Positions 1 to 64,000 of a DNA stretch of 64,000 nt are shown here, one piece after another. How positions within the stretch are numbered: the stretch's first letter is position 1; each line of letters opens with the position of its first letter. This stretch comes from Ciceribacter sichuanensis. Lineage in GTDB: Bacteria > Pseudomonadota > Alphaproteobacteria > Rhizobiales > Rhizobiaceae. The notes beneath the pieces were generated by a model, which made no database searches, had not been told where the DNA came from, and saw only the letters and a program-made list of their open reading frames with translations. A program made the position numbers and the translations under genes. The stretch covers positions 372,001 through 436,000 of the forward strand of contig NZ_JAMXLX010000002.1 of NCBI RefSeq assembly GCF_024055605.1, written 5' to 3'.

Positions 1-111
1 AAGCCGTGCGACAACTTATCCACGGCTCTGCACTGCGCTGCAGCACACAAAACGCTTTTCAACCGACACAAAACGGACATATTATCTAACGGTCAACACA
101 AGGAGGCAGAC

Positions 112-189
112 ATGGGACTGACCAATTCTCTCAATGTCCTGATCGTCGGTGCGGCGTTTGTGTTCATAGCGACGATGCTGTTCATCTGA
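112..189 (+). CDS. 25-residue hydrophobic peptide (putative small membrane protein)
   Basis: An ATG follows a near-ideal Shine-Dalgarno (AAGGAGG, about 5 bases upstream). It opens a 25-codon frame encoding a single hydrophobic segment (NVLIVGAAFVFIATMLFI) behind a short polar N-terminus MGLTNSL. The frame ends in TGA, and a strong hairpin terminator lies about 85 bases downstream, so this has the layout of a self-contained transcription unit. It is too short for family recognition. I infer a one-pass membrane micropeptide; the function is unknown. Chance ORFs rarely combine a strong RBS, a clean transmembrane segment and a terminator, but no homology support is available here. Confidence 0.55.
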   Translation: MGLTNSLNVLIVGAAFVFIATMLFI

Positions 190-272
190 GTTTTCATGGG
201 TGAACCAACGGCCATCCTAAAGAGATCCCGAGAGGTCCGGCCAAGCCAGTGATGCTTTCCGAATTCAATAAG

Positions 273-309
273 AAAGGCGCATGAACCGTTATCGGCATGC
301 GCCTTTTTT
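273..309. terminator. Bidirectional Rho-independent terminator
   Basis: An 11-bp perfect stem (AAAGGCGCATG / CATGCGCCTTT) encloses a 12-base loop and is followed on the plus strand by a T run. On the minus strand it is followed by CTTATT. It can end both the plus-strand micropeptide transcript and the minus-strand metF transcript, whose stop codon lies about 37 bases away. Confidence 0.85.
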
Positions 310-345
310 AATGGCCAGCGAGATCAAGTAGGCCTCAACTCGGGG

Positions 346-1254
346 TCATGCGGCAGCGCCAGCCACAGCCCGCTCTGACGGCTTCAGTCCAACATTGGCA
401 AGTGTCGCATTCACCAGCGGCGCGCGGTTCATCGTATAGAGATGGAAGTCACCGATGCCTCGACGCACGAGATCCTCGATCTGTTCGGCGGCAACCTCAG
501 CCGCCACTTCCGCCCTCGCCTGCGGTTGATCGTCGAGACCGGCGAAACGGTCGTCCAGAAAGGACGGAACGCTGGAACCGCACATGGAGGCAAAGCGCTT
601 CAACTGGGTGAGGTTCTGGATCGGCATGATGCCCGGCACGATCGGGATGGTGATCCCCGCAGCGCGTACCCGCTCCAGATAACGCTCGAATATATCGTTA
701 TCGAAGAAGAACTGGGTGAGCGCCCTGTGAGCACCGGCATCGACCTTGCGCTTGAGCATGTCGATATCGGCCGCATCGTCACGGCTTTCCGGGTGCTTTT
801 CCGGATAGGCCGATACGGAAATCTCGAAATCGCCTATCTCCCTCAAGCCAGCGACCAGTTCGGCCGCGTTGGCAAAGCCACCCGGATGGGGCTGGTAAGC
901 CGTTCCGATGCCGCCCTGCGGATCGCCACGCAGAGCAACGAAATGGCGCACACCAACGGCGCGGAATTCATCCACTACATGGCGAACCTCATCCTTCGTC
1001 GCACCGACGCAGGTCAGGTGCGACGCGGTGGGCAGCGTAGTGTCCGAGATCAGGCGGCGCACCGTGGAAAGGGTCGGCGCGCGCGTCGTGCCACCGGCTC
1101 CATAGGTCACCGAAACGAAATCCGGGTTCCAGCGCGACAGTTCATCGACCGTCGCCCAGAGCTGGCCTTCCATCTCTTCCGACTTCGGCGGAAAGAATTC
1201 GAAGGAAATGCGCAGCGGCGCGCCAGCCTGTTCGTTGTGATCGTTTCTCGCCAT
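346..1254 (-). CDS. metF: Methylenetetrahydrofolate reductase [NAD(P)H]
   Basis: This 302-residue protein has the usual bacterial MetF length. It reduces 5,10-methylene-THF to 5-methyl-THF, the methyl donor for methionine synthesis, with an FAD cofactor on a TIM barrel in the cytosol. The N-terminal SFEFFPPKS and SVTYGAGG motifs are family hallmarks, followed by the barrel motif LRGDP and the ALTQFFFDN segment. The ATG begins immediately after the TGA of the upstream sahR-type gene, so the two are co-transcribed and probably translationally coupled (GGGAG about 8 bases upstream of the ATG). The operator found upstream of the regulator should therefore control metF as well. Confidence 0.96.
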   Translation of the reverse strand: MARNDHNEQAGAPLRISFEFFPPKSEEMEGQLWATVDELSRWNPDFVSVTYGAGGTTRAPTLSTVRRLISDTTLPTASHLTCVGATKDEVRHVVDEFRAVGVRHFVALRGDPQGGIGTAYQPHPGGFANAAELVAGLREIGDFEISVSAYPEKHPESRDDAADIDMLKRKVDAGAHRALTQFFFDNDIFERYLERVRAAGITIPIVPGIMPIQNLTQLKRFASMCGSSVPSFLDDRFAGLDDQPQARAEVAAEVAAEQIEDLVRRGIGDFHLYTMNRAPLVNATLANVGLKPSERAVAGAAA

Positions 1255-2262
1255 TCATATGCTCCCGGTCTGAAGGGTGGATCCGATGGAAGTTTCGCTA
1301 TGGGCAGGCACGCGCTGGCGGGCAAGCCAGAGAGTGACCGTCAGACCGCCGCCTTTCGGCTGTTCCGGCTTGAGGTCGACTGCACGCTCCACATCGAGAT
1401 CGTATTTGGCCAGCCATTCGGCCATCGTCTGGTGCGAGAAGCCGAGCCGCACATGGGCATGCTCGTCCCGCAGGTATTCATGATCGTGAGGCGCGAGATC
1501 CACGATGGCAAGCCGTCCGCCGGGCTTCAACATGCGGCTTGCCTCGGCCAGCGCCAGCTCGGGCTGCGGCAGGAAGTGCAGCACCTGATGGATCGTCACG
1601 AGATCGTATTCATTGCCGTCGAGCGGCAGGTTCAGGATATCGCCATGGCGAACGGCAGCCTTGAGGATGCCGGCCTTGTCAAGATTGGCCCGCGCTACGG
1701 CCAGCATGTCACGGCTGGCATCGATGCCGACAGCGCGGCGGTAGCCGTTGGCCAGAAGCTGAAGAATGCGGCCCGTGCCGGTGCCTAGATCCAGCAAAGC
1801 ATCAACCGGCTCCGTGCCGACCAGCCGCACCAGCGCCGCCTCGACCGCATCGTCATTGACATGCAGCCGCCGCAGCTCGTCCCATCCGGAGGCATTGCGG
1901 CTAAAATAGTCCTGTGCGCGCTCCGCTCTCGTCCGCTTGACGGCGGCAAGACGCTCCCCGTCACGGAGCAGCACCGGATCGCTGTCGAGCGTTGCGGCAA
2001 GCAGCTGACGCGCCAGCGATGCCGCGTCACCATCCTGCTTGAGGCGAAAATAGGCCCATGCACCCTCCTGATAGCGGTCCACGAGGCCAGCTTCGGTCAA
2101 CAGTTTCAGGTGGCGGGAGATTCGAGGCTGCGACTGGCCGAGAATATCGGTAAGATCGGTGACCGTCAGGTCGCCGGCAGCAAGCAGGGCAAGCAGGCGA
2201 AGTCGCGTAGGTTCGCCTGCGGCTTTCAGCAGTTCGACTAGAACGTCTACACCGAACTTCAT
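1255..2262 (-). CDS. sahR: ArsR-family regulator with SAM-methyltransferase-like sensor domain (SahR type)
   Basis: An N-terminal ArsR winged helix (about residues 1-90; QPRISRHLKLLTEAGLV recognition region) is joined to a class I methyltransferase fold (about residues 140-255; LDLGTGTGRILQLLA SAM-binding motif). This is the architecture of SahR, a repressor of S-adenosylmethionine-cycle genes that is released from DNA by S-adenosylhomocysteine bound in its methylase-like domain. I chose the ATG at 2262 because GGAGG lies 4 bases upstream; a TTG at 2283 has no such site. It directly precedes metF, a core member of known SahR regulons, and a matching palindrome lies just upstream. Whether the methylase domain retains catalysis is unknown. 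Confidence 0.88.
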   Translation of the reverse strand: MKFGVDVLVELLKAAGEPTRLRLLALLAAGDLTVTDLTDILGQSQPRISRHLKLLTEAGLVDRYQEGAWAYFRLKQDGDAASLARQLLAATLDSDPVLLRDGERLAAVKRTRAERAQDYFSRNASGWDELRRLHVNDDAVEAALVRLVGTEPVDALLDLGTGTGRILQLLANGYRRAVGIDASRDMLAVARANLDKAGILKAAVRHGDILNLPLDGNEYDLVTIHQVLHFLPQPELALAEASRMLKPGGRLAIVDLAPHDHEYLRDEHAHVRLGFSHQTMAEWLAKYDLDVERAVDLKPEQPKGGGLTVTLWLARQRVPAHSETSIGSTLQTGSI

Positions 2263-2287
2263 ACGACCTCCGCTCAAAACCAATCAA

Positions 2288-2309
2288 GATATAAAGATGT
2301 CTTTATGTC
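2288..2309. promoter_or_regulatory. SahR-type operator upstream of sahR-metF
   Basis: A perfect inverted repeat ATAAAGA-TG-TCTTTAT (2291-2306) is extended by GAT on the left and GTC on the right, giving a 22-bp near-palindrome. It sits 26 bases upstream of the regulator's ATG, where a repressor would block the promoter. From memory it agrees with the alternating AT-rich palindrome reported for SahR in Proteobacteria. The sequence shows the palindrome; assigning it to SahR is inference from position and family. Confidence 0.75.
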
Positions 2310-2390
2310 ATTCACCATCCATGCGCAAGGACTAATTGCGCAACAGGCCCGATTGGCGAGGCGAAGGAAGGAACCGCGACCACTTCACAC

Positions 2391-2413
2391 AAAAACGGCC
2401 GCACAGGGCGGCC
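2391..2413 (-). terminator. Terminator of the chemoreceptor gene
   Basis: Read on the minus strand, GGCCGC, a 5-base loop and GCGGCC are followed by GTTTTTG. It lies 25 bases beyond the stop codon of the chemoreceptor gene at 2439. Confidence 0.75.
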
Positions 2414-2438
2414 GCTTGTCTTCGATTGCCGGGTCGGC

Positions 2439-4784
2439 TCAGAACTCTTCCCACTCGTCCGACTTCATGGCAACGGCGGCATTGCCGTGGGAAATCGGCG
2501 CAGGCCGCGCCCTTGACGGCTCCCGCGCCGGGGCCGGTCGCGCCGCAGAAGGACGGCTGACCGGCGCAGCGGTGGCGACGCGCTGAGCGGCCTGCCCCGT
2601 GCGGAAGCGGGACAGCAGTTCGGCAAGACGTGCACTCTCCTGTGCGAGGCTTGCCCCTGCGGCGTTCATCTCCTCGACCATGGCGGCATTCTGCTGCGTC
2701 GCCTGGTCCATATGATTGACGGCCGTATTGACCTCGCCAAGCCCCAGGGACTGCTCCTGCGCAGCGGTAGCGATGGCATCCATATGGGTATTGATCGACT
2801 GCACGAGTTCCGCGATCGAGGAAAGTCCCTCGCCCGTGTCGCTGACGAGTTTGACACCTTCGCTGACGGCGATTTCGGAATTGGCGATCAGCCCCTTGAT
2901 TTCCTTTGCCGCATTGGCGGAACGCTGGGCCAGTTCGCGAACTTCCTGCGCCACGACTGCAAAGCCCTTGCCGGCTTCACCGGCACGTGCCGCCTCGACG
3001 CCGGCATTGAGTGCCAGCAGGTTGGTCTGGAACGCGATCTCGTCGATGACGCCGATGATCTGGCCGATCTGCCGTGAAGACTGTTCGATGCGCCCCATTG
3101 CGGAAACGGCGTTTGCGACGACATGGCCCGAGCGATCGGCACGTTCGCGGGTATTGCGAACCAGATCGCGAGCCTCGCCCGTCCGCTTCGACGTAGCCGT
3201 GACGTTGGCCGTGATTTCCTCCAACGCTGCAGCGGTTTCCTCGAGCGAAGCAGCCTGCTGCTCTGTACGCTTGGCGAGGTTGTCCGATGCCTGGGAGATT
3301 TCGCCCGACCCGTTGGTAACGGAACCGGCGACCTGACCGACGCTCTGCAACGCTTCGCGCAGCTGGCGGACCGACGTATTGAAGTCATGGCGCAGGGCCT
3401 CAAACTGCGGCGCAAATTGCTCGTTGATCTCGCACAGCATATCGCCAGAGGCCATGCGCTGGAGACCGGACGCCAGCGCGCCGGTGGCCTTGTTCAGACG
3501 CTCGTTAGCATCTTCTTCGGCCTTCCTCTGCAATTCGACGCGTTCTGCCTCGCCGCGGCGACGGTTGTCTTCCGCCTCGGTTTCCAGCTGCGCATTGCGG
3601 ATGGCAGCCTGACGGAAGATTTCGACCGAGCGAGCCATGCCGCCGATCTCGTCGGCGCGATTGGCGCCGGCGATGGCAATGCCGAGATTGCCGGAAGCCA
3701 GTTCCCCCATGGAAGTTGTCAGCGCGGATACCGGCCGCACGACCCGGACCAGAACGACGGCCATGCCGACCACGCCGAAGATGAGGGAAAGCAGGAAGAG
3801 CGAGACGTAGAGAACCATGCTTGAGAAGGCATGAGATTCCGAAACCGCCGCAGCATTGTTGATCGCCTCCATCGCCTCGGAGGCAACGCCTGCGATCGTC
3901 CCGAGAGCCGCGGTCACGCGCGGACGCCAGTCGTCGATGGAAACGGGCGGCGCCTCGTTTGCCGACTTGGCGACGATATCGGCGCGCCAGTTGGCAAACT
4001 CACCGGCGAAGTAACCGTTCTGGGCCTGGGCAAACTTTTCCTTCACCACGGCCGGCGTGTCCGAATGGTCCACAAGAACCTTTACCGCGCTCCATGCGAA
4101 AGTCATGCCCGCGTCGAGCTTGGCAAGGTTTGCCTGCTCCTGGGGAGAAAGCGGCCGCTTGGCCGAAATCGGAGCGTTGAGCACGACAGTCGCACTGCCG
4201 CCAAGGGCGCGCGTTGCCCAGGCATAACTGCGGATCTGGATCAGGGCCACAAGCGAACTGTCGAGGGAGCGAACCTCGCCCTCTGCCGCAACGGATGCCG
4301 CCTCAAGGGCGGTAAGAAGCTTGTCCCCTTCGGCCAGTATGACCTTGTCCAGTCCGGCCTCGCGCTGATCGAGCGGCTTGGCGACGTTCTGGTCGATCCG
4401 CTGGCGCAGGGATTGCTGCGCCTTGTACTGCGCATCCAATGCGTTGAGTACCGAACGAAGCTCGACCGAGTCGATGTTCGCCATGTGCCCGGCAGCTTCC
4501 GCCATCGCCACGTCCACCTTCTCCCGGGCAGCCACCACGCTGCGCATGGAGCCGGCACCGGCTTCTGTCGAAAGGTTCATCGCAGTCGCCGCGTCCCCGC
4601 GCTCACTGCGAAAATTGAGCAATGCGTTGAACAGTGCCTTGTCCAGCGCAGTCAGGCCGGCAACGTCCTGAAACGTGGCGTAGCGCTGGTAGGAACCGTA
4701 AGCCGAAGAGCCGACCAGCACAGCCAAGGTCGCACTGACGGCAAGAAATACTCCGATGAGAATATTGCGAATCGAAAGTAACAT
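2439..4784 (-). CDS. Transmembrane methyl-accepting chemotaxis protein with C-terminal EWEEF tail
   Basis: This 781-residue chemoreceptor has one transmembrane helix near residues 5-29 and a roughly 290-residue, mostly helical periplasmic sensor region. A second transmembrane helix lies at about 318-343, followed by a HAMP domain, a second HAMP-like segment near 430-480, and the signalling hairpin ([19 protein letters not shown], about 580-630). It should relay ligand occupancy to CheA/CheW. The chain ends in DEWEEF, which resembles the xWxxF pentapeptide that tethers CheR and CheB, so it may be a high-efficiency adapting receptor. The start at 4784 is chosen because GAGGGGG precedes it; an in-frame ATG at 4823 has no RBS. 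The ligand is unknown, and no che genes are nearby. Confidence 0.93.
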
Positions 4785-4972
4785 TTGAAACCCCCTCAGT
4801 TCATGAGAAGGAGTGAACAACATTTTCGATTAAATACTGTTAAAATCTGGCAATCGATAAGTGTGCTGACGATCGTCACGCCTCCCAAGATTTGAGGTGG
4901 CGCGCTGTCAAAAACTCCGAACAGGCCCTGACGGTGAGATTGTCGCGCCGCCACACTCCCGGCATAACGAAA

Positions 4973-5005
4973 AACGGCCTGCGGATCATCTTCGCAGGCC
5001 GTTTG
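4973..5005 (-). terminator. Terminator of ettA
   Basis: A 12-bp perfect stem (AAACGGCCTGCG / CGCAGGCCGTTT) with a 9-base loop is followed on the minus strand by further T residues. It lies 25 bases past the ettA stop codon. Confidence 0.85.
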
Positions 5006-5030
5006 CTCAAGTACTCTATTGCTTATTCGC

Positions 5031-6680
<1,650 letters not shown>

Positions 6681-6791
6681 CGTTCGGTTGCTCCGCGCGT
6701 CGAATTGGGAAGTTGCCGCTATGTAGGCGAAAGCGGCAATGGGAGCAATGCGGTGCGCCCGGTTTTTGTGATTTGCCGCGGTCGCCGCAGA

Positions 6792-8579
6792 CTAGCGCAA
6801 GGTATCGTGCTCGATACGAAACAGCCGGAATGCCGATTTGCCGTCACCAACTCCTGTCATCCCGGGCCAGTCCTCGCCACCCGCAAGGGCACGGAAGAGA
6901 GGAGCGCGTTCGCCTTCGGCAGGCAGCGTTCGACGGCATACGGCAACATAGTCGAACGGCGCCAGCGCCTCCCGCCGCACCTGCGGATCCTCGCTGGTTA
7001 GCGCTTCATAGGTTCGCCGGAGGCCGGGCGACGCGCGATGGAAAGGAATGCCGGCGACGGAAATACCCGGCTGCATGCGCGAAGCAATCGCCATGGCGAC
7101 ACCCGGCGGCGCGAGGATGCGCCCTCTCGACAACTGGTCGAGATCGGACAGCCCCTCCCCTTCACAGCTGTCGGCATTCATGTAGTCGACGATATTGAGC
7201 TTTGTTGCGGCCGAGGACATCGCGTTGGCCGCGCCGGATGCGGCAAGGCCAATCAACCCCACGACGGCAAGACCGAGCGCCAACCGTCCCTTGCGCGCGT
7301 CCCGCCACAGATGAACCGTCTCCCGAAAGGCAAGGGGCAGGAACAGCGGCCCGACCGAGGTGGCGATCGGAGTGTAGCGAAACATCGCCAGCGCAAGCAG
7401 AAGAGCCGAAGCAGCAATGCACCATGCAATTCCCCTCCTGCCGATATCCGCTCCGCTTTCCCTGACAAGCCCGACCGCAGCAAGGATGATGACCAGCGCA
7501 AGCAGCGCAAGCCGCAACACTTCCACCCCATGACCGGCCGCCAGAATGGTGCCAATGCCACCCTCCTGCGCCACAGTGGAGAACCAGTAACGCTGCGAGA
7601 CCGGGTCAATGATGCTGTAGGGTCCAGCGAGGCATTCGCCGAACAGGGCCGGAGCACAAAGCGCAATCGGCAGGCCCACGCCGATCATGGCAAACAGCCG
7701 CATGCCAGACCCGGCACGCGACGGGAGCAACAGCACCACGACAGCCGCCCCCAGCGGCATCACCGTCAAAACGAAGGCAAACGGCGCGGAAAAACTGTCG
7801 CATTGGGTCGCAAGAATACCATCCGTTCCGACGAGCAGGCTGCCGAGCAGCGGCGTGGTCAAGGCGCAGGAAAATAGGAAGGCAAGCGTGACCCCGCGCA
7901 TCGCGACGCCACGAACGCACCAGACCATCACAACGGCGACCGCACCAACCGCGACAAGCGGCAGACATTCGAGGCCGATCATTGGCGAAACGGCAATCGC
8001 CACGCCGGCAAGCACGCCCCCTGCAAGATCGCCGCGCAATGCACCATAGACGAAGAGCAGGAGCAGAAGGATCTGCGCATTGTGGTGATCGATGCGCCCC
8101 GGCTCGAATTCCGACACAGCCGGCGCACCAATCATCACCATCGCGACGAGCTGCCAGAAAGGCACCCTGCCTGAAATATTCGACGTGAGACGAAACAGGC
8201 TGGCGCTGAAAAGCAGGCCGAAGACGACAAACATCACCGGCGGCCAGACCAGAAAGGCATACTTCGCGGCAACCTCCCGCCCGGTGAAAGGCTCGATCAT
8301 CCAGGTCAGGAGAACATACGGCAGATCGACGAGGCGGGACCACGGGGACACGTAGGCATCCGGCATCCGAATTACATCGAGGGTCCGGTCGAACCACCTG
8401 CCGTCCGCCAGCAATTGCAGGACCTCGATGCGACGCAAGGCATCGTCGACATCGATTCGCTCGAACCGCCCGTCCAGTCCATCGAGAAAAATCAGCAGAA
8501 ACCCGATGGAAATCAGGCTTAGGAAAAACAAACCGCGAGTAAGCCCCGTACGGCCACCATCGCCGACTTGCAAAACCAT
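6792..8579 (-). CDS. Multi-pass membrane protein, GT-C / STT3-like (putative glycosyltransferase)
   Basis: This is a 595-residue protein with about a dozen predicted hydrophobic helices. After the first helix comes an acidic loop (ERIDVDDALRRIEV). Further on are SPWSRLVDLPY and RIDHHNAQILLLLLF, which recall the loop acidic residues and the DHH motif of STT3/GT-C glycosyltransferases that use polyprenyl-linked sugars. The C-terminal third is a soluble periplasmic region. The ATG at 8579 is preferred over an adjacent TTG because GGGGG lies about 7 bases upstream. It stands alone between ettA and a divergent hydrolase, so context does not reveal a substrate. Family placement is by motif and topology only; it could instead be a polymer ligase or an unrelated integral protein. 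Confidence 0.7.
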   Translation of the reverse strand: MVLQVGDGGRTGLTRGLFFLSLISIGFLLIFLDGLDGRFERIDVDDALRRIEVLQLLADGRWFDRTLDVIRMPDAYVSPWSRLVDLPYVLLTWMIEPFTGREVAAKYAFLVWPPVMFVVFGLLFSASLFRLTSNISGRVPFWQLVAMVMIGAPAVSEFEPGRIDHHNAQILLLLLFVYGALRGDLAGGVLAGVAIAVSPMIGLECLPLVAVGAVAVVMVWCVRGVAMRGVTLAFLFSCALTTPLLGSLLVGTDGILATQCDSFSAPFAFVLTVMPLGAAVVVLLLPSRAGSGMRLFAMIGVGLPIALCAPALFGECLAGPYSIIDPVSQRYWFSTVAQEGGIGTILAAGHGVEVLRLALLALVIILAAVGLVRESGADIGRRGIAWCIAASALLLALAMFRYTPIATSVGPLFLPLAFRETVHLWRDARKGRLALGLAVVGLIGLAASGAANAMSSAATKLNIVDYMNADSCEGEGLSDLDQLSRGRILAPPGVAMAIASRMQPGISVAGIPFHRASPGLRRTYEALTSEDPQVRREALAPFDYVAVCRRTLPAEGERAPLFRALAGGEDWPGMTGVGDGKSAFRLFRIEHDTLR

Positions 8580-8715
8580 CAAAGCCCCCGTTCAATAGTC
8601 CATGGGAGAGGACCACCACGAAACTAGCCCTGCAGGATTTAACGCCGGATAAACCGGGGACCGCTTTGCAGGTCGCATGCCATCGAGTTTTCGATAGGAA
8701 CAAGGGGGGAGGCAC

Positions 8716-9672
8716 ATGTTTACGGAAGCCAGACGTTTTTCCAGTCCGACCGGCGCACTGATCGCCTATCATCACGAGACCGCGCACGACGAGCCCCGCG
8801 GCATCCTGTTGATCTGCCACGGCCTGATCGAGCATTCCCGGCGCTACCATGCCTTCGCCCGCGCGATGGCTGAGGCCGGATTCCACGTCTATGCCCACGA
8901 TCACCGCGGCCATGGCGAGACCACTTGCATCGACGCGCCGCTCGGCCGGTTTGCCGGGCGCGGCGGGGTCCACAAGGTCGTCGCCGATGTTCGCGCCATG
9001 CGCGACATGGCGGTCGCCGAACACCCTGGTATGCCGGTCGTGCTCTTCGGGCACTCCATGGGTGGGTTGATCGCCCTGAACACCGCCGCCATGCATCCCG
9101 ATGCCTTCCGAGCAGTGGCGATCTGGAATTCCAACTTCAATCCCGGCCTCACCGGCCGGTTCGCCCAGGGCGTACTCGCTGCTGAACGCATACTGAAAGG
9201 CTCGGACGTTCCAAGCAGCATCCTGCCGAAGGCAACCTTCGATGCCTGGGGGCGCTCCATCAAGAACCGCCGGACGCCATTCGACTGGCTGTCGCGCGAC
9301 GGGGCGGAAGTCGACAAATATGCAGGCGATCCGCTTTGCCGGTTCGACGCCAGCGTCTCGATGTGGAGCGACGTTCTGGCGCTCACCTTCCGAGGACGCT
9401 CTCCCGCAATGCTGAACCGCCTCCCCCGCGATCTGCCCTTCCATCTCGTCGGCGGCAGCCAGGATCCCGCCACCCGCGGCGGCCGCGACATTCTCTGGCT
9501 GGAAAAACACCTGCGCGACAGCGGCCTCACCAACATCAGCACCCGCATCTACGAAGACATGCGGCACGAAACGCTGAATGAAATCGGCAAGGAACGCGCG
9601 GTCAGCGATTTCAGGAGCTGGTGCGACAACACGGTCGGCGACGCAGCCCGCCCGCTCGAAACACTTTCCTAG
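8716..9672 (+). CDS. Alpha/beta hydrolase, monoacylglycerol lipase / lysophospholipase-like (S33)
   Basis: This 318-residue cytosolic serine hydrolase resembles the Hydrolase_4 (MGLL/PldB-like) family. The oxyanion region is ICHGLIEHSRRY, the nucleophile elbow is GHSMGG with Ser114, and the region before it carries the family motif DHRGHGET. A late histidine in DMRHETLNE is the likely catalytic base. Substrates of relatives are monoacylglycerols and lysophospholipids. The start has an excellent RBS (GGGGGGAGG, 4 bases upstream of the ATG). It is transcribed divergently from the GT-C-like protein and followed by 245 bases before the next gene, so it is probably monocistronic. Confidence 0.88.
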   Translation: MFTEARRFSSPTGALIAYHHETAHDEPRGILLICHGLIEHSRRYHAFARAMAEAGFHVYAHDHRGHGETTCIDAPLGRFAGRGGVHKVVADVRAMRDMAVAEHPGMPVVLFGHSMGGLIALNTAAMHPDAFRAVAIWNSNFNPGLTGRFAQGVLAAERILKGSDVPSSILPKATFDAWGRSIKNRRTPFDWLSRDGAEVDKYAGDPLCRFDASVSMWSDVLALTFRGRSPAMLNRLPRDLPFHLVGGSQDPATRGGRDILWLEKHLRDSGLTNISTRIYEDMRHETLNEIGKERAVSDFRSWCDNTVGDAARPLETLS

Positions 9673-9688
9673 CCGCAACCCGCATTTA

Positions 9689-9760
9689 GGCAGTCAGCGA
9701 CGGCACCACCACGCACAAGCTCCGGCCCATCCCATAGACTTGTTCGACGGCAGTCAGCGA
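9689..9760 (+). repeat. Short direct repeat pair GGCAGTCAGCGA
   Basis: GGCAGTCAGCGA occurs at 9689-9700 and again at 9749-9760, exactly 60 bp apart, in the noncoding stretch between the hydrolase and the exporter operon. The even helical spacing would suit paired protein-binding sites, but nothing else supports a role. Confidence 0.35.
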
Positions 9761-9867
9761 GCCGCTTGAAGAAGGTGAGAGTGTCGCCCGCGTCGCCACA
9801 CAAAAGGCGGCTTCGCACCCTTCCTGCGGCAAACCGACGCCCGGCATTGTCGAAAGGGAATAACCCC

Positions 9868-9921
9868 ATGAGAGAAATTCAAGTGTTTGCCGGAACACTC
9901 CCCGCTATAGAAAGACCATGA
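9868..9921 (+). CDS. Possible 17-codon leader ORF coupled to the exporter gene
   Basis: An ATG preceded by AAGGGAATAACCCC opens a 17-residue frame (MREIQVFAGTLPAIERP). Its TGA at 9919-9921 overlaps the exporter's ATG codons at 9918 and 9921. The exporter lacks a strong RBS of its own (GAAAG only), so translation could be coupled through this leader. This is a positional argument; the peptide has no recognisable features. Confidence 0.3.
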   Translation: MREIQVFAGTLPAIERP

Positions 9922-10874
9922 TGTCGTCGTCCGCTACATTGGCAGATACCGCCCCCGAAAACAGGATCATGCAGGGCCTCGGACTGATGATTCTCGCCAT
10001 GCTGGTCGCTCCCTGCATCGACATCTTTTCCAAGCTTGCAACAGCCAACACCTCGCCGACCATGATCACCACCGGCCGCTTTCTGTTCCAAGGACTGTTC
10101 ATGCTGCCCATCGTTCTTGCCAATGGTACATGGCGTGATTTTTCCTGGCGGCTGAGCGGTTATCACGCCATTCGCGCCGCCGTCATCACTCTGTCGATGA
10201 TCTGTTTCGTCGCGACGCTCGCCGTCATGCAGGTCGCCGATGCAGTCGCCATCTTCTTCGTCGAACCGATCATCCTGACCGTTCTTGCCAGCATCTTCCT
10301 GAAGGAAACCATCGGCTGGCGTCGCTACACTGCCTGCGCCGTCGGTTTCCTCGGTGCTGTCATCGTCATCCGCCCGAGCTTCGAAGAAGTCGGGTTCGTC
10401 GCGGTGCTGCCCATTGTGACCGCCTGCGGCATCGCCATCTTCGCGCTGATGACGCGAGCCTTGTCGCAGCGGGAGAACCCGTGGTCGATGCAGTTCCAGA
10501 TGTCCCTATGGGGCCTGCCGATCTGCGGAGCCCTTCTCGCCTTCGGCGGCGTGACCGGTATCGAGTTTATGGCCCCTTCCATGCCTGACGGGCAGACGCT
10601 GGTCTGGTTTGTCGGCATCGGCTTTTCGGCGGCGCTTTCCGGCATTCTCGCTGTCTATGCCTACCGCGTCGCCCCCGCCTCCGTTCTCGCTCCCATGCAA
10701 TATCTGGAAATCGTGTCCGCGACCCTGCTCGGCTGGCTCGTGTTCGATGCCTTTCCCGATGCGATCAAATGGCTCGGCATCGCCATCATCATCGGTTCCG
10801 GCCTTTTCATCGTCTGGCGTGAGCGCCGCTTCTCCTCGAAGCCGGTATCCGACAGAAAACCCATTTCTCCATGA
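9918..10874 (+). CDS. DMT-superfamily transporter (EamA family)
   Basis: This 318-residue inner-membrane protein has about ten hydrophobic helices arranged as two EamA repeats (roughly residues 20-155 and 170-305). Relatives export or import small metabolites such as amino acids and their derivatives. Two in-frame ATGs (9918 and 9921) open the gene and the RBS is weak. Its stop codon overlaps the ATG of the following CoA-transferase in an ATGA arrangement, which itself overlaps the ThDP-enzyme gene. The three genes therefore form a tightly coupled operon, and the transporter probably moves the substrate or product of that enzyme pair. The specificity cannot be read from the sequence. Confidence 0.88.
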   Translation: MMSSSATLADTAPENRIMQGLGLMILAMLVAPCIDIFSKLATANTSPTMITTGRFLFQGLFMLPIVLANGTWRDFSWRLSGYHAIRAAVITLSMICFVATLAVMQVADAVAIFFVEPIILTVLASIFLKETIGWRRYTACAVGFLGAVIVIRPSFEEVGFVAVLPIVTACGIAIFALMTRALSQRENPWSMQFQMSLWGLPICGALLAFGGVTGIEFMAPSMPDGQTLVWFVGIGFSAALSGILAVYAYRVAPASVLAPMQYLEIVSATLLGWLVFDAFPDAIKWLGIAIIIGSGLFIVWRERRFSSKPVSDRKPISP

Positions 10875-12088
10875 CAGGATCGACCATGACTGACGCGCCT
10901 TCAAGGAAACCACCTCTTTCCGGCATCCGGGTGATCGAGCTTGCCCGCGTGCTCGCCGGTCCCTGGGCCGGCCAGATGCTGGCGGACATGGGCGCAGATG
11001 TCATCAAGGTCGAGAACCCCGAAGGCGGTGACGACACCCGCGCATGGGGGCCGCCCTTCGTTGAGGGCGCCGACGGCGAAAACCTGTCTGCCGCCTACTA
11101 CCACTCGACCAACCGCAACAAGCGCTCCATCGGCGTCGATTTCCGCTCGCCCGAGGGCCAGGAAATCATCCGGCGGCTGGTCGCCACCGCCGATGTGGTG
11201 ATCGAGAACTTCAAGGTCGGCGGGTTGAAGAAATACGGCCTCGACTATGAGAGCCTCAAGGCGATAAATCCGAAACTCGTCTACTGCTCGATCACCGGCT
11301 TCGGCCAGAACGGCCCCTACGCCGAATTTGCCGGCTACGATTACATCGTACAGGGCATGTCCGGCTTTATGTCGATCACCGGCGAGCCGGACGGCCAGCC
11401 GATGAAGGCAGGCGTCGCCATCGCCGACATCTTCACCGGCATCTATGCCGTCACTGCGATCCAGTCGGCGCTGATCCACGCCATGAAAACAGGTGAAGGC
11501 CAGATGGTGGACATGGCGCTGCTCGACGTCATGTCCGCGGTGCTTGCCAACCAGAACATGAACTACCTGATCTCCGGAAAATCTCCGGTGCGCCTCGGCA
11601 ACGCCCACCCGAACATCAGCCCTTACGAGGTCGTTCCGACGGCGGATGGCCACCTGATCCTTGCGGTCGGCAATGACGGCCAGTTCAAGCGCCTCTGCAC
11701 CATCCTCGGCATAGAACAGGTCGCCGACGATGAGCGCTTCACCACCAACAAGGCACGCGTCGCTCACAAGGCGGAAGTGCGGCGCATCGTTTCGACCGAA
11801 ACGGCGAAATGGGCAAAACGCGACCTGCTAACGGCCTGCGAAAGCAATGCCGTGCCAGCCGGCCCGATCAACTCCATCGCCGAAATGTTCGACGACCCGC
11901 AGGTCAAGGCGCGCGGCCTGAAGATCGACCTGACCGATGCCGATGGCAACACCATCCCAGGCGTTCGAACCCCGATCGTGCTTTCCGAAACGCCGCTGCG
12001 CTACGAGCGTCCCAGCCCGCGGGTCGGCGAGCACCGCGATGAAATCCTTGCCGAACTGGAAGAGATCGAGAGAAAGGCAGCCCAATGA
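10871..12088 (+). CDS. Class III CoA-transferase (CaiB/BaiF family)
   Basis: This 405-residue family III CoA-transferase moves CoA between carboxylic acids. The N-terminal LARVLAGPWAGQMLADMGADVIKVE motif region, the NRNKRSIGVDF segment and the GFGQNGPYA loop are typical. The aspartate that forms the acyl-enzyme in this family should be the one in SGFMSITGEPDGQP or the adjacent VDMALLD region; I cannot assign it without alignment. The ATG at 10871 overlaps the upstream stop; an alternative ATG at 10886 has AGGA 7 bases upstream. Its 3' end overlaps the ThDP-enzyme start. Formyl-CoA:oxalate transferase is the obvious comparison, but the partner enzyme does not look like oxalyl-CoA decarboxylase. 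Confidence 0.88.
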   Translation: MTGSTMTDAPSRKPPLSGIRVIELARVLAGPWAGQMLADMGADVIKVENPEGGDDTRAWGPPFVEGADGENLSAAYYHSTNRNKRSIGVDFRSPEGQEIIRRLVATADVVIENFKVGGLKKYGLDYESLKAINPKLVYCSITGFGQNGPYAEFAGYDYIVQGMSGFMSITGEPDGQPMKAGVAIADIFTGIYAVTAIQSALIHAMKTGEGQMVDMALLDVMSAVLANQNMNYLISGKSPVRLGNAHPNISPYEVVPTADGHLILAVGNDGQFKRLCTILGIEQVADDERFTTNKARVAHKAEVRRIVSTETAKWAKRDLLTACESNAVPAGPINSIAEMFDDPQVKARGLKIDLTDADGNTIPGVRTPIVLSETPLRYERPSPRVGEHRDEILAELEEIERKAAQ

Positions 12089-13737
12089 AAAAGACCGGTG
12101 GTCAACTGATCGTCGATGCGCTCAAGGCAAACGGCGTCAAACGCGTTTCCTGCGTTCCGGGCGAAAGCTATCTCGCGGTGCTCGACGCGCTCTATGAAAG
12201 CGGCATCGAAACCATCGTCTGTCGGCAGGAAGGTGGCGCGGCGATGATGGCAGACACCTGGGGCCGGCTGACCGGCGAGCCCGGCATCTGCATGGTCACC
12301 CGCGGTCCCGGCGCGACCAACGCGTCCGCCGGCCTGCATGTCGCCAGGCAGGATTCGATCCCGATGATCCTGTTCATCGGTCAGGTGCAGCGCGACGCCC
12401 GCGAGCGCGAGGCCTTCCAGGAGGTCGAATACCGCCGCGCCTTCACCGAATTCGCCAAATGGGTCGGAGAGATCGACGACGCAAGGCGCATTCCGGAATT
12501 CGTCACCCGCGCCTTTGCCATCGCCACCTCCGGCCGCCCCGGCCCGGTCGTGTTGACGCTGCCGGAGGACATGCTGGTCGATGAAGTCGATGCGCCCGAG
12601 GCCAAGCCGTACATGCCGGTCGAGGCCCACCCCGGCCCTGCCCAGATCGAGGCTTTCGGCGCGCTGCTGGCAAAGGCGAAACGCCCGATGCTGATCCTTG
12701 GGGGCACGCGCTGGGATGAGGAATCCGTCGCCGGCATCCGTGCCTTCGCCGAACGCTTTGCCCTGCCGGTCGGATGCTCCTTCCGTCGCCAGATGCTGTT
12801 CGATCACCTGCATGAAAACTATGCCGGCGATGTCGGCATTGGCATCAACCCGGCGCTTGCGAAGGAAATCAAGGAAAGCGACCTCGTCGTCCTGCTCGGC
12901 GGCCGCTTCTCGGAAATGCCGTCTTCGAGCTACACCCTCATCGGCATCCCCTACCCGTCCCAGACGCTGGTGCATGTCCATCCCGATCCGTCCGAACTCG
13001 GCCGCGTCTACCGCGCCGACCTTGCGATCTGCGCAACGCCGAAGGATTTCGTCGCGGCACTGGGCAAGCTCTCCCCTGCTGTCGAACCGGAATGGGCCAC
13101 CCGCACCGCCGCCATGCATGCCGGTTACCTCGCTTGGTCCGCCCCGCCGAAGACGGGTCCGGGCAAGCTGCACATGGGTCCGATCATGGAGTGGATCGAG
13201 GCCAATACGCCGAAAGACGCGATCTTCACCAACGGCGCCGGCAACTACGCCACATGGCTGCATCGCTTCCACCGGTTCCAGACCTTCAATACACAGGCCG
13301 CCCCCGCCTCGGGATCGATGGGCTACGGCCTGCCCGCCGCCGTCGCCGCCAAGCAACTCTTTCCGAAGCGTGAGGTTATCTGCTTCGCCGGCGATGGCTG
13401 CTTCATGATGCACGGACAGGAATTCGCGACCGCCATCCGCTATAACCTGCCTATCATCGTGCTTCTGGTGAACAACGGCATCTACGGCACAATCCGTATG
13501 CATCAGGAACGGGAGTATCCCGGCCGCGTCAGCGCCACGGATCTGACCAATCCGGATTTTGCGGCCCTTGCCCGCGCCTATGGCGGCTATGGCGAGACGG
13601 TCGAAGACACGGAACAGTTCACCGCTGCCTTCGAACGCGCCCGCGCCTCCGGCAAGCCTGCAATCCTCGACATCAAGCTCGATCCGGAAGCGATCACCCC
13701 GACGAGAACGCTGACCCAGATCCGCGAGAGGACCTGA
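12085..13737 (+). CDS. Thiamine-diphosphate-dependent enzyme (acetolactate-synthase-like)
   Basis: This 550-residue protein has the three-domain ThDP fold. The N-terminal pyrimidine-binding domain carries the catalytic glutamate (Glu49, in CRQEGGAA). A central Rossmann-like domain follows, then a C-terminal pyrophosphate domain with the GDG...NN motif (FAGDGCFMMHGQE through LLVNNGIYG). It is closest in general pattern to acetolactate synthase large subunit relatives. No regulatory subunit or branched-chain amino-acid genes are nearby, and the coupling to a CoA-transferase and an exporter suggests a specialised decarboxylase or carboligase. The start overlaps the upstream stop (ATGA). The substrate is unresolved. 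Confidence 0.88.
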   Translation: MKKTGGQLIVDALKANGVKRVSCVPGESYLAVLDALYESGIETIVCRQEGGAAMMADTWGRLTGEPGICMVTRGPGATNASAGLHVARQDSIPMILFIGQVQRDAREREAFQEVEYRRAFTEFAKWVGEIDDARRIPEFVTRAFAIATSGRPGPVVLTLPEDMLVDEVDAPEAKPYMPVEAHPGPAQIEAFGALLAKAKRPMLILGGTRWDEESVAGIRAFAERFALPVGCSFRRQMLFDHLHENYAGDVGIGINPALAKEIKESDLVVLLGGRFSEMPSSSYTLIGIPYPSQTLVHVHPDPSELGRVYRADLAICATPKDFVAALGKLSPAVEPEWATRTAAMHAGYLAWSAPPKTGPGKLHMGPIMEWIEANTPKDAIFTNGAGNYATWLHRFHRFQTFNTQAAPASGSMGYGLPAAVAAKQLFPKREVICFAGDGCFMMHGQEFATAIRYNLPIIVLLVNNGIYGTIRMHQEREYPGRVSATDLTNPDFAALARAYGGYGETVEDTEQFTAAFERARASGKPAILDIKLDPEAITPTRTLTQIRERT

Positions 13738-13740
13738 TTT

Positions 13741-14640
13741 TCAGGTTCTCCGTGCGATTTCCCGGGCAACATCGATGAAGGCGCGCACGGGCGGAGGCAG
13801 ATGCCTGCGCCCGGAGAAATAAATACAAAGCCCCGGAAACGGCGGCGTCCAGTCCTCAAGCACGGCCTCCAGCAACCCGGCCGATAGCGCAGCAGCGGCC
13901 TGCCTCTCGGTCATGTAGGCAAGACCTACACCAGCGACGGCGGCCTCGAGCATGAGATCCATGTCCTGCAGCGTCATCGGCCCCTCGACATCGATCCGGC
14001 TCTCTTGGCCATGCCGTTCGAATTCCCAACGATAGATTCCCCCACTGGGCAGACGCAATCGCAGGCAAGGATACCGCAATAGATCTGTGGGCACCGAGGG
14101 TTTGCCGTAGCGCTCGAAATAACGCGGTGCGCCGAGAACCAGAAAACGCTCCTTCTCGGTCAGAGGAATGGCGACCATGTCCTGCGGTATGCTCTCCCGT
14201 AAGCGCACGCCGACATCGAAGCCCTCCTCAACAATATCCACGAGACGGCCCTCGCTCGCGACATCGACATGAACTTCAGGATAGCGACGCTGGAATTCGA
14301 CAAAAATGGGCATCAACAGCCCCGTCATTCCGCTCGGTGAAGTGTTGATTCTCAATCGCCCGCGCGGACTGGCCGCCGCTGCGGTGGCTCCCTCCATCGC
14401 ACCAGCGATATCCTTTAGCGCCGGAGAGATCTTTTCCAGAAACCGCTCTCCGGCCTCGGTCAACGATACGCTACGCGTCGTGCGGTTGAACAATCGCACC
14501 CCGAGACGGTTTTCCAGCGCCGAAATGGCGTGACTGACGGCAGAGGCGGACATGCCGAGGTCGCGGGCCGCCGCTCGGAAATTACGGGTCTCGGCGACGA
14601 CGGCCACGGCATTCAGTTCGATCAGCCCTGCCTTCTTCAT
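13741..14640 (-). CDS. LysR-family transcriptional regulator
   Basis: This 299-residue protein has an N-terminal LysR winged helix (residues about 1-62; FRAAARDLGMSASAVSHAISALENRLGVRLFNRTTRSVSLTEAG) and a periplasmic-binding-like effector domain. It belongs to the AaeR/DmlR-like branch by the RTTRSVSLTE motif. It converges on the ThDP-enzyme gene with a 3-base gap and is divergent from the SDR gene at 14744, separated by about 100 bases that contain a short palindrome. The usual arrangement implies that it controls the SDR gene and itself. The effector is unknown. Confidence 0.93.
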   Translation of the reverse strand: MKKAGLIELNAVAVVAETRNFRAAARDLGMSASAVSHAISALENRLGVRLFNRTTRSVSLTEAGERFLEKISPALKDIAGAMEGATAAAASPRGRLRINTSPSGMTGLLMPIFVEFQRRYPEVHVDVASEGRLVDIVEEGFDVGVRLRESIPQDMVAIPLTEKERFLVLGAPRYFERYGKPSVPTDLLRYPCLRLRLPSGGIYRWEFERHGQESRIDVEGPMTLQDMDLMLEAAVAGVGLAYMTERQAAAALSAGLLEAVLEDWTPPFPGLCIYFSGRRHLPPPVRAFIDVAREIARRT

Positions 14641-14677
14641 TGTTCGACTTCACTCATCATGCTGTCCGTAATTATCG

Positions 14678-14691
14678 TGCTTATCGAAGCA
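14678..14691. promoter_or_regulatory. Candidate LysR binding site between regulator and SDR gene
   Basis: The inverted repeat TGCTT-ATCG-AAGCA is the best palindrome in the 103-base divergent intergenic region. It lies 38 bases upstream of the LysR start and 53 upstream of the SDR start. It fits the LysR habit of binding a dyad between divergent genes, though the spacing is not an exact T-N11-A. Confidence 0.4.
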
Positions 14692-14743
14692 TATCCGGAA
14701 ATCTATCTCTTGCGCATCCCCAAACGCCAAAGGAGTTGGAAGC

Positions 14744-15568
14744 ATGGCAAAAACTGTCCTCATCACCGGAGCATCGTCCGGCATCGGCAAGGCGAGCGCA
14801 AAACTCTTCAGCTCTCAAGGCTTCAACGTCGTCGCCACGATGCGGAACATATCCGCCGGCGTGGAATTCAGAGAGCTGTCAAACCTGCTGGTGACACGCC
14901 TCGACCTTGAAGATCAGGCCAGCATACAGGCAGCGATTGAGGAAGGGATCGAACGCTTCGGCAGGATCGATATTCTGGTGAATAATGCCGGCTACGGTCT
15001 CTACGGCGTCTTCGAGGCGATCCCGCGGGAAAAGCTCCAGCAGCAGTTCGACGTGAATGTCTTCGGCGTGATGGACACCATCCGCGCCATCCTTCCCCAT
15101 TTTCGCGAGAACCGCGGCGGCACCATCGTCAATCTCAGTTCCGGTGCAGGACACTTCACCCTGCCGATGATCTCGGCCTATTGCGCAAGCAAGTTCGCGC
15201 TGGAAGGTTTCACCGAGGCTCTGTCCTATGAGTTGCTGGCGCTCGGCATCGGCGTCAAGCTGGTCATTCCCCATGGCGGAGTGGCGGAAACCTCATTCCA
15301 GCAAAGATCGGCCGCCGATTTCGCTCGGGACGGCACGCCGGCCGAATATGAGACCTTTCTCGAAAGAAGCGTCGCCACCTTCACTCGTCTCGGCGGGGCC
15401 GTGGCCATGACCTCCTCCGATGTCGCAAAGGTCGTATTCGAGGCGGCGACCGACGGAAAACCGCAGCTGCGCTACTTTGTCGGCGATGCCCAAAGCGGAT
15501 GGCTGAAAGCCCGCAAGGAACTCGAGGAAAACGACTACATCGCCTTCATGCGCCAAAAATTCGCCTGA
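14744..15568 (+). CDS. Short-chain dehydrogenase/reductase (classical SDR)
   Basis: This 274-residue classical SDR has the cofactor motif TGASSGIG (residues about 8-15), NNAG near residue 80, a catalytic serine in VNLSSGAG and an active-site YCASK. The arginine in ATMRN after the second beta strand suggests NADPH preference. The extended C-terminus (about 30 residues beyond the minimal fold) is typical of the SDR group resembling retinol/oxidoreductase-like enzymes. AAAGGAG precedes the start. It is probably controlled by the divergent LysR gene; the substrate is unknown. Confidence 0.9.
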   Translation: MAKTVLITGASSGIGKASAKLFSSQGFNVVATMRNISAGVEFRELSNLLVTRLDLEDQASIQAAIEEGIERFGRIDILVNNAGYGLYGVFEAIPREKLQQQFDVNVFGVMDTIRAILPHFRENRGGTIVNLSSGAGHFTLPMISAYCASKFALEGFTEALSYELLALGIGVKLVIPHGGVAETSFQQRSAADFARDGTPAEYETFLERSVATFTRLGGAVAMTSSDVAKVVFEAATDGKPQLRYFVGDAQSGWLKARKELEENDYIAFMRQKFA

Positions 15569-15581
15569 CCGGCAGAACGAA

Positions 15582-15616
15582 AAAGGCCGACGCATCAAGA
15601 GGATGCGCCGGCCTTT
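15582..15616. terminator. Bidirectional terminator between the SDR gene and ridA-like gene
   Basis: A 14-bp stem with one A/C mismatch (AAAGGCCG / CGGCCTTT outer, CGCATC / GATGCG inner) encloses a 5-base loop. It lies 14 bases past the SDR stop and 20 bases past the end of the convergent RidA-family gene, with A and T tracts flanking both sides. Confidence 0.85.
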
Positions 15617-15635
15617 CGAATCAACTTCTCAAGGA

Positions 15636-15977
15636 TCAGAGAGCAGCGGTGACGACGAACTCGACCTTGTAGTCCGGAGTCGCGAGCGCGGCCTGGCTGG
15701 TGGCGCGTGCCGGCGGGTTCTTCGGGTCGATCCATGCTTCCCAGACGGCATTCATTTCGCCGAAGGTCGACATGTCCGAGAGGTAGATGATTGTCTGCAG
15801 GATCTTGGACTTGTCCGAGCCGGCGGCGGCAAGCAGGCGCTCGACTTCAGCGAGAGCCGACTTCGACTGGTCGGTCACGGACACGCCATCGCCGACCTGG
15901 CCAGCCAGATAAACGGTGTTGCCGTGAACGACTGCGCCGCTCATGCGGGCGCCCGGCTCGATACGCTTGATGGTCAT
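15636..15977 (-). CDS. RidA (YjgF/YER057c/UK114) family protein
   Basis: This 113-residue protein is of the Rid family, whose archetype hydrolyses reactive enamine/imine intermediates released by PLP enzymes. Family landmarks are GNTVYLAGQVGDG near residue 20-32, the central SKILQTIIYLSDM and the PPARAT segment with the conserved arginine. The C-terminal VEFVVTAAL retains the usual glutamate. It is slightly shorter than E. coli RidA and lacks some of its residues, so it may be a RidA-like subgroup rather than the canonical deaminase. It is followed, in transcription order, by the SDR/RidA shared terminator. The DUF442 gene lies 60 bases upstream on the same strand and may share its transcript. 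Confidence 0.9.
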   Translation of the reverse strand: MTIKRIEPGARMSGAVVHGNTVYLAGQVGDGVSVTDQSKSALAEVERLLAAAGSDKSKILQTIIYLSDMSTFGEMNAVWEAWIDPKNPPARATSQAALATPDYKVEFVVTAAL

Positions 15978-16037
15978 GGGAAATACTCCTGTTGCTGTAA
16001 AAGGAAATCGACCGGCCTGAACGGCCGGAAGGACAGA

Positions 16038-16376
16038 TCAGCCACGCAGCGGCAGCGTCTTCTGATAGGTATTGGTGGAGCGCGCACCGGAACGGCAGTA
16101 GCCGAGCATCGGACGGTCGAAATCGTCGAGCGCGTCCATCATGCCGCTGATGGCCTCCTCTGTCACGCCCATGGGGCCGACCGGCACATGCTTGATCTTG
16201 ATGCCGAGCTCCTCGGCCCGGGCAGCGATGTCGGCGAAAGCCGGCTGGCCCGGCTCCTCGCCATCGGGCCGATGGCAAACGATCGACTTGAAACCCTGCG
16301 CCTTGATCTCGTCGAGATCGTCGACCGTGATCTGGCCGGAGACGGAATACTCTTCGTTGATCTGCCTGATATCCAT
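16038..16376 (-). CDS. DUF442 / TIGR01244-type phosphatase-like protein
   Basis: This 112-residue protein has the Blh-like DUF442 domain related to dual-specificity phosphatases. The CxxxxxR signature appears as YCRSGARS, with an upstream VCHRPDGEE segment and the GPMGVT loop typical of the family. In rhizobia and their relatives such domains occur in sulfide and persulfide metabolism proteins and are often fused to Blh hydrolases. Here the domain stands alone. Several ATGs cluster at the start (16385, 16382 and 16376); I favour 16376 because GAGGAG lies about 10 bases upstream. No sulfide-related genes are adjacent. Confidence 0.85.
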   Translation of the reverse strand: MDIRQINEEYSVSGQITVDDLDEIKAQGFKSIVCHRPDGEEPGQPAFADIAARAEELGIKIKHVPVGPMGVTEEAISGMMDALDDFDRPMLGYCRSGARSTNTYQKTLPLRG

Positions 16377-16459
16377 CGTCATCATGCTCCTCGAATGAAT
16401 GTGGCAAACACTTAAGGTGCCATGTCGGAGGCGTCAATCAAAGTTGTGCCTAAGCCGGT

Positions 16460-17290
16460 TCAAACAAACGAGAAAGTCAGGGCGTATTCGCGGCTCTCGC
16501 CCGGAGCAAGTTCGACGAGTTCCCCGCGTTTCGCAAGTTCGGCGCGCGGCTCCCAGCGATGGGAAACCGGTTCGATGCCCAGCACATGGGCAGGAGCGGC
16601 CTGATTGCGCCAGATCTGCAGGAAAGGCAGGCCATCGGTGCGGAAACGGACCCGAAGCGTCTTGCCGCCGATTGCCGCGATGGGGCCGAGCCGGACTTCC
16701 GCCCAGTCTTCATCGCCGGCAGGCACGCAGAACACGCCGCCATTCCCCTCGCCGAATGCCCAGGGAAAACCACCCTTTTCCAGCATGGCGCCCTCCAGAC
16801 GCACATCATCATCGAAAAGCCGGGCGCCGATATTCATGTGGTACATCAGCATGGCCGGAAACGGCTGCGCACCTGTATTCGTAACCCGGTCGGAAAGCTG
16901 TACCTCGCCGGTCGCCCCGTCGATCCGCCAGTGACGCTCCAGCCGGGCGCTGCCGCCATCGGCTAGTCTTGCGTCGATAATCGCGCGGGCCTCCGCGTCC
17001 CCTTCTTCGAGGGAGGACGAAACGACCTCCGCCGGATGGGACGAAAACGAGCCATGCAACGGAAAGCGAACGCCGTCCTGGCCGGGAACCGGCTCCGGAT
17101 GGCGGATGTGGTCGGGACCGCAGGTGAAGAGAAAGCCTTCGAGCGAATGATCAATGCGCGGATCGCCGTCATCGGGGATAGCCCGGCCGGGGGCAATATT
17201 GACCCCGTCGACAACGCATGCGCCGATGTCAAACACCGATCCCTCGTCAAGCGAAAGCTTCGGCCCCTTGCCGCCACTGAATTCGATCAC
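16460..17290 (-). CDS. Aldose 1-epimerase-like protein (DUF4432 type)
   Basis: This 276-residue beta-sandwich protein of the galactose-mutarotase-like superfamily matches the DUF4432 pattern. It has RIDHSLEGFLFTCG near the N-terminus, FPLHGSFSS, MLMYHMNIG in the centre and LGIEPVSHRWEPR near the C-terminus. The H and E residues in these segments occupy positions used for sugar binding and ring opening in mutarotases. The gene starts with GTG overlapping the MarR stop (GTGA), with GAGGA about 9 bases upstream. The coupling suggests that the MarR protein regulates it. The sugar substrate is unknown. Confidence 0.82.
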   Translation of the reverse strand: MIEFSGGKGPKLSLDEGSVFDIGACVVDGVNIAPGRAIPDDGDPRIDHSLEGFLFTCGPDHIRHPEPVPGQDGVRFPLHGSFSSHPAEVVSSSLEEGDAEARAIIDARLADGGSARLERHWRIDGATGEVQLSDRVTNTGAQPFPAMLMYHMNIGARLFDDDVRLEGAMLEKGGFPWAFGEGNGGVFCVPAGDEDWAEVRLGPIAAIGGKTLRVRFRTDGLPFLQIWRNQAAPAHVLGIEPVSHRWEPRAELAKRGELVELAPGESREYALTFSFV

Positions 17291-17769
17291 TGCCCGCCAT
17301 CCTCGTCAGCCGGCGATGGCATGCGCAGATGTCCCGTCGCCATCGCATCCTCGATGCCGGACAATCCGTCATCGAGCGCCTTGAGGTACGGCAAATCCAC
17401 CGCCCCTTCAAGCCAGTGCTGATAGTCGGCGGCACAGCGCTTCAGCTCGGTGTAGGCCGCCTGTCCGCTGTCGGTCAGCGTCAGGATCTCAAAACGCCGG
17501 TCCACCGTGTCGCGCTGCCGGCCAAGCCAGCTGCGATCCTCCAGCGCCTTCACGGCGCGGCTGACCTTGGTCTTTGTCAGACCGGCATGCCCGGAAATCG
17601 CCTTTGCGGTTCCATGCAGCCCTTCACCCAGCGACCAGAGCACCTGCCACTCCGTCCAGGAAACCTCCCCGCCGACATCGCACTGCCGCATGAAATGGCC
17701 GCTAAGCCTTTCCGCCGCACGATTTAACCGATAAGGCAAAAAGCTCTCGATATTGAAATGATTTCGCAT
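17287..17769 (-). CDS. MarR-family transcriptional regulator
   Basis: This 160-residue winged-helix protein has the MarR core at about residues 30-125: WTEWQVLWSLGEG, then the recognition helix region AISGHAGLTKTKVSRAVKALEDRSWL, and the wing around RQRDTVDRRFEILTLTDSG. The start at 17769 is chosen because GGGGGGA lies immediately upstream; a longer frame to 17841 lacks an RBS. The stop overlaps the start of the epimerase-like gene, so both are one operon. It is divergent from the L,D-transpeptidase gene 169 bases away. Confidence 0.92.
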   Translation of the reverse strand: MRNHFNIESFLPYRLNRAAERLSGHFMRQCDVGGEVSWTEWQVLWSLGEGLHGTAKAISGHAGLTKTKVSRAVKALEDRSWLGRQRDTVDRRFEILTLTDSGQAAYTELKRCAADYQHWLEGAVDLPYLKALDDGLSGIEDAMATGHLRMPSPADEDGGQ

Positions 17770-17938
17770 CGTCCCCCCGCGACGAGATAAAAAACAGCCG
17801 GCTGTCCGATCCTCACTCCCGACAAAACCGACTCTGCTCAAAAATGGATTTTAAGCCATTCTTCACCATGAATTCACCTTTTCCACATTAGTGTCAAATT
17901 TATCGCGTTTTTCCCATTGGAAACAAGGAAATCGAATC

Positions 17939-19285
17939 GTGAGCGATATGAAGAAAGCCGGCCTGTTACTTGCGTCTGTGGCATTGATCCCGGCCCTCCT
18001 CGCCATGCCCGCGCACGCGCGCGACCCCTACGGCTATCGCCCGAGCTCGACCATCCTCGTCACACCGGAAGGCGACATCCTCGGCTACACCCCCGAGCAG
18101 AACGAAGTCGTGATCAGCCGTGACCGCATGGGTCGCCGCGTTCTTTTCGATCACTACGGCAACCTGATCGCCACGGAAGTTCCGGCGGAAAGCTATTTCC
18201 CGCGCGGCGCGCAGCAGCGCGATCACCCGGAAACCGCTTACGACAATTACCCACCGCAGCCGCGCGGATGGAACGACGATCAGGTCGTCACCGGCACGAT
18301 CCCCGACGCCAACACCATCGATCGTCAGCCGCTCGACGAGCCGGCCCAGGACATGCCCTATGGCGGTCCAGACATGGCGCCGCCGACCGAGCAGGCAGCG
18401 CCCCGCACAGTGACGCCCGATATCCCGGTGAAGAGCAACCTGTCACAGCTCGAAATCACCGCTCTCCAGACCTTCCTCGATCGCGAGGGCATTTCACCCG
18501 GCGTCATCGACGGCAAGATGGGTCAGAACGTCAACAAGGCGCTGGTGGCTTATCAGCAGATGACCGGCGAGACGCTCGACCCGAACAATGCCGATGACAT
18601 TCTGGAGCGCCTGCGGCTCTCCGGCGGTCTGGCGATCATCTCCTACACGATCACGCCCGGCGATGCAGCCGGCCCCTACGTCGCGTCGATCCCGGAAGAT
18701 TACAGCCAGAAGGCTCAGTTGCCGGCGCTGTCCTTCACCTCCACTACCGAGATGCTGGCGGAGAAGTTCCACATGGACGAGGCCTACCTCAAGGCGCTCA
18801 ACCCGGGCGTCGACTTCACCGTTCCGGGCACGATCATCAAGGTCGTCGATCCGGGCAAGGGCAAGCAGGGGCAGGTCGCAAAGATCGTTGCCGACAAGGG
18901 GCTGAAGCAGGTTTTCGCCTACGCCGCCGACGGCTCGCTGATCGCTGCCTATCCGGCCAGCATCGGCTCGGCCGACACCCCCTCGCCGTCCGGCACGGTG
19001 ACAGTGGAGCGCGTCGCCTTCGATCCTGGCTACACCTACAATCCGAAGGTCAACTTCCAGCAGGGCGCAAACGACAGGGTTCTCGCCATCCCGCCCGGCC
19101 CGAACGGCCCTGTCGGCACCGTCTGGATGGCGCTGTCCCGCCCGACCTATGGCATCCACGGCACGCCGGAGCCTTCCAAGATCGGCCGCACCCAAAGCCA
19201 CGGCTGCATCCGCCTCACCAACTGGGATGCAACCGAACTCGCCAAGATGACCAAGCCAGGCGTAACCGTCGAATTCATTGACTGA
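17939..19285 (+). CDS. L,D-transpeptidase with peptidoglycan-binding domain (YkuD family)
   Basis: This 448-residue exported enzyme forms 3-3 cross-links in peptidoglycan or attaches proteins to it. It has a signal peptide (MKKAGLLLASVALIPALLA, cleaved near AHA-RD) and a proline-rich, acidic spacer. A peptidoglycan-binding helix bundle follows at about residues 170-215 (ITALQTFLDREGISPGVIDG), then a YkuD domain (about 330-448) with the catalytic motif HGTPEPSKIGRTQSHGCIRL (nucleophile Cys in SHGCIR). GTG at 17939 has AAGGA 9 bases upstream; ATG at 17948 is the alternative. A strong terminator follows. It is probably a housekeeping cell-wall gene and is multiplied in rhizobial genomes. Confidence 0.92.
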   Translation: MSDMKKAGLLLASVALIPALLAMPAHARDPYGYRPSSTILVTPEGDILGYTPEQNEVVISRDRMGRRVLFDHYGNLIATEVPAESYFPRGAQQRDHPETAYDNYPPQPRGWNDDQVVTGTIPDANTIDRQPLDEPAQDMPYGGPDMAPPTEQAAPRTVTPDIPVKSNLSQLEITALQTFLDREGISPGVIDGKMGQNVNKALVAYQQMTGETLDPNNADDILERLRLSGGLAIISYTITPGDAAGPYVASIPEDYSQKAQLPALSFTSTTEMLAEKFHMDEAYLKALNPGVDFTVPGTIIKVVDPGKGKQGQVAKIVADKGLKQVFAYAADGSLIAAYPASIGSADTPSPSGTVTVERVAFDPGYTYNPKVNFQQGANDRVLAIPPGPNGPVGTVWMALSRPTYGIHGTPEPSKIGRTQSHGCIRLTNWDATELAKMTKPGVTVEFID

Positions 19286-19328
19286 GTCAGTCGAGAATCT
19301 CATTCCGATAGAAGAAATGGACATGCAA

Positions 19329-19366
19329 AAGAGCCGCTGGATATCCATCCGGCGGCTCTTCTGCTT
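19329..19366. terminator. Bidirectional terminator between L,D-transpeptidase and ParA-like genes
   Basis: A 9-bp stem AAGAGCCGC / GCGGCTCTT with a 14-base loop is followed by CTGCTTTTT on the plus strand and TTTTGC on the minus strand. It is placed between two convergent genes. Confidence 0.8.
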
Positions 19367-19394
19367 TTTCGCTGCTTGGGAGGAGCGAGGTATT

Positions 19395-20114
19395 TCACGC
19401 TGCGCTGCGAACGACCTTGAACAGCCGGCGTGGCTGCTGTGAACGCACGATGCGAACCGGCAGCAACTGCATCACCTCGCCGGCAAACAAGCGAGCATTT
19501 TCGCGGGCCTTGTCGAGATTGCTGATCTTTGTGGGGTCCATACTGTAGAGGGTGCCACCACAGTCGAAGATCTCGCGATAGGCGGTGCGCTCGGCGATCG
19601 GCGTATTAATGACGTTAACGCCGCGGGCGGCCAGAAGCCCTTTGATGGTCAGAAGAGCGCGCGTGGTCACCATTGAAGTGACGCGAGTCAGAACGACGGA
19701 ATGGTCGATCTTCAGCTTGCCGGTTTCTTCCATCAGCTTGATGAGGTCGAGAATCTGCGCACCCCCGCGCGCATCCATCGCGCAACCCTGAACTGGGATC
19801 ATCACATGGTCGGAAAGCCCGATTGCGGTCGTCACGATGGCATCGCGTGCACCGGCAAGATCGATGATCGTATAATCGGCCGTACGGGCCAACTCGCGGA
19901 TATGCCCCTGCAGGGAGGCGACCGTCACTTCGGAAATCACTTCAATATTATGCTGCGGACCCGAAAGCTCATGCCACTGCGTGATCCAGCGCTGCGGATC
20001 GGCGTCCAGGATGCCGACACGATATCCCTGCTGGGCAAGCTCGGTAGCGAGAAGAAGGGCTGCGGTGGTCTTGCCGGCTCCACCCTTGGCATTGGCAAAC
20101 GAGATGACTGGCAT
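19395..20114 (-). CDS. Orphan ParA/MinD-family ATPase
   Basis: This 239-residue protein has the deviant Walker A motif KGGAGKTT at residues 10-17. The switch regions are LDADPQRWITQW and the YTIIDLAGARD segment, in which the family's usual DTPG is DLAG. ParA-family ATPases position DNA, chemoreceptor arrays or other cargo by patterning on the nucleoid or membrane. There is no parB, repB or centromere-like repeat next to it, so plasmid partition is unlikely. A cargo-positioning role is possible but only inferred. The start has AGGGA about 6 bases upstream. Convergent with the L,D-transpeptidase gene. Confidence 0.88.
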   Translation of the reverse strand: MPVISFANAKGGAGKTTAALLLATELAQQGYRVGILDADPQRWITQWHELSGPQHNIEVISEVTVASLQGHIRELARTADYTIIDLAGARDAIVTTAIGLSDHVMIPVQGCAMDARGGAQILDLIKLMEETGKLKIDHSVVLTRVTSMVTTRALLTIKGLLAARGVNVINTPIAERTAYREIFDCGGTLYSMDPTKISNLDKARENARLFAGEVMQLLPVRIVRSQQPRRLFKVVRSAA

Positions 20115-20230
20115 GCTGGATCCCTGAAGCTGTGAACCGAGCCAATCATCAGCTCCTGCAGTCGCCTCCTGTTCATGGAGGCAGTATGCAAATTATTCGC
20201 CATCATAGTTAAGAAACGGCAAATGAAGCC

Positions 20231-20265
20231 GCAAACGCCCTCCCCAAAAATGGGAGGACGTTTGC
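20231..20265 (-). terminator. Long hairpin after the small secreted-protein gene
   Basis: A 14-bp stem with one mismatch (GCAAACG...CCTCCC / GGGAGG...CGTTTGC) encloses a CAAAAAT loop. It lies about 40 bases past the end of the small secreted-protein gene and upstream of the ParA gene. No U tract follows on either strand, so it may act with Rho or as an mRNA 3' stabiliser. Confidence 0.55.
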
Positions 20266-20304
20266 GAAACATGATGAAAAATAAAAGGTATTTCCGTATC
20301 GCGT

Positions 20305-20688
20305 TTAGCCGCGCAACGGCACGCATGCCCCGACATCTTCCGGCCGAACGCGCCCGACTTTCAGATCGGCAAACCTGGGAATGCTCGCGTCTGGTCCGCC
20401 CACGCTCTGCTCGTAGGTTGCGCGATCGAGCGTGATCATCCGGCCACTGCCCAGGATGCTCACCATCTTCTTCGAATCCACATAGGCGATGCTCGCCTTG
20501 AGCTTACAGAAAAACTTGCTGTCGCCATTCACCAGAACCCAGCCTTGCCCGCCGGATTTGCCCTGCCCCATCTTGCCGACAACATAGCCCTTCTTCGTCA
20601 GCGACGTGAAGTTCTCGGCCGATGCGATGGAGGGGACGAAGAGAACCGCAGCCGCCAGCAGGCAGGAAATGCGTACAGATTTTTTCAT
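20305..20688 (-). CDS. Small secreted protein, conserved-hypothetical type
   Basis: This 127-residue protein begins with a signal peptide (MKKSVRISCLLAAAVLFVPS, likely cleaved after ASA before ENFTSL). The mature chain of about 100 residues is basic, with two cysteines (FFCKLK and VGACVP) that could form a disulfide. It contains a glycine-rich patch KMGQGKSGGQG and then alternating strands. I do not recognise the family. The start at 20688 has AGG about 10 bases upstream; a TTG at 20709 is less likely. It is flanked by hairpins on both sides, which suggests a monocistronic unit. Confidence 0.75.
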   Translation of the reverse strand: MKKSVRISCLLAAAVLFVPSIASAENFTSLTKKGYVVGKMGQGKSGGQGWVLVNGDSKFFCKLKASIAYVDSKKMVSILGSGRMITLDRATYEQSVGGPDASIPRFADLKVGRVRPEDVGACVPLRG

Positions 20689-20751
20689 GATTGAAAACCT
20701 TGTTTGCAACAGGATTAGGGGCCTCGCAAAAAAACTCAGCAGGCCCGAACG

Positions 20752-20787
20752 ATAATGGCCCGACCTTCTTCAAAGTCGGGCCATTAT
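20752..20787 (-). terminator. Hairpin downstream of the Fe-alcohol dehydrogenase gene
   Basis: A 13-bp perfect stem (ATAATGGCCCGAC / GTCGGGCCATTAT) with a 10-base loop lies 22 bases past the stop of the alcohol dehydrogenase gene. It likely ends the minus-strand catabolic operon despite a poor U tract. Confidence 0.65.
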
Positions 20788-20808
20788 TCAAGTTGTATCC
20801 TGCAACGA

Positions 20809-21954
20809 TCAGAAGCAGTCTTCGTACAGCGCCTTGGTGTTTTCCAGCGTCATCTTGACCGGGTTGCCGCCAGCGCTCGGATCCTCGATCGCCATAGCCG
20901 ACATCTCCTCGATCCGGCTCTTGTCGAGGCCGAGCGCGCCCAGGGTTTCGGGAACACCGAGTTCAGCGCGCAGCTTCAGGACCCAGTTGTAGAAGCCGTC
21001 GAAACCGCCTTCGATGCCGAGATAGGCGGCGGCGCTGGCGATCTTGCCTTCGATGGCAGCGCGATTAAAGCGCAGCACCGCCGGCATCACCACGGCGTTG
21101 GTCATGCCATGATGGGTGTTGTAGATCGCGCCGATCGGGTGCGAGATCGCGTGGATCGCGCCGAGACCCTTCTGGAAGGAAACGGCACCCATGGCAGCCG
21201 CTGACATCATGTGGGTGCGAGCCTCGATATCCGTACCGTCATGGAAGGCACGCGGCAGGTATTCCTTGACGAGACGCATGCCTTCGAGCGCGATACCCTG
21301 GCTCATCGGATGGTAGAACGGTGAGGAATAGGCTTCCAGGCAATGGGCGAGCGCATCCATGCCCGTGCCTGCCGTAATCGACTTCGGCATGCCGACGGTC
21401 AGCTCGGGATCGCAGATGACGACGCCCGGCAGGAACTTCGGATGGTAGATGATCTTCTTAACATGGGTCTTCGAATTGGTAATGACCGATGCGCGGCCGA
21501 CTTCGGAGCCGGTACCGGCCGTCGTCGGGACGGCGACGATCGGCGCAATGCCTTCGATGCTGGCGCGGGTCCACCAGTCGCCGATGTCCTCGAAGTCCCA
21601 GACGGGCCGCGTCTGGCCAACCATGAAGGCGACGCACTTAGCGAGATCGAGGCCAGACCCGCCGCCGAAGGCGACGACGCCGTCATGACCGCCATCGCGA
21701 AACGCCTTGATGCCGGCTTCGAGGTTGATGTCGTTCGGGTTCGGATCGACATCGGCGAAAATCGCCCGTCCCAAGCCGCCTTCGGCAAGGATGTCGAGCG
21801 CGCCCTGCGTGATCGCCATCGAGGCAAGGCCCCTGTCGGTGATCAGGAGCGGCTTCTTCATGCCGAGCGACTTGCAGGCGTCGGCGAGTTCCTTGATCCG
21901 GCCGCTGCCCATCTTGATGGCGGTGGGATAGCTCCAGTTTGCGACAATGCTCAT
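20809..21954 (-). CDS. Iron-containing (group III) alcohol dehydrogenase
   Basis: This 381-residue Fe-ADH oxidises primary alcohols to aldehydes with NAD. It has the nucleotide motif VAFGGGSGLDLAK near residue 95-107, the family motif VPTTAGTGSEVG and the metal-binding region GTGMDALAHCLEAY. The second metal region GLGAIHAISHPIGAIYNTHHG supplies the histidines. The ATG overlaps the stop of the aldehyde dehydrogenase gene (ATGA), so the two are translationally coupled, and an alcohol to aldehyde to acid sequence is implied. It is the last gene of the minus-strand cluster. Within the proposed pathway it would oxidise the hydroxyl of a gamma-glutamyl amino alcohol; this is inference. Confidence 0.92.
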   Translation of the reverse strand: MSIVANWSYPTAIKMGSGRIKELADACKSLGMKKPLLITDRGLASMAITQGALDILAEGGLGRAIFADVDPNPNDINLEAGIKAFRDGGHDGVVAFGGGSGLDLAKCVAFMVGQTRPVWDFEDIGDWWTRASIEGIAPIVAVPTTAGTGSEVGRASVITNSKTHVKKIIYHPKFLPGVVICDPELTVGMPKSITAGTGMDALAHCLEAYSSPFYHPMSQGIALEGMRLVKEYLPRAFHDGTDIEARTHMMSAAAMGAVSFQKGLGAIHAISHPIGAIYNTHHGMTNAVVMPAVLRFNRAAIEGKIASAAAYLGIEGGFDGFYNWVLKLRAELGVPETLGALGLDKSRIEEMSAMAIEDPSAGGNPVKMTLENTKALYEDCF

Positions 21955-23336
21955 TTCGTGACTTTCTTGAGGTGGTAGGATTTCGGACGGGTAAGGTTGT
22001 GGAAACCGATGACAGATAGCGAACCGCCGCGACCGGTTTCCTTGACGCCCGTCCAGCACAGGGCCGGGTCGAGATAGTCGGCACGGTTCATGAAGACGGT
22101 ACCGGTTTCGATTTCGCGGCCAAGACGCCCTGCCCGTTCGGGGTCCTGCGTCCAGAGCGATGCAGTAAGGCCGTACTGGCTGTCGTTCATCAGCGCCAGC
22201 GCTTCCTCGTCGTTCTTGACCTTCATGATGCCGACGGCCGGGCCGAAGGTTTCGTCGCGCATGAATGACATGGAGTGATCGACGTCCACCAAAACCTGCG
22301 GCATCAGATAGGCGTGGCCGTCATCCTGGGGGAAGAGCTTCGGATCTACGAGCGCCTTGGCGCCCTTGGCAACCGCTGCTGCGATCTGTTCGCGCACATG
22401 CGCTGCGAAACGGCGATGCGCCATCGGGCCGAGCGTCGTTTCCGGATCGAGCGGGTTGCCGAGCTTGTAGTTCGAAACCCAGGCGACCGACTTCTCGACG
22501 AATGCGTCGTACAGGCTCTCATGCACGTAGATGCGCTCGATGCCGCAGCAGCACTGTCCGGAATTGTAGGTAGCGCCATCCATCAGCGTATCGACGGCGG
22601 CGTCGAGATCGGCGTCCTCCATCACATAGCCCGGATCCTTGCCGCCGAGTTCGAGGCCGAGGCCTGCGAAGGTGGAGGCAGCAGCGCGCTCGATGGAGCG
22701 ACCGCCTTCGACCGAACCGGTGAAATTGATGAAGTTGAAGCTGCCGGTCGCAATCAGCGCCGAGGTGGTCGCGTGATCGAGGAAGACGTTGACGAAGACG
22801 TCATCGGGAACGCCGGCCTCGACGAAGGCGCGAACAAGCCGTTCGCCGACCAGAAGCGTCTGCGTCGCATGCTTGATGACAACAGTGTTACCGGCCATCA
22901 GCGCCGGTGCAACGGTGTTGATCGCCGTCATGTAGGGGTAATTCCACGGCGCAATGACGAAGACGACACCATGCGGCTCGCGCTCGATACGGCGCTCGAA
23001 GCTGCCGCTGTTCTCGATCACGAGCGGAGCCAGCGCATCGGCGGCAATGGAGGCCACATAGTTCGAACGCTCATTGAAGCCCTTGTATTCGCCACCGTAG
23101 CGGACCGGACGACCCATCATCCAGGCCAGTTCCGGCACGACTTCGTCGGACATCTCGTTGAGGCGGGCGACGCCCTTGAGCACGAGTTGCACGCGCTCTT
23201 CCAGCGGACGACGAGCCCAGGCCTTCTGGGCTTTGCGAGCCCGGGCCACGGCAGCGTTTGCCGCCTCCAGCGACATGGCCTCGCGCTCGGCAAACACCGA
23301 GCCGTCGACCGGCGAAATGCATTGAATCATTGTCAT
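21951..23336 (-). CDS. Aldehyde dehydrogenase family protein
   Basis: This 461-residue NAD(P)-dependent aldehyde dehydrogenase has the Rossmann region FVIAPWNYPYMTAINTVAPA, the FTGSVEGG turn and the general-base glutamate in LELGGKDPG. The nucleophilic cysteine lies in the cysteine-rich SGQCCCGIERI and the C-terminal motif is FGPAVGIM. The start at 23336 has AAGGAG 8 bases upstream. It is coupled to the Fe-alcohol dehydrogenase. A 282-base gap containing two hairpins separates it from the upstream GS-like gene, so it may be partly attenuated or have its own promoter. It is shorter than betaine-aldehyde or PuuC-type enzymes (about 490-500 residues). Confidence 0.93.
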   Translation of the reverse strand: MTMIQCISPVDGSVFAEREAMSLEAANAAVARARKAQKAWARRPLEERVQLVLKGVARLNEMSDEVVPELAWMMGRPVRYGGEYKGFNERSNYVASIAADALAPLVIENSGSFERRIEREPHGVVFVIAPWNYPYMTAINTVAPALMAGNTVVIKHATQTLLVGERLVRAFVEAGVPDDVFVNVFLDHATTSALIATGSFNFINFTGSVEGGRSIERAAASTFAGLGLELGGKDPGYVMEDADLDAAVDTLMDGATYNSGQCCCGIERIYVHESLYDAFVEKSVAWVSNYKLGNPLDPETTLGPMAHRRFAAHVREQIAAAVAKGAKALVDPKLFPQDDGHAYLMPQVLVDVDHSMSFMRDETFGPAVGIMKVKNDEEALALMNDSQYGLTASLWTQDPERAGRLGREIETGTVFMNRADYLDPALCWTGVKETGRGGSLSVIGFHNLTRPKSYHLKKVTK

Positions 23337-23425
23337 TCCATTGCTCCTTGAAAGCCCCTCAGGCCAGTAGCCCGACACTCGATGTCACGCCATTGGCCAA
23401 GATGGCGCAGCCGCTCAACGCTGAT

Positions 23426-23505
23426 CGATCCCGCCCGCCGGAAAGCGGTGCGGGATCGCGTGTCAGGCTACACCTGCTCCCCTGTTTCATGTCGATTCAC
23501 AGGGG
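23426..23505 (-). other. Two hairpins in the gap between GS-like and aldehyde dehydrogenase genes
   Basis: The 282-base gap (23337-23618) holds a 9-bp stem CGATCCCGC / GCGGGATCG (23426-23458) and a 7-bp stem CCCCTGT / ACAGGGG (23479-23505). No ORF with an RBS is visible. They could terminate part of the GS-like transcript or act as processing or stability elements; no U tract is present. Confidence 0.45.
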
Positions 23506-23618
23506 CATGTCTTGCAGTCTATTGCGATTTGGCCGACACCGAAATCTTCCGAAAGTAATATGTCTGCCGATTGTCGATGGTACCAGGCGAAGATCTTTCG
23601 CCGGATGGAGAACGGGCA

Positions 23619-24989
23619 TCAGGCTCGCTCGAAACCGCGCGCGACCTCCCAGTCGGTTACCCGGCGATCGTATTCCTCCTGCTCCCACTCGGCGGCCCGG
23701 ACGTAGTGATCGATCACGTCGTTGCCGAACGCATCCCGCAGCATGGCCGAGCCGGAAAGCGCCTCGGTCGCTGCACGCAGCGTCCGCGGGATCTCTCGAA
23801 CCCCCTTCGCACCGTAGGCGTCACCGGTGAACGCGGGCTCCAGCTCCCTCTTCTTCTCGATCCCGTCGATACCCGCTGCCAGCAAAGCCGCCATGGCGAG
23901 ATAGGGATTGAGGTCGGAGCCGCCGACACGGCATTCAACACGGATCGCCTTGGTTTCTTCTCCGCACATGCGATAGCCTGCGGTGCGGTTGTCCTTGGAC
24001 CAGATCGCCTTGGTCGGCGCGAAAGTGCCCGCCATGAAGCGTTTGTAGGAATTGATGTAGGGCGCAAGGAAATAGGTGATCTCGCTCGCATGAGAGAGAA
24101 GGCCCGCCATGTAATGCTTCATCGTGGACGACATGCCGTGTTCACCGTTCTCATCGAAGAACAGCGGCGTCTTGCCATCGGAGGTCCACAGCGACTGATG
24201 GATGTGCGACGAAGAACCCGCGGCATTGTAGTGCCACTTGGCGAGGAAGGTGATCGCCTTGCCGCGCGACCAGGCAATTTCCTTGCAAGCGTTCTTGATG
24301 ATTGCGTGACGGTCAGCCATGGTCAGCGCGTCGGCATAGCGAACATTGATTTCCTCCTGCCCGGCCGAAGCCTCGCCCTTGGAATTCTCGACCGGAATGC
24401 CCGCGGCCTGCAGGCCCTTGCGGATCGCCCGCATCACATCTTCTTCCTTGGTGGTCTGGAAGATGTGGTAGTCTTCGTTGTAGCCGGAGGCGAGCTGCAG
24501 GTCGCGGTAACCCGACACGCGGGCATCGTCATAAGTCTGGTCGAACAGGAAGAATTCGAGCTCGCTGGCCATATAGGCCTTCATGCCCATCGCCTCGAGA
24601 CGGGCGACTTGCTTCTTCAAGATCGCGCGGGGCGAATGGGGTACTTCGTCATGGGTGTGGTGATCCAACACGTCGCACAGAACGAGCGCCGTGCCTTCGA
24701 GCCACGGAACGCGACGAAGCGTCGAAAGGTCGGGCTTCATCGTATAGTCGCCATAACCCTTTTCCCAGCTCGTGGACTTGTAGCCCGATACGGTCTCCAT
24801 CTCCATGTCGGTCGCAAGCAGATAATTGCAGCTGTGAGTTTCCTTGTAGGCGCTCTCGATAAAGTATTCCGCCTGGAAACGCTTGCCCATCAGGCGGCCC
24901 TGCATGTCGACCTGGCATGCCAGCACCGTATCGATGCGGCCGTCGGCGACGTCCTTTTTCAAATCGTCGAATGTGTAAATCATGCTCAT
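23619..24989 (-). CDS. Glutamine-synthetase-like gamma-glutamyl amine ligase
   Basis: This 456-residue protein has the type I GS fold: beta-grasp N-terminus, then the catalytic barrel with ASELEFFLF, NAAGSSSHIHQSLW, NRTAGYR-like ATP-binding residues and the late RVECRVGGSDLNPYLAMAA. It belongs to the PuuA/GlnA-like branch, which ligates glutamate to amines (putrescine, ethanolamine, isopropylamine), rather than GlnA1. It lacks the adenylylation-loop tyrosine motif of canonical GlnA as far as I can see. It sits with an amine-type permease, alcohol and aldehyde dehydrogenases and an amidohydrolase, which fits glutamylation of an amine to trap it for oxidation. AGGCGG precedes the ATG. Confidence 0.88.
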   Translation of the reverse strand: MSMIYTFDDLKKDVADGRIDTVLACQVDMQGRLMGKRFQAEYFIESAYKETHSCNYLLATDMEMETVSGYKSTSWEKGYGDYTMKPDLSTLRRVPWLEGTALVLCDVLDHHTHDEVPHSPRAILKKQVARLEAMGMKAYMASELEFFLFDQTYDDARVSGYRDLQLASGYNEDYHIFQTTKEEDVMRAIRKGLQAAGIPVENSKGEASAGQEEINVRYADALTMADRHAIIKNACKEIAWSRGKAITFLAKWHYNAAGSSSHIHQSLWTSDGKTPLFFDENGEHGMSSTMKHYMAGLLSHASEITYFLAPYINSYKRFMAGTFAPTKAIWSKDNRTAGYRMCGEETKAIRVECRVGGSDLNPYLAMAALLAAGIDGIEKKRELEPAFTGDAYGAKGVREIPRTLRAATEALSGSAMLRDAFGNDVIDHYVRAAEWEQEEYDRRVTDWEVARGFERA

Positions 24990-25118
24990 ATTGACCGCCT
25001 ACAAGGTGAAAATACGTCTCCGATCGGCGATGCTTGCGCCGAATCGGGGCCTGGTCTCATTTTTCGGCCCGGAACAGCTTGACCGCTCCGGGCCGCATCT
25101 CAACTGCGCCACGTTAGC

Positions 25119-26672
25119 TCAGACAACTTCACCAACGGCCTTTTCAGCGGCAGCAATCTGTGCCTGCCGGCGAGCGACTTCATCGCCGATCGGCGGACCC
25201 TTGAAACGCTTGTTTTCGAAAGCTAACCAAACGATTGCCGTCAGCACCAGAAAGCCCACGGTGATCGGCAATGCCCAGTCGTTCGGCGGCTGGATGCCGA
25301 TGTAGAAGATCACCGCCATCGACACGATGACAAGGACGGAGACCAGCCGATAGCCGGTGACGCCCATACTCCACGGACCCATCTTCGACCACTTCGGCGT
25401 ACCGATCGCCACGAAGCCAAGCGCGATCGGCAAGGCGAAGGAAAGGAAGAGAAAGATGACCGTGCACGACACGACGATCGAGTAGGCCGGCGTTCCGGCA
25501 ATGGTGATCGCCGAGGTGAACCAGACGAACAGCACCGAAAGGATGGAACCCGTCCAGATGGCAGAAACCGGCGTGCGGTATTTCGGGCTCACCTTCGACA
25601 GCGCCGCAGAACCGGGCAGACCCTTGTCACGCGAGAAGGCAAAGATCATACGGGACAGCGAGGTCACCGTCGCGAGGCCGCACAGGAACTGGGACACGAA
25701 GATGAGGAAGTACAGTATCTCCTTCATCGTCGGATTGACCTGCGCATCCATTGCCCAGAAGAACACGTTCCAACCCTGCTTGGCGGCATCGTCCATGTTC
25801 GGGATCATCAGCACGAACGAGCAAAGCATCACATAGCCGAACAATGCCGACCAGATGACCGAGCTCACCATGCCCTTGGGCACGGAATGGGCAGCCTTGA
25901 CGGTTTCCTCCGACGTATGGGCCGAGGCGTCGTAGCCGGTGATGGTATAGATCGGCAGCAGCAGTCCGAGCAAAAACGCCATGCTGCCGGAAACCGCGGT
26001 CGGCCACACCAGAGAGGCGCCTTCCGTTCCGGTGTAGTTGGCAAAGGTGAAGAGCCTGCCGATTTCATAGCTCGGCGCGGAAATCAGGCACACGACCGTC
26101 AGGAGAATGGCGGTGGCGAAGATCAGATAGCCCGAGAAGTCGGTAAGCTTCGCGGTCAGGCCGATACCGAAATGATTGATGAGCGCCTGCAGGCCGGTAA
26201 TCAGCGCCACGAAGACGACGCGGTGCGTCAGCGTGTCCTCCAGGCCGATATAGGAGCCGAAAGCGCCGAAGAAGAAATAGAACGTACCGACGTTGATGGC
26301 ACCGAGAACCGTCACAAGGCCGAGCAGGTTGAGCCAGGCAGCCAGCCAGCCGGTGAACCGGTTACCGAGGATCGAACCCCAGTGATAGAGCCCTCCCGCC
26401 GTGGGATAGGCCGAGCCGATCTGGGCAAGCCCCAGGGCGAACAGACCCGAAATCAGGCACCCCAGCGGCCAGCCGAGGCCGATGGCCGCCCCGCCCGCTC
26501 CGGAGGTCGCCTGCCCGAGCGAGTTGATGCCGCCCGACAGGATGCAGATGATCGAAAAGGAGATCGCGAAGTTCGAGAACGAACTCATGCGACGCTCTAG
26601 CTCCTGAGCGTAACCCATGGAGTGCAATATATGAATATCGTGCTTTTTGTCCTGCTCGGTATAATCTGACAT
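25119..26672 (-). CDS. APC-superfamily amino acid/amine permease
   Basis: This 517-residue inner-membrane transporter has about 12 helices. The N-terminal helix FSNFAISFSIICILSGGINS and the following glycine-rich segment, plus YDASAHTSEETVKAAHSVPKGM, are typical of the amino acid/choline/GABA permease branch of the APC family. Relatives carry GABA, choline or polyamines by cation symport. The ATG at 26672 has GGGGGA 6 bases upstream; the TTG at 26684 is unlikely. It lies between the amidohydrolase and GS-like genes on the same strand (gaps of about 110-130 bases), so it probably imports the amine processed by the cluster. Confidence 0.9.
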   Translation of the reverse strand: MSDYTEQDKKHDIHILHSMGYAQELERRMSSFSNFAISFSIICILSGGINSLGQATSGAGGAAIGLGWPLGCLISGLFALGLAQIGSAYPTAGGLYHWGSILGNRFTGWLAAWLNLLGLVTVLGAINVGTFYFFFGAFGSYIGLEDTLTHRVVFVALITGLQALINHFGIGLTAKLTDFSGYLIFATAILLTVVCLISAPSYEIGRLFTFANYTGTEGASLVWPTAVSGSMAFLLGLLLPIYTITGYDASAHTSEETVKAAHSVPKGMVSSVIWSALFGYVMLCSFVLMIPNMDDAAKQGWNVFFWAMDAQVNPTMKEILYFLIFVSQFLCGLATVTSLSRMIFAFSRDKGLPGSAALSKVSPKYRTPVSAIWTGSILSVLFVWFTSAITIAGTPAYSIVVSCTVIFLFLSFALPIALGFVAIGTPKWSKMGPWSMGVTGYRLVSVLVIVSMAVIFYIGIQPPNDWALPITVGFLVLTAIVWLAFENKRFKGPPIGDEVARRQAQIAAAEKAVGEVV

Positions 26673-26783
26673 GACGTCCCCCAATTAACCGATCGCCCGC
26701 GGGATTGCGGACAATTCCGTTGGTCTCGCCATCGTTCTTTTCGATGGCTGGTTTGCAGATCACCTGCTCCCCGGGGTCATTTC

Positions 26784-27557
26784 TTATTGCTGGCAGGTGC
26801 CGATCGCCGCGCGGATCAGTCCTGCCAGATAGTCGGCCATAACCCCTTGGCCGACTTCATCTGCGATCAGGTCGTTTCGAACCTCGATCATTACGTTGAG
26901 GTGCCCGTGCGGAAGCCCGTGCAGCCTGAGAGTATGAGTAACGCCGTCCTCGGGGCCGTACGGCGAATTCCGTTCGACACGGAAAGGACCGCCCTCCGCC
27001 GCCGCCAGCATGGCATCGGCCAGCCGGCTGTCCGTATCGTGGAGAATGCCGATCTCGACCGCGCGCGGCTTGCCGAGATAGACCGGCGTGAAACTGTGCA
27101 TCGTCACCAGCACCGTCTGCCGCCCCCCTTCCGTCCGGTCGGCAATGATCGCCGCAATCCGGTCGTGAAACGGCACGTAGAGGGCGGCCGTGCGGGCGTA
27201 GCGCTCCGCCGGGGACAGATCCCGGTTGCCGGGAATTTCGTAGATCTCGCTCACCTCCGGCATGGCGCCGGCTGATTCCGGAGGCCGGTTGCAATCGTAG
27301 ACCAGCCGGGAAAACCGCTGATGGACGAGGGTCGCATCGAGCTTGACCGAAAGAGCCTCTGCTACGGCAAGCGCACCAGGATCCCAGGCGATGTGGCTTG
27401 AAAGCGCTTCTGCATCCAGTCCGAGATCGCCGACGCTTGCGGGCAGCCTTCTGGAGGCATGTTCACAGATGAGAAGTACGGCCCCGACACCCTGTGGGTT
27501 GTCGACGCCTGCAGCTTCGCCTTCTGCTGCCGTCAGAATATCCGACCTCAAAAGCAT
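26784..27557 (-). CDS. N-formylglutamate amidohydrolase family protein
   Basis: This 257-residue zinc-dependent hydrolase of the FGase family has CEHASRRLP (metal ligand region), HIAWDPGA, FSRLVYDCNRPP, VTMHSFTP and a late MIEVRNDLI. HutG of histidine degradation belongs here, but no hut genes are nearby. In this cluster it could hydrolyse the gamma-glutamyl amide made by the GS-like ligase, releasing glutamate and an amino acid. That role is inferred and would be new for the family. The ATG has GGGGGA about 8 bases upstream. It is the first gene of the minus-strand cluster and divergent from the RpiR regulator. Confidence 0.85.
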   Translation of the reverse strand: MLLRSDILTAAEGEAAGVDNPQGVGAVLLICEHASRRLPASVGDLGLDAEALSSHIAWDPGALAVAEALSVKLDATLVHQRFSRLVYDCNRPPESAGAMPEVSEIYEIPGNRDLSPAERYARTAALYVPFHDRIAAIIADRTEGGRQTVLVTMHSFTPVYLGKPRAVEIGILHDTDSRLADAMLAAAEGGPFRVERNSPYGPEDGVTHTLRLHGLPHGHLNVMIEVRNDLIADEVGQGVMADYLAGLIRAAIGTCQQ

Positions 27558-27594
27558 GCATGTTCCCCCGGACCTTCATGGTCCTCTTTATTGA

Positions 27595-27608
27595 GAAGAG
27601 AATTCTTC
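27595..27608. promoter_or_regulatory. Candidate RpiR operator 1
   Basis: GAAGA-GAAT-TCTTC is an imperfect palindrome in the divergent region between the amidohydrolase and RpiR genes, 38 bases upstream of the amidohydrolase ATG. The core GAGAATTCTTC shares 8 of 11 positions with a second site at 27637. Confidence 0.5.
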
Positions 27609-27636
27609 ACGATTAAGAGACTGTCAATCCACTCCT

Positions 27637-27650
27637 GAAAATTTCTCTTC
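27637..27650. promoter_or_regulatory. Candidate RpiR operator 2
   Basis: GAAAATTTCTCTTC resembles operator 1, with centres about 39 bp apart, close to four helical turns. A related GAAAATTTTCTC occurs upstream of the DhaL-like gene at 32763, hinting at a shared regulator. Confidence 0.45.
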
Positions 27651-27660
27651 ACCTCCCCGA

Positions 27661-27690
27661 TTGACACACAGGTTCGCGACAGGGATAAAT
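27661..27690 (+). promoter_or_regulatory. Candidate sigma-70-type promoter for the RpiR gene
   Basis: TTGACA (27661-27666) is followed 17-18 bases later by GATAAAT, a reasonable -35/-10 pair 49 bases upstream of the RpiR start codon. Confidence 0.5.
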
Positions 27691-27709
27691 TTGTCATGAG
27701 GCTGACAAA
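27690..27709. promoter_or_regulatory. Inverted repeat overlapping the rpiR-type promoter start
   Basis: TTTGTCA-TGAGGC-TGACAAA is a perfect 7-bp inverted repeat with a 6-base spacer. It lies just downstream of the candidate -10 box and 29 bases before the start codon, a good place for autorepression or binding by another regulator. Confidence 0.5.
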
Positions 27710-27738
27710 AGATTGGCCCAGGGGAAAAAGGACGATCA

Positions 27739-28611
27739 TTGCCGAACGCTTCGAAAAGAGTCGCGGACGTCATACAGGCGCGTTTGGAAAACCTGACGCG
27801 TGCGGAACGGCAGTTGGCCGACAGCTTGCTGGACAACTATCCCGTTTCCGGGCTGGGCAGCATCACGACAGTCGCGGAAAATGCCGGCGTCTCGACGCCG
27901 ACGGTTGCGCGCATGGTGCAGAAACTCGGCTATAGGGGATATGCGGAATTCCAGTCCCACCTGCATCAGGAACTCGAAGCGACACTCTCGAACCCGATCG
28001 CCAAGCACGATCGCTGGGCCTCCAATGCGCCCGGAACGCATATTCTCAACCGTTTCGCCGAAGCGGTGATGAACAATATGCGCCAGAGCCTTGGCGAACT
28101 TGATCCGGCTTCTTTTGACGAGGTTGCCCGGCTGTTGGCCGATCGGCGCCGCAACCTCTATTTCGTCGGCGGACGCATCACCGGCGCTCTCGCCGAGTAC
28201 TTCTTCACCCACATGCAGGTCATCCGGCCGAAGACGACCCTGATGTCTTCGAACGCCAGCGCCTGGCCGCAGCATGTGCTCAACATGAATCCCGGCGACG
28301 TGCTGGTGATCTTCGATATCCGCCGCTACGAGGCGGACATGGCAACACTGGCGCAGGTCGCCAGGACGAGCGGTGTAGAGATCGTGCTCTTCACCGATGA
28401 GTGGGGCTCTCCGGTTTCGAAGCATACCAGGCACTGTTTCAAGGTGGCGGTGGAAGCACCGTCCGCCTGGGACTCGTCAGTCGTCACATTATTCGTGGTG
28501 GAAGCATTGATAGAGGCAGTCCAGAGTTCGTCGTGGGCAGAGACCCGTGAGCGCATGAACACACTGGAAGGACTGTTCGAACAGGCTCGCCTGTTTCGGA
28601 AACCACGCTAG
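27739..28611 (+). CDS. RpiR/MurR-family transcriptional regulator (HTH-SIS)
   Basis: This 290-residue protein has an N-terminal RpiR helix-turn-helix (about residues 1-78; VAENAGVSTPTVARMVQKLGYRGYAEF) and a SIS domain (about 120-260; NLYFVGGRITGALAEYFF). Such proteins normally sense phosphosugars, but many alphaproteobacterial members sit beside amine or amino-acid gene clusters. The start codon is TTG with AAGGA 7 bases upstream; no nearby in-frame ATG is better. It is divergent from the amidohydrolase-permease-GS cluster and upstream of an ABC operon, so it could control either or both. Confidence 0.9.
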   Translation: MPNASKRVADVIQARLENLTRAERQLADSLLDNYPVSGLGSITTVAENAGVSTPTVARMVQKLGYRGYAEFQSHLHQELEATLSNPIAKHDRWASNAPGTHILNRFAEAVMNNMRQSLGELDPASFDEVARLLADRRRNLYFVGGRITGALAEYFFTHMQVIRPKTTLMSSNASAWPQHVLNMNPGDVLVIFDIRRYEADMATLAQVARTSGVEIVLFTDEWGSPVSKHTRHCFKVAVEAPSAWDSSVVTLFVVEALIEAVQSSSWAETRERMNTLEGLFEQARLFRKPR

Positions 28612-28757
28612 TAGGACATCATACATGCAAGGGAGGAGGTCAGACGGAACAAGAAATCCGAGAGCCGGCTAACGGCCCCACTGGAAATGTCACATTATTA
28701 TCATGCAAGCCGAATATCTGTCCCGCATCGCTGTATAACCAACCAAGGAGAACTTCA

Positions 28758-29864
28758 GTGATTACGAATTTCCGCCGCATGCTGTCGCTGACGACCGCCG
28801 TTGTCGTCGCGTCGTCCGCTGTCGCTTACGCTGAACCGAGCGCAGAATTGATCGAGGCCGCCGAGAAGGAAGGCATGCTCACCACGATCGCCCTGCCCCA
28901 CGACTGGTGCGGCTACGGCGCCGTAATCGACGGCTTCAAGAAGAAGTATCCGGAAATTTCGGTCAACGAACTGAACCCGGACGCCGGCTCGGCTGACGAA
29001 GTCGAAGCCATCAAGGCCAACAAGGACAACAAGGGCCCGCAGGCTCCTGACGTCATCGACGTCGGTCTCGCTTTCGGCCCGCAGGCAAAGGCTGAAGGCC
29101 TGCTGCAGCCTTACAAGGTCTCCACCTGGGACGAAATCCCGGACACCATCAAGGACGCTGAAGGCTACTGGTACGGCGACTACTACGGCGTCATGTCTTT
29201 CATCGTGAACAAGGACATCGTCAAGGAAACCCCGAAGGACTGGGCCGACCTGCTGAAGCCCGAGTACGCTGGCCAGTTCGCTCTCGCCGGTGACCCGCGC
29301 GCCTCCAACCAGGCCATTCTCGGCGTTCTCGCCGCAGGTCTCGCTTCCGGTGCCAAGGCTGGCAAGGAAGCCGGCGAAGCCGGTCTGAAGTACTTCGCCG
29401 AAGTCAACAAGGCCGGCAACTTCGTTCCGGTCATCGGCAAGTCCGGCACGCTTGCCCAGGGCTCGACCCCGATCGTCGTCGCCTGGGACTACAACGCCCT
29501 GTCCTGGAAGGACACGCTCGCTGGCAACCCGCCGGTCGACGTTGTCGTTCCGGAAAGCGGCGTTCTCGCCGGCGTCTACGTTCAGGGTATCTCGGCTTAC
29601 GCTCCGCATCCGAACGCTGCCAAGCTGTGGATGGAATACCTGTACTCCGACGAAGGCCAGACCGCATGGCTCGCCGGCTACTGCCACCCGGCCCGCTTCA
29701 ACGCCATGTCGAAGGCTGGCAAGATCCCGCAGGCTTTGCTCGACAAGCTGCCGCCGGCTGCATCCTATGAAAAGGCTTACTTCCCGACCCTCGAGGAAGT
29801 CGATGCCAACAAGGCTGCCGTCACCGCTGGCTGGGACAAGGTCGTCGGCGCCAACGTACAGTAA
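28758..29864 (+). CDS. ABC transporter periplasmic substrate-binding protein (iron/2-AEP/polyamine-like type)
   Basis: This 368-residue exported protein has a signal peptide (ITNFRRMLSLTTAVVVASSA, cleaved near AYA-EP). The two-lobed mature domain carries NELNPDAGSADEVEAIKANK and DVIDVGLAFGPQAKAEG, a pattern close to SBPs of the Fe3+, 2-aminoethylphosphonate and spermidine/putrescine group. The GTG start has AAGGAG 7 bases upstream. Codons favour frequent rhizobial triplets, as expected for a highly expressed binding protein. Two permease genes and an ATPase gene follow on the same strand, after a terminator-like hairpin that would keep the SBP in excess. The ligand is not deducible. Confidence 0.9.
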   Translation: MITNFRRMLSLTTAVVVASSAVAYAEPSAELIEAAEKEGMLTTIALPHDWCGYGAVIDGFKKKYPEISVNELNPDAGSADEVEAIKANKDNKGPQAPDVIDVGLAFGPQAKAEGLLQPYKVSTWDEIPDTIKDAEGYWYGDYYGVMSFIVNKDIVKETPKDWADLLKPEYAGQFALAGDPRASNQAILGVLAAGLASGAKAGKEAGEAGLKYFAEVNKAGNFVPVIGKSGTLAQGSTPIVVAWDYNALSWKDTLAGNPPVDVVVPESGVLAGVYVQGISAYAPHPNAAKLWMEYLYSDEGQTAWLAGYCHPARFNAMSKAGKIPQALLDKLPPAASYEKAYFPTLEEVDANKAAVTAGWDKVVGANVQ

Positions 29865-29882
29865 TTTTGCGCACTGAAATGC

Positions 29883-29913
29883 CCGCCCCGGTCTTGAGGC
29901 CGGGGCGGATTTT
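29883..29913 (+). terminator. Attenuator-type terminator between binding protein and permease genes
   Basis: A 9-bp perfect stem (CCGCCCCGG / CCGGGGCGG) with an 8-base loop and ATTTT tail starts 19 bases after the SBP stop. Partial readthrough would allow more binding protein than permease. Confidence 0.8.
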
Positions 29914-29983
29914 GCCTTTTATAGAAATACTTGAACGCATTAAAACAAAAGCCGGGCATGACGCGCGGCAGGGGACACAATCG

Positions 29984-30874
29984 ATGGCAAACGAAAGTCC
30001 GGTCGTCGGCAAGCAGGCCGGCATCGCAGATCGGCTCCCGCTGCAATGGCTGGGTGTTGCACCTTTTCTGATATTCGCGACGCTGTTCCTGCTCCTGCCG
30101 ACGATGAAGATCGTCATCGGTGCATTCCAGACGCCGGATGGCGGGTTCACCCTCCAGAATATCGCCGACCTCTTTACGCCGTCGATCCTGTCGGCCTACT
30201 GGATTTCCATCAAGATAAGCTTTGCCTCGGCTTTCCTCGGCTGCCTGATCGGCTTTGCAATGGCTGCAGCCGTCGTCCTCGGCGGATTGCCGTCCGGCAT
30301 CCGTGCCCCGCTCCTCACCTTCTCGGGCGTGGCCTCCAACTTCGCCGGCGTTCCGCTTGCCTTCGCATTTCTGGCAACGCTCGGTCCGGTCGGCTTCGTC
30401 ACTGTCTTCCTGCGCACGCAGATCGGCATTGACCTGCGCTCGCTCGGCTTCAATATCCTGTCCTTCTGGGGCCTGACCATCACCTACCTGTTCTTCCAGA
30501 TCCCGCTGATGATCCTCATCATCACGCCTGCAATCGACGGATTGAAGCGGGAATGGAAGGAAGCGGCCTCGATCCTCGGCGCCACCAACGGGCAATATTG
30601 GCGCATGGTCGCCTTCCCGATTCTCCTGCCCTCGCTGCTCGGCACGATGGCGCTGCTGTTCGCCAATGCCTTCGGCGCCGTGGCAACCGCAATCGCGCTG
30701 ACAGGCTCGTCGCTGAACATTGTGCCGATCCTGCTCTTCGCCCAGATCCGCGGCGATGTTCTCGGCAATCCCAATCTGGGCTATGCTCTGGCTTTCGGAA
30801 TGATCTTCGTTACCGGCATCGCTAACGCCCTCTACATCTGGCTGCGCGCCCGCAGCGAAAGGTGGCTGAAATGA
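29984..30874 (+). CDS. ABC transporter permease subunit 1
   Basis: This 296-residue inner-membrane permease has about six helices and the binding-protein-dependent transport signature near EAASILGATNGQYWRMVAFPI (the EAA loop that contacts the ATPase). I place the start at ATG 29984 (AGGGGA about 10 bases upstream), which begins MANESPVVG before the first helix. An upstream in-frame ATG at 29867 would add 39 residues that run through the terminator hairpin and is unlikely. Its stop overlaps the start of the second permease gene (ATGA). Confidence 0.9.
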   Translation: MANESPVVGKQAGIADRLPLQWLGVAPFLIFATLFLLLPTMKIVIGAFQTPDGGFTLQNIADLFTPSILSAYWISIKISFASAFLGCLIGFAMAAAVVLGGLPSGIRAPLLTFSGVASNFAGVPLAFAFLATLGPVGFVTVFLRTQIGIDLRSLGFNILSFWGLTITYLFFQIPLMILIITPAIDGLKREWKEAASILGATNGQYWRMVAFPILLPSLLGTMALLFANAFGAVATAIALTGSSLNIVPILLFAQIRGDVLGNPNLGYALAFGMIFVTGIANALYIWLRARSERWLK

Positions 30875-31653
30875 AGAAGATCTGGGCCTGGGGGGCCTTG
30901 CTGTTCGGCCTCCTCTATTTCGCTCTGCCGCTGATCGGCATGACGAACTTTTCGCTGAAGATGCGCCGGGGCGAATATTCGTTCGACGCCTACGCCAAGG
31001 TGCTGGGCGATCCACGTTTCCAGGAAACCTTCACCTACTCGGTGACCATGGCGCTGGTGACGATCATCTTCGGTGTCCTGTTGGTCGTACCGACCGCATA
31101 CTGGGTGCGCCTGCGCATGCCGACGCTACGTCCCTTCATCGAGTTCATCACGCTGCTGCCGCTGGTCATTCCAGCGATTGTAATCGTGTTCGGCTATATC
31201 CGGCTCTACAATACGTCGAGCTGGCTGCCGCTGACCGGCTCGATCATGGGAACCAACATTCTCCTGATGTTCGGCTATGCGACGCTGTCGCTGCCCTACA
31301 TGTATCGCGCCGTGGATACCGGCCTGCAGTCGATCGACGTCCGCACCCTGACGGAAGCGGCCCAGAGCCTCGGTGCCAGCTGGGCCCGTATCCTGTTCCG
31401 CATCATCCTGCCGAACGTGCTGATCTCGGTTCTGTCGGGCGCCTTCCTGACATTCGCCATCGTCATCGGCGAATTCACCATGGCCGCACTGCTCAACCGC
31501 CCCGCTTTTGGTCCCTACATGCAGCTGCTCGGCGCCAATCGCGCCTATGAGCCGGCGGCCCTCGCCGTGATCGCCTTCGGCATCACCTGGGGATGCCTAG
31601 GCCTGATCCAGCTCGTGTCCCGCTTCCAAAAGACAACTCAACGTCCAGCCTGA
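30871..31653 (+). CDS. ABC transporter permease subunit 2
   Basis: This 260-residue inner-membrane permease has six hydrophobic helices and an EAA motif TEAAQSLGASWARILFRIILP. The ATG at 30871 overlaps the upstream stop and has AAAGGTGG nearby; a GTG at 30862 is an alternative. It should pair with the preceding permease as a heterodimeric channel, energised by the ATPase that follows 10 bases later. Confidence 0.92.
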   Translation: MKKIWAWGALLFGLLYFALPLIGMTNFSLKMRRGEYSFDAYAKVLGDPRFQETFTYSVTMALVTIIFGVLLVVPTAYWVRLRMPTLRPFIEFITLLPLVIPAIVIVFGYIRLYNTSSWLPLTGSIMGTNILLMFGYATLSLPYMYRAVDTGLQSIDVRTLTEAAQSLGASWARILFRIILPNVLISVLSGAFLTFAIVIGEFTMAALLNRPAFGPYMQLLGANRAYEPAALAVIAFGITWGCLGLIQLVSRFQKTTQRPA

Positions 31654-31663
31654 GAACACCGCC

Positions 31664-32722
31664 ATGTCATTTCTGACCCTGACCAATATCCAGAAATCCT
31701 TCGGGCCGGTGCAAGTCGTTCACGACTTCAACATGGCTATCGAGAAGGGCGAATTCATCTCCTTCCTCGGCCCATCGGGCTGTGGCAAGACCACCATCCT
31801 GCGCATGGTCGCGGGCTTCGAGACGCCGACCGGCGGCACGATCGTCATCAACGGCCGCGACCAGTTGAGCCTGAAGCCAAACCAGCGAAACATCGGCATG
31901 GTGTTCCAGGCCTACGCGCTTTTCCCCAACATGAACGTTTTCGATAACGTCGCGTTCGGCCTGAAGGTCGCCGGTACACCGAAGGCCGAGATCGAAAAGC
32001 GCGTGAAGGAGATGCTCGATCTCATCCATCTCGGCCATCTTGGCGAGCGCTATCCCTACCAGATGTCCGGCGGCCAGCAGCAGCGCGTAGCGCTGGCCCG
32101 TGCGCTGGCGCCGAAGCCGCAGGTTCTGCTTCTGGACGAGCCGCTCTCGGCGCTCGACGCCAAGATCCGCGTTTCGCTGCGCGAGGAAATCCGCCAGATC
32201 CAGCAGAAGCTCGGCATCACCACCATTTTCGTTACCCACGATCAGGAAGAGGCCTTGTCGATTTCCGACCGGGTTGTCGTCATGAATGCCGGCCGGGCCG
32301 ACCAGATCGGTACGCCCTTCGAGATCTATAACAAGCCGGCCACCCGTTTCGTCGCCTCCTTCGTCGGCACGCTCAACCTCATCGAGGCGACGGTGCTCGA
32401 TCCCGCGACCGGCAGCGTCCGCATCGGCGACACCGAAGTGAAGCTCAGGGATACCGTTGCAGCGGCCGCAGGCGGCAAGGTGCAGCTCGCCATGCGTCCG
32501 GAAGCCGGATCGCTGGCAGACGGCCGCAAGAGCGACACTACCCTCCACGGCCAGGTCGTGTCGAGCCACTTCCTCGGCTCGGTCATCCGCACCCGCCTGA
32601 ACGTCAGCGGCAACACCATCTCCTTCGACATGTTCAACGATCCGGGCGTCAGCCCACCGGTTGTCGGCGATACGGTGGCGCTCAGGATCGATTCCGGCGA
32701 CCTGCTGGTCCTGCAGGACTGA
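31664..32722 (+). CDS. ABC transporter ATP-binding protein with TOBE domain
   Basis: This 352-residue ATPase has Walker A GPSGCGKTT (residues 36-44), signature MSGGQQQRVALARAL, Walker B VLLLDEPLSALD and a switch histidine in VTHDQEEAL. A C-terminal TOBE-like beta domain of about 110 residues is typical of the MalK/PotA/FbpC class. It couples ATP hydrolysis to the two permeases upstream. It ends the four-gene importer; a DhaL-like gene follows 145 bases downstream on the same strand. Confidence 0.94.
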   Translation: MSFLTLTNIQKSFGPVQVVHDFNMAIEKGEFISFLGPSGCGKTTILRMVAGFETPTGGTIVINGRDQLSLKPNQRNIGMVFQAYALFPNMNVFDNVAFGLKVAGTPKAEIEKRVKEMLDLIHLGHLGERYPYQMSGGQQQRVALARALAPKPQVLLLDEPLSALDAKIRVSLREEIRQIQQKLGITTIFVTHDQEEALSISDRVVVMNAGRADQIGTPFEIYNKPATRFVASFVGTLNLIEATVLDPATGSVRIGDTEVKLRDTVAAAAGGKVQLAMRPEAGSLADGRKSDTTLHGQVVSSHFLGSVIRTRLNVSGNTISFDMFNDPGVSPPVVGDTVALRIDSGDLLVLQD

Positions 32723-32762
32723 AGGTCGCAGCTGCTGCGCTGCAATAACGGCTTGAACCGGG

Positions 32763-32778
32763 CCTGAAAATTTTCTCT
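32763..32778. promoter_or_regulatory. AT-rich palindrome upstream of the DhaL-like gene
   Basis: CCTGAAAATTTTCTCT contains the perfect 10-bp palindrome GAAAATTTTC. It closely resembles CCTGAAAATTTCTCTT at 27634, in front of the RpiR-divergent cluster. It lies 90 bases upstream of the DhaL-like start. Confidence 0.4.
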
Positions 32779-32867
32779 ACTTGTCCTAACCGTCACAGGG
32801 GTACGGAAAGGGCAAGCATGAGAAACCGGTGCGAACGACAGCAGATCATCATGTGGGAGGCGCTGGC

Positions 32868-33497
32868 ATGACGGCTCCCACTATCACCACCGTCTCACTG
32901 CTTGAGGCCTTTTCCGAGATCGCCGCGGCGATGACGGAAAACCGCAGCATGCTTTCCCGTATCGACCGCATCGATGGCGACGGCGACCATGGCGAGACCA
33001 TGGCCCGCGTCTTCTGCGGCGTGGAAACCCACCTCGCCAAACTGGAACCGTCCGATTCCACGCCTTCCGAACTCTTCGATATCGTTGCCGAAAGCCTGAT
33101 GACCTTCGACGCGGCTTCGGCCCGGCTCTACGCCAGCGCCTTTCGCCGTGCGGGTACGGCCACGATGCGCAAGAAGGCACTGACGGCCGCCGATTTCGCG
33201 AAGGCGTTCAAGGAAATGGCAGCCGGCATTGCTGCCCACGGCAAGGCCGGAACGGAAACAAAGAACATCGCCGATATCTGGCAGGCCGCTGCCGCCGCCT
33301 ATGCGGAAGCAACTGTCAGCAACGACGATCCGGCCGTCTGTTTGGCGGCTGCCCTTGAAGCGGCCGAGGACGGTGTGGAAACGGATGCCATCATACACGG
33401 CGCCGATGCCACCTTCGTCAACGGCCGGCGCCCGCCCGATGCCGGAGCGCTCTCCGCCCTGCTGATGATCCGCGCACTACGAGACAGCTTTCGCTGA
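32868..33497 (+). CDS. Lone DhaL-like protein (DAK2 domain)
   Basis: This 209-residue all-helical protein matches the DhaL/DAK2 fold, the nucleotide-binding half of dihydroxyacetone kinases. The Mg-binding aspartate triad is intact (DRIDGDGDHGETM). The usual GGASGPL loop that cradles the phosphates reads DAASARL, and the C-terminal DPGA region is PPDAGA. No DhaK (substrate subunit), DhaM (PTS phosphoryl donor) or glycerol genes are nearby. The ATG at 32868 has GGGAGG 7 bases upstream; a GTG at 32829 is weaker. It follows an ABC importer, possibly under a shared regulator. It may be a kinase-like phosphotransfer protein with altered nucleotide binding. Confidence 0.8.
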   Translation: MTAPTITTVSLLEAFSEIAAAMTENRSMLSRIDRIDGDGDHGETMARVFCGVETHLAKLEPSDSTPSELFDIVAESLMTFDAASARLYASAFRRAGTATMRKKALTAADFAKAFKEMAAGIAAHGKAGTETKNIADIWQAAAAAYAEATVSNDDPAVCLAAALEAAEDGVETDAIIHGADATFVNGRRPPDAGALSALLMIRALRDSFR

Positions 33498-33503
33498 TCC
33501 TGC

Positions 33504-34307
33504 TCAGGCCGTCGTCGGCAGCGTCTCGAGGTAAAGCGACAGAAGTTGGATCTGCGAGGATATGCCGAGCTTCCGGTAGACATTGCGCCGGTGCACCTTG
33601 ACCGTGCCGGTCGCTATGTTGAGCCGGAGTCCAATGGACTCCGACGAATGGCCCTGCAGCACGAGCTCGATGATCGCGGCCTCCCGTGCAGTCAGGTTGA
33701 GATCCCGCCAGATGCGCTGCGGGCCGGAATCGTCCACATGCCCACGCTTGCGGCTTGCTCGCGCCGCATCGAAACGCTTGCCGGTTTCCGCCCAGAAATG
33801 CCGCACGATCGCCGCGACTAAAGGTTCGGCCTGCTTCAAAAGCGCAAACTCGCTGGCCGAAAAGACCCCGGATGCCTCCTTGCGCATCAGGGAAAGCACG
33901 ATCGTCACATCGCCCGACAGCGTGACGAAGAAACCGATCTCTTCGGCAAGGCCCGTCTGCCCGTAATAGGTCCGGTAGTATTCGCTGGAAAAGAACCGGT
34001 CGGGTGCCAGTTCCCGCATGCGAAAAACCCCGGCACCGGCCGCAGTCGCATTCCAGTAGAACGGATCGAGCAGATAGGCGCCGTCCTGATAGAGGCTGAC
34101 GAAAAGCTCGTGTTCCTTCTCGTTGAAGGTGGCGTAGAGATCGATCGGCCGCTGTTCCCCGCGATAGGCAAAGACAACGACATGGTCGAAGCGCGTGAGG
34201 CTCGCCATCAAACGGCGAAAGCGTTCCCCCACCTCGGCATCGGCAAGAGCCTCCACGCCGACCAGCGAGGCAGCAGCCTGAAACAGGTTTCCATGGTCGA
34301 TCGGCAT
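33504..34307 (-). CDS. LuxR-family regulator with N-terminal sensory domain
   Basis: This 267-residue protein has an N-terminal sensor of about 180 residues (GAF/autoinducer-like topology, no clear motif), then a LuxR helix-turn-helix at the C-terminus (LTAREAAIIELVLQGHSSESIGLRLNIATGTVKVHRRNVYRKLGIS). I take ATG 34307 as start (AGGA about 11 bases upstream); a GTG at 34376 would extend it by 23 residues. It is divergent from the PotABCD-type operon with two palindromes between, and convergent with the DhaL-like gene. It probably controls the neighbouring importer. It does not carry the hallmark residues of AHL-binding LuxR proteins that I could verify. Confidence 0.88.
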   Translation of the reverse strand: MPIDHGNLFQAAASLVGVEALADAEVGERFRRLMASLTRFDHVVVFAYRGEQRPIDLYATFNEKEHELFVSLYQDGAYLLDPFYWNATAAGAGVFRMRELAPDRFFSSEYYRTYYGQTGLAEEIGFFVTLSGDVTIVLSLMRKEASGVFSASEFALLKQAEPLVAAIVRHFWAETGKRFDAARASRKRGHVDDSGPQRIWRDLNLTAREAAIIELVLQGHSSESIGLRLNIATGTVKVHRRNVYRKLGISSQIQLLSLYLETLPTTA

Positions 34308-34355
34308 GGCGTTGAGATCCTTTCCATGTCCGAGCCTCTCCTCCGAAGCGCGGCA

Positions 34356-34367
34356 GAGGTATATCTC
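34356..34367. promoter_or_regulatory. Candidate LuxR-type operator A
   Basis: GAGGTATATCTC is a 12-bp palindrome with one mismatched pair, 49 bases upstream of the LuxR start. Its core GTATA is shared with operator B, 46 bp away centre to centre. Confidence 0.4.
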
Positions 34368-34399
34368 CCACGACACAATTTACGGCAAAATACCTCTCT

Positions 34400-34415
34400 C
34401 GGGGTATATACCGCG
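34400..34415. promoter_or_regulatory. Candidate LuxR-type operator B
   Basis: CGGGGTATATACCGCG is a 16-bp palindrome with one mismatched pair and a perfect GGTATATACC core. It lies about 92 bases upstream of the ABC ATPase start, a typical activator position. Confidence 0.5.
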
Positions 34416-34506
34416 AAATGAACGCAGGACTACTCTTCCACCTAGCGACGGTGGCAAGGCAACGAAGAGTGCCGACATAAAAAACCTCTAGCCGCGGGGA
34501 ACAGAC

Positions 34507-35601
34507 GTGACGCAAACGTCAGTCAACGACATCGAATTCCGGTCCGTTACCAAGAACTATGGTGCCGTGACCGCAGTGAAGAACATTGAACTCGCAGTAC
34601 CCAAGGGTGCGTTTCTGGCACTGCTAGGGCCATCCGGCTGCGGCAAGACCACTTGCCTCAGGATGATCGGCGGCTTCGAGCAGCCTAGCGAGGGCGAAGT
34701 CATGATCGCCGGCACTCCGATGCATGGCGTTCCGGCCTATCGCCGCCCGGTGAACATGGTGTTCCAGCACTATGCGCTCTTCCCGCATTTCGATGTGGAG
34801 AACAACGTCGCCTATGGCCTGAGGCAGTTCCGTCCTCGCCTAGCGACTGGCGAAATCACCAAGAGAGTTGCCTCCGCACTCGAGATGGTCCGCCTCGGTG
34901 GCTTTGGCAAACGACGTATCCATGAACTCTCCGGCGGTCAGCAACAGCGCGTGGCGCTTGCCCGGGCGCTGGTGAACCGTCCCTCGGTCCTCCTGCTCGA
35001 CGAACCTTTGGCCGCGCTCGACAAGAACCTGCGCACTGCCATGCAGATAGAACTGCAGACGATCCAGCGGGAACTCGGCATCACCTTCGTGCTCGTCACC
35101 CATGACCAGGAAGAGGCACTGTCGATGAGCGATCTCGTCTGCGTCATGAATGCCGGCCGGATCGTTCAGCTCGCCCCACCGCAAGAGGTCTACGACAACC
35201 CCGCCGATCTCTTCGTCGCCGGCTTCGTCGGCAAGACCAACAAGCTGGAAGGCGACATCGAGGCCCGAGGCACCGATCGCTGCATGGTCCGCCTCGGCAA
35301 TGGCGTGGCGATCACCGCACCGGTCAAGCGGGAGCTTTCGGCAGGCAAGGCGATCCTGTCCGTGCGCCCCGAGGCCATCACGCTTTCGACCGCCGCAGAC
35401 GCGGTCACCGACGCTCTGCGCGGTCAGGTGACAAACCGGATCTTCCTGGGCTCCAGCGTTGAATATTGCGTGGCCGTGCCCGGCATCGGCGATGTCCTCG
35501 TCACCACGGAACGCCAGCCTGCCGAAACCGGCCTGCACGATCCCGGCACGGAAGTCGCGCTCGGCTTCGACCCGCAGGCCGTTCACATTTTTTCAGCATG
35601 A
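34507..35601 (+). CDS. Spermidine/putrescine-type ABC transporter ATP-binding protein (PotA-like)
   Basis: This 364-residue ATPase has Walker A GPSGCGKTT (residues 41-49), signature LSGGQQQRVALARAL, Walker B VLLLDEPLAALDKNLR and VTHDQEEALSMSD. A C-terminal TOBE domain (about residues 240-364) is present. The GTG start has GGGGA about 7 bases upstream. It is the first gene of an ATPase - binding protein - permease - permease - SDR operon, the usual order for Pot-type importers of polyamines and related cations. Control by the divergent LuxR gene is likely. Confidence 0.92.
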   Translation: MTQTSVNDIEFRSVTKNYGAVTAVKNIELAVPKGAFLALLGPSGCGKTTCLRMIGGFEQPSEGEVMIAGTPMHGVPAYRRPVNMVFQHYALFPHFDVENNVAYGLRQFRPRLATGEITKRVASALEMVRLGGFGKRRIHELSGGQQQRVALARALVNRPSVLLLDEPLAALDKNLRTAMQIELQTIQRELGITFVLVTHDQEEALSMSDLVCVMNAGRIVQLAPPQEVYDNPADLFVAGFVGKTNKLEGDIEARGTDRCMVRLGNGVAITAPVKRELSAGKAILSVRPEAITLSTAADAVTDALRGQVTNRIFLGSSVEYCVAVPGIGDVLVTTERQPAETGLHDPGTEVALGFDPQAVHIFSA

Positions 35602-35647
35602 CGAGCATTACAAGAAAACATCACGAAAAAACAAAGGGAACAGCAAC

Positions 35648-36808
35648 ATGAGCAGGAAAGAAAAGGATAATTCGCTGATCACGCCCGAACGTTTCGCGGA
35701 CGAGTTCATGCGTCTGAAGCGTGGTTCCGTGAGCCGCCGTCACTTCCTCGGCATAACCGGCCTCGGCCTTGCAGCCACCGTCATGGGCGGTGCAATGCGC
35801 CCCTTCGGTTCCATGGCGATGGCCGAGGATCTCGGCAAGCAGATGTCGATCGCCACCTGGCCGAACTATCACGATCCCGCAACCTTCGAGGCCTTCACCG
35901 CCGCGACCGGCGTTGCCGTCGAGGTCAACGTCTTCGGCTCCAACGAGGAAATGCTGGCCAAGCTCCAGGCGGGCGCTTCGGGCTGGGACCTGTTCGTGCC
36001 GACCAACTACACGATTTCCACCTACGTTCAGCTCGGCCTGATCGACGAACTCGACCTGACCAAGGTGCCGAACTTCAGTGCAACGACCGAGAACCCGCGC
36101 TTCACTTCCGAAGGCAAGATCGACGGCAAGACCTTTGCCCTGCCGAAGAACTGGGGCACCACGGGCTTTGCGGTCAATACCGACAAGATCAAGAAGCCGA
36201 TGGCAAGCTGGAAGGACTTCTTCGAAGTCGCCATGACCGAGGCTGACGGCCGCGCCATGGTACATGATTATCAGCTCACCACCATCGGCAACGCCCTGGT
36301 CTCGCTCGGCTACTCCTTCAACTCGATCAAGCCGGAAGAACTCGCCAAGGCCGAGGAACTGTTGCTCAAGGTGAAGCCGCACCTCTTCGCCATCAACAGC
36401 GACTACCAGCCGGCGATGCGCGCGGGTGATGCATGGCTGACCATGTGCTGGACCAATGACGGCGCCCAGCTCAACCGCGACATTCCCGATATCGCCTATA
36501 TCCTCGGCAAGGACGGCGGCGAGATCTGGACCGACTATTACGCGATCCCGAAGGATGCCCCGAACAAGGCGGCCGGCTACGCACTCCTGAATTTCCTGAT
36601 GGACCCGGCCGTCGCCGTGAAGGAACACGTCGCCAACGGTGCTCCGGCAACCGACAGCCGCGTCATCGATCTGCTGCCGAAGGAAATCACCTCGAACAAG
36701 ATCGTCTATCCGGATGAAGCTGCACTGACGCCGCTCGAATTCGGCGCAGCCGTGACGCTGACCGATCCCGGCCGCGCCGAGCTGATGGCACGGTTCAAAT
36801 CGGCCTGA
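35648..36808 (+). CDS. PotD/PotF-type periplasmic substrate-binding protein with Tat signal
   Basis: This 386-residue binding protein has a twin-arginine signal (SRRHFLGITGLGLAATVMGG). The mature chain begins after AMA-ED, then KQMSIATWPNYHDPATFEAFTAATG, the typical start of polyamine-binding proteins (which bind in a cleft lined by Trp, Glu and Asp). Export through Tat implies folding in the cytoplasm. The start at 35648 has AAGGGAACAGCAAC upstream; a frame open from 35459 overlaps the ATPase gene and is not real. The ligand could be a polyamine, a betaine or another cation. Confidence 0.92.
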   Translation: MSRKEKDNSLITPERFADEFMRLKRGSVSRRHFLGITGLGLAATVMGGAMRPFGSMAMAEDLGKQMSIATWPNYHDPATFEAFTAATGVAVEVNVFGSNEEMLAKLQAGASGWDLFVPTNYTISTYVQLGLIDELDLTKVPNFSATTENPRFTSEGKIDGKTFALPKNWGTTGFAVNTDKIKKPMASWKDFFEVAMTEADGRAMVHDYQLTTIGNALVSLGYSFNSIKPEELAKAEELLLKVKPHLFAINSDYQPAMRAGDAWLTMCWTNDGAQLNRDIPDIAYILGKDGGEIWTDYYAIPKDAPNKAAGYALLNFLMDPAVAVKEHVANGAPATDSRVIDLLPKEITSNKIVYPDEAALTPLEFGAAVTLTDPGRAELMARFKSA

Positions 36809-36818
36809 GCATGAAACC

Positions 36819-36879
36819 GGGCGGTTCATCGCCGCCCGCTTCCCATCCCCCGCCGATACAAGGCGGACCACGGCGGGGG
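36819..36879 (+). terminator. Two GC-rich hairpins after the PotD/F-type gene
   Basis: GGGCGG / CCGCCC (36819-36837, 7-base loop) is followed by a 9-bp stem CCCCCGCCG / CGGCGGGGG (36847-36879). Both lie in the 108-base gap between binding-protein and permease genes. They probably attenuate or protect the upstream message; the second ends in TCTTCC without a strong U run. Confidence 0.6.
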
Positions 36880-36916
36880 TCTTCCGTTCAAACTCCTACA
36901 GGATCGATTTCGACCC

Positions 36917-37780
36917 ATGGCCAGTCTCGACACAAGGAAAAAGCTTGTGACCGCGGCGCTGATCGCGCCGGCGGCCCTGTGGCTGTTCTTCTTCCTGGTG
37001 CTGCCCTTCATCGCCATGCTGGTCTTCTCCTTCGGCGAACGCGGCGCGGCCGGCGGCTATCAGCCAGGCTTCACGCTGGAGCACTACGCCAATCTCGGCG
37101 CCCGCTCGATGGCCTATGTCAACACACTGACGCTTGCGCCGGTCGGCTCCCTGCTCTGCCTGCTGATCGCCTATCCGGCAGCCTATTACCTAGCGGTCAA
37201 GTCGAGCCCCAGCCACCGGCTCCTGCTGGTCTCGCTCGTCATCATTCCCTTCTGGACGAGCCTGCTCGTGCGCACCTATGCCTGGATGTATATTCTCGGC
37301 TCGCGCGGCATTCCGAACCTGCTGGATATCATCGGCATCGAGAATGTCCGAATGCTCAACACGCCCGGCGCAGTGCTGCTCGGCATCGTCTATGGCTATC
37401 TGCCGCTGATGATCATGCCGATCTATGTCAGCCTCGAAAAGCTCGACCGACGTCTGTTGGAAGCCTCCGCCGATCTTGGCGCAAAACCGATCTCGACCTT
37501 CTTCAGCGTCACCCTGCCGCTCTCGCTTCCCGGCGTCATGACCGGCGTGGCGCTCGTCACCATCCTGCTGCTCGGCGAATACCTGATCCCGCAGCTTCTC
37601 GGCGGCGGCAAGGTCTTCTTCCTCGGCAACGCGTTGGTCGACCTCTTCCTGCAATCGCGCAACTGGCCCTTCGGCTCGGCGATTGCCGTCACCCTCGTGC
37701 TCATCGTCGTCATCGTCCTGATGATCGCCATGCGGATCGCCTGGCGCGTCTCAGGCACAAGGCAAGTGGATCTCGTCTGA
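36917..37780 (+). CDS. ABC transporter permease (PotB-like)
   Basis: This 287-residue inner-membrane permease has six helices. It carries the PotB-like stretch IIPFWTSLLVRTYAWMYILG and the EAA loop LEASADLGAKPISTFFSVTLPLS. The ATG is preceded by AGGA about 13 bases upstream. Its stop codon overlaps the start of the PotC-like gene (ATGA), so translation is coupled. Confidence 0.92.
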   Translation: MASLDTRKKLVTAALIAPAALWLFFFLVLPFIAMLVFSFGERGAAGGYQPGFTLEHYANLGARSMAYVNTLTLAPVGSLLCLLIAYPAAYYLAVKSSPSHRLLLVSLVIIPFWTSLLVRTYAWMYILGSRGIPNLLDIIGIENVRMLNTPGAVLLGIVYGYLPLMIMPIYVSLEKLDRRLLEASADLGAKPISTFFSVTLPLSLPGVMTGVALVTILLLGEYLIPQLLGGGKVFFLGNALVDLFLQSRNWPFGSAIAVTLVLIVVIVLMIAMRIAWRVSGTRQVDLV

Positions 37781-38604
37781 TGCGCGCCTTCATCACCAGC
37801 GTCTACCTGTTCCTGTATGCGCCGATCGCACTCGTCGTCCTGTTCTCGTTCAATGCCGGCCGCAACGCGTCCGAATTCATCGGCTTCTCGACCCAGTGGT
37901 ATGGCAAGGCGCTCGGCAACAGCTTTCTGATGAATGCGCTGTGGAACAGCCTCGTCATCGGCCTGACCAGCGCCCTGCTCGCCGCCCTCTTCGGCACCAT
38001 GGCCGCCCTTGCGATGGAGCGCATGTCACCCCGCATGCGGGCAATCTTCGATGGGCTGTTTTCCGCCGCCATCGTCGTTCCGGGCGTCGTCATCGGCATT
38101 GCGACGCTCGTTGCACTGGTCGAGGTGTTCAATTTCGTCAATCCGGTGATAACGGCGATCTGGCCGGGAGAGGTCGCGCCGAAACTGGGGCTCGGTTACG
38201 GCTCCGTGATCGCCGCCCACGGCCTGTTCAGCATGGCGCTCGTGACCATGATCGTGAAGGCGCGCATCGCCAGCCTCGGCCGCGATATCGTGGAAGCCTC
38301 GAGCGACCTTTACGCCACGCCGTTCACCACTTTCCGCTCCATCGTCCTGCCGCAGATCCTGCCATCCATCGTGGCCGGTTTCCTGCTCGCCTTCACCTTC
38401 TCCTTCGACGATTTCATCATCGCCTTCTTCGTCGCGGGATCGAAGACCACGCTGCCGATGTATGTCTTCGCCTCGATCCGCCGCGGCATCACGCCTGAAA
38501 TCAACGCCGTCGCATCCATGGTGCTTGCCGCCTCGCTCATGATGATCGTCGGCGCACGCAGCCTGATGCGCGAGCGCAAGCCTGCGTCTTCGGAAACGGA
38601 GTAA
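37780..38604 (+). CDS. ABC transporter permease (PotC-like)
   Basis: This 274-residue permease starts at an ATG that overlaps the PotB-like stop. It opens with MRAFITSVYLFLYAPIALVVLFSFN, the classic PotC/PotI beginning, and has the EAA loop VEASSDLYATPFTTFRSIVLPQ. The FSFDDFIIAFFVAG motif is nearly diagnostic of polyamine-type PotC proteins. A longer reading frame running from 36811 fuses a spurious N-terminus from the wrong frame of the PotB-like gene and should be disregarded. Confidence 0.93.
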   Translation: MRAFITSVYLFLYAPIALVVLFSFNAGRNASEFIGFSTQWYGKALGNSFLMNALWNSLVIGLTSALLAALFGTMAALAMERMSPRMRAIFDGLFSAAIVVPGVVIGIATLVALVEVFNFVNPVITAIWPGEVAPKLGLGYGSVIAAHGLFSMALVTMIVKARIASLGRDIVEASSDLYATPFTTFRSIVLPQILPSIVAGFLLAFTFSFDDFIIAFFVAGSKTTLPMYVFASIRRGITPEINAVASMVLAASLMMIVGARSLMRERKPASSETE

Positions 38605-38609
38605 ATCCC

Positions 38610-39371
38610 ATGATCCTCAAGGACCGCGTCGCCATCGTCACCGGCGCCGGCTCGGGCATCGGCCGCGCTTCCGCCGCGATCATCGCCCGCGAGGGCGCCC
38701 ATGTCGTCGTCGCCGACCGGAACGCCGACGCGGCGCAATCGACAGTCGCGGATATCGAGGCGGCAGGAGGTTCGGCCGAGGCGCTCGTTCTCGACGTCAC
38801 AGACGATGCCGCCCTCAACGATGGATTTGCCGGCGTGCTTGCCCGTCATGGCAGGATCGACATCCTGCACAATCATGCGGGAGCCCAGGTCGAAGGCGAT
38901 CTGGAAACCGTCTCCGTCGAAGGCTTCGACCGCTCCTGGGACCTGAACGTGCGCGCCCATTTCATGGCGGCTCGCCTCGTCATGCCGGCGATGAAGGCCG
39001 CCGGTCGCGGCGCCATCGTCAACACCTCGTCGTCCTCGGGCATTCTCTACGACCGCGAGATGATCGCCTACACCACCTCGAAACACGCTATTATCGCCAT
39101 GACCAAACAGATGGCCGGCGACTATGCGAAATTCGGCATCCGGGTAAACGCCCTTTGCCCGGGCTGGGTCGACACCCCGTTCAACGATCCCTTCATCCGC
39201 CAGATGGGCGGACGACAGGAGCTTGAAGCCTATATCCGGCGAAAGGTGCCGCTCGGCCGCTTCGGCAGCACCGACGAGATCGCGGAAGCCGTTCTCTTCC
39301 TCGTCTCCGACCGCTCATCCTATATGACCGGCCAGGTCCTCGTGATTGACGGCGGCGAAACCGTATCCTGA
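38610..39371 (+). CDS. Short-chain dehydrogenase/reductase at the end of the Pot-type operon
   Basis: This 253-residue SDR has TGAGSGIGR (residues 11-19), an unusual NHAG in place of NNAG, the active-site serine in NTSSSSG and YTTSK. The aspartate in VVVADRN after the second strand indicates NAD preference. It starts 5 bases after the permease stop with a GGAG site, so it is part of the importer operon. The context suggests that it oxidises the imported compound or its product. Substrate unknown; the hydroxyl of a choline-like or amino-alcohol substrate is possible but not shown. Confidence 0.9.
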   Translation: MILKDRVAIVTGAGSGIGRASAAIIAREGAHVVVADRNADAAQSTVADIEAAGGSAEALVLDVTDDAALNDGFAGVLARHGRIDILHNHAGAQVEGDLETVSVEGFDRSWDLNVRAHFMAARLVMPAMKAAGRGAIVNTSSSSGILYDREMIAYTTSKHAIIAMTKQMAGDYAKFGIRVNALCPGWVDTPFNDPFIRQMGGRQELEAYIRRKVPLGRFGSTDEIAEAVLFLVSDRSSYMTGQVLVIDGGETVS

Positions 39372-39381
39372 GCGGCCAAGA

Positions 39382-40365
39382 CTACGCGACCAACCCGCTG
39401 CCCGGCCGCAACCGCCGGCGGGTGTCGGAAGCGCTTTCGCGGAAATGCGCCCGGTAGCTACGGGCAAAGGCCGAAGCCGAATTGAAACCGGTCAGCGCCG
39501 CGATATCGGCAAAGGCAAGCCGCGTCTCGATCACCTTGCGCCGCGCCGCATTGAGCCTGAGAGCCAGGTAATGCACATGCGGCGGCGCGCCGATCGTCTC
39601 CCGAAACAGGGATTGCAGGTAACGATCGCTGACCCCGACGCGCCGGGCAAGCCGCGCCAGCGTCAGCGGCTGCTCGATATGCTCCTCCATCAACCGCATG
39701 GCATGGCTGACCCTCGGGTCGGCCAGCCGCACGCTGCCGGTCGACGGCATGGCCGCAGCGTCGCCCGGCGTACCGCCCTGCTCGTAGATGAACTGCCGCG
39801 ACACCTCCAGCGCCATGGAATAGCCGTGACGGCGACGGATCAGTTCCAGCATCAGGTCGAGTGTCGGCAGAGAACCGCCGGTGGTGATACGTTTTCCGTC
39901 GATCACATAGCGCTCCCGAACGGTGCGCACCTGCGGATAGGAGGAGGAAAACTCCTCGTAGTCCTCCCAGTGCGAGGTTGCCGAGAAACCGTCGAGCAGC
40001 GCCGTTTCGGCCAGCAGCCATGTACCGGATTCGATCCCGGCGACGACACTCCGATGGCGGGCGGACTTTGCCAGCAGGGTTTTCAGCGCGGAGGTCGCAT
40101 AACGCCGCCAGTTGTGGCTCGACAGCACGAAGAGCGGGGTTGTCTCGTTCTCCGGCCGGAAGACCGCGTCGACCGGTACGGGAATGCGGCTCTTCGTCTC
40201 GATCGCCAGCCCGTCCGGGCTCATGATACGCCAGTGGTAAAGGTCAAGACCGCTGACCCGGTTGGCAACACGCAACGGCTCGATCACCGAGGCGACGAGG
40301 ATGAGGTTGGTTTCCGGAACGACAAGAATGTCGAACTCCGTCGTCTGGATCGGGTCTTCCGCCAT
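39382..40365 (-). CDS. GlxA-family AraC-type regulator (DJ-1/PfpI-HTH), likely for the carnitine cluster
   Basis: This 327-residue protein has an N-terminal DJ-1/PfpI-like domain (about residues 1-185; the usual nucleophile region reads VVAGIESGTWLLA, with no cysteine, as in many GlxA regulators). The C-terminal AraC/XylS double HTH spans about residues 220-320 (LTLARLARRVGVSDRYLQSLFRETIG). CdhR of Pseudomonas carnitine catabolism has this architecture. It is divergent from the BKACE-carnitine dehydrogenase operon with a 123-base spacer holding dyads, so I infer activation of that operon by a betaine. Convergent with the SDR gene (10-base gap). Confidence 0.88.
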   Translation of the reverse strand: MAEDPIQTTEFDILVVPETNLILVASVIEPLRVANRVSGLDLYHWRIMSPDGLAIETKSRIPVPVDAVFRPENETTPLFVLSSHNWRRYATSALKTLLAKSARHRSVVAGIESGTWLLAETALLDGFSATSHWEDYEEFSSSYPQVRTVRERYVIDGKRITTGGSLPTLDLMLELIRRRHGYSMALEVSRQFIYEQGGTPGDAAAMPSTGSVRLADPRVSHAMRLMEEHIEQPLTLARLARRVGVSDRYLQSLFRETIGAPPHVHYLALRLNAARRKVIETRLAFADIAALTGFNSASAFARSYRAHFRESASDTRRRLRPGSGLVA

Positions 40366-40390
40366 GCAAGGGTCTTTTGAAAGAGCATCA

Positions 40391-40420
40391 GATCAGTTCT
40401 GATACTGTATAGAATTGATC
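40391..40420. promoter_or_regulatory. Nested dyads in the GlxA-regulator / carnitine operon intergenic region
   Basis: ATCAG-TT-CTGAT (40392-40403) is a perfect 5-bp inverted repeat. Overlapping it, GATCA (40391-40395) is mirrored by TGATC (40416-40420), spanning 30 bp. The region lies 69-98 bases upstream of the BKACE gene start, so it is a plausible activator site. Confidence 0.45.
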
Positions 40421-40488
40421 CGTTCATGCAAAGCACGTTCCTCAAAACTGGCACGTAATAGCTCCAACAAAAGAGGGAGAACCTGACC

Positions 40489-41403
40489 GTGCCACTAGCC
40501 ATGAATCGCGACGTCTTCATCACCTGTGCCGTTACCGGCGCCGGCGACACCACTTCCAGGTCGAAGCACGTACCGATTACCCCCCAGCAGATCGCCGAAA
40601 GCGCCATCGATGCAGCCAAGGCTGGCGCTGCCGTCGTTCACTGCCACGTCCGCGAGCCGGAAACAGGTGCAGCAAGCCGCCGCAACGAACTCTACAGGGA
40701 AGTTACCGACCGCATCCGCGCAGCCGATGTCGACGTGGTCCTCAACCTCACCGCCGGCATGGGCGGCGACCTGATTTTCGGTGATGTCGAAACCCCCCTT
40801 CCCCTGAACACGAAGGGCACCGACATGGCCGGCGCCACCGAGCGCGTCTCCCACGTTGCCGAATGCCTGCCGGAAATCTGCACGCTCGACTGCGGCACGA
40901 TGAACTTCAACCTCGGCGACTACGTGATGACCAACACGCCGTCGATGCTGCGCGCCATGGCGAAGCTGATGACGGGCCTCGGCGTTCGCCCCGAGATCGA
41001 GGCCTTCGATACCGGCCATCTCTGGTTCGCCAAGCAGCTCGCCGAGGAGGGGCTGATCGAGGACCCGGTCCTGATCCAGCTCTGCATGGGTATTCCCTGG
41101 GGCGCGCCCGATGATCTCAATACCTTCATGGCGATGGTCAACAACGTGCCGTCGCACTGGACCTTCTCCGCCTTCTCCATCGGCCGCAATGCCATGGCCT
41201 ATCCGGCAGCCGCCGTGCTCGCCGGCGGCAATGTCCGTGTCGGCCTCGAGGACAACCTCTATGTCGGCAAGGGCCAATTAGCCACCAACGCCCAGCTCGT
41301 CGAAAAGGCTGTTCAGGTGATCGAAGGCATGGGCGCCCGCGTTATCGGCCCGGCCGAGGTGCGCGAAAAGCTGAAGCTGGTGAAGCGCGCGCCGCGCAGC
41401 TGA
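40489..41403 (+). CDS. BKACE-family 3-dehydrocarnitine cleavage enzyme
   Basis: This 304-residue TIM-barrel beta-keto acid cleavage enzyme condenses a beta-keto acid with acetyl-CoA and splits it into acetoacetate and a new acyl-CoA. Zn ligands His51 and His53 lie in VVHCHVREPETG; a third region is RVGLEDNLYVGKG. Next to a carnitine dehydrogenase it should act on 3-dehydrocarnitine to yield acetoacetate and betainyl-CoA, an activity established for BKACE members by genome context and biochemistry. The start is GTG at 40489 with GGGAG about 10 bases upstream; ATG at 40501 is an alternative. First gene of the operon. Confidence 0.93.
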   Translation: MPLAMNRDVFITCAVTGAGDTTSRSKHVPITPQQIAESAIDAAKAGAAVVHCHVREPETGAASRRNELYREVTDRIRAADVDVVLNLTAGMGGDLIFGDVETPLPLNTKGTDMAGATERVSHVAECLPEICTLDCGTMNFNLGDYVMTNTPSMLRAMAKLMTGLGVRPEIEAFDTGHLWFAKQLAEEGLIEDPVLIQLCMGIPWGAPDDLNTFMAMVNNVPSHWTFSAFSIGRNAMAYPAAAVLAGGNVRVGLEDNLYVGKGQLATNAQLVEKAVQVIEGMGARVIGPAEVREKLKLVKRAPRS

Positions 41404-41441
41404 TTCGGAACAGGCAACCGAGAGATACAGGGAATTTCTGC

Positions 41442-42932
41442 ATGACCAAGATCAACAAGGCCGCCTGTGTCGGCGGCGGCGTCATCGGCGGGGCCTGGGC
41501 CGCCCGCTTCCTGCTCGCGGGCATAGACGTTTCGATGTACGACCCGCATCCGGAGGCGACCCGCATTGTCGGCGAAGTGCTGGCCAATGCCGAGCGCGCC
41601 TATGGCATGCTGACCATGGCGCCGCTGCCGCCGCGCGGCACGCTTTCCTTCGCCAAAAGCATTGAGGAAGCCGTGCAAGACGCTGACTGGATTCAGGAAA
41701 GCGTACCGGAACGGCTGGAGCTGAAGCGCGGAGTCCTGACCCAGATCGACGCGGCCGCAAGCCCGTCTGCCCTGATCGGCTCCTCCACTTCCGGCCTGAT
41801 GCCGACCGATCTCCAGCGCGACATGAAGCATCCAGAACGCTTCTTCGTCGCCCATCCCTACAATCCCGTCTACCTGCTGCCGCTAGTCGAACTCGTCGGC
41901 GGCCAGAAGACCTCGAAGGAAACCATCGCGAAAGCCAAGAAACTTGCCGCCACCATCGGCATGGAAGGCGTGGTCATTGCCAAGGAAATCGAGGCCTTTG
42001 TCGGCGACCGCCTGCTCGAAGCCCTGTGGCGCGAAGCGCTCTGGCTGATTCAGGACGACATCTGCGATACCGAAACCCTCGACAACGTGATCCGCTATTC
42101 GTTCGGCATGCGCTGGGCGCAGATGGGTCTGTTCGAGACCTATCGCATCGCCGGCGGCGAAGCCGGCATGCGCCACTTCCTCGCCCAGTTCGGCCCCTGC
42201 CTCCAGTGGCCCTGGACCAAATTCACCGATGTCGTCGATCTCGACGACGCGCTGGTCGACAAGATCGGCAGCCAGTCGGATGCGCAGTCCGGAGCCTATG
42301 GCATCCGCGAACTCGAGCGCATCCGCGACGAGAACCTCGTCGGCATCATGCAGGCGCTGAAGGGCGGAAACGGCGGCAAGGGCTGGGGCGCCGGTAAGCT
42401 GCTGGCCGATTTCGAAAGCCGCCTCTGGGCCAATGCCGGCAAGCTCTCGGTCGATACCGGCGCCGCAAAGCCGCTCCGCCTTCTCGACGTCAAGGTCAAC
42501 CCGTCCTGGGCCGACTATAACGGCCACATGACCGAATTCCGCTACCTTCAGGTCTTCGGCGACACCTCGGACGCCCTGCTCAGGTTGATCGGCGTGGATG
42601 ACGCTTACGTGAAGGACGGCCACAGCTACTACACGGTGGAGACACACATTCGCCATCTCGGCGAAGCCAAGGTCAACGAAGCGCTCTACTCCACCTGCCA
42701 GGTTCTTTCCGTGGATGAAAAACGCATCCACGTCTTCCACACGATCCACCGCGCTGCGGACGACGAAACAATCGCCACCGCCGAGCAGATGCTGCTTCAT
42801 GTCGACGCAAAAGCCGGCAAGGCGGCACCCGCTCCGGAAAGTGTGCTTTCGAAGGTGAAGGCAATCGCCGAGGCCCATGCCACCCTCCCGAAGCCGGAAG
42901 CGGCGGGACGGCATGTGGGGCAGAAGAAATGA
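41442..42932 (+). CDS. L-carnitine dehydrogenase fused to betainyl-CoA thioesterase
   Basis: This 496-residue bifunctional enzyme has an N-terminal 3-hydroxyacyl-CoA-dehydrogenase-like domain (NAD motif GGGVIGG at 11-17, ESVPERLELK, HPYNPVYLLPLVELVGG). It oxidises L-carnitine to 3-dehydrocarnitine. From about residue 345 a hot-dog thioesterase domain follows (VNPSWADYNGHM is the 4HBT signature), which can hydrolyse betainyl-CoA from the BKACE step to glycine betaine. Stand-alone carnitine dehydrogenases are about 320 residues; the fused form is known from Sinorhizobium and relatives. RBS AGGGA about 8 bases upstream. The gene order BKACE then dehydrogenase-thioesterase matches the described pathway. 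Confidence 0.93.
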   Translation: MTKINKAACVGGGVIGGAWAARFLLAGIDVSMYDPHPEATRIVGEVLANAERAYGMLTMAPLPPRGTLSFAKSIEEAVQDADWIQESVPERLELKRGVLTQIDAAASPSALIGSSTSGLMPTDLQRDMKHPERFFVAHPYNPVYLLPLVELVGGQKTSKETIAKAKKLAATIGMEGVVIAKEIEAFVGDRLLEALWREALWLIQDDICDTETLDNVIRYSFGMRWAQMGLFETYRIAGGEAGMRHFLAQFGPCLQWPWTKFTDVVDLDDALVDKIGSQSDAQSGAYGIRELERIRDENLVGIMQALKGGNGGKGWGAGKLLADFESRLWANAGKLSVDTGAAKPLRLLDVKVNPSWADYNGHMTEFRYLQVFGDTSDALLRLIGVDDAYVKDGHSYYTVETHIRHLGEAKVNEALYSTCQVLSVDEKRIHVFHTIHRAADDETIATAEQMLLHVDAKAGKAAPAPESVLSKVKAIAEAHATLPKPEAAGRHVGQKK

Positions 42933-42941
42933 AGTCAGACC

Positions 42942-42982
42942 TTGCCACTCCCGCCGGTCCTGCAGGCCGGCGGGAGCGGCAA
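42942..42982 (+). other. Strong intra-operon hairpin after the carnitine dehydrogenase gene
   Basis: A 16-position stem with a single A/C mismatch (TTGCC-A-CTCCCGCCGG / CCGGCGGGAG-C-GGCAA) encloses a 9-base loop and is followed by AAAACG. It begins 10 bases after the stop and lies before the acyl-CoA dehydrogenase gene. No U tract follows, so a 3'-end stabiliser or partial terminator is likelier than full termination. Confidence 0.65.
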
Positions 42983-43019
42983 AACGGCACGTCACTAACG
43001 GAGAATTGGGGGGAAGTGC

Positions 43020-44180
43020 ATGAATTTCGGGCTGACCGAAGAACAGGAAATGATCGTCAGGACGGTGCGGGATTTCGTTGAGACGGAAATCTACCCGCAT
43101 GAGGACGAGGTTGAGCGAACCGGCATTGTGCCACCGGAACTCGGGCAGGAAATTGCCCGCAAATGCAAGGAAATCGGCTTCTTCGGCTGCAATTTCCCGG
43201 AAGAGGTCGGCGGTGCCGGCCTCGATCACACGACATTCACGCTGGTCGAACGTGAACTCGGCCGCGGATCGATGGCCCTGACGGTCTTCTTCGGACGGCC
43301 CTCCGGCATCCTGATGGCCTGCAACGACGAGCAGAAGGAAAGATATCTGCTTCCCGCCGTGCGCGGCGACAAGTTTGATGCGCTCGCCATGACCGAACCG
43401 GATGCCGGTTCCGACGTCCGCGGCATGAAGTGTTTCGCCCGACCGGACGGCGACGACTGGATCGTTAATGGCACCAAGCATTTCATCAGCCATGCCAACA
43501 TCGCCGACTTCGTCATCGTCTTCATCGCCACCGGCGAGGAACGGACCCCGCGCGGCCCGAAGAAGCTCATCACCTGCTTCTTCGTCGACCGGGGTACACC
43601 CGGTTTCGAGATCCGCGACGGATACTCCTCGGTCTCCCACCGCGGCTACAAGAACTGCATCCTGACCTTCGACGAATGCCGGCTGCCGAAAAGCCAGATC
43701 CTCGGCGAGCTTCACAAGGGCTTCGACATCGCCAACGACTGGCTCTATGCGACCCGCCTGACCGTTGCGGCGACCTCCGTCGGCCGGGCACGACGCGCCT
43801 TTGACTATGCGCTTTCCTACGCCGCCGAGCGCAAGCAGTTCGGCAAGCCGATCGGAGCCAATCAGGGCGTATCGTTCAAGCTCGCCGACATGATTACCGA
43901 GATCGACGCAGCAGACCTCCTCACTCTCTCCGCCGCTTGGCGGCTGGATCAGGGGCTGCCTTCCAACCGCGAAATCGCCTCGGCCAAGGTCTTCGCCACG
44001 GAAATGCTCGCCCGCGTCACCGATGAGGCAATCCAGATCTATGGCGGCATGGGCCTGATGGATGACCTGCCGCTCGCCCGCTTCTGGCGCGATGCCCGGG
44101 TCGAACGCATCTGGGACGGCACCTCGGAAATACAGCGGCACATCATCAGCCGCGAACTGCTTAGACCGTTGGGAGCGTAA
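43020..44180 (+). CDS. Acyl-CoA dehydrogenase (candidate gamma-butyrobetainyl-CoA dehydrogenase)
   Basis: This 386-residue FAD flavoprotein of the acyl-CoA dehydrogenase family passes electrons to ETF. It has AMTEPDAGSDVRG (flavin/substrate contact), IVNGTKHFISHA, RKQFGKPI-type motif and QIYGGMGLMDDLP. The end IWDGTSEIQRH carries Asp366 where many family members have the catalytic glutamate, so the base is conservatively changed or relocated. Beside a CoA ligase, CaiD and carnitine dehydrogenase it could desaturate gamma-butyrobetainyl-CoA to crotonobetainyl-CoA. CaiA of E. coli is the family analogue, running the opposite way. GGGGGGAAG precedes the ATG. Confidence 0.88.
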   Translation: MNFGLTEEQEMIVRTVRDFVETEIYPHEDEVERTGIVPPELGQEIARKCKEIGFFGCNFPEEVGGAGLDHTTFTLVERELGRGSMALTVFFGRPSGILMACNDEQKERYLLPAVRGDKFDALAMTEPDAGSDVRGMKCFARPDGDDWIVNGTKHFISHANIADFVIVFIATGEERTPRGPKKLITCFFVDRGTPGFEIRDGYSSVSHRGYKNCILTFDECRLPKSQILGELHKGFDIANDWLYATRLTVAATSVGRARRAFDYALSYAAERKQFGKPIGANQGVSFKLADMITEIDAADLLTLSAAWRLDQGLPSNREIASAKVFATEMLARVTDEAIQIYGGMGLMDDLPLARFWRDARVERIWDGTSEIQRHIISRELLRPLGA

Positions 44181-44217
44181 GGATGAAACCGATCGCTCCC
44201 GTGGAGAACCTTAGCCC

Positions 44218-46272
44218 ATGATCCGCCCCCTCGACCGCCTGATCCGTCCGAAATCGATCGCCGTCTATGGTGGCAAGGAGGCACGCCGGGTCATCGAGCA
44301 GTGCGACAAGATGGGTTTCGCCGGCGAGATCTGGCCGGTTCATCCGAAACTCGACGAGATCTTCGGCCGCAAATGCTATCGCAGCACGGCCGACCTCCCT
44401 GCACCGCCCGACGCATCCTTCGTCGGCGTCAACCGGGCGCTCACCATCGACATCATCCGCGAACTGTCCGCCACCGGCGCAGGCGGCGCGATCTGTTATG
44501 CCTCAGGTTTTCGTGAGGCAATGAGCGAATTGCCTGATGGCGGCGACCTGCAGGAGGCGCTCGTGGCCGCCGCCGGCGACATGCCGATCATCGGCCCCAA
44601 CTGCTATGGCCTCATCAACATGCTGGACGGGGCCCTTCTCTGGCCGGACCAGCACGGCATGGTCCGCACGACGAAAGGCGTCGCCATCCTTACGCAGTCG
44701 TCCAACATTGCCTGCAACATCTCCATGCAGACCCGCGGACTGCCGCTCGCCTACCTGATGACAGCCGGCAACCAGGCGCAGACAGGCCTTTCCGGCCTGG
44801 CCTGCGCCGTGCTTGAAGACCCGCGCGTCACCGCCGTCGGCCTCCATATCGAGGGCTTCGACGACATCCGCACTCTGGAGCGGCTGGCGCTGCGTGCCCG
44901 CGAGCTGAAGAAACCCGTCATTGCGCTGAAGGTCGGCAAGTCCGAAGCGGCGCGGAAGGCGACCGTCTCGCACACGGCGTCCCTCGCCGGCAACGACGCC
45001 GTTTCGGGCGCGGTTCTGGAACGTCTCGGCATCGGCCGGGTCCACAGCCTGCCGGCCATGCTGGAAACGCTGAAGCTGCTGCATCTCTACGGACCGCTCG
45101 AAAATACCGACATCTCCTCCATGAGCTGTTCCGGCGGCGAGGCCTCGCTGATGTCGGATGCCGCAGTCGGCAGGAACATCAACTATCGCGACCTCAAGCC
45201 GGAACAACTGGGGCCCCTGCGTGAAAGCCTGGGGGAGATGGTGACGCTCGCCAATCCGCTCGACTATCACACCTTCGTCTGGGGCAATCTGGAACGCCAG
45301 ACCGCAGCCTTCACGGCAATGATGTCCGGCGGCTACACGATGAACCTCGTCGTACTCGACTTCCCACGCGGCGATCGTTGCGATTCCAGCGACTGGATGA
45401 CGACGGTCGATGCCGTCGTGGCCGCCGCTCGCGCGACAGGCGCGCGCGCAGGCGTCGTCGCAAGCCTCGGCGAGAATATGCCGGAAGACATCGCGCTCGG
45501 CCTGATGGAAGAAAACGTGGTGCCCTTCTCTGGCATCGACGAGGCGCTGACCGCAATAGAAACGGCAGCCGCAATCGACTCCGCCTGGACAAAGCCGACG
45601 CCCGCCCCGCTGATAGACGCTGCCATCGTCGACGGCGAAGCCGTAATGCTCTTCGAGGACCAGGCCAAGGCGGAGCTTGCAGCTTTTGGCGTCCCCACCC
45701 CGAAAGGCAAGGTCGTCGCGACACCGGATGAGGCAGCAAAGGCAGCCGAGGAAATCGGTTTCCCGGTCGTGCTCAAGGGCCTCGGCATTGCTCACAAGAC
45801 TGAATCCGGCGCGGTTCGCCTCGACCTGCGCGATGCTGATTCTGTACGTGAAGCGGCAGCGCTAATGGATTCCGTCGCAAGCGGTTTTCTCGTCGAGGAA
45901 ATGGCGCCAAAGCCGGTTGCCGAAATCATTATCGGCGCGATGCGCGATCCCGTCGCCGGTCCGGTGCTGACGATTGGCGCGGGCGGAATTCTCGTTGAAC
46001 TGCTGGAGGATAGCGCCATTCTGACACTGCCGACGACGCCGGACGCCATCCGCGAAACGATCGGACGCCTCAAGGTCTCGAAATTGCTGGACGGCTACCG
46101 CGGTGGACGGGCCGGCGACAAGGATGCATTGATACAAACCGTCGCAGCCGTGGCACATTATGTCGCAACCAATGCGACGAAAGTTGAAGAAGTCGACGTT
46201 AATCCCGTGATGGTGCTGCCGCATGGCATGGGCGTCGTCGCCGTTGACGCCCTGATCCGGAAGAGGAGTTGA
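44218..46272 (+). CDS. ADP-forming acyl-CoA synthetase (single-chain; candidate betaine:CoA ligase)
   Basis: This 684-residue protein has the acetyl-CoA synthetase (ADP-forming) architecture. A CoA-binding Rossmann domain (about 10-125; IRPKSIAVYGG) is followed by succinyl-CoA-ligase-like flavodoxin domains with the phosphohistidine loop VSHTASLAGND (His252). A C-terminal ATP-grasp domain (from about residue 475) completes it. It would activate a carboxylate such as gamma-butyrobetaine, crotonobetaine or carnitine with CoA and ATP. E. coli uses an AMP-forming ligase (CaiC), so this is a different solution. It starts with GGAG about 10 bases upstream and is separated from the caiD-like gene by 4 bases. 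Confidence 0.9.
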   Translation: MIRPLDRLIRPKSIAVYGGKEARRVIEQCDKMGFAGEIWPVHPKLDEIFGRKCYRSTADLPAPPDASFVGVNRALTIDIIRELSATGAGGAICYASGFREAMSELPDGGDLQEALVAAAGDMPIIGPNCYGLINMLDGALLWPDQHGMVRTTKGVAILTQSSNIACNISMQTRGLPLAYLMTAGNQAQTGLSGLACAVLEDPRVTAVGLHIEGFDDIRTLERLALRARELKKPVIALKVGKSEAARKATVSHTASLAGNDAVSGAVLERLGIGRVHSLPAMLETLKLLHLYGPLENTDISSMSCSGGEASLMSDAAVGRNINYRDLKPEQLGPLRESLGEMVTLANPLDYHTFVWGNLERQTAAFTAMMSGGYTMNLVVLDFPRGDRCDSSDWMTTVDAVVAAARATGARAGVVASLGENMPEDIALGLMEENVVPFSGIDEALTAIETAAAIDSAWTKPTPAPLIDAAIVDGEAVMLFEDQAKAELAAFGVPTPKGKVVATPDEAAKAAEEIGFPVVLKGLGIAHKTESGAVRLDLRDADSVREAAALMDSVASGFLVEEMAPKPVAEIIIGAMRDPVAGPVLTIGAGGILVELLEDSAILTLPTTPDAIRETIGRLKVSKLLDGYRGGRAGDKDALIQTVAAVAHYVATNATKVEEVDVNPVMVLPHGMGVVAVDALIRKRS

Positions 46273-46276
46273 CTGC

Positions 46277-47059
46277 ATGACCGACCCCATCCGCACCAGA
46301 CGTGAAGGCGGCATCCTCGAAGTCACCATCGACCGCCCCAAGGCCAATGCCATCGACCTGAAGACGAGCCGCATCATGGGTGAGGTTTTCCGCGATTTTC
46401 GCGACGATCCGGAGCTGCGCGTCGCCATCGTGACCGCCGCCGGCGAGAAATTTTTCTGTGCGGGCTGGGATCTCAAAGCCGCCGCCGCCGGCGATGCCGT
46501 CGATGGAGACTATGGCATCGGCGGTTTCGGTGGCATGCAGGAACTGCGCGACCTCAACAAGCCGATCATCGCCGCGATCAACGGCATATGCTGCGGCGGC
46601 GGTTTCGAGATCGCCCTGTCGACCGATCTCATCCTCGCGGCGGAACACGCGACCTTCGCGCTTCCTGAAATCCGCTCCGGCACCGTGGCGGACGCCGCCT
46701 CGATCAAGCTGCCGAAGCGCATCCCCTATCACATTGCCATGGACATGCTGCTGACGGGCCGCTGGCTCGATGCGCAGGAAGGCCATCGCTGGGGCTTCGT
46801 CAATGAAATCCTTCCCGCCGACAAGCTGATGGAGCGAGCCTGGGAACTCGCCCGTCTGCTCGAAAGCGGCCCGCCGCTGGTTTATGCGGCAATCAAGGAA
46901 ATCGTCCGCGATGCCGAGGGCAAGGATTTCCCGACCGCGATGAACAAGATCACCAAGCGGCAGTATCGCACGGTCGACATTCTCTATTCGAGCGAGGATC
47001 AGCTCGAAGGCGCTCGCGCCTTCACGGAAAAGCGCGATCCCCTGTGGAAAGGACGATAG
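46277..47059 (+). CDS. caiD: Carnitinyl-CoA dehydratase / crotonobetainyl-CoA hydratase (CaiD)
   Basis: This 260-residue crotonase-family enzyme interconverts crotonobetainyl-CoA and L-carnitinyl-CoA. Similarity to E. coli CaiD runs through the whole protein: GGILEVTIDRPKANAIDLKT, FRDDPELRVAIVTAAGEKF, CAGWDLKAAAAG and the terminal AFTEKRDPLWKGR closely follow it. The two crotonase glutamates are in CGGGFEIAL and FALPEIRS. The start overlaps the RBS region at the ligase stop (GAGGAG 10 bases upstream). Its presence strongly supports a carnitine/crotonobetaine role for the operon. It is the last enzyme gene before the dipeptide-type importer. Confidence 0.95.
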   Translation: MTDPIRTRREGGILEVTIDRPKANAIDLKTSRIMGEVFRDFRDDPELRVAIVTAAGEKFFCAGWDLKAAAAGDAVDGDYGIGGFGGMQELRDLNKPIIAAINGICCGGGFEIALSTDLILAAEHATFALPEIRSGTVADAASIKLPKRIPYHIAMDMLLTGRWLDAQEGHRWGFVNEILPADKLMERAWELARLLESGPPLVYAAIKEIVRDAEGKDFPTAMNKITKRQYRTVDILYSSEDQLEGARAFTEKRDPLWKGR

Positions 47060-47092
47060 AAAGATCGAGGGAGGCCTTCGGAGACCCGGCCT

Positions 47093-47106
47093 GATGCCAT
47101 GGCATC
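47093..47106. promoter_or_regulatory. Perfect 14-bp palindrome upstream of the peptide-type importer
   Basis: GATGCCATGGCATC is a perfect 14-bp palindrome, 34 bases after the caiD stop and 74 bases upstream of the binding-protein start. It could be an operator for an internal promoter of the importer. Confidence 0.45.
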
Positions 47107-47179
47107 GAAACGGTCCCCGCATCACGGAACAAAAACAACATGCCGGATGCGTCCAACCAACCAGAGAAGGAACAGGCTA

Positions 47180-48769
47180 ATGAACGATTATACGAAATAC
47201 CTCGCAGGTCGTGTCACATCCGCCGGCATGAACCGTCGTGAATTCATGGGGCGGGCCATGGCCGCGGGCTTGACGCTCACGGCCGCAAGCAGCCTTTTCG
47301 CAGCCAGCGCCGAAGCCCAGGAGCCCAAGAAGGGCGGTCACCTGAAACTCGGTCTTGAAGGCGGCTCGGCCACCGACAGCAAGGACCCGGCAAAATTCCT
47401 GTCGCAGTTCATGTTCTGCGTCGGCCGTTGCTGGGGCGACATGCTGGTCGAAAGCGATCCGCTGACCGGCGCTGCTGTTCCGGCTCTTGCCGAGAGCTGG
47501 GAGCCCTCCGCGGATGCCGCCACCTGGACCTTCAAGATCCGCAAGGGTGTGCAGTTCCACGACGGCAAGGAACTGACGGTCGACGACGTTATCGCCACCC
47601 TCAAGCGCCACACCGACGAAAAGTCGGAATCCGGCGCGCTTGGCGTGATGAAGTCGATCAAGGAAATCAAGAAGGACGGCGACAATCTCGTCCTCGTGCT
47701 CACCGAGGGCAATGCGGACATGCCGCTGCTTCTCACCGACTACCACCTCGTCATCCAGCCGAATGGCGGTAATGACGATCCGCTGGCTTCGATCGGCACC
47801 GGTCCCTACAAGCTGACCAGCTTCGAAGCCGGCGTTCGGGCGACCTTCGAAAAGAACCCGAACGACTGGCGTTCCGATCGCGGCTATGTCGACACGATCG
47901 AGATCATCGGCATGAACGACGCCACCGCCCGCATCGCGGCACTGTCGTCAGGTCAGGTTCACTACATCAACCGCGTCGATCCGAAGACGGTGGCGCTCCT
48001 GAAGCGCGCTCCGAATGTCGAGATCCTCAACACCTCCGGTCGCGGCCACTACGTCTTCATCATGCACTGCAACACCGCGCCGTTCGACAATAACGATCTG
48101 CGGCTTGCGCTGAAATACGCCATGGACCGCGAAACCATGGTGGAAAAGATCCTCGGCGGTTACGGCAAGGTCGGCAACGACTTCCCGATCAACAACACCT
48201 ATGCCCTCTTCCCCGAAGGCATCGAGCAGCGCGCCTACGATCCCGACAAGGCGGCTTTCCACTTCAAGAAGTCGGGTCATTCCGGCTCGGTGCTGTTGCG
48301 CACCTCGGAAGTCGCGTTCCCCGGCGCCGTCGATGCGGCGGTCCTCTATCAGCAGAGCGCCAAGAAGGCCGGCATCGACATCGAGGTGAAGCGCGAGCCC
48401 GGCGACGGATACTGGTCGAACGTCTGGAACGTCCAGCCCTTCTCCACCTCCTACTGGGGTGGCCGTCCGACGCAGGACCAGATGTATTCCACCGCCTATC
48501 TTTCGACGGCGGACTGGAACGACACCCGCTTCCTGCGTCCGGACTTCGACAAGCTCCTGCTGCAGGCCCGCTCGGAACTCGACGAGACCAAACGCAAGGA
48601 AATGTATCGCGAGATGGCGATGATGGTCCGCGACGAAGGCGGCCTGATCCTGCCGATGTTCAACGACTTCGTGAACGCCGCCAGCAAGACGGTGAAGGGC
48701 TACGTCCACGATATCGGCAACGACATGTCGAACGGCTACGTCGCCACCCGCGTCTGGCTCGAAAGTTGA
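47180..48769 (+). CDS. Dipeptide-type (family 5) ABC substrate-binding protein, Tat-exported
   Basis: This 529-residue SBP_bac_5 protein has a twin-arginine signal (MNRREFMGRAMAAGLTLTAA), then GGHLKLGLEGGSATDSKDPAK and the family landmarks WTFKIRKGVQFHDGKELTVDDV and NDWRSDRGYVD. The start at 47180 is set by AAGGA 9 bases upstream; an upstream frame from 47099 crosses the palindrome. A paralogue of identical length is encoded at 54636 with the same motif order. It feeds the permeases and ATPase that follow. Next to the caiD operon it may bind a betaine, carnitine or small peptide; this is not shown. Confidence 0.92.
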   Translation: MNDYTKYLAGRVTSAGMNRREFMGRAMAAGLTLTAASSLFAASAEAQEPKKGGHLKLGLEGGSATDSKDPAKFLSQFMFCVGRCWGDMLVESDPLTGAAVPALAESWEPSADAATWTFKIRKGVQFHDGKELTVDDVIATLKRHTDEKSESGALGVMKSIKEIKKDGDNLVLVLTEGNADMPLLLTDYHLVIQPNGGNDDPLASIGTGPYKLTSFEAGVRATFEKNPNDWRSDRGYVDTIEIIGMNDATARIAALSSGQVHYINRVDPKTVALLKRAPNVEILNTSGRGHYVFIMHCNTAPFDNNDLRLALKYAMDRETMVEKILGGYGKVGNDFPINNTYALFPEGIEQRAYDPDKAAFHFKKSGHSGSVLLRTSEVAFPGAVDAAVLYQQSAKKAGIDIEVKREPGDGYWSNVWNVQPFSTSYWGGRPTQDQMYSTAYLSTADWNDTRFLRPDFDKLLLQARSELDETKRKEMYREMAMMVRDEGGLILPMFNDFVNAASKTVKGYVHDIGNDMSNGYVATRVWLES

Positions 48770-48781
48770 CGAAAATGAGGC

Positions 48782-48801
48782 GGGGCCGCATGATGCGCCC
48801 C
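48782..48801 (+). other. Hairpin after the family 5 binding-protein gene
   Basis: GGGGC / GCCCC with an inner GCA-TGA-TGC and a one-base bulge is followed by TGACATTTC. It lies 12 bases after the stop and may be an attenuator or 3' protector between binding protein and permease messages. Confidence 0.5.
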
Positions 48802-48877
48802 TGACATTTCACGGGGATCCGCGCTCCGACAGGACCGCGAATCCTGCTCGATTTTTCATAAAGCCATACCGGAGCCC

Positions 48878-49882
48878 ATGACCCAATTGCCTGACGCCGG
48901 TTCGCCGTCACTCAGATTCCGCGAACGATATCCGCTTGTCGCGCTGATCCTTCAGCGCCTCTTCCTCAGTCTCGGCCTGCTGATCGCCGTATCCATGTTG
49001 ATCTATGGCGGCGTGGAAGCCCTGCCGGGTGATTTCGCGACGACCTATCTCGGCCAGTCCGCCACGCCACAGGCCGTTGCCAACATCCGTTCGGAACTCG
49101 GTCTCGACCGGCCCATCGTCACCCGCTATTTCGAGTGGCTCGGCAATGCTTTGCATGGCGATTTCGGTACCTCCTGGGCAAGCCGCAATTCCGTGACCGA
49201 GCAGATCGGCAAGCGACTCGGCAATTCGCTGGCTCTTGCGGGACTGGCAGCAATCATATCCGTGCCGCTGGCCGTCGGGCTCGGCATGCTGGCGGTGCAT
49301 TTCCGCAACCGGCTGCCGGACCGCATCATCAACATCGTCTCGCTGGCGGCCATCTCGCTTCCCGAATTCTTCATCGGCTACCTGCTGATCCTGTTCTTCG
49401 CCATCAACTTCGGCATCGCGACCTTCCCCGCAACCGTGCATGACGGCATGACCATATCCGAACGCCTGCAGGCAATGGCGCTGCCCACCGCAACCCTGGT
49501 CCTCGTCGTTCTCGCCCACATGATGCGCATGACCCGCGCCGCGATCCTGTCGGTCATGTCATCAGCCTATATGGAAACGGCGGAACTCAAGGGCCTTTCC
49601 GCCTTCCGCGCCATCGTCAAGCATGCGGCGCCCAACGCGCTCGCCCCCATCGTCAACGTCGTGGCGCTCAACCTCGCCTATCTCGTGGTCGGCGTGGTCG
49701 TGGTCGAGGTGGTCTTCGTCTATCCCGGCATGGGCCAGTACATGGTCGACGCCGTGACCGTTCGTGACATGCCCGTCGTACAGGCATGCGGCCTGATCTT
49801 CGCCGCCGTCTATATTTTCCTGAACATGCTGGCCGATATCATCGCGATCATCGCCAATCCGAGACTGAGGCATCCCCGATGA
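48878..49882 (+). CDS. Dipeptide-type ABC permease (DppB-like)
   Basis: This 334-residue inner-membrane permease has about six helices. The N-terminal RLFLSLGLLIAVSMLIYGGVEALPGD, the ATPQAVANIRSELGLDRP segment and the EAA-type loop METAELKGLSAFRAIVKHAAP are typical of DppB/OppB/GsiC. GGAG precedes the ATG closely. Its stop overlaps the next permease start (ATGA), so the two form a translationally coupled heterodimer. Confidence 0.93.
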   Translation: MTQLPDAGSPSLRFRERYPLVALILQRLFLSLGLLIAVSMLIYGGVEALPGDFATTYLGQSATPQAVANIRSELGLDRPIVTRYFEWLGNALHGDFGTSWASRNSVTEQIGKRLGNSLALAGLAAIISVPLAVGLGMLAVHFRNRLPDRIINIVSLAAISLPEFFIGYLLILFFAINFGIATFPATVHDGMTISERLQAMALPTATLVLVVLAHMMRMTRAAILSVMSSAYMETAELKGLSAFRAIVKHAAPNALAPIVNVVALNLAYLVVGVVVVEVVFVYPGMGQYMVDAVTVRDMPVVQACGLIFAAVYIFLNMLADIIAIIANPRLRHPR

Positions 49883-50706
49883 GGCTGAGAGATATCCCTG
49901 TTAGCGCCTGGGTCGGCATTCTCGGTATCCTCCTGGCCTTCGTCTGCGCCATATTCGCCCCCTTCATTGCGCCCTTCGAGGAACGTGAGATCGTCGGCGG
50001 CGTATGGGAACCGATGGGCGGTGCCTATCTGCTCGGCACCGACAACCTCGGCCGCGACCTCCTGTCCCGCATGATCTACGGCGCCCGCACGACACTGTTC
50101 GTGGCGCTTGCCGCAACCGTCCTTTCCTTCTCGCTCGGCATCTTCCTGAGCTTTACGGCGGCGGTCTCGCGCGGCCTGATCGATCAGACGCTCTCCCGCT
50201 TCAACGACCTGATGATGTCGATCCCGACGCTGATCTTCGCGCTGGTCGTTCTGGCCGTCCTGCCGCAGAACCTTTTCGTCCTGATCCTCGTCATGGCGGT
50301 CCTCGACTCGACCCGCGTCTACCGCCTCGGCCGTGCCGTAGCGCTCGATGTCGCAGTGATGGAGTTTGTGGAAGCGGCAAGGCTTCGCGGCGAAGGCACG
50401 CTCTGGATCATCTTCCGGGAAATCCTGCCCAACACGCTTTCGCCGCTTCTGGCCGAATTCGGTCTGCGCTTCGCCTTCTCCATCCTGTTCCTCTCCACCC
50501 TCTCCTTCCTCGGCCTTGGCATTCAGCCGCCGGCCGCCGACTGGGGCGGCATGGTAAAGGACAACAAGGACGGCATTATCTTCGGCATTTCCGCAGCCCT
50601 CGTTCCGGGCTCGGCCATCGCCGCCCTTGCCGTCTGCGTCAACCTGGTGGTCGACTGGCTGCTGAAACGAACCTCCAGCCTGAAGGGAGGCCGCGGCGAT
50701 GCCTGA
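49879..50706 (+). CDS. Dipeptide-type ABC permease (DppC-like)
   Basis: This 275-residue DppC/OppC-like permease has the start overlapping the upstream stop at 49879. It has GTDNLGRDLLSRMIYGARTTL, the EAA loop VEAARLRGEGTLWIIFREILPN, and FLGLGIQPPAADWGGM, nearly diagnostic of this family. An in-frame ATG at 49786 inside the DppB-like gene would only add an out-of-family extension. Its 3' end overlaps the ATPase gene by 8 bases. Confidence 0.93.
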   Translation: MRLRDIPVSAWVGILGILLAFVCAIFAPFIAPFEEREIVGGVWEPMGGAYLLGTDNLGRDLLSRMIYGARTTLFVALAATVLSFSLGIFLSFTAAVSRGLIDQTLSRFNDLMMSIPTLIFALVVLAVLPQNLFVLILVMAVLDSTRVYRLGRAVALDVAVMEFVEAARLRGEGTLWIIFREILPNTLSPLLAEFGLRFAFSILFLSTLSFLGLGIQPPAADWGGMVKDNKDGIIFGISAALVPGSAIAALAVCVNLVVDWLLKRTSSLKGGRGDA

Positions 50707-52330
50707 ACTTCTTTCCGTCCGCAATCTCAAGATCGAAGCCACCAGCTATCCGCCGGGCGAGCCGCCGAAGAATGTCACCATCGTCGAAGGCGTCTCCTTC
50801 GATCTGCGGAAGGGCAAGGTTCTCGGCCTGATCGGCGAATCCGGCGCCGGCAAGTCCACCATCGGCCTGTCGGCACTGGCCTATGGCCGAGGCGGAGTGC
50901 GCATCGCCGGCGGCGAAGTGCTGCTGGACGGCGATAACATTCTGGCGCTCGACAAGGGCGGCATCCGCAAGGTGCGCGGCGCCCGCGTCTGTTACGTGGC
51001 CCAATCCGCCGCTGCCGCCTTCAACCCCGCCCACAAGCTGGGCGACCAGGTGATCGAGGCAACGCTCACCCACAGGCTGATGACCGTCGAGGAAGCCCGC
51101 GCCCGCGCCGTCTACCTCTTCGGCGTGCTCGGCCTGCCCGATCCGAAACACTTCGGCGACCGCTATCCGCATCAGGTATCCGGCGGTCAGTTGCAGCGCG
51201 CCATGACGGCCATGGCGCTCTGCCCGAACCCGGAACTGATCGTCTTCGACGAGCCGACCACGGCCCTCGACGTCACCACCCAGATCGATGTCCTGGCAGC
51301 GATCAAGCACGCGATCGAGGAAACCCACACCGCAGCGCTCTACATCACCCACGATCTCGCGGTGGTCGCCCAGATCTCCGACGACATCATGGTCCTGCGC
51401 CATGGCAAGACTGTCGAATATGGCAGCGCGCAGCAGATCATCGAGCAGCCAAGGCAGGACTACACCCGCGCTTTGGTGAATGTCCGTCAGGCGAAGAAGG
51501 ACGAGGCCGCCGATCAGTCGAGCGCGCTGCTGAAGGTCGAGAACGTCACGGCCGGCTATCCGAACGGCTTCAGGGTTCTGCATGACGTTTCACTGCACCT
51601 GCCGAAGGGCCAGACGCTGGCCGTCGTCGGCGAGAGCGGATCCGGAAAATCGACGCTCGCCCGCGTCATTACCGGCCTCCTGCCCCCGCTCCAGGGCAGT
51701 ATCAACTTCGACGGACGCCAACTGCCGCCGGCGCTCTCCGGCCGCTCGCGCGACGACCTGCGCCGCATCCAGCTCATCTATCAGATGGCCGACACGGCAA
51801 TGAACCCGCGTCAGACCGTTCGCGACATCATCGGCCGTCCGCTGACTTTCTACTACGGCCTCCATGGAGCGGCGAAGACGGCCAGGGTCAAGGAACTGCT
51901 GGAACAGATCGAAATGGGCTCCGGCTTCGTCGACCGTTTCCCGGCGGAGCTTTCAGGCGGCCAGAAGCAGCGCGTGGCGATTGCCCGGGCGCTCGCGGCA
52001 AAGCCCGAACTGCTGCTCTGCGACGAACCGACCTCGGCGCTCGATCCGCTGGTAGCAGAGGGTATCCTGAAACTCCTCATGCGTCTCCAGGAAGAAACCC
52101 AGCTTTCCTATGTCTTCATCACCCATGACATCGCCATCGTCCGCGCCATCGCCGACAGCGTTGCCGTGATGCATCGGGGCCAGCTGGTGCGCTTCGGCCC
52201 CAAATCGAAGGTGCTGGAGCCTCCTTTCGACGACTATACGGACCTTCTGCTGAAATCCGTCCCCGAAATGGAAATCGGCTGGCTGGAAAAGGCCTTGGCG
52301 ACCCGGAAGATGGCAAGCGCCGGAAATTGA
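50699..52330 (+). CDS. Fused DppD-DppF-type ABC ATPase
   Basis: This 543-residue protein carries two ABC ATPase domains in one chain. The first (about 1-255) has [24 protein letters not shown] and [13 protein letters not shown]. The second (about 275-540) has [24 protein letters not shown] and [13 protein letters not shown]. Such DppDF fusions energise family 5 importers. The start overlaps the upstream stop by 8 bases. This closes the four-gene transporter. The C-terminus contains the extension common to oligopeptide ATPases ([15 protein letters not shown]). Confidence 0.94.
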
Positions 52331-52341
52331 AGCGCTTGCCG

Positions 52342-52362
52342 CCCGGCCTCCGTTCGGCCGGG
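52342..52362 (+). terminator. Hairpin after the fused ATPase gene
   Basis: A 7-bp stem CCCGGCC / GGCCGGG with a 7-base loop lies 12 bases past the ATPase stop. It has no U run and the tail is AGAGAAG, so it is a weak or Rho-assisted terminator. Confidence 0.5.
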
Positions 52363-52521
52363 AGAGAAGAACGCCCAACCGACTTCACTTAGCTGTTGCA
52401 ACAAATACTTGTTGCAATGCGGCAACGCTTTGGAATACTCTACAATCAGAAGTAATAATTGCAGACACTCTATCTATTATTTGCGCGGCAACGCGTTGAT
52501 TTTCCCGGAGCATCGATCGAA

Positions 52522-53670
52522 ATGATGCGGTTTACCTCACTCGACTCCCTTCGGGGAATTGCGGCTCTGACGGTCGTTCTTCACCATATCTTCCTGACGT
52601 TTCCGCAGGCGATCGTGCCGGTCGATCTTTCCAGCCTGTCGGTCTGGTTGGACCCGGTCACGTATCTGCGATATTCGCCGCTGCGCACCATCGTCGGCGG
52701 AAGACCCGCCGTTATTCTCTTCTTCGCCTTGAGCGGCTTCGTGCTGGCCCTGCCTTTTGCGGTCGGTCGAAGCACCCCTTATCCGAGCTATCTGGTGAAG
52801 CGCTTCTGCCGGATTTATATCCCCTTCGCGGCCTCCATCGCCTTTGCCGCCATGCTCGCATCGCTGTCACCGGCAGGGCCGATCCAGGGCCTCAGCGACT
52901 GGTTCAACATGAAATCCTGGACAGAACCGGTCAGCATCAAGCTCATCCTCAGCCATCTTCTGATGCTTGGCACACCCTCCTCCATGGACCTCAACAACGT
53001 CATGTGGAGTCTGGTGCATGAGATGCGGATTTCGCTGTTCTTTCCCCTGATTGCACTTTTTCTCCTCCGCGCCCGCCGGATCGCATTGCCCGTCTTTTTC
53101 ATGATCTGGCTTCTCGCCAGCGCGATCGTTATGCTGTTCAGGCCGGACCCGCTGACGCGGTCGCTCCTCGATACAGCCATCTATACGCTGTTCTTCGCCC
53201 TCGGCGCGCAAATGGCGATCGACCGCACACGAATTACGGACATCGTGTCGTCCCTCAGCCGTCCCGCATTGTGGAGCGGCCTGGCGCTAGCGTTCACCCT
53301 TTTCGCAGTGCCGCCCGGTCTGCCGGGAGCGGAGCTTCTATATGGACTGGCCTCCATCATGGTCATCGCCGCAGCCCTTGGGAACAACGGTTTCCGCACC
53401 GCGCTGGAACACGACGGATGCCAGTGGCTTGGCCGGATTTCCTACAGCCTCTACCTGTTCCACCTTCCGGTGCTGCTGTTCCTGTTCCGCTGGTTCTACG
53501 GCGAAATTCATCCCGCGCTGATTATCGCGGCGTCACTTGCGATAATCGTGCCGGTCGCCGCATTGGCCTACAAAAGCGTGGAGGTCCCCTCCATGGCGCT
53601 CGGTCGTCGCCTCGGCGCCGCGCTGGCCCCGGAGACCGGAAAGGTCAGGCAATCGAGCGGGGTTTCCTGA
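52522..53670 (+). CDS. Membrane acyltransferase (acyltransferase 3 / OafA-like)
   Basis: This 382-residue protein of the acyltransferase_3 family has about ten helices. It opens with RFTSLDSLRGIAALTVVLHH, in which the arginine and histidine are the conserved catalytic-site residues, and FFALSGFVLALPFA and SYSLYLFHLPVLLFLF are further family motifs. Such enzymes acetylate or acylate surface polysaccharides, peptidoglycan or small molecules. Start at one of two adjacent ATGs (52522, 52525), with GGAG about 12 bases upstream. It sits alone between two transport units. The 190-base region upstream is AT-rich and probably carries its promoter. Confidence 0.88.
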   Translation: MMRFTSLDSLRGIAALTVVLHHIFLTFPQAIVPVDLSSLSVWLDPVTYLRYSPLRTIVGGRPAVILFFALSGFVLALPFAVGRSTPYPSYLVKRFCRIYIPFAASIAFAAMLASLSPAGPIQGLSDWFNMKSWTEPVSIKLILSHLLMLGTPSSMDLNNVMWSLVHEMRISLFFPLIALFLLRARRIALPVFFMIWLLASAIVMLFRPDPLTRSLLDTAIYTLFFALGAQMAIDRTRITDIVSSLSRPALWSGLALAFTLFAVPPGLPGAELLYGLASIMVIAAALGNNGFRTALEHDGCQWLGRISYSLYLFHLPVLLFLFRWFYGEIHPALIIAASLAIIVPVAALAYKSVEVPSMALGRRLGAALAPETGKVRQSSGVS

Positions 53671-53679
53671 AACACCGGG

Positions 53680-53694
53680 GCCGAAACCTTCGGC
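53680..53694. terminator. Short hairpin between convergent genes
   Basis: GCCGAA-ACC-TTCGGC is a compact stem-loop in the 40-base gap between the acyltransferase and the convergent XRE-type regulator gene. It has no U run; a weak shared terminator is possible. Confidence 0.35.
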
Positions 53695-53710
53695 ATCGGT
53701 ACCGTCCGTC

Positions 53711-54499
53711 TCAATATTCCGTCGGCACGGTTAGAATTTCCGCCGACGGATCTTCAAGAAACGCTCGAACCGTCGGCGGCAAATGCCGTGATCCAAGCGG
53801 CAGAACGCCGCACCGTGACAGCACCTGACGAATATCCGGCTCCCGTCCGATGGAGCGCCAGATCATCCGCGACGCATAAGGCAGGTTTTCCTTTCGCCAC
53901 GACACACCCATCGTCGTGCCGCGCAGATAGACCCGCTGATGCGCTTCGAACGGCATCAGGATAGTTTGCGACAGCATCGTGTTACGACCGATATTGCGCT
54001 CGGTGATGAAGATGCGGTTGCGCCAGAAAGCCGCCAGTCCGACATATTTCGAAAATTGCAGGATTTCCCGTTCGGCGTCGCGAATGCGCTCCACCGAGCG
54101 AACGCGGATCAACCCGTCCTCCTCGTAAAGCCTGCTGTAGGAACAGACCACCAGCCCCGGCCACGACGGCGACAGATGATACGTCTGGTAATATCCGACA
54201 TGCCGGCGCAACGCCGCGATATCACCCGGAAATCCCTGGAAAACATCGACGACGCCCTCCGCTCCCCCGAGTGACGGCCTGCGAAGCTTCTGCCCGAAGG
54301 AACGCTCCGGCAGCTGGAAATCGGCCGGCGTCAGGCCGAAGAACGCAGCGATCCGCGCCAGATTATGGGCAGACGGCTTTGCCTCGCCATTGATGTAGCG
54401 ATTGAATTGCTGACGGTTGATCCCGATCTCCCGGCACACCTGGGAGATCGAGCGCTGCGTCGCACAGGCGGTCCGGAGGTTTTCGACAAGGGCATCCAT
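53711..54499 (-). CDS. XRE-family (Cro/CI-type) transcriptional regulator
   Basis: This 262-residue protein has an N-terminal HTH_3-type domain (about 10-62; RSISQVCREIGINRQQFNRYINGEAKPS) and a C-terminal domain of about 190 residues without recognised motifs. That region is rich in aromatic and arginine residues and may sense a ligand. Start choice is uncertain: 54499 has GGAA 6 bases upstream; ATGs at 54511 and 54535 have no RBS. It is divergent from the second SBP - CocE hydrolase - alcohol dehydrogenase operon, with repeated AGCGTAAA elements next to its 5' end, so it likely controls that operon and itself. Confidence 0.85.
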   Translation of the reverse strand: MDALVENLRTACATQRSISQVCREIGINRQQFNRYINGEAKPSAHNLARIAAFFGLTPADFQLPERSFGQKLRRPSLGGAEGVVDVFQGFPGDIAALRRHVGYYQTYHLSPSWPGLVVCSYSRLYEEDGLIRVRSVERIRDAEREILQFSKYVGLAAFWRNRIFITERNIGRNTMLSQTILMPFEAHQRVYLRGTTMGVSWRKENLPYASRMIWRSIGREPDIRQVLSRCGVLPLGSRHLPPTVRAFLEDPSAEILTVPTEY

Positions 54500-54535
54500 T
54501 TTCGATTCCATACGCGATTTGAGCACAGGATACAT

Positions 54536-54558
54536 AGCGTAAACCAGCGTAAAAACGC
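54536..54558. promoter_or_regulatory. Repeat operator between XRE regulator and the second binding-protein operon
   Basis: AGCGTAAA occurs twice, at 54536 and 54546, 10 bp apart on the same face of the helix. The second copy forms the palindrome GCGT-AAAA-ACGC (54547-54558). TAGCGAAAT at 54565 is a further partial copy. The cluster lies in the divergent spacer and suits cooperative XRE binding. Confidence 0.5.
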
Positions 54559-54635
54559 GTCAGATAGCGAAATTGCGCGCCGCATTTGCCGCGATACGGT
54601 CAGCCCCGGATTTGAAACAAAAAGGGGAACCGACC

Positions 54636-56225
54636 ATGTCCGAATTCACCAGAAACACCAACGGCCTCATCCTGCCTGCGGGCGTCAACCGCCGCGGTTT
54701 CCTCGGCGGCACGGCAGCCCTTGGCGGCCTTGCTGCCTTCGGCGGCAGCCTTCTTCCCCAGTCCGCGCGGGCGCAGGAAGCCAAGCGCGGCGGCCATCTC
54801 AAGCTTGGCCTCAAGGGCGGTGCGACGAGCGACGTGCTCGACCCCGCAAGCTACAGCGCCTCGGTTCTCTTCGTGGTCGGCCGCCTCTGGGGCGACACCC
54901 TCGTCGAGTCGGATCCGAAGACCGGCGCTCCGCTGCCAGCACTCGCCACCTCGTGGGAGCCTTCCGCCGACGCCTCCGTCTGGACCTTCAAGATCCGCAG
55001 CGACGTCGCCTTCCATGACGGCAGCAAGATGACTGTCTCCGACATCGTCGCCACGCTGAAGCGTCACTCGGATGCAAACTCCAAGTCCGGCGCGCTCGGC
55101 CTGCTCTCCTCCATCACCGCGATCGAGGAAAAGGCCGGCGATCTCGTCCTGACGCTCAAGGAAGGCAATGCTGACCTGCCGCTGATGCTGACCGACTACC
55201 ATCTGATCATTCAGCCCAAGGGCGGCGTCGAGAACCCGGCAGCCGCCATCGGCACCGGCCCCTATGTGCTGAAGAGTTTCGAGCCAGGCGTCCGCGCAAC
55301 CTTCGAGAAGAACGCAAGCGACTGGCGCTCCGATCGCGGTTATGTCGAGAGCGTCGAAATCATCGTCATGAACGATGCGACCGCCCGTATCGCCGCCCTG
55401 TCCTCGGGTCAGGTCCATTTCATCAACACCGTCGATCCGAAGACCGTGCCGCTACTCAAGCGCGCACCGAAGGTCGAGATCGTGCGCAGTTCGGGCAAGG
55501 GCTTCTACAGCTTCCTGATGCATTGCGACACCGCCCCCTTCGACAACAATGACCTGCGTCTTGCCCTGAAATACGCTGTCGACCGTCAGGCAATCCTCGA
55601 TCAGGTTCTCGGCGGCTTCGGCACGCTCGGCAACGACTATCCGGTGAACGGCAACTACGCTCTGGCGCCTGAAAACATCGAGCAGCGCATGTACGACCCG
55701 GACAAGGCGGCCTTCCACTTCAAGAAGTCCGGCCTCGACCGCCCGGTCCTGCTGCGCACGTCCGACGCGGCCTTCCCCGGCGCCGTGGACGCCGCCATCC
55801 TGTTCCAGGAAAGCGCCAAGAAGGCAGGCATCGAAATCGAGGTGAAGCGCGAGCCGGAAGACGGCTACTGGACCAACGTCTGGAACGCCCAGCCCTTCTG
55901 CGCATCCTACTGGGGCGGCCGCCCGACGCAGGATTCCCGCTACTCCACCTCCTATCTCTCGACGGCGGAATGGAACGACACCCGTTTCAAGCGCGAGGAT
56001 TTCGACAAGATGCTGCTCGAGGCTCGCTCCGAGCTAGACGACGCCAAGCGCAAGGCACTCTACCACAGCATGGCGCTGATGGTTCGCGACGAAGGCGGCC
56101 TCATCCTGCCGGTGTTCAACGACTACATCATGGCGTCTTCGAACACGCTCAAGGGCTTCGTCGATGATATCGGCAATGACATGTCGAACGGCTATATCGG
56201 TAGCCGCGTCTGGTTCGACGCCTGA
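54636..56225 (+). CDS. Second dipeptide-type (family 5) ABC substrate-binding protein, paralogue of the 47180 gene
   Basis: This 529-residue SBP_bac_5 protein has exactly the same length as the one at 47180. It shares most motifs in register: GGHLKLGLKGGATSDVLDP, WTFKIRSDVAFHDGSKMTVSD, ASDWRSDRGYVESVE and the terminal DDIGNDMSNGYIGSRVW. It has a twin-arginine signal (NRRGFLGGTAALGGLAAFGG). AGGGGA lies about 6 bases upstream of the ATG. No permease or ATPase genes accompany it; it likely docks on the DppBCDF-type importer upstream and widens its ligand range. It heads an operon with a CocE-type hydrolase and an alcohol dehydrogenase. Confidence 0.92.
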   Translation: MSEFTRNTNGLILPAGVNRRGFLGGTAALGGLAAFGGSLLPQSARAQEAKRGGHLKLGLKGGATSDVLDPASYSASVLFVVGRLWGDTLVESDPKTGAPLPALATSWEPSADASVWTFKIRSDVAFHDGSKMTVSDIVATLKRHSDANSKSGALGLLSSITAIEEKAGDLVLTLKEGNADLPLMLTDYHLIIQPKGGVENPAAAIGTGPYVLKSFEPGVRATFEKNASDWRSDRGYVESVEIIVMNDATARIAALSSGQVHFINTVDPKTVPLLKRAPKVEIVRSSGKGFYSFLMHCDTAPFDNNDLRLALKYAVDRQAILDQVLGGFGTLGNDYPVNGNYALAPENIEQRMYDPDKAAFHFKKSGLDRPVLLRTSDAAFPGAVDAAILFQESAKKAGIEIEVKREPEDGYWTNVWNAQPFCASYWGGRPTQDSRYSTSYLSTAEWNDTRFKREDFDKMLLEARSELDDAKRKALYHSMALMVRDEGGLILPVFNDYIMASSNTLKGFVDDIGNDMSNGYIGSRVWFDA

Positions 56226-56248
56226 AAACGCAGGATAGGAAGCCCATC

Positions 56249-58249
56249 ATGTCTGGCACACGCCCCTTCCAAGTCATCGAGAACCAGTGGATCGTCCTGA
56301 AGGACGGCACACGCCTTGCCGCCCGCATCTGGATGCCGGACGGGGCGGAAGCCGATCCCGTGCCGGCGGTTTTCGAATTCCTGCCCTACCGCAAGCGCGA
56401 CGGAACCTGCCTGCGCGACGAGTCGACCTATCCGTCCTTCGCGGAGGCCGGCATTGCCGGCGTCCGCGTCGACATCCGCGGCTCCGGTGAATCGGATGGC
56501 GTCATCGACGGCGAATACACTCCGCTCGAACTCGCCAACGCCTGCGAACTCATCGCCTGGATCGCCGAACAGCCGTGGTCGAACGGCTCGGTCGGCATGA
56601 TGGGTATCTCCTGGGGCGGCTTCAACTGCCTGCAGGTGGCGGCGATGCGGCCGCCTGCCCTGAAAGCGGTCATTTCGATCGCGTCCACCACCGATCGCTA
56701 CAACGACGATATCCACTACAAGGACGGTTGCCATCTCTCGGCCCAGCTTTCCTGGGCAGCAACCATGCAGGGCTACCAGTCTCGCTCCCCGGACCCGGCG
56801 CTCGTGGGCGACCGCTGGAAGGAAATGTGGCTCGAACGGCTGGAAAACGAACCCTTCTTCATGGAGGAATGGCTCTCGCACCAGCGCCGTGACGACTTCT
56901 GGAAACACGGCTCGATCTGTGAAGACTTTTCCGCTTTCCAGGTGCCCGCGCTGGTGATTGCCGGCTGGGCCGACGGCTATCGCAACACGCCGCTCAAGGC
57001 CGCGGAAGGCTTGGGCGAAAAGGCCAAGGCGTTGATCGGCCCCTGGGTCCATAAATATCCGCATTTCGCCTGGCCCAAGCCGCGCGCCGATTTTCTCGGC
57101 GAGGCAATCCGCTGGTGGAACCGCTGGCTGCGTGACGAAGCGAACGGCATCGAGGATACGCCGCAAGTGCGAGCCTACATCATGGACGGCATCCGCCCCG
57201 CCCCGCGCCGCGACGTCGACCCCGGCCGCTGGATTGCCAAGGCTGCATGGAGCGAGCCGGAATACCAGTCCTTCGCAGTCGACGCCCATGGAGCACTCGT
57301 CACCGGCAATCCGGCTGGAGCGAGCGCGGGAGACGTCTTCCTGAAATCGCCGCTCGACACCGGCACGGCCTCAGGCGAATGGTTCACCCTGAAGCCCGAT
57401 GCGGAAATGGCAATCGACCAACGCAGCGACGATGCCGGTTCCCTCTGCTTCGAGACCGCACCGCTCACGCAGGATGTCGACTACCTCGGCCGCCCCGTCG
57501 TCACGCTGGAAGTGGCCTGCGATGCGGACTGGGCGAACCTGATTGCCCGCGTCGTCGATGTCCATCCCGACGGCACCGCCTATCGCGTCTCCTTCGGCGT
57601 CCTCAATCTGGCGCATCGCGAAAGCAATGAAAATCCCAAGGCCATGCCGCATGGCAAGAAGGTCAAGGTGACCGTGACGCTCGACGCCTGCGGTTATCGT
57701 TTCCGGGCCGGTCACAGGATCCGCGTCGCGCTTTCGACCGCCTATTGGCCGATGGTGCTGCCGGCACCCTTCGATCCGGGGCTGACAGTCGATACGGCCA
57801 GCCTGTCGCTCGCCTTGCCCCTTCTCGGCGCCCATGATGAAATCACGGTGAAGGAGCCGGACAATCCGGATCCGCTGCCGAAATACATCAACCACGAACC
57901 GGGCGAGACCCAGCGACAGGTGCTGCGCGATCTCTCCGGCAACAGCACCACCTACTATCTGCTGGAGGACACGGGCCTTTCCGAACACCCGGATACCGGT
58001 CTCTCCACCCGCCAGATCCGCGAGGAGGCCTGGTCGATCACGCCCGGTGATCCGCTGTCCATGTCGGGAACCTCGACCTGGACATGCGACATGGTTCGTC
58101 CCGGCTGGACGGTTCGCTCGGTCGCGACCTCGACCATGACCTGCACTGAGACCGAATGGCTGATCGAGGCGCATGTGACAGCCCATGAAGGCGAGGCTCT
58201 TGTCTTCGAGCGACACTTCGAGCGCCGCATCGCACGTGATTTCATGTGA
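56249..58249 (+). CDS. CocE/NonD-type (S15 family) serine hydrolase
   Basis: This 666-residue protein has the X-Pro dipeptidyl-peptidase/cocaine-esterase architecture. An alpha/beta hydrolase core of about 310 residues (nucleophile Ser121 in GISWGG, DIRGSGESDG upstream) contains a helical cap. A jelly-roll C-terminal domain (from about residue 320, including YRFRAGHRIRVALSTAYWP) follows. It hydrolyses esters or N-terminal dipeptides, and no signal peptide is seen, so it acts on imported material in the cytosol. AGGA lies 9 bases upstream of the ATG. In operon with the second binding protein, it probably processes that ligand. Confidence 0.92.
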   Translation: MSGTRPFQVIENQWIVLKDGTRLAARIWMPDGAEADPVPAVFEFLPYRKRDGTCLRDESTYPSFAEAGIAGVRVDIRGSGESDGVIDGEYTPLELANACELIAWIAEQPWSNGSVGMMGISWGGFNCLQVAAMRPPALKAVISIASTTDRYNDDIHYKDGCHLSAQLSWAATMQGYQSRSPDPALVGDRWKEMWLERLENEPFFMEEWLSHQRRDDFWKHGSICEDFSAFQVPALVIAGWADGYRNTPLKAAEGLGEKAKALIGPWVHKYPHFAWPKPRADFLGEAIRWWNRWLRDEANGIEDTPQVRAYIMDGIRPAPRRDVDPGRWIAKAAWSEPEYQSFAVDAHGALVTGNPAGASAGDVFLKSPLDTGTASGEWFTLKPDAEMAIDQRSDDAGSLCFETAPLTQDVDYLGRPVVTLEVACDADWANLIARVVDVHPDGTAYRVSFGVLNLAHRESNENPKAMPHGKKVKVTVTLDACGYRFRAGHRIRVALSTAYWPMVLPAPFDPGLTVDTASLSLALPLLGAHDEITVKEPDNPDPLPKYINHEPGETQRQVLRDLSGNSTTYYLLEDTGLSEHPDTGLSTRQIREEAWSITPGDPLSMSGTSTWTCDMVRPGWTVRSVATSTMTCTETEWLIEAHVTAHEGEALVFERHFERRIARDFM

Positions 58250-58266
58250 TCGACGTGCTTTGATAT

Positions 58267-58292
58267 CTCGCCGCCGGAATGTCGGCGGCGAG
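58267..58292 (+). other. Hairpin just upstream of the alcohol dehydrogenase RBS
   Basis: A 9-bp perfect stem CTCGCCGCC / GGCGGCGAG with an 8-base loop ends 5 bases before the AAGGAGAG ribosome-binding site. It may protect the downstream message or tune initiation. Confidence 0.55.
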
Positions 58293-58308
58293 TCTGAAGG
58301 AGAGTTTC

Positions 58309-59352
58309 ATGAAGGCGATGCTTTACGAGCGTTTTGGCGAATCCCCTGAAGTGATCGACGTTCCCGATCCGTCGCCGCCGAAAGCCGGTGTCGTCCTCAG
58401 CATCACCGCGACAGGCCTCTGCCGCAGTGACTGGCACGGCTGGAAGGGACACGATTCCGATATCAACCTGCCGCATGTCCCCGGCCACGAATTCGCCGGA
58501 TTGGTCGAGGCTGTCGGGCCGGAAGTGAAGCGCTTCAAGGTCGGCGACCGCGTGACCGTGCCCTTCGTCTCCGGTTGCGGCCACTGCTTCGAATGCAAAT
58601 CGGGCAACAGTCAGGTTTGCGAGGAGCAGTTCCAGCCCGGCTTCACCCATTGGGGCAGCTATGCCGAATTCATGGCGCTGGATTACGCCGACCATAACCT
58701 TGTCAAGCTCCCCGACGCAATCGACGATGCGACGGCGGCAAGCCTCGGCTGCCGTTTCGCAACCTCGTTCCGCGCGGTCGTCGATCAGGGACGGCTCAAG
58801 GGTGGCGAGTGGCTGGCCGTGCACGGTTGCGGCGGCGTCGGCCTTTCCGCCATCATGATCGGCAAGGCACTCGGCGCCAACGTCGTTGCCGTCGATATCT
58901 CCGAAGAAAAACTCACGCTCGCCCGCTCGCTCGGCGCTTCGGTCACGATCAACTCGACGCGCGAGACGGACGTACCCGTTGCTGTGCGCGATGCAACCGG
59001 CGGCGGCGTTCACGTCTCCATCGATGCGCTGGGGTACCCCTCCACCTGCTGCAATTCGATCGTCAACCTGCGCCGGCGCGGTCGCCATGTACAGGTCGGC
59101 CTGATGCTCGCCGATCACGCGACACCGCCGCTGCCGATGGACCGGGTCATCGCCCATGAACTGGAGATATACGGCAGTCACGGGATGCAATCCTGGCGCT
59201 ATGACGCCATGCTCGCAATGATCGAAGCCGGCACATTGCAGCCCCAGAAACTGATTGGCAGGCACATATCGCTGACGGAAGCGGTCCCGGCCCTGATGGC
59301 CATGGACAGCTTTGCCGAAAACGGCATCACCATCATCGACCGGTTCGAGTGA
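58309..59352 (+). CDS. Zinc-dependent alcohol dehydrogenase (MDR family)
   Basis: This 347-residue medium-chain dehydrogenase has a catalytic zinc site CRSDWHGW with GHEFAG, the structural zinc four-cysteine loop ([15 protein letters not shown]), a Rossmann motif GCGGVGLSA and the NAD-selective VVAVDIS. The start is ATG 58309 with AAGGAGAG 5 bases upstream; a GTG/ATG ten codons upstream (58279) lies in the hairpin and is unlikely. It ends the operon started by the second binding protein. It should oxidise an alcohol released or produced by the CocE-type hydrolase. The full zinc ligand set and standard length suggest an active enzyme. Confidence 0.92.
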
Positions 59353-59359
59353 AAAACAC

Positions 59360-59391
59360 TGCAGCAGCAGGGCACCTCGCTCGCTGCTGCA
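59360..59391 (+). terminator. Hairpin after the zinc alcohol dehydrogenase gene
   Basis: A 9-bp perfect stem TGCAGCAGC / GCTGCTGCA with a 14-base loop is followed by CTTTC. It begins 8 bases past the stop and marks the operon end. The T tract is weak. Confidence 0.6.
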
Positions 59392-59482
59392 CTTTCAATC
59401 CGATTAAAATTAACAGATTATTTTTAGTTATTTAGCATAAACGTGAATGCTCGCATCTCGCCTATTCCGGAGCTTTTACCTC

Positions 59483-61195
59483 ATGTCCATGCTTTCCCTC
59501 GGCCTCGGTTCTGATGCCTCCCGCATCGTCGAGGCATTAAACCGTTCGCTCGCCATCATCGAGTTCGATCTGGAAGGTAACATCCTCGACGCCAACGACA
59601 ATTTCTGTCGCGTGATGGGCTATCGTAAGAGCGAGATCGTTGGCAGGCACCATCGCATCTTCATCGATCCGGCAGAAGCGAACTCACCTGCCTACCGCGA
59701 ATTCTGGCGCAATCTTGCAGCCGGCAAGTACGATCAGCAGCAGTACAAGCGCATCGGCAAGGGCGGCCGGACGGTCTGGATCGAGGCGACCTACAATCCG
59801 GTCTTTCGCGGCAGCAGGCCTTACAAGGTGGTGAAGACAGCAACCGACATCACCGCGGCGAAGCTTCAAGCCCTGGACAGCACCGGCAAGATCTCGGCGC
59901 TCTCCCGCTCGCAGGCGATCATCGAATTTACGCCGAAGGGCGAAATCATCACTGCCAACGAGAACTTTCTCGACCTGATGGGCTATAGCCTGCAGGAGAT
60001 CAAGGGCCACCATCATTCCCTGTTTTGCGAACAAGAATACGCCAAATCCACCGGCTACAGCGCCTTCTGGAACAGCCTTGCCTCCGGCGAGTTTCATTCC
60101 GACCAGTTTACCCGCGTGACGAAGAGCGGCAAAAGGGTTCACATTCAGGCAACCTACAACCCGATCCTCGACGAGACCGGCAAGGTCTGGAAGGTCGTAA
60201 AATTCGCCAACGACGTCACCGGCCGCGTCCGGGCCATGGACGAACTTGCAGCAGGCCTCCACCGGCTGGCCGACTGCAACATCCGTATCACGATGGACCA
60301 CCCCTTCTCATCCGAATTCGAGCCCCTGCGCCACGACTTCAACACCTCTATCGCCAAGTTTCAGGAAACGCTGGTCGAGGTTCTCGCAGAAACGGCGCAG
60401 CTCAAGTCCAACAGCGCCGAAATGCGCGAAGGATCCGAGCATCTGGCCAGCCGCTCCGAGCAGCAGGCGTCCTCACTCGAGGAAACTTCGGCAGCACTCG
60501 AGCAGATCACCGCCACCATCCGCGAATCCACCAACCGCACGAACGACACGCGATCTCTGGTCCGTGACGCTCACAAGGCGGCAACAGCTTCGGTGGAAGT
60601 CGTCAAATCGACGGTCGCAGCCATGGGACGCATCGAGAGCGCCTCAAAGGAGATCGCCAATATCATCGACGTCATCGACGAGATTGCCTTCCAGACGAAC
60701 CTCTTGGCCCTCAACGCCGGCGTCGAAGCCGCGCGCGCAGGCGAAAGCGGCAAGGGCTTTGCCGTCGTGGCACAGGAAGTGCGCGAACTTGCACAGCGTT
60801 CGGCCAAGGCCGCGCAGGAGATCGCCCAGCTCATCACCCACTCCTCGGACGAGGTGAAGGAAGGCGTCAGGCTGGTGGCGGACACCGGCGACGCGCTGAA
60901 CCGCATCGAGACCTTCGTCCACTCGATCGACCTCAACGTGGAAGCGATCGCAACCGCCGCCATCGAACAGTCGCACCGGCTGTCGGAAATCAGCACGGCG
61001 GTCAACGCCCTCGACCAGGTAACCCAGCAGAACACCTCCATGGTTGGCAGCATGAAGGGCATCAGCCTGGCGCTGGCGGAAGGAGCCGAAAAGCTCGTCG
61101 TACTGGTCAACCGCTTCAAGCTGAACCGGCGGAAAACCATTCGCGAGCCGGGTGTGACCGCGCCAGCGGCAGCACCGGTGCACCGGGCCGCCTGA
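59483..61195 (+). CDS. Soluble chemoreceptor with two PAS domains
   Basis: This 570-residue methyl-accepting chemotaxis protein has no transmembrane segment. Two PAS domains follow each other (about residues 12-130 and 135-250; each has an [13 protein letters not shown] or [12 protein letters not shown] motif and an FNSL/FWRNL-type helix). A HAMP-like linker and the signalling hairpin ([19 protein letters not shown]) come next. Paired PAS domains often sense redox state or haem ligands. It lacks a C-terminal xWxxF tail. Start at 59483 has GGAG about 11 bases upstream; an earlier ATG at 59447 is possible. An AT-rich promoter region precedes it. No che genes are nearby. Confidence 0.9.
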
Positions 61196-61201
61196 TCAGG
61201 G

Positions 61202-61636
61202 TCAGGAAAACATCCGCGTCTCGTTCTGCCTGCTTCCGGCGCTGAGTTCCCGAAGCAGGCGCAACGCCTTCTCGGCATCGGTAGCCGGCACGAAGATATG
61301 GTCGTGATAAAAAGCCGCGACGACGTTCGCGGCTATTCCGTTTCGTGCGAGTTCACCTGAAACGGCAGCGGTCAACCCCACGGCTTCCAGCGAGGAATGC
61401 ACATCGAGCGTGATCTGCCTCAACGGCGTCCCGCCAGCCAGTCCGTGCTCCCTCGCTTTGTCCTCGGAGAGGATCAGCGTCAGCCCTTCCGTCTCCCGAA
61501 AGGTTCCCACCGGATCCAGTGCAGCGAGGTCCAGAGCGTGTCCCGCTGGTACATGCACGAACACGAAGAGACCGGGAGCCAGTTGAGGCTCCATCTCCGC
61601 CAGAAGTTGCACCGGGTCAATGATACCGTTACTCAT
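61202..61636 (-). CDS. ACT-domain-like small protein
   Basis: This 144-residue cytosolic protein looks like an ACT-like pair (aspartokinase-like DUF2241 type): ALDPVGTFRETEGLTLILSEDKA, then a second beta-alpha-beta unit ending SLEAVGLTAAVSGELARNGIAANVVAAFYHDHIFV, a typical ACT amino-acid-binding arrangement. It may sense an amino acid. The ATG at 61636 has GGGGG upstream; a TTG at 61642 is unlikely. It is convergent with the chemoreceptor (6-base gap) and divergent from the MHS transporter. Confidence 0.82.
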   Translation of the reverse strand: MSNGIIDPVQLLAEMEPQLAPGLFVFVHVPAGHALDLAALDPVGTFRETEGLTLILSEDKAREHGLAGGTPLRQITLDVHSSLEAVGLTAAVSGELARNGIAANVVAAFYHDHIFVPATDAEKALRLLRELSAGSRQNETRMFS

Positions 61637-61761
61637 CCCCAAGCCCCCGCATTTTCAGGGCATTTCGGCCCGACGCAACCATGAAATGGCTTGCAATACC
61701 GGCCGCTTTGCCGCATTCCCGGCCCGGCGCGCTCGATGCGCTGTATTTCAGGACGCCTCGC

Positions 61762-63099
61762 ATGAACTCCCTCCCATTGACGCAGACAAAATCCCGCCCC
61801 CTCGACGGCCGCGACTACAAGACGCTTGGCCTCTCCGCACTCGGTGGCGCTCTCGAATTTTATGATTTCATCATCTTCGTCTTCTTTGCAACGGTGATCG
61901 GCAAGCTGTTCTTTCCCGAGGGCATGCCGGACTGGCTGATTCTGATCCAGACCTTCGGCATCTTCGCCGCCGGTTATCTGGTTCGCCCGCTGGGTGGCAT
62001 CATTCTCGCGCATTTCGGCGACCGCTTCGGCCGCAAGAAGGTTTTCGCCTTCTCCATCCTGCTGATGGCGCTCTCGACGCTCGGCATGGCGCTCATGCCA
62101 ACCTACCAGACGATCGGCGTCGCTGCGCCCGTCCTGCTCATCGTTTTGCGCATGTTGCAGGGTGCAGCGATCGGCGGCGAGGTTCCCGGAGCATGGACCT
62201 TCGTGGCCGAGCATGTACCCGCCCGCCGCACCGGCCTTGCCTGCGGTATCCTCACGTCAGGCCTATCGCTCGGCATCCTTCTGGGATCGATGATCGCCAC
62301 GCTGGTCAACACCATCTTCGTGCCCGAGGAAGTGGCCTCCTACGCCTGGCGCATCCCCTTCTTGCTCGGTGGCATCTTCGGCCTCATCGCCGTCTATCTG
62401 CGCCGCTGGCTGGAAGAAACGCCTGTTTTCGCCGAAATGAAGCGCAGCAACGCGCTGTCGGCCAGCCTGCCGCTCAAGGCTGTACTCCGCGACCATCCGC
62501 GCGCGGTCATCATCTCCGTCCTGCTGACCTGGGTTCTTTCCGCGGCAATCGTCGTCACCACGCTGATGACGGCAACCTTCCTGCAGAAACTCTACGGCTA
62601 CACCGCCCGCGAGTCGCTTGCCGCGACCTCCTTCGGAACGCTTTTCCTGATGGTCGGCGTGGTCGCCGCAGGCGCCCTGATCGACCGCATCGGCAGCGGC
62701 AAGTTCTTCACCTTCGGCAGTATCTTCTTCGCCGTCGCGACCTTTGCCTTCTACACCTATGCGGCAACGTCGCTCGAAATCCTCTTCGCGCTCTACGCCG
62801 TAATGGGCCTCTCGGTCGGAATGGTCGGTGCGGTTCCCTATGTGATGGTGCGCGCCTTCCCGGCTCCGGTCCGCTTTTCCGGCCTGTCGTTCTCCTACAA
62901 CATTTCTTACGCCGTCTTCGGCGGGCTGACGCCGATCGCGGTCACCACCATGCTCGCCGTCAACCCCATGGCCCATGCATGGTATCTGCTGTTCGTTGCG
63001 GCGCTTGCCTTCGCCATCGGCATCTATCTGCTCATCCATGGCGACAAGGTCGAGGCTCACGGCGCGGAACAGGAGACCCCGGCCCGCGCCGCAGCCTGA
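61762..63099 (+). CDS. MFS transporter, metabolite:H+ symporter (MHS) type
   Basis: This 445-residue transporter has 12 predicted helices. ALEFYDFIIFVFFATVIGKLFF, AAGYLVRPLGGIILAHFGDRFGRKKVF (MFS signature) and LRMLQGAAIGGEVPGAWTFVAEHVPARRTG are typical of the MHS family (dicarboxylates, citrate, proline/betaine, shikimate). Start at ATG 61762 with AGGA 8 bases upstream; an in-frame ATG at 61681 would add 27 residues without support. It is probably a proton symporter for an organic acid or betaine-like compound. The stop is 2 bases from the convergent esterase gene. Confidence 0.92.
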   Translation: MNSLPLTQTKSRPLDGRDYKTLGLSALGGALEFYDFIIFVFFATVIGKLFFPEGMPDWLILIQTFGIFAAGYLVRPLGGIILAHFGDRFGRKKVFAFSILLMALSTLGMALMPTYQTIGVAAPVLLIVLRMLQGAAIGGEVPGAWTFVAEHVPARRTGLACGILTSGLSLGILLGSMIATLVNTIFVPEEVASYAWRIPFLLGGIFGLIAVYLRRWLEETPVFAEMKRSNALSASLPLKAVLRDHPRAVIISVLLTWVLSAAIVVTTLMTATFLQKLYGYTARESLAATSFGTLFLMVGVVAAGALIDRIGSGKFFTFGSIFFAVATFAFYTYAATSLEILFALYAVMGLSVGMVGAVPYVMVRAFPAPVRFSGLSFSYNISYAVFGGLTPIAVTTMLAVNPMAHAWYLLFVAALAFAIGIYLLIHGDKVEAHGAEQETPARAAA

Positions 63100-63101
63100 T
63101 A

Positions 63102-64000
63102 TCAGATCGTTCCCGCCAGCCGGGATACGGCAAGACAAAGGGCGTCGAAGCCATCTTCGGCGCCCTTGCTCATATGGCGGGCGCGCAGCCAAGCATGCAC
63201 CATCTGCGGTTCCTCGCGAAACCACACATTGACACCGTCCTCGACCAGACGCGCCGCGTAAAGACGGGCATCATCCCTGAGCGGATCGAAATGCGCCGCC
63301 GCAACATAGGTTCGCGGCAGCCCCGCAAAGTCGTCGGAGAGCAGCGGAAAGGCCACCACGTCGTCTTCCGGAGCCTTGAGAACCTCGCGATAATAGCGGA
63401 CATCGGCCGTCGAAAGACCCGGAGCCTCACTCATTTCGACATAGGAGCCGGTAATGAGGTCGCCGCCGAGCCCCGGATAGATCAGCGCCTGCCCAAGGAT
63501 CTGCTCCGTCCGGCCCTCGTCCCTCGCCCTGAGGGTGAGGCCTGCGACGAGATTGCCGCCGGCGCTGTCGCCGATCAGCACCAGCCTGTCGCCATCAGCG
63601 ATCAGTGCATCGAGCACCGCCTGACAATCCTCATGCTGCGCCGGCCAGACATGTTCCGGCGCCAGCCGATAGTCGATCGCGGTGAGTTCCGCCCCGACAC
63701 GATCCGCAATCTCTGCGCAGATGGCGTCATGGCTTTCGAGCGAGCCGACGACGAAACCGCCGCCATGGATATAGACCAGCCTCGCAGCGGTCCTCACCTG
63801 AGCCGGTCGATAGAGACGCACCGGCACGCCGGCCACCTCTCCGTCGAGCTTCACAAGCCCCTCCGGCAGCGCGGGGGAGAACTGGGCGCAAAGGGCGTTG
63901 TACCAGATGCGCTGCTGGGCAATCGGGGCATCGACAGCATCTGGCGGATAGAAGCTGTCGCATTTTTCGAGAAAGGCGAGAATGCCCGGTTCCGTAGGCA
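63102..64000 (-). CDS. Alpha/beta hydrolase, HSL-like esterase (partial, 5' end beyond window)
   Basis: This esterase of the hormone-sensitive-lipase-like family runs off the right edge, so its start is not visible; about 299 codons lie inside. It has YIHGGGFVVG (oxyanion HGGG motif), YRLAPEHVWPA, the nucleophile elbow GDSAGGN and a late aspartate/histidine pair (HFDPLRDD and MVHAWLR), making a full Ser-Asp-His triad. A GTG at 63854 is internal, since the coding frame continues upstream (FLEKCDSFYPPDAV...IWYNALCAQFSP) to the window end. Convergent with the MHS transporter. Confidence 0.88.
   Translation of the reverse strand, partial: PTEPGILAFLEKCDSFYPPDAVDAPIAQQRIWYNALCAQFSPALPEGLVKLDGEVAGVPVRLYRPAQVRTAARLVYIHGGGFVVGSLESHDAICAEIADRVGAELTAIDYRLAPEHVWPAQHEDCQAVLDALIADGDRLVLIGDSAGGNLVAGLTLRARDEGRTEQILGQALIYPGLGGDLITGSYVEMSEAPGLSTADVRYYREVLKAPEDDVVAFPLLSDDFAGLPRTYVAAAHFDPLRDDARLYAARLVEDGVNVWFREEPQMVHAWLRARHMSKGAEDGFDALCLAVSRLAGTI

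Follow-up and report, generated by a model that had tools for sequence, protein, structure and literature searches.

The window (the whole 64,000-nucleotide stretch of DNA that was analysed) carries what is most probably a rhizobial version of a gamma-glutamyl ethanolamine gene set already described in print, i.e., genes for import of the amine, its glutamylation, oxidation of the alcohol to the acid, and cleavage of the product to glycine and glutamate. We put the probability of this reading at about 0.87, and ethanolamine is the likeliest substrate on the evidence of sequence comparison. A first-pass annotation had already proposed this series of steps, with the alcohol oxidized via the aldehyde, and it is still the best reading, in that the gene families match those of published sets and the gene order is constant. 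Except in its transporter, the cluster has the genes of the published ones, and it is thus probably a further, unremarkable instance of a known pathway. What the present analysis adds is the interchangeability of the transporters, a link to glycine, and a predicted two-palindrome operator for the RpiR regulator.

Gene content and predicted reactions

All six genes lie at the positions claimed initially, and Pfam domain matches confirm the family of each. An RpiR gene on the plus strand diverges from a minus-strand operon, which consists of genes for an FGase-family amidohydrolase, an APC permease, a glutamine-synthetase (GS)-like ligase, an aldehyde dehydrogenase (ALDH), and an Fe-alcohol dehydrogenase (Fe-ADH), in that order.

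The ligase gene (23619-24989, minus strand; PF00120, Gln-synt_C, 2.8e-103) is predicted to encode a gamma-glutamylethanolamide synthetase. Its product is 66.7% identical to PDB chain 5dm3, which we take to be a Chromohalobacter salexigens protein, and 28.9% identical to GlnA of the same genome. The GYEAP motif of GlnA reads GTFAP in the ligase; the glutamate lost here is presumably the flap residue of GlnA. Against the GlnA equivalog model the ligase scores 270.2, below the cut-off of 429.15. These features point to a PF00120 enzyme of the pathway type, and not to a glutamine synthetase. Among the 28 other ligase-bearing genomes in a sample of the class, FGase and RpiR genes adjoin the ligase gene in eight, and an Fe-ADH gene does so in 21; thus, ligase relatives occur in other settings too. 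A Pfam search of 20 ORFs, covering part of five loci with FGase-less ligase relatives (L145, L146, L149, L156, and L158), revealed no coherent alternative pathway near them.

The Fe-ADH gene (20809-21954, minus strand; PF00465, 1e-46, and PF25137) is predicted to encode a gamma-glutamylethanolamide dehydrogenase. Its ORF extends to 22059, and from our reading of the sequence ATG 21954 is the likelier start, in which case the gene overlaps that of the ALDH by 4 bp. None of the curated NCBIfam cut-offs is reached by the Fe-ADH, the top model being 4-hydroxybutyrate dehydrogenase (345.7 of 500). For the ALDH gene (21951-23336, minus strand; PF00171, 2.3e-119; ORF to 23378), the likely start is ATG 23336, with AAGGAG upstream, and the predicted reaction is the conversion of the gamma-glutamyl aldehyde to gamma-glutamylglycine. 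That both a PF00465 Fe-ADH and a PF00171 ALDH are found within the operon is as expected of the gamma-glutamyl ethanolamine pathway.

We infer that the FGase-family protein (26784-27557, minus strand; PF05013, 1.6e-43) hydrolyses gamma-glutamylglycine. It shares 66.3% identity with Atu2144 (structure 2ODF), a protein whose prefix presumably denotes A. tumefaciens C58, and 20-30% with the genome's remaining four FGases. A limited literature search for Atu2144 by name found nothing.

In the proposed pathway, the permease would bring in ethanolamine, which the ligase would join to glutamate at the expense of ATP, to give gamma-glutamylethanolamide. The Fe-ADH and the ALDH would convert this compound to the aldehyde and then to gamma-glutamylglycine, which the FGase-family protein would split into glycine and glutamate. 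Glutamate would thus act as a recycled carrier, and therefore no free amino-aldehyde would arise.

Comparison with published ethanolamine systems

The use of an FGase-family hydrolase in such a route had initially been called apparently undescribed. This is incorrect: Table 2 of a 2022 review (PMC9397018) assigns the gamma-glutamylglycine amidohydrolase function in C. salexigens to a PF05013 'formylglutamate amidohydrolase'; the text of Krysenko 2019 (PMC6529630) proposes SCO1615, of the formylglutamate-amidohydrolase family, as the final-step hydrolase; and Westermann 2023 (PMC10132767) shows, next to RpiR, a gene called 'gamma-glutamylglycine amidohydrolase'. All four enzyme families of the operon are already in print for ethanolamine use, and the claim of novelty fails. 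According to the review, the C. salexigens set comprises PF00120, PF00465, PF00171, and PF05013 (PMC9397018), all four of which are common to the window, where the PF05013 gene sits in the operon, as expected of the pathway. The two systems differ in their transporters, that of C. salexigens involving the TRAP binding protein Csal_0678 and that of the window being an APC permease.

In Phaeobacter sp. MED193, the ethanolamine operon is RpiR-GGAH-EtoVWX-ETAGA-GAADDH-GETADH (MED193_10021 to 10056; Westermann 2023, PMC10132767). Going by this published gene list, both MED193 and the window have the RpiR gene adjoining that of the amidohydrolase, followed by the transporter, the gamma-glutamylase, and two dehydrogenases, but the transporter of MED193 is a TRAP system rather than an APC permease. 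The same paper reports that the MED193 hydrolase, binding protein, glutamylase, and both dehydrogenases are up on phosphorylethanolamine, and that the binding protein binds ethanolamine with a Kd of about 7.9 uM (PMC10132767). In the named relatives with the MED193 gene order, a gene annotated as N-formylglutamate amidohydrolase occupies the hydrolase position. The sources word the status of the pathway differently, as 'demonstrated' in the text and 'predicted' in a figure title of Westermann 2023 (PMC10132767), as 'proposed' in the review (PMC9397018), and as 'predicted in an in silico approach' in Krysenko 2019 (PMC6529630).

The GlnA4 cluster of Streptomyces coelicolor resembles the window in that gamma-glutamylation of ethanolamine is followed by proposed oxidation and hydrolysis; its figure legend, however, gives orf2 as a short-chain dehydrogenase and orf5 as a glutamine amidotransferase, in which the window differs (PMC6529630). 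Five actinobacterial ligases are 43.7-49.2% identical to that of the window. The Eut (EutBC) ammonia-lyase route, which releases ammonia and acetaldehyde, shares its substrate with the predicted pathway. In line with the initial statement that eut genes are absent, a search of the whole genome (5.48 Mb, 99.3% complete) gave no EutB (0/1), with a control signal in E. coli only (1/14); a Eut reading of the locus was rejected on this absence.

Conservation of the cassette and exchange of its transporter

Across 80 rhizobial loci, the RpiR, FGase, ligase, ALDH, and ADH genes keep their order and orientation in 76, and the remaining four are cut by contig ends; the cassette is therefore far from a chance arrangement. 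The transporter slot is variable. In the window it holds an APC permease gene (25119-26672, minus strand; PF13520, AA_permease_2, 2.9e-48), a predicted amine importer whose ORF opens at TTG 26684, with ATG 26672 as the likelier start, and whose top NCBIfam model is TIGR00907 (205.4 bits, cut-off 598.3). This type fills the slot in 67 of the 80 loci, a TRAP system in nine, and a second APC type in four. The TRAP binding protein of locus L016, the sole one compared with the PDB, scores 498 bits to 4uab, an entry described as Csal_0678 solved with ethanolamine (PMC12410723). All four second-type APCs score just below the cut-off of 381.75 for the TIGR00908 ethanolamine permease (363.8-373.8 bits). 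The two types with ethanolamine evidence thus fill the slot in 13 of the 80 relatives, and the TIGR00907-like permease of the window is neither of them. That three transporter types swap within one otherwise constant cassette argues for a single substrate.

Fourteen plasmid neighbourhoods were also viewed, and the FGase, ligase, ALDH, and Fe-ADH genes occur together in nine. Among these nine, the P. pantotrophus and Aminobacter cassettes are without a slot transporter, and those of R. conchae and Salipiger have neither a slot transporter nor an RpiR gene in view. Glycine- or glyoxylate-using genes (bhc, glyA) lie downstream of the cassette in three of the 14 neighbourhoods, namely bhcBCD in P. 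pantotrophus, bhcR and bhcABC in Aminobacter, and glyA with serine ammonia-lyase in Salipiger. The flanks of the rhizobial loci contain glycine-using genes in 0/80 cases.

The regulator and its predicted operators

The RpiR-family regulator (27739-28611, plus strand; HTH_6, 8.5e-16; SIS domain, 1.6e-24) is a predicted repressor of the cassette. A homologue is found at 77 of the 80 rhizobial loci, and its gene is divergent from that of the FGase in all 76 loci that could be checked whole. Two conserved, palindrome-like sites lie between the two genes: predicted operator A, TGAAGAGAAATTTTCAG (27635-27651, minus strand), and predicted operator B, TGAAGAATTCTCTTC (27595-27609, minus strand), with 42 bp from start to start. 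Site B is the sole match with at most one mismatch in the 5.48-Mb genome; site A has one exact match, i.e., itself, and one other with a single mismatch. A TTGACA at 27622-27627 (minus strand), recognized by eye, is the predicted -35 box of the operon, and its TTGAC is invariant across 25 non-redundant stretches. Another TTGACA, at 27661-27666 (plus strand), is the predicted -35 box of the regulator gene, with GTCAA conserved on the opposite strand at 1.6-2.0 bits per position. Both boxes are absent from the list produced by a consensus scan, which yielded no excess over shuffled sequence for promoters (2 vs 2.6) or terminators (7 vs 7.1). RpiR would repress the operon from the two palindrome-like sites, which flank its -35 box. 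Nothing on RpiR, ethanolamine, and an operator in combination was found in a limited search of the literature.

Alternative substrates and pathways

The main physiological substrate of the same chemistry could be a different short amino alcohol, for example L-alaninol or 3-aminopropanol, which would then yield alanine or beta-alanine. A pathway that uses gamma-glutamylation for isopropylamine and L-alaninol exists, and the permease of the window is unlike the two transporter types with ethanolamine evidence; the ethanolamine receptor CqsR, moreover, is described as binding L-alaninol and serinol too (PMC12410723). We nevertheless regard this alternative as improbable, given that the exchange of transporters in an otherwise constant cassette favours one substrate, and that the genes found downstream in three relatives are for the use of glycine or glyoxylate rather than of alanine or beta-alanine. 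Alaninol, 3-aminopropanol, isopropylamine, and putrescine, all listed as candidates in the first-pass annotation, found no comparative support, L-alaninol being still conceivable. A limited literature search on rhizobitoxine, serinol, and glutamine synthetase returned nothing.

Less probable still is a Puu- or Hut-like role for the ligase, permease, and FGase in polyamine or histidine catabolism, in which free aldehydes would be the substrates of the dehydrogenases. The ligase does weakly resemble gamma-glutamylputrescine synthetase (PuuA), and the Pfam family of HutG is that of the FGase, but the scores are far below the curated cut-offs (210.6 bits of 650 for PuuA; 20.7 of 278.75 for HutG), and both assignments were rejected for this reason. 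A scan of ten region proteins with Pfam revealed neither a PuuB-type oxidase, as had been noted before, nor PuuD; the PF07722 hydrolase of the genome lies elsewhere (contig C25, 244.6 bits). The low identity between the cassette FGase and the genome's four others also speaks against this assignment.

Discussion

Returning to the gamma-glutamyl ethanolamine pathway, a more speculative picture, which we advance tentatively and consider rather doubtful as a whole, is that of a plug-in ethanolamine kit, in which a fixed enzyme core is combined with any of three importers. RpiR might loop between operators four helical turns apart and sense one of the gamma-glutamyl intermediates; the kit of some species might also be wired directly to the beta-hydroxyaspartate cycle, such that ethanolamine would become a full carbon source.

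For annotation, the label 'N-formylglutamate amidohydrolase' on a gene beside a GS-like gene of this type, the arrangement seen in the rhizobial loci examined here, probably denotes a gamma-glutamylglycine hydrolase. The FGase-family gene is in this way linked with a published route by which a membrane-lipid headgroup is consumed, and the predicted operator and the bhc and glyA neighbours make the regulation of this route and the fate of its carbon directly testable.

Anatomy and conservation of the cassette

The cluster anatomy proposed in the first-pass annotation was confirmed by a Pfam scan, which places all six genes in one divergent unit. An RpiR-family regulator (27739-28611, plus strand) lies opposite five minus-strand genes, which encode, in order from the regulator outward, an N-formylglutamate-amidohydrolase-family hydrolase (FGase), an APC permease, a glutamine-synthetase-like (GS-like) ligase, an aldehyde dehydrogenase (ALDH) and an Fe-alcohol dehydrogenase (Fe-ADH). 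The ALDH and Fe-ADH genes overlap by 4 bp, if Fe-ADH starts at the ATG at 21954. Directly 3' of the Fe-ADH stop, a hairpin with a 13-bp stem was seen by eye at 20752-20787, a possible operon end; it is without an immediate T run and is absent from the terminator-scan list.

To assess conservation, genome contigs were scanned for relatives of the ligase. There were at least 576 matches, and the best 80 were kept (83-92% identical); their titles include Rhizobium, Ensifer, Sinorhizobium, Neorhizobium, Ciceribacter and 'Rhizobiales bacterium'. In these 80 rhizobial loci the ligase and ALDH are always present, Fe-ADH is found in 78, FGase and RpiR in 77 each, and an APC of the window's type in 67. 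The order RpiR(-) FGase(+) ligase(+) ALDH(+) ADH(+) is kept in 76, and the other four loci (L015, L033, L040 and L056) are each truncated by a contig end. The cassette is a conserved unit across rhizobial loci. A YkuD L,D-transpeptidase and a ParA-family ATPase, encoded in the window at 17891-19285 (+) and 19395-20114 (-), have homologues adjoining the cassette in 73 and 64 of the 80 loci, respectively; these neighbours have no obvious connection to ethanolamine.

Within the class of the window's genome, a ligase match with an E-value of at most 1e-120 was obtained in 31 of 289 genomes, the window's own among them. Among the 28 neighbourhoods examined for the 30 others, RpiR and FGase adjoin the ligase in only 8, and Fe-ADH does in 21. 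Thus, relatives of the ligase occur in other settings too, which weakens inference from the ligase alone.

Sequences of the ligase and the hydrolase

The window's ligase shares 66.7% identity with PDB chain 5dm3, from C. salexigens, and 24-29% with eight further GS-family members encoded in the genome, among them true GlnA; one more, which matched weakly at 55.5 bits, was omitted. The GlnA stretches FDGSS and GYEAP, which hold its ammonium-site residues, are not retained, GYEAP being replaced by GTFAP. The curated models for GlnA, type III and gamma-glutamylputrescine synthetase are not reached.

The FGase misses the curated cut-off for HutG. Its two closest proteins are 93% (named Rhizobium daejeonense) and 92% identical, from which a host within the Rhizobiaceae is probable. 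It shares 66.3% identity with Atu2144 (structure 2ODF) and 20-30% with the genome's four other FGases. A GVTHTL stretch is common to the window's FGase, Atu2144 and three plasmid-cassette FGases, and is absent from those four.

Predicted regulation of the cassette

The RpiR-FGase intergenic region contains a predicted operator, namely two palindrome-like sites, A (TGAAGAGAAATTTTCAG) and B (TGAAGAATTCTCTTC), whose starts are 42 bp apart. TTGACA boxes flank site A on each side, directed outward; they are not among the hits of a consensus promoter scan. Across 81 intergenic stretches (the window, 77 rhizobial loci and three plasmid loci), A is matched in full in 56 and B in 73, and 72 show the 42-bp spacing; the patterns were derived from this same set, so these counts do not test them independently. 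From the window and the rhizobial stretches, the 71 with spacing 42 and sufficient flank were thinned to 25 at <85% identity. The mean information in these is 1.66 bits for A, 1.87 for B and 0.62 elsewhere, although the motifs gain from the alignment being anchored on A and restricted to spacing 42. In 14 further stretches, one of which (L179) is not from a cassette, three carry two TGAA-N8-TTCA sites at a spacing of 42-44 and the other 11 carry none; shuffling predicts 0.29 stretches with any site. When at most one mismatch is allowed, the genome contains B at a single place and A at two (one exact), so that the regulator looks dedicated to the cassette. A limited literature search found no publication on such an RpiR operator.

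Related ligases in other settings

On Paraburkholderia phymatum pBPHY02 (L098, 1-7359), a ligase that shares 61% identity with that of the window is accompanied by an enzyme annotated as 2-aminoethylphosphonate transaminase, a PLP transferase, a desaturase, a PuuD-type hydrolase, a LysE exporter and a homoserine O-succinyltransferase. This set resembles a rhizobitoxine-type cluster, in which the ligase could protect serinol by attaching glutamate to it. L136 (Rhizobium CB3171 plasmid, 2990-12319) combines a 52% identical ligase with FGase, an aminotransferase, an APC permease, ALDH and an N,N-dimethylformamidase-like gene, with no Fe-ADH in view, and possibly serves a different amine. The window's own genome has a second locus, L172 (C25:331181-350191, 4475-17997), that perhaps serves another gamma-glutamyl amine pathway; there a class-III aminotransferase, an ABC importer and Fe-ADH accompany another GS-like ligase and an FGase distinct from the window's. 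On an Arthrobacter U41 plasmid (L099), a distant relative of the ligase has a PuuD-type hydrolase, ALDH and an SDR-type reductase as neighbours; on a Thermomicrobium roseum plasmid (L100), another is found beside a 'glucose 1-dehydrogenase' and an 'eat' ethanolamine permease. Judged from these two, unrelated enzymes seem able to take the place of FGase and Fe-ADH.

Pathway, substrate and product

The first-pass reading of these genes, i.e., amine import, glutamylation, oxidation to the acid and hydrolysis, was right in outline, but the window's pathway is already in print (PMC10132767, PMC9397018). Westermann 2023 (PMC10132767) describes a Phaeobacter MED193 operon for RpiR, a gamma-glutamylglycine amidohydrolase, the TRAP transporter EtoVWX, an ethanolamine gamma-glutamylase, an aldehyde dehydrogenase and a gamma-glutamylethanolamide dehydrogenase. 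There, the hydrolase, binding protein, glutamylase and both dehydrogenases increase on phosphorylethanolamine, and the binding protein binds ethanolamine; C. salexigens and A. tumefaciens C58 are also named, with Vetting 2015 as the source. The MED193-type order with TRAP genes is also found in P. denitrificans, Ruegeria B32, Qingshengfaniella and strain SC52, whereas the window has an APC. For C. salexigens, Table 2 of a review (PMC9397018) gives the families found in the window, PF00120, PF00465, PF00171 and PF05013, and terms the steps 'proposed'; Krysenko 2019 (PMC6529630) refers to an in silico prediction. For Streptomyces, the same paper suggests that an enzyme of the formylglutamate-amidohydrolase family carries out the final step. 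The last hydrolase therefore does not belong to a family undescribed for this role, as had been supposed.

The genome (5.48 Mb, 99.3% complete; the window lies within its contig C12) has no EutB. The window's permease gives no substrate evidence itself, since its best model, TIGR00907, is matched at only 205.4 of 598.3 bits. Across the 80 rhizobial loci, the transporter slot, which lies between FGase and ligase, is occupied by the window-type APC in 67 (48-90% identical to the window's), a TRAP system in nine and a second APC type in four. All four second-type APCs score slightly below the cut-off of TIGR00908, 'ethanolamine permease' (363.8-373.8 against 381.75 bits). One of the nine TRAP binding proteins, that of L016, was compared with PDB and matches 4uab at 498 bits; PMC12410723 identifies 4uab as the C. 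salexigens protein Csal_0678, whose structure was solved with ethanolamine, and PMC4646407 likewise gives Csal_0678 as solved with this ligand. Binding proteins of seven of the nine loci, L016 among them, were aligned with four named relatives, and all are 59-83% identical to that of L016.

For the product, we viewed 14 neighbourhoods, one unannotated, among 35 plasmid records on which a relative of the ligase was found. In nine, all four enzymes of the cassette (FGase, ligase, ALDH and Fe-ADH) are encoded together. Some of these speak against a fixed kit: the P. pantotrophus and Aminobacter cassettes have no transporter in the slot, and no RpiR is in view at those of Salipiger and Ruegeria conchae, the latter having a DeoR-type regulator and an EamA transporter. 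No bhc or glyA homologue lies within the flanks fetched for the 80 rhizobial loci, and in SC52 a malate synthase G gene adjoins the RpiR gene. In three of the nine plasmid neighbourhoods, glycine- or glyoxylate-using genes come after the cassette, namely bhcBCD in Paracoccus pantotrophus, bhcR and bhcABC in Aminobacter, and glyA and serine ammonia-lyase in Salipiger. Because these genes trail the cassette, a two-carbon amino acid is favoured as the product, and therefore ethanolamine, over alaninol or aminopropanol, as the substrate.
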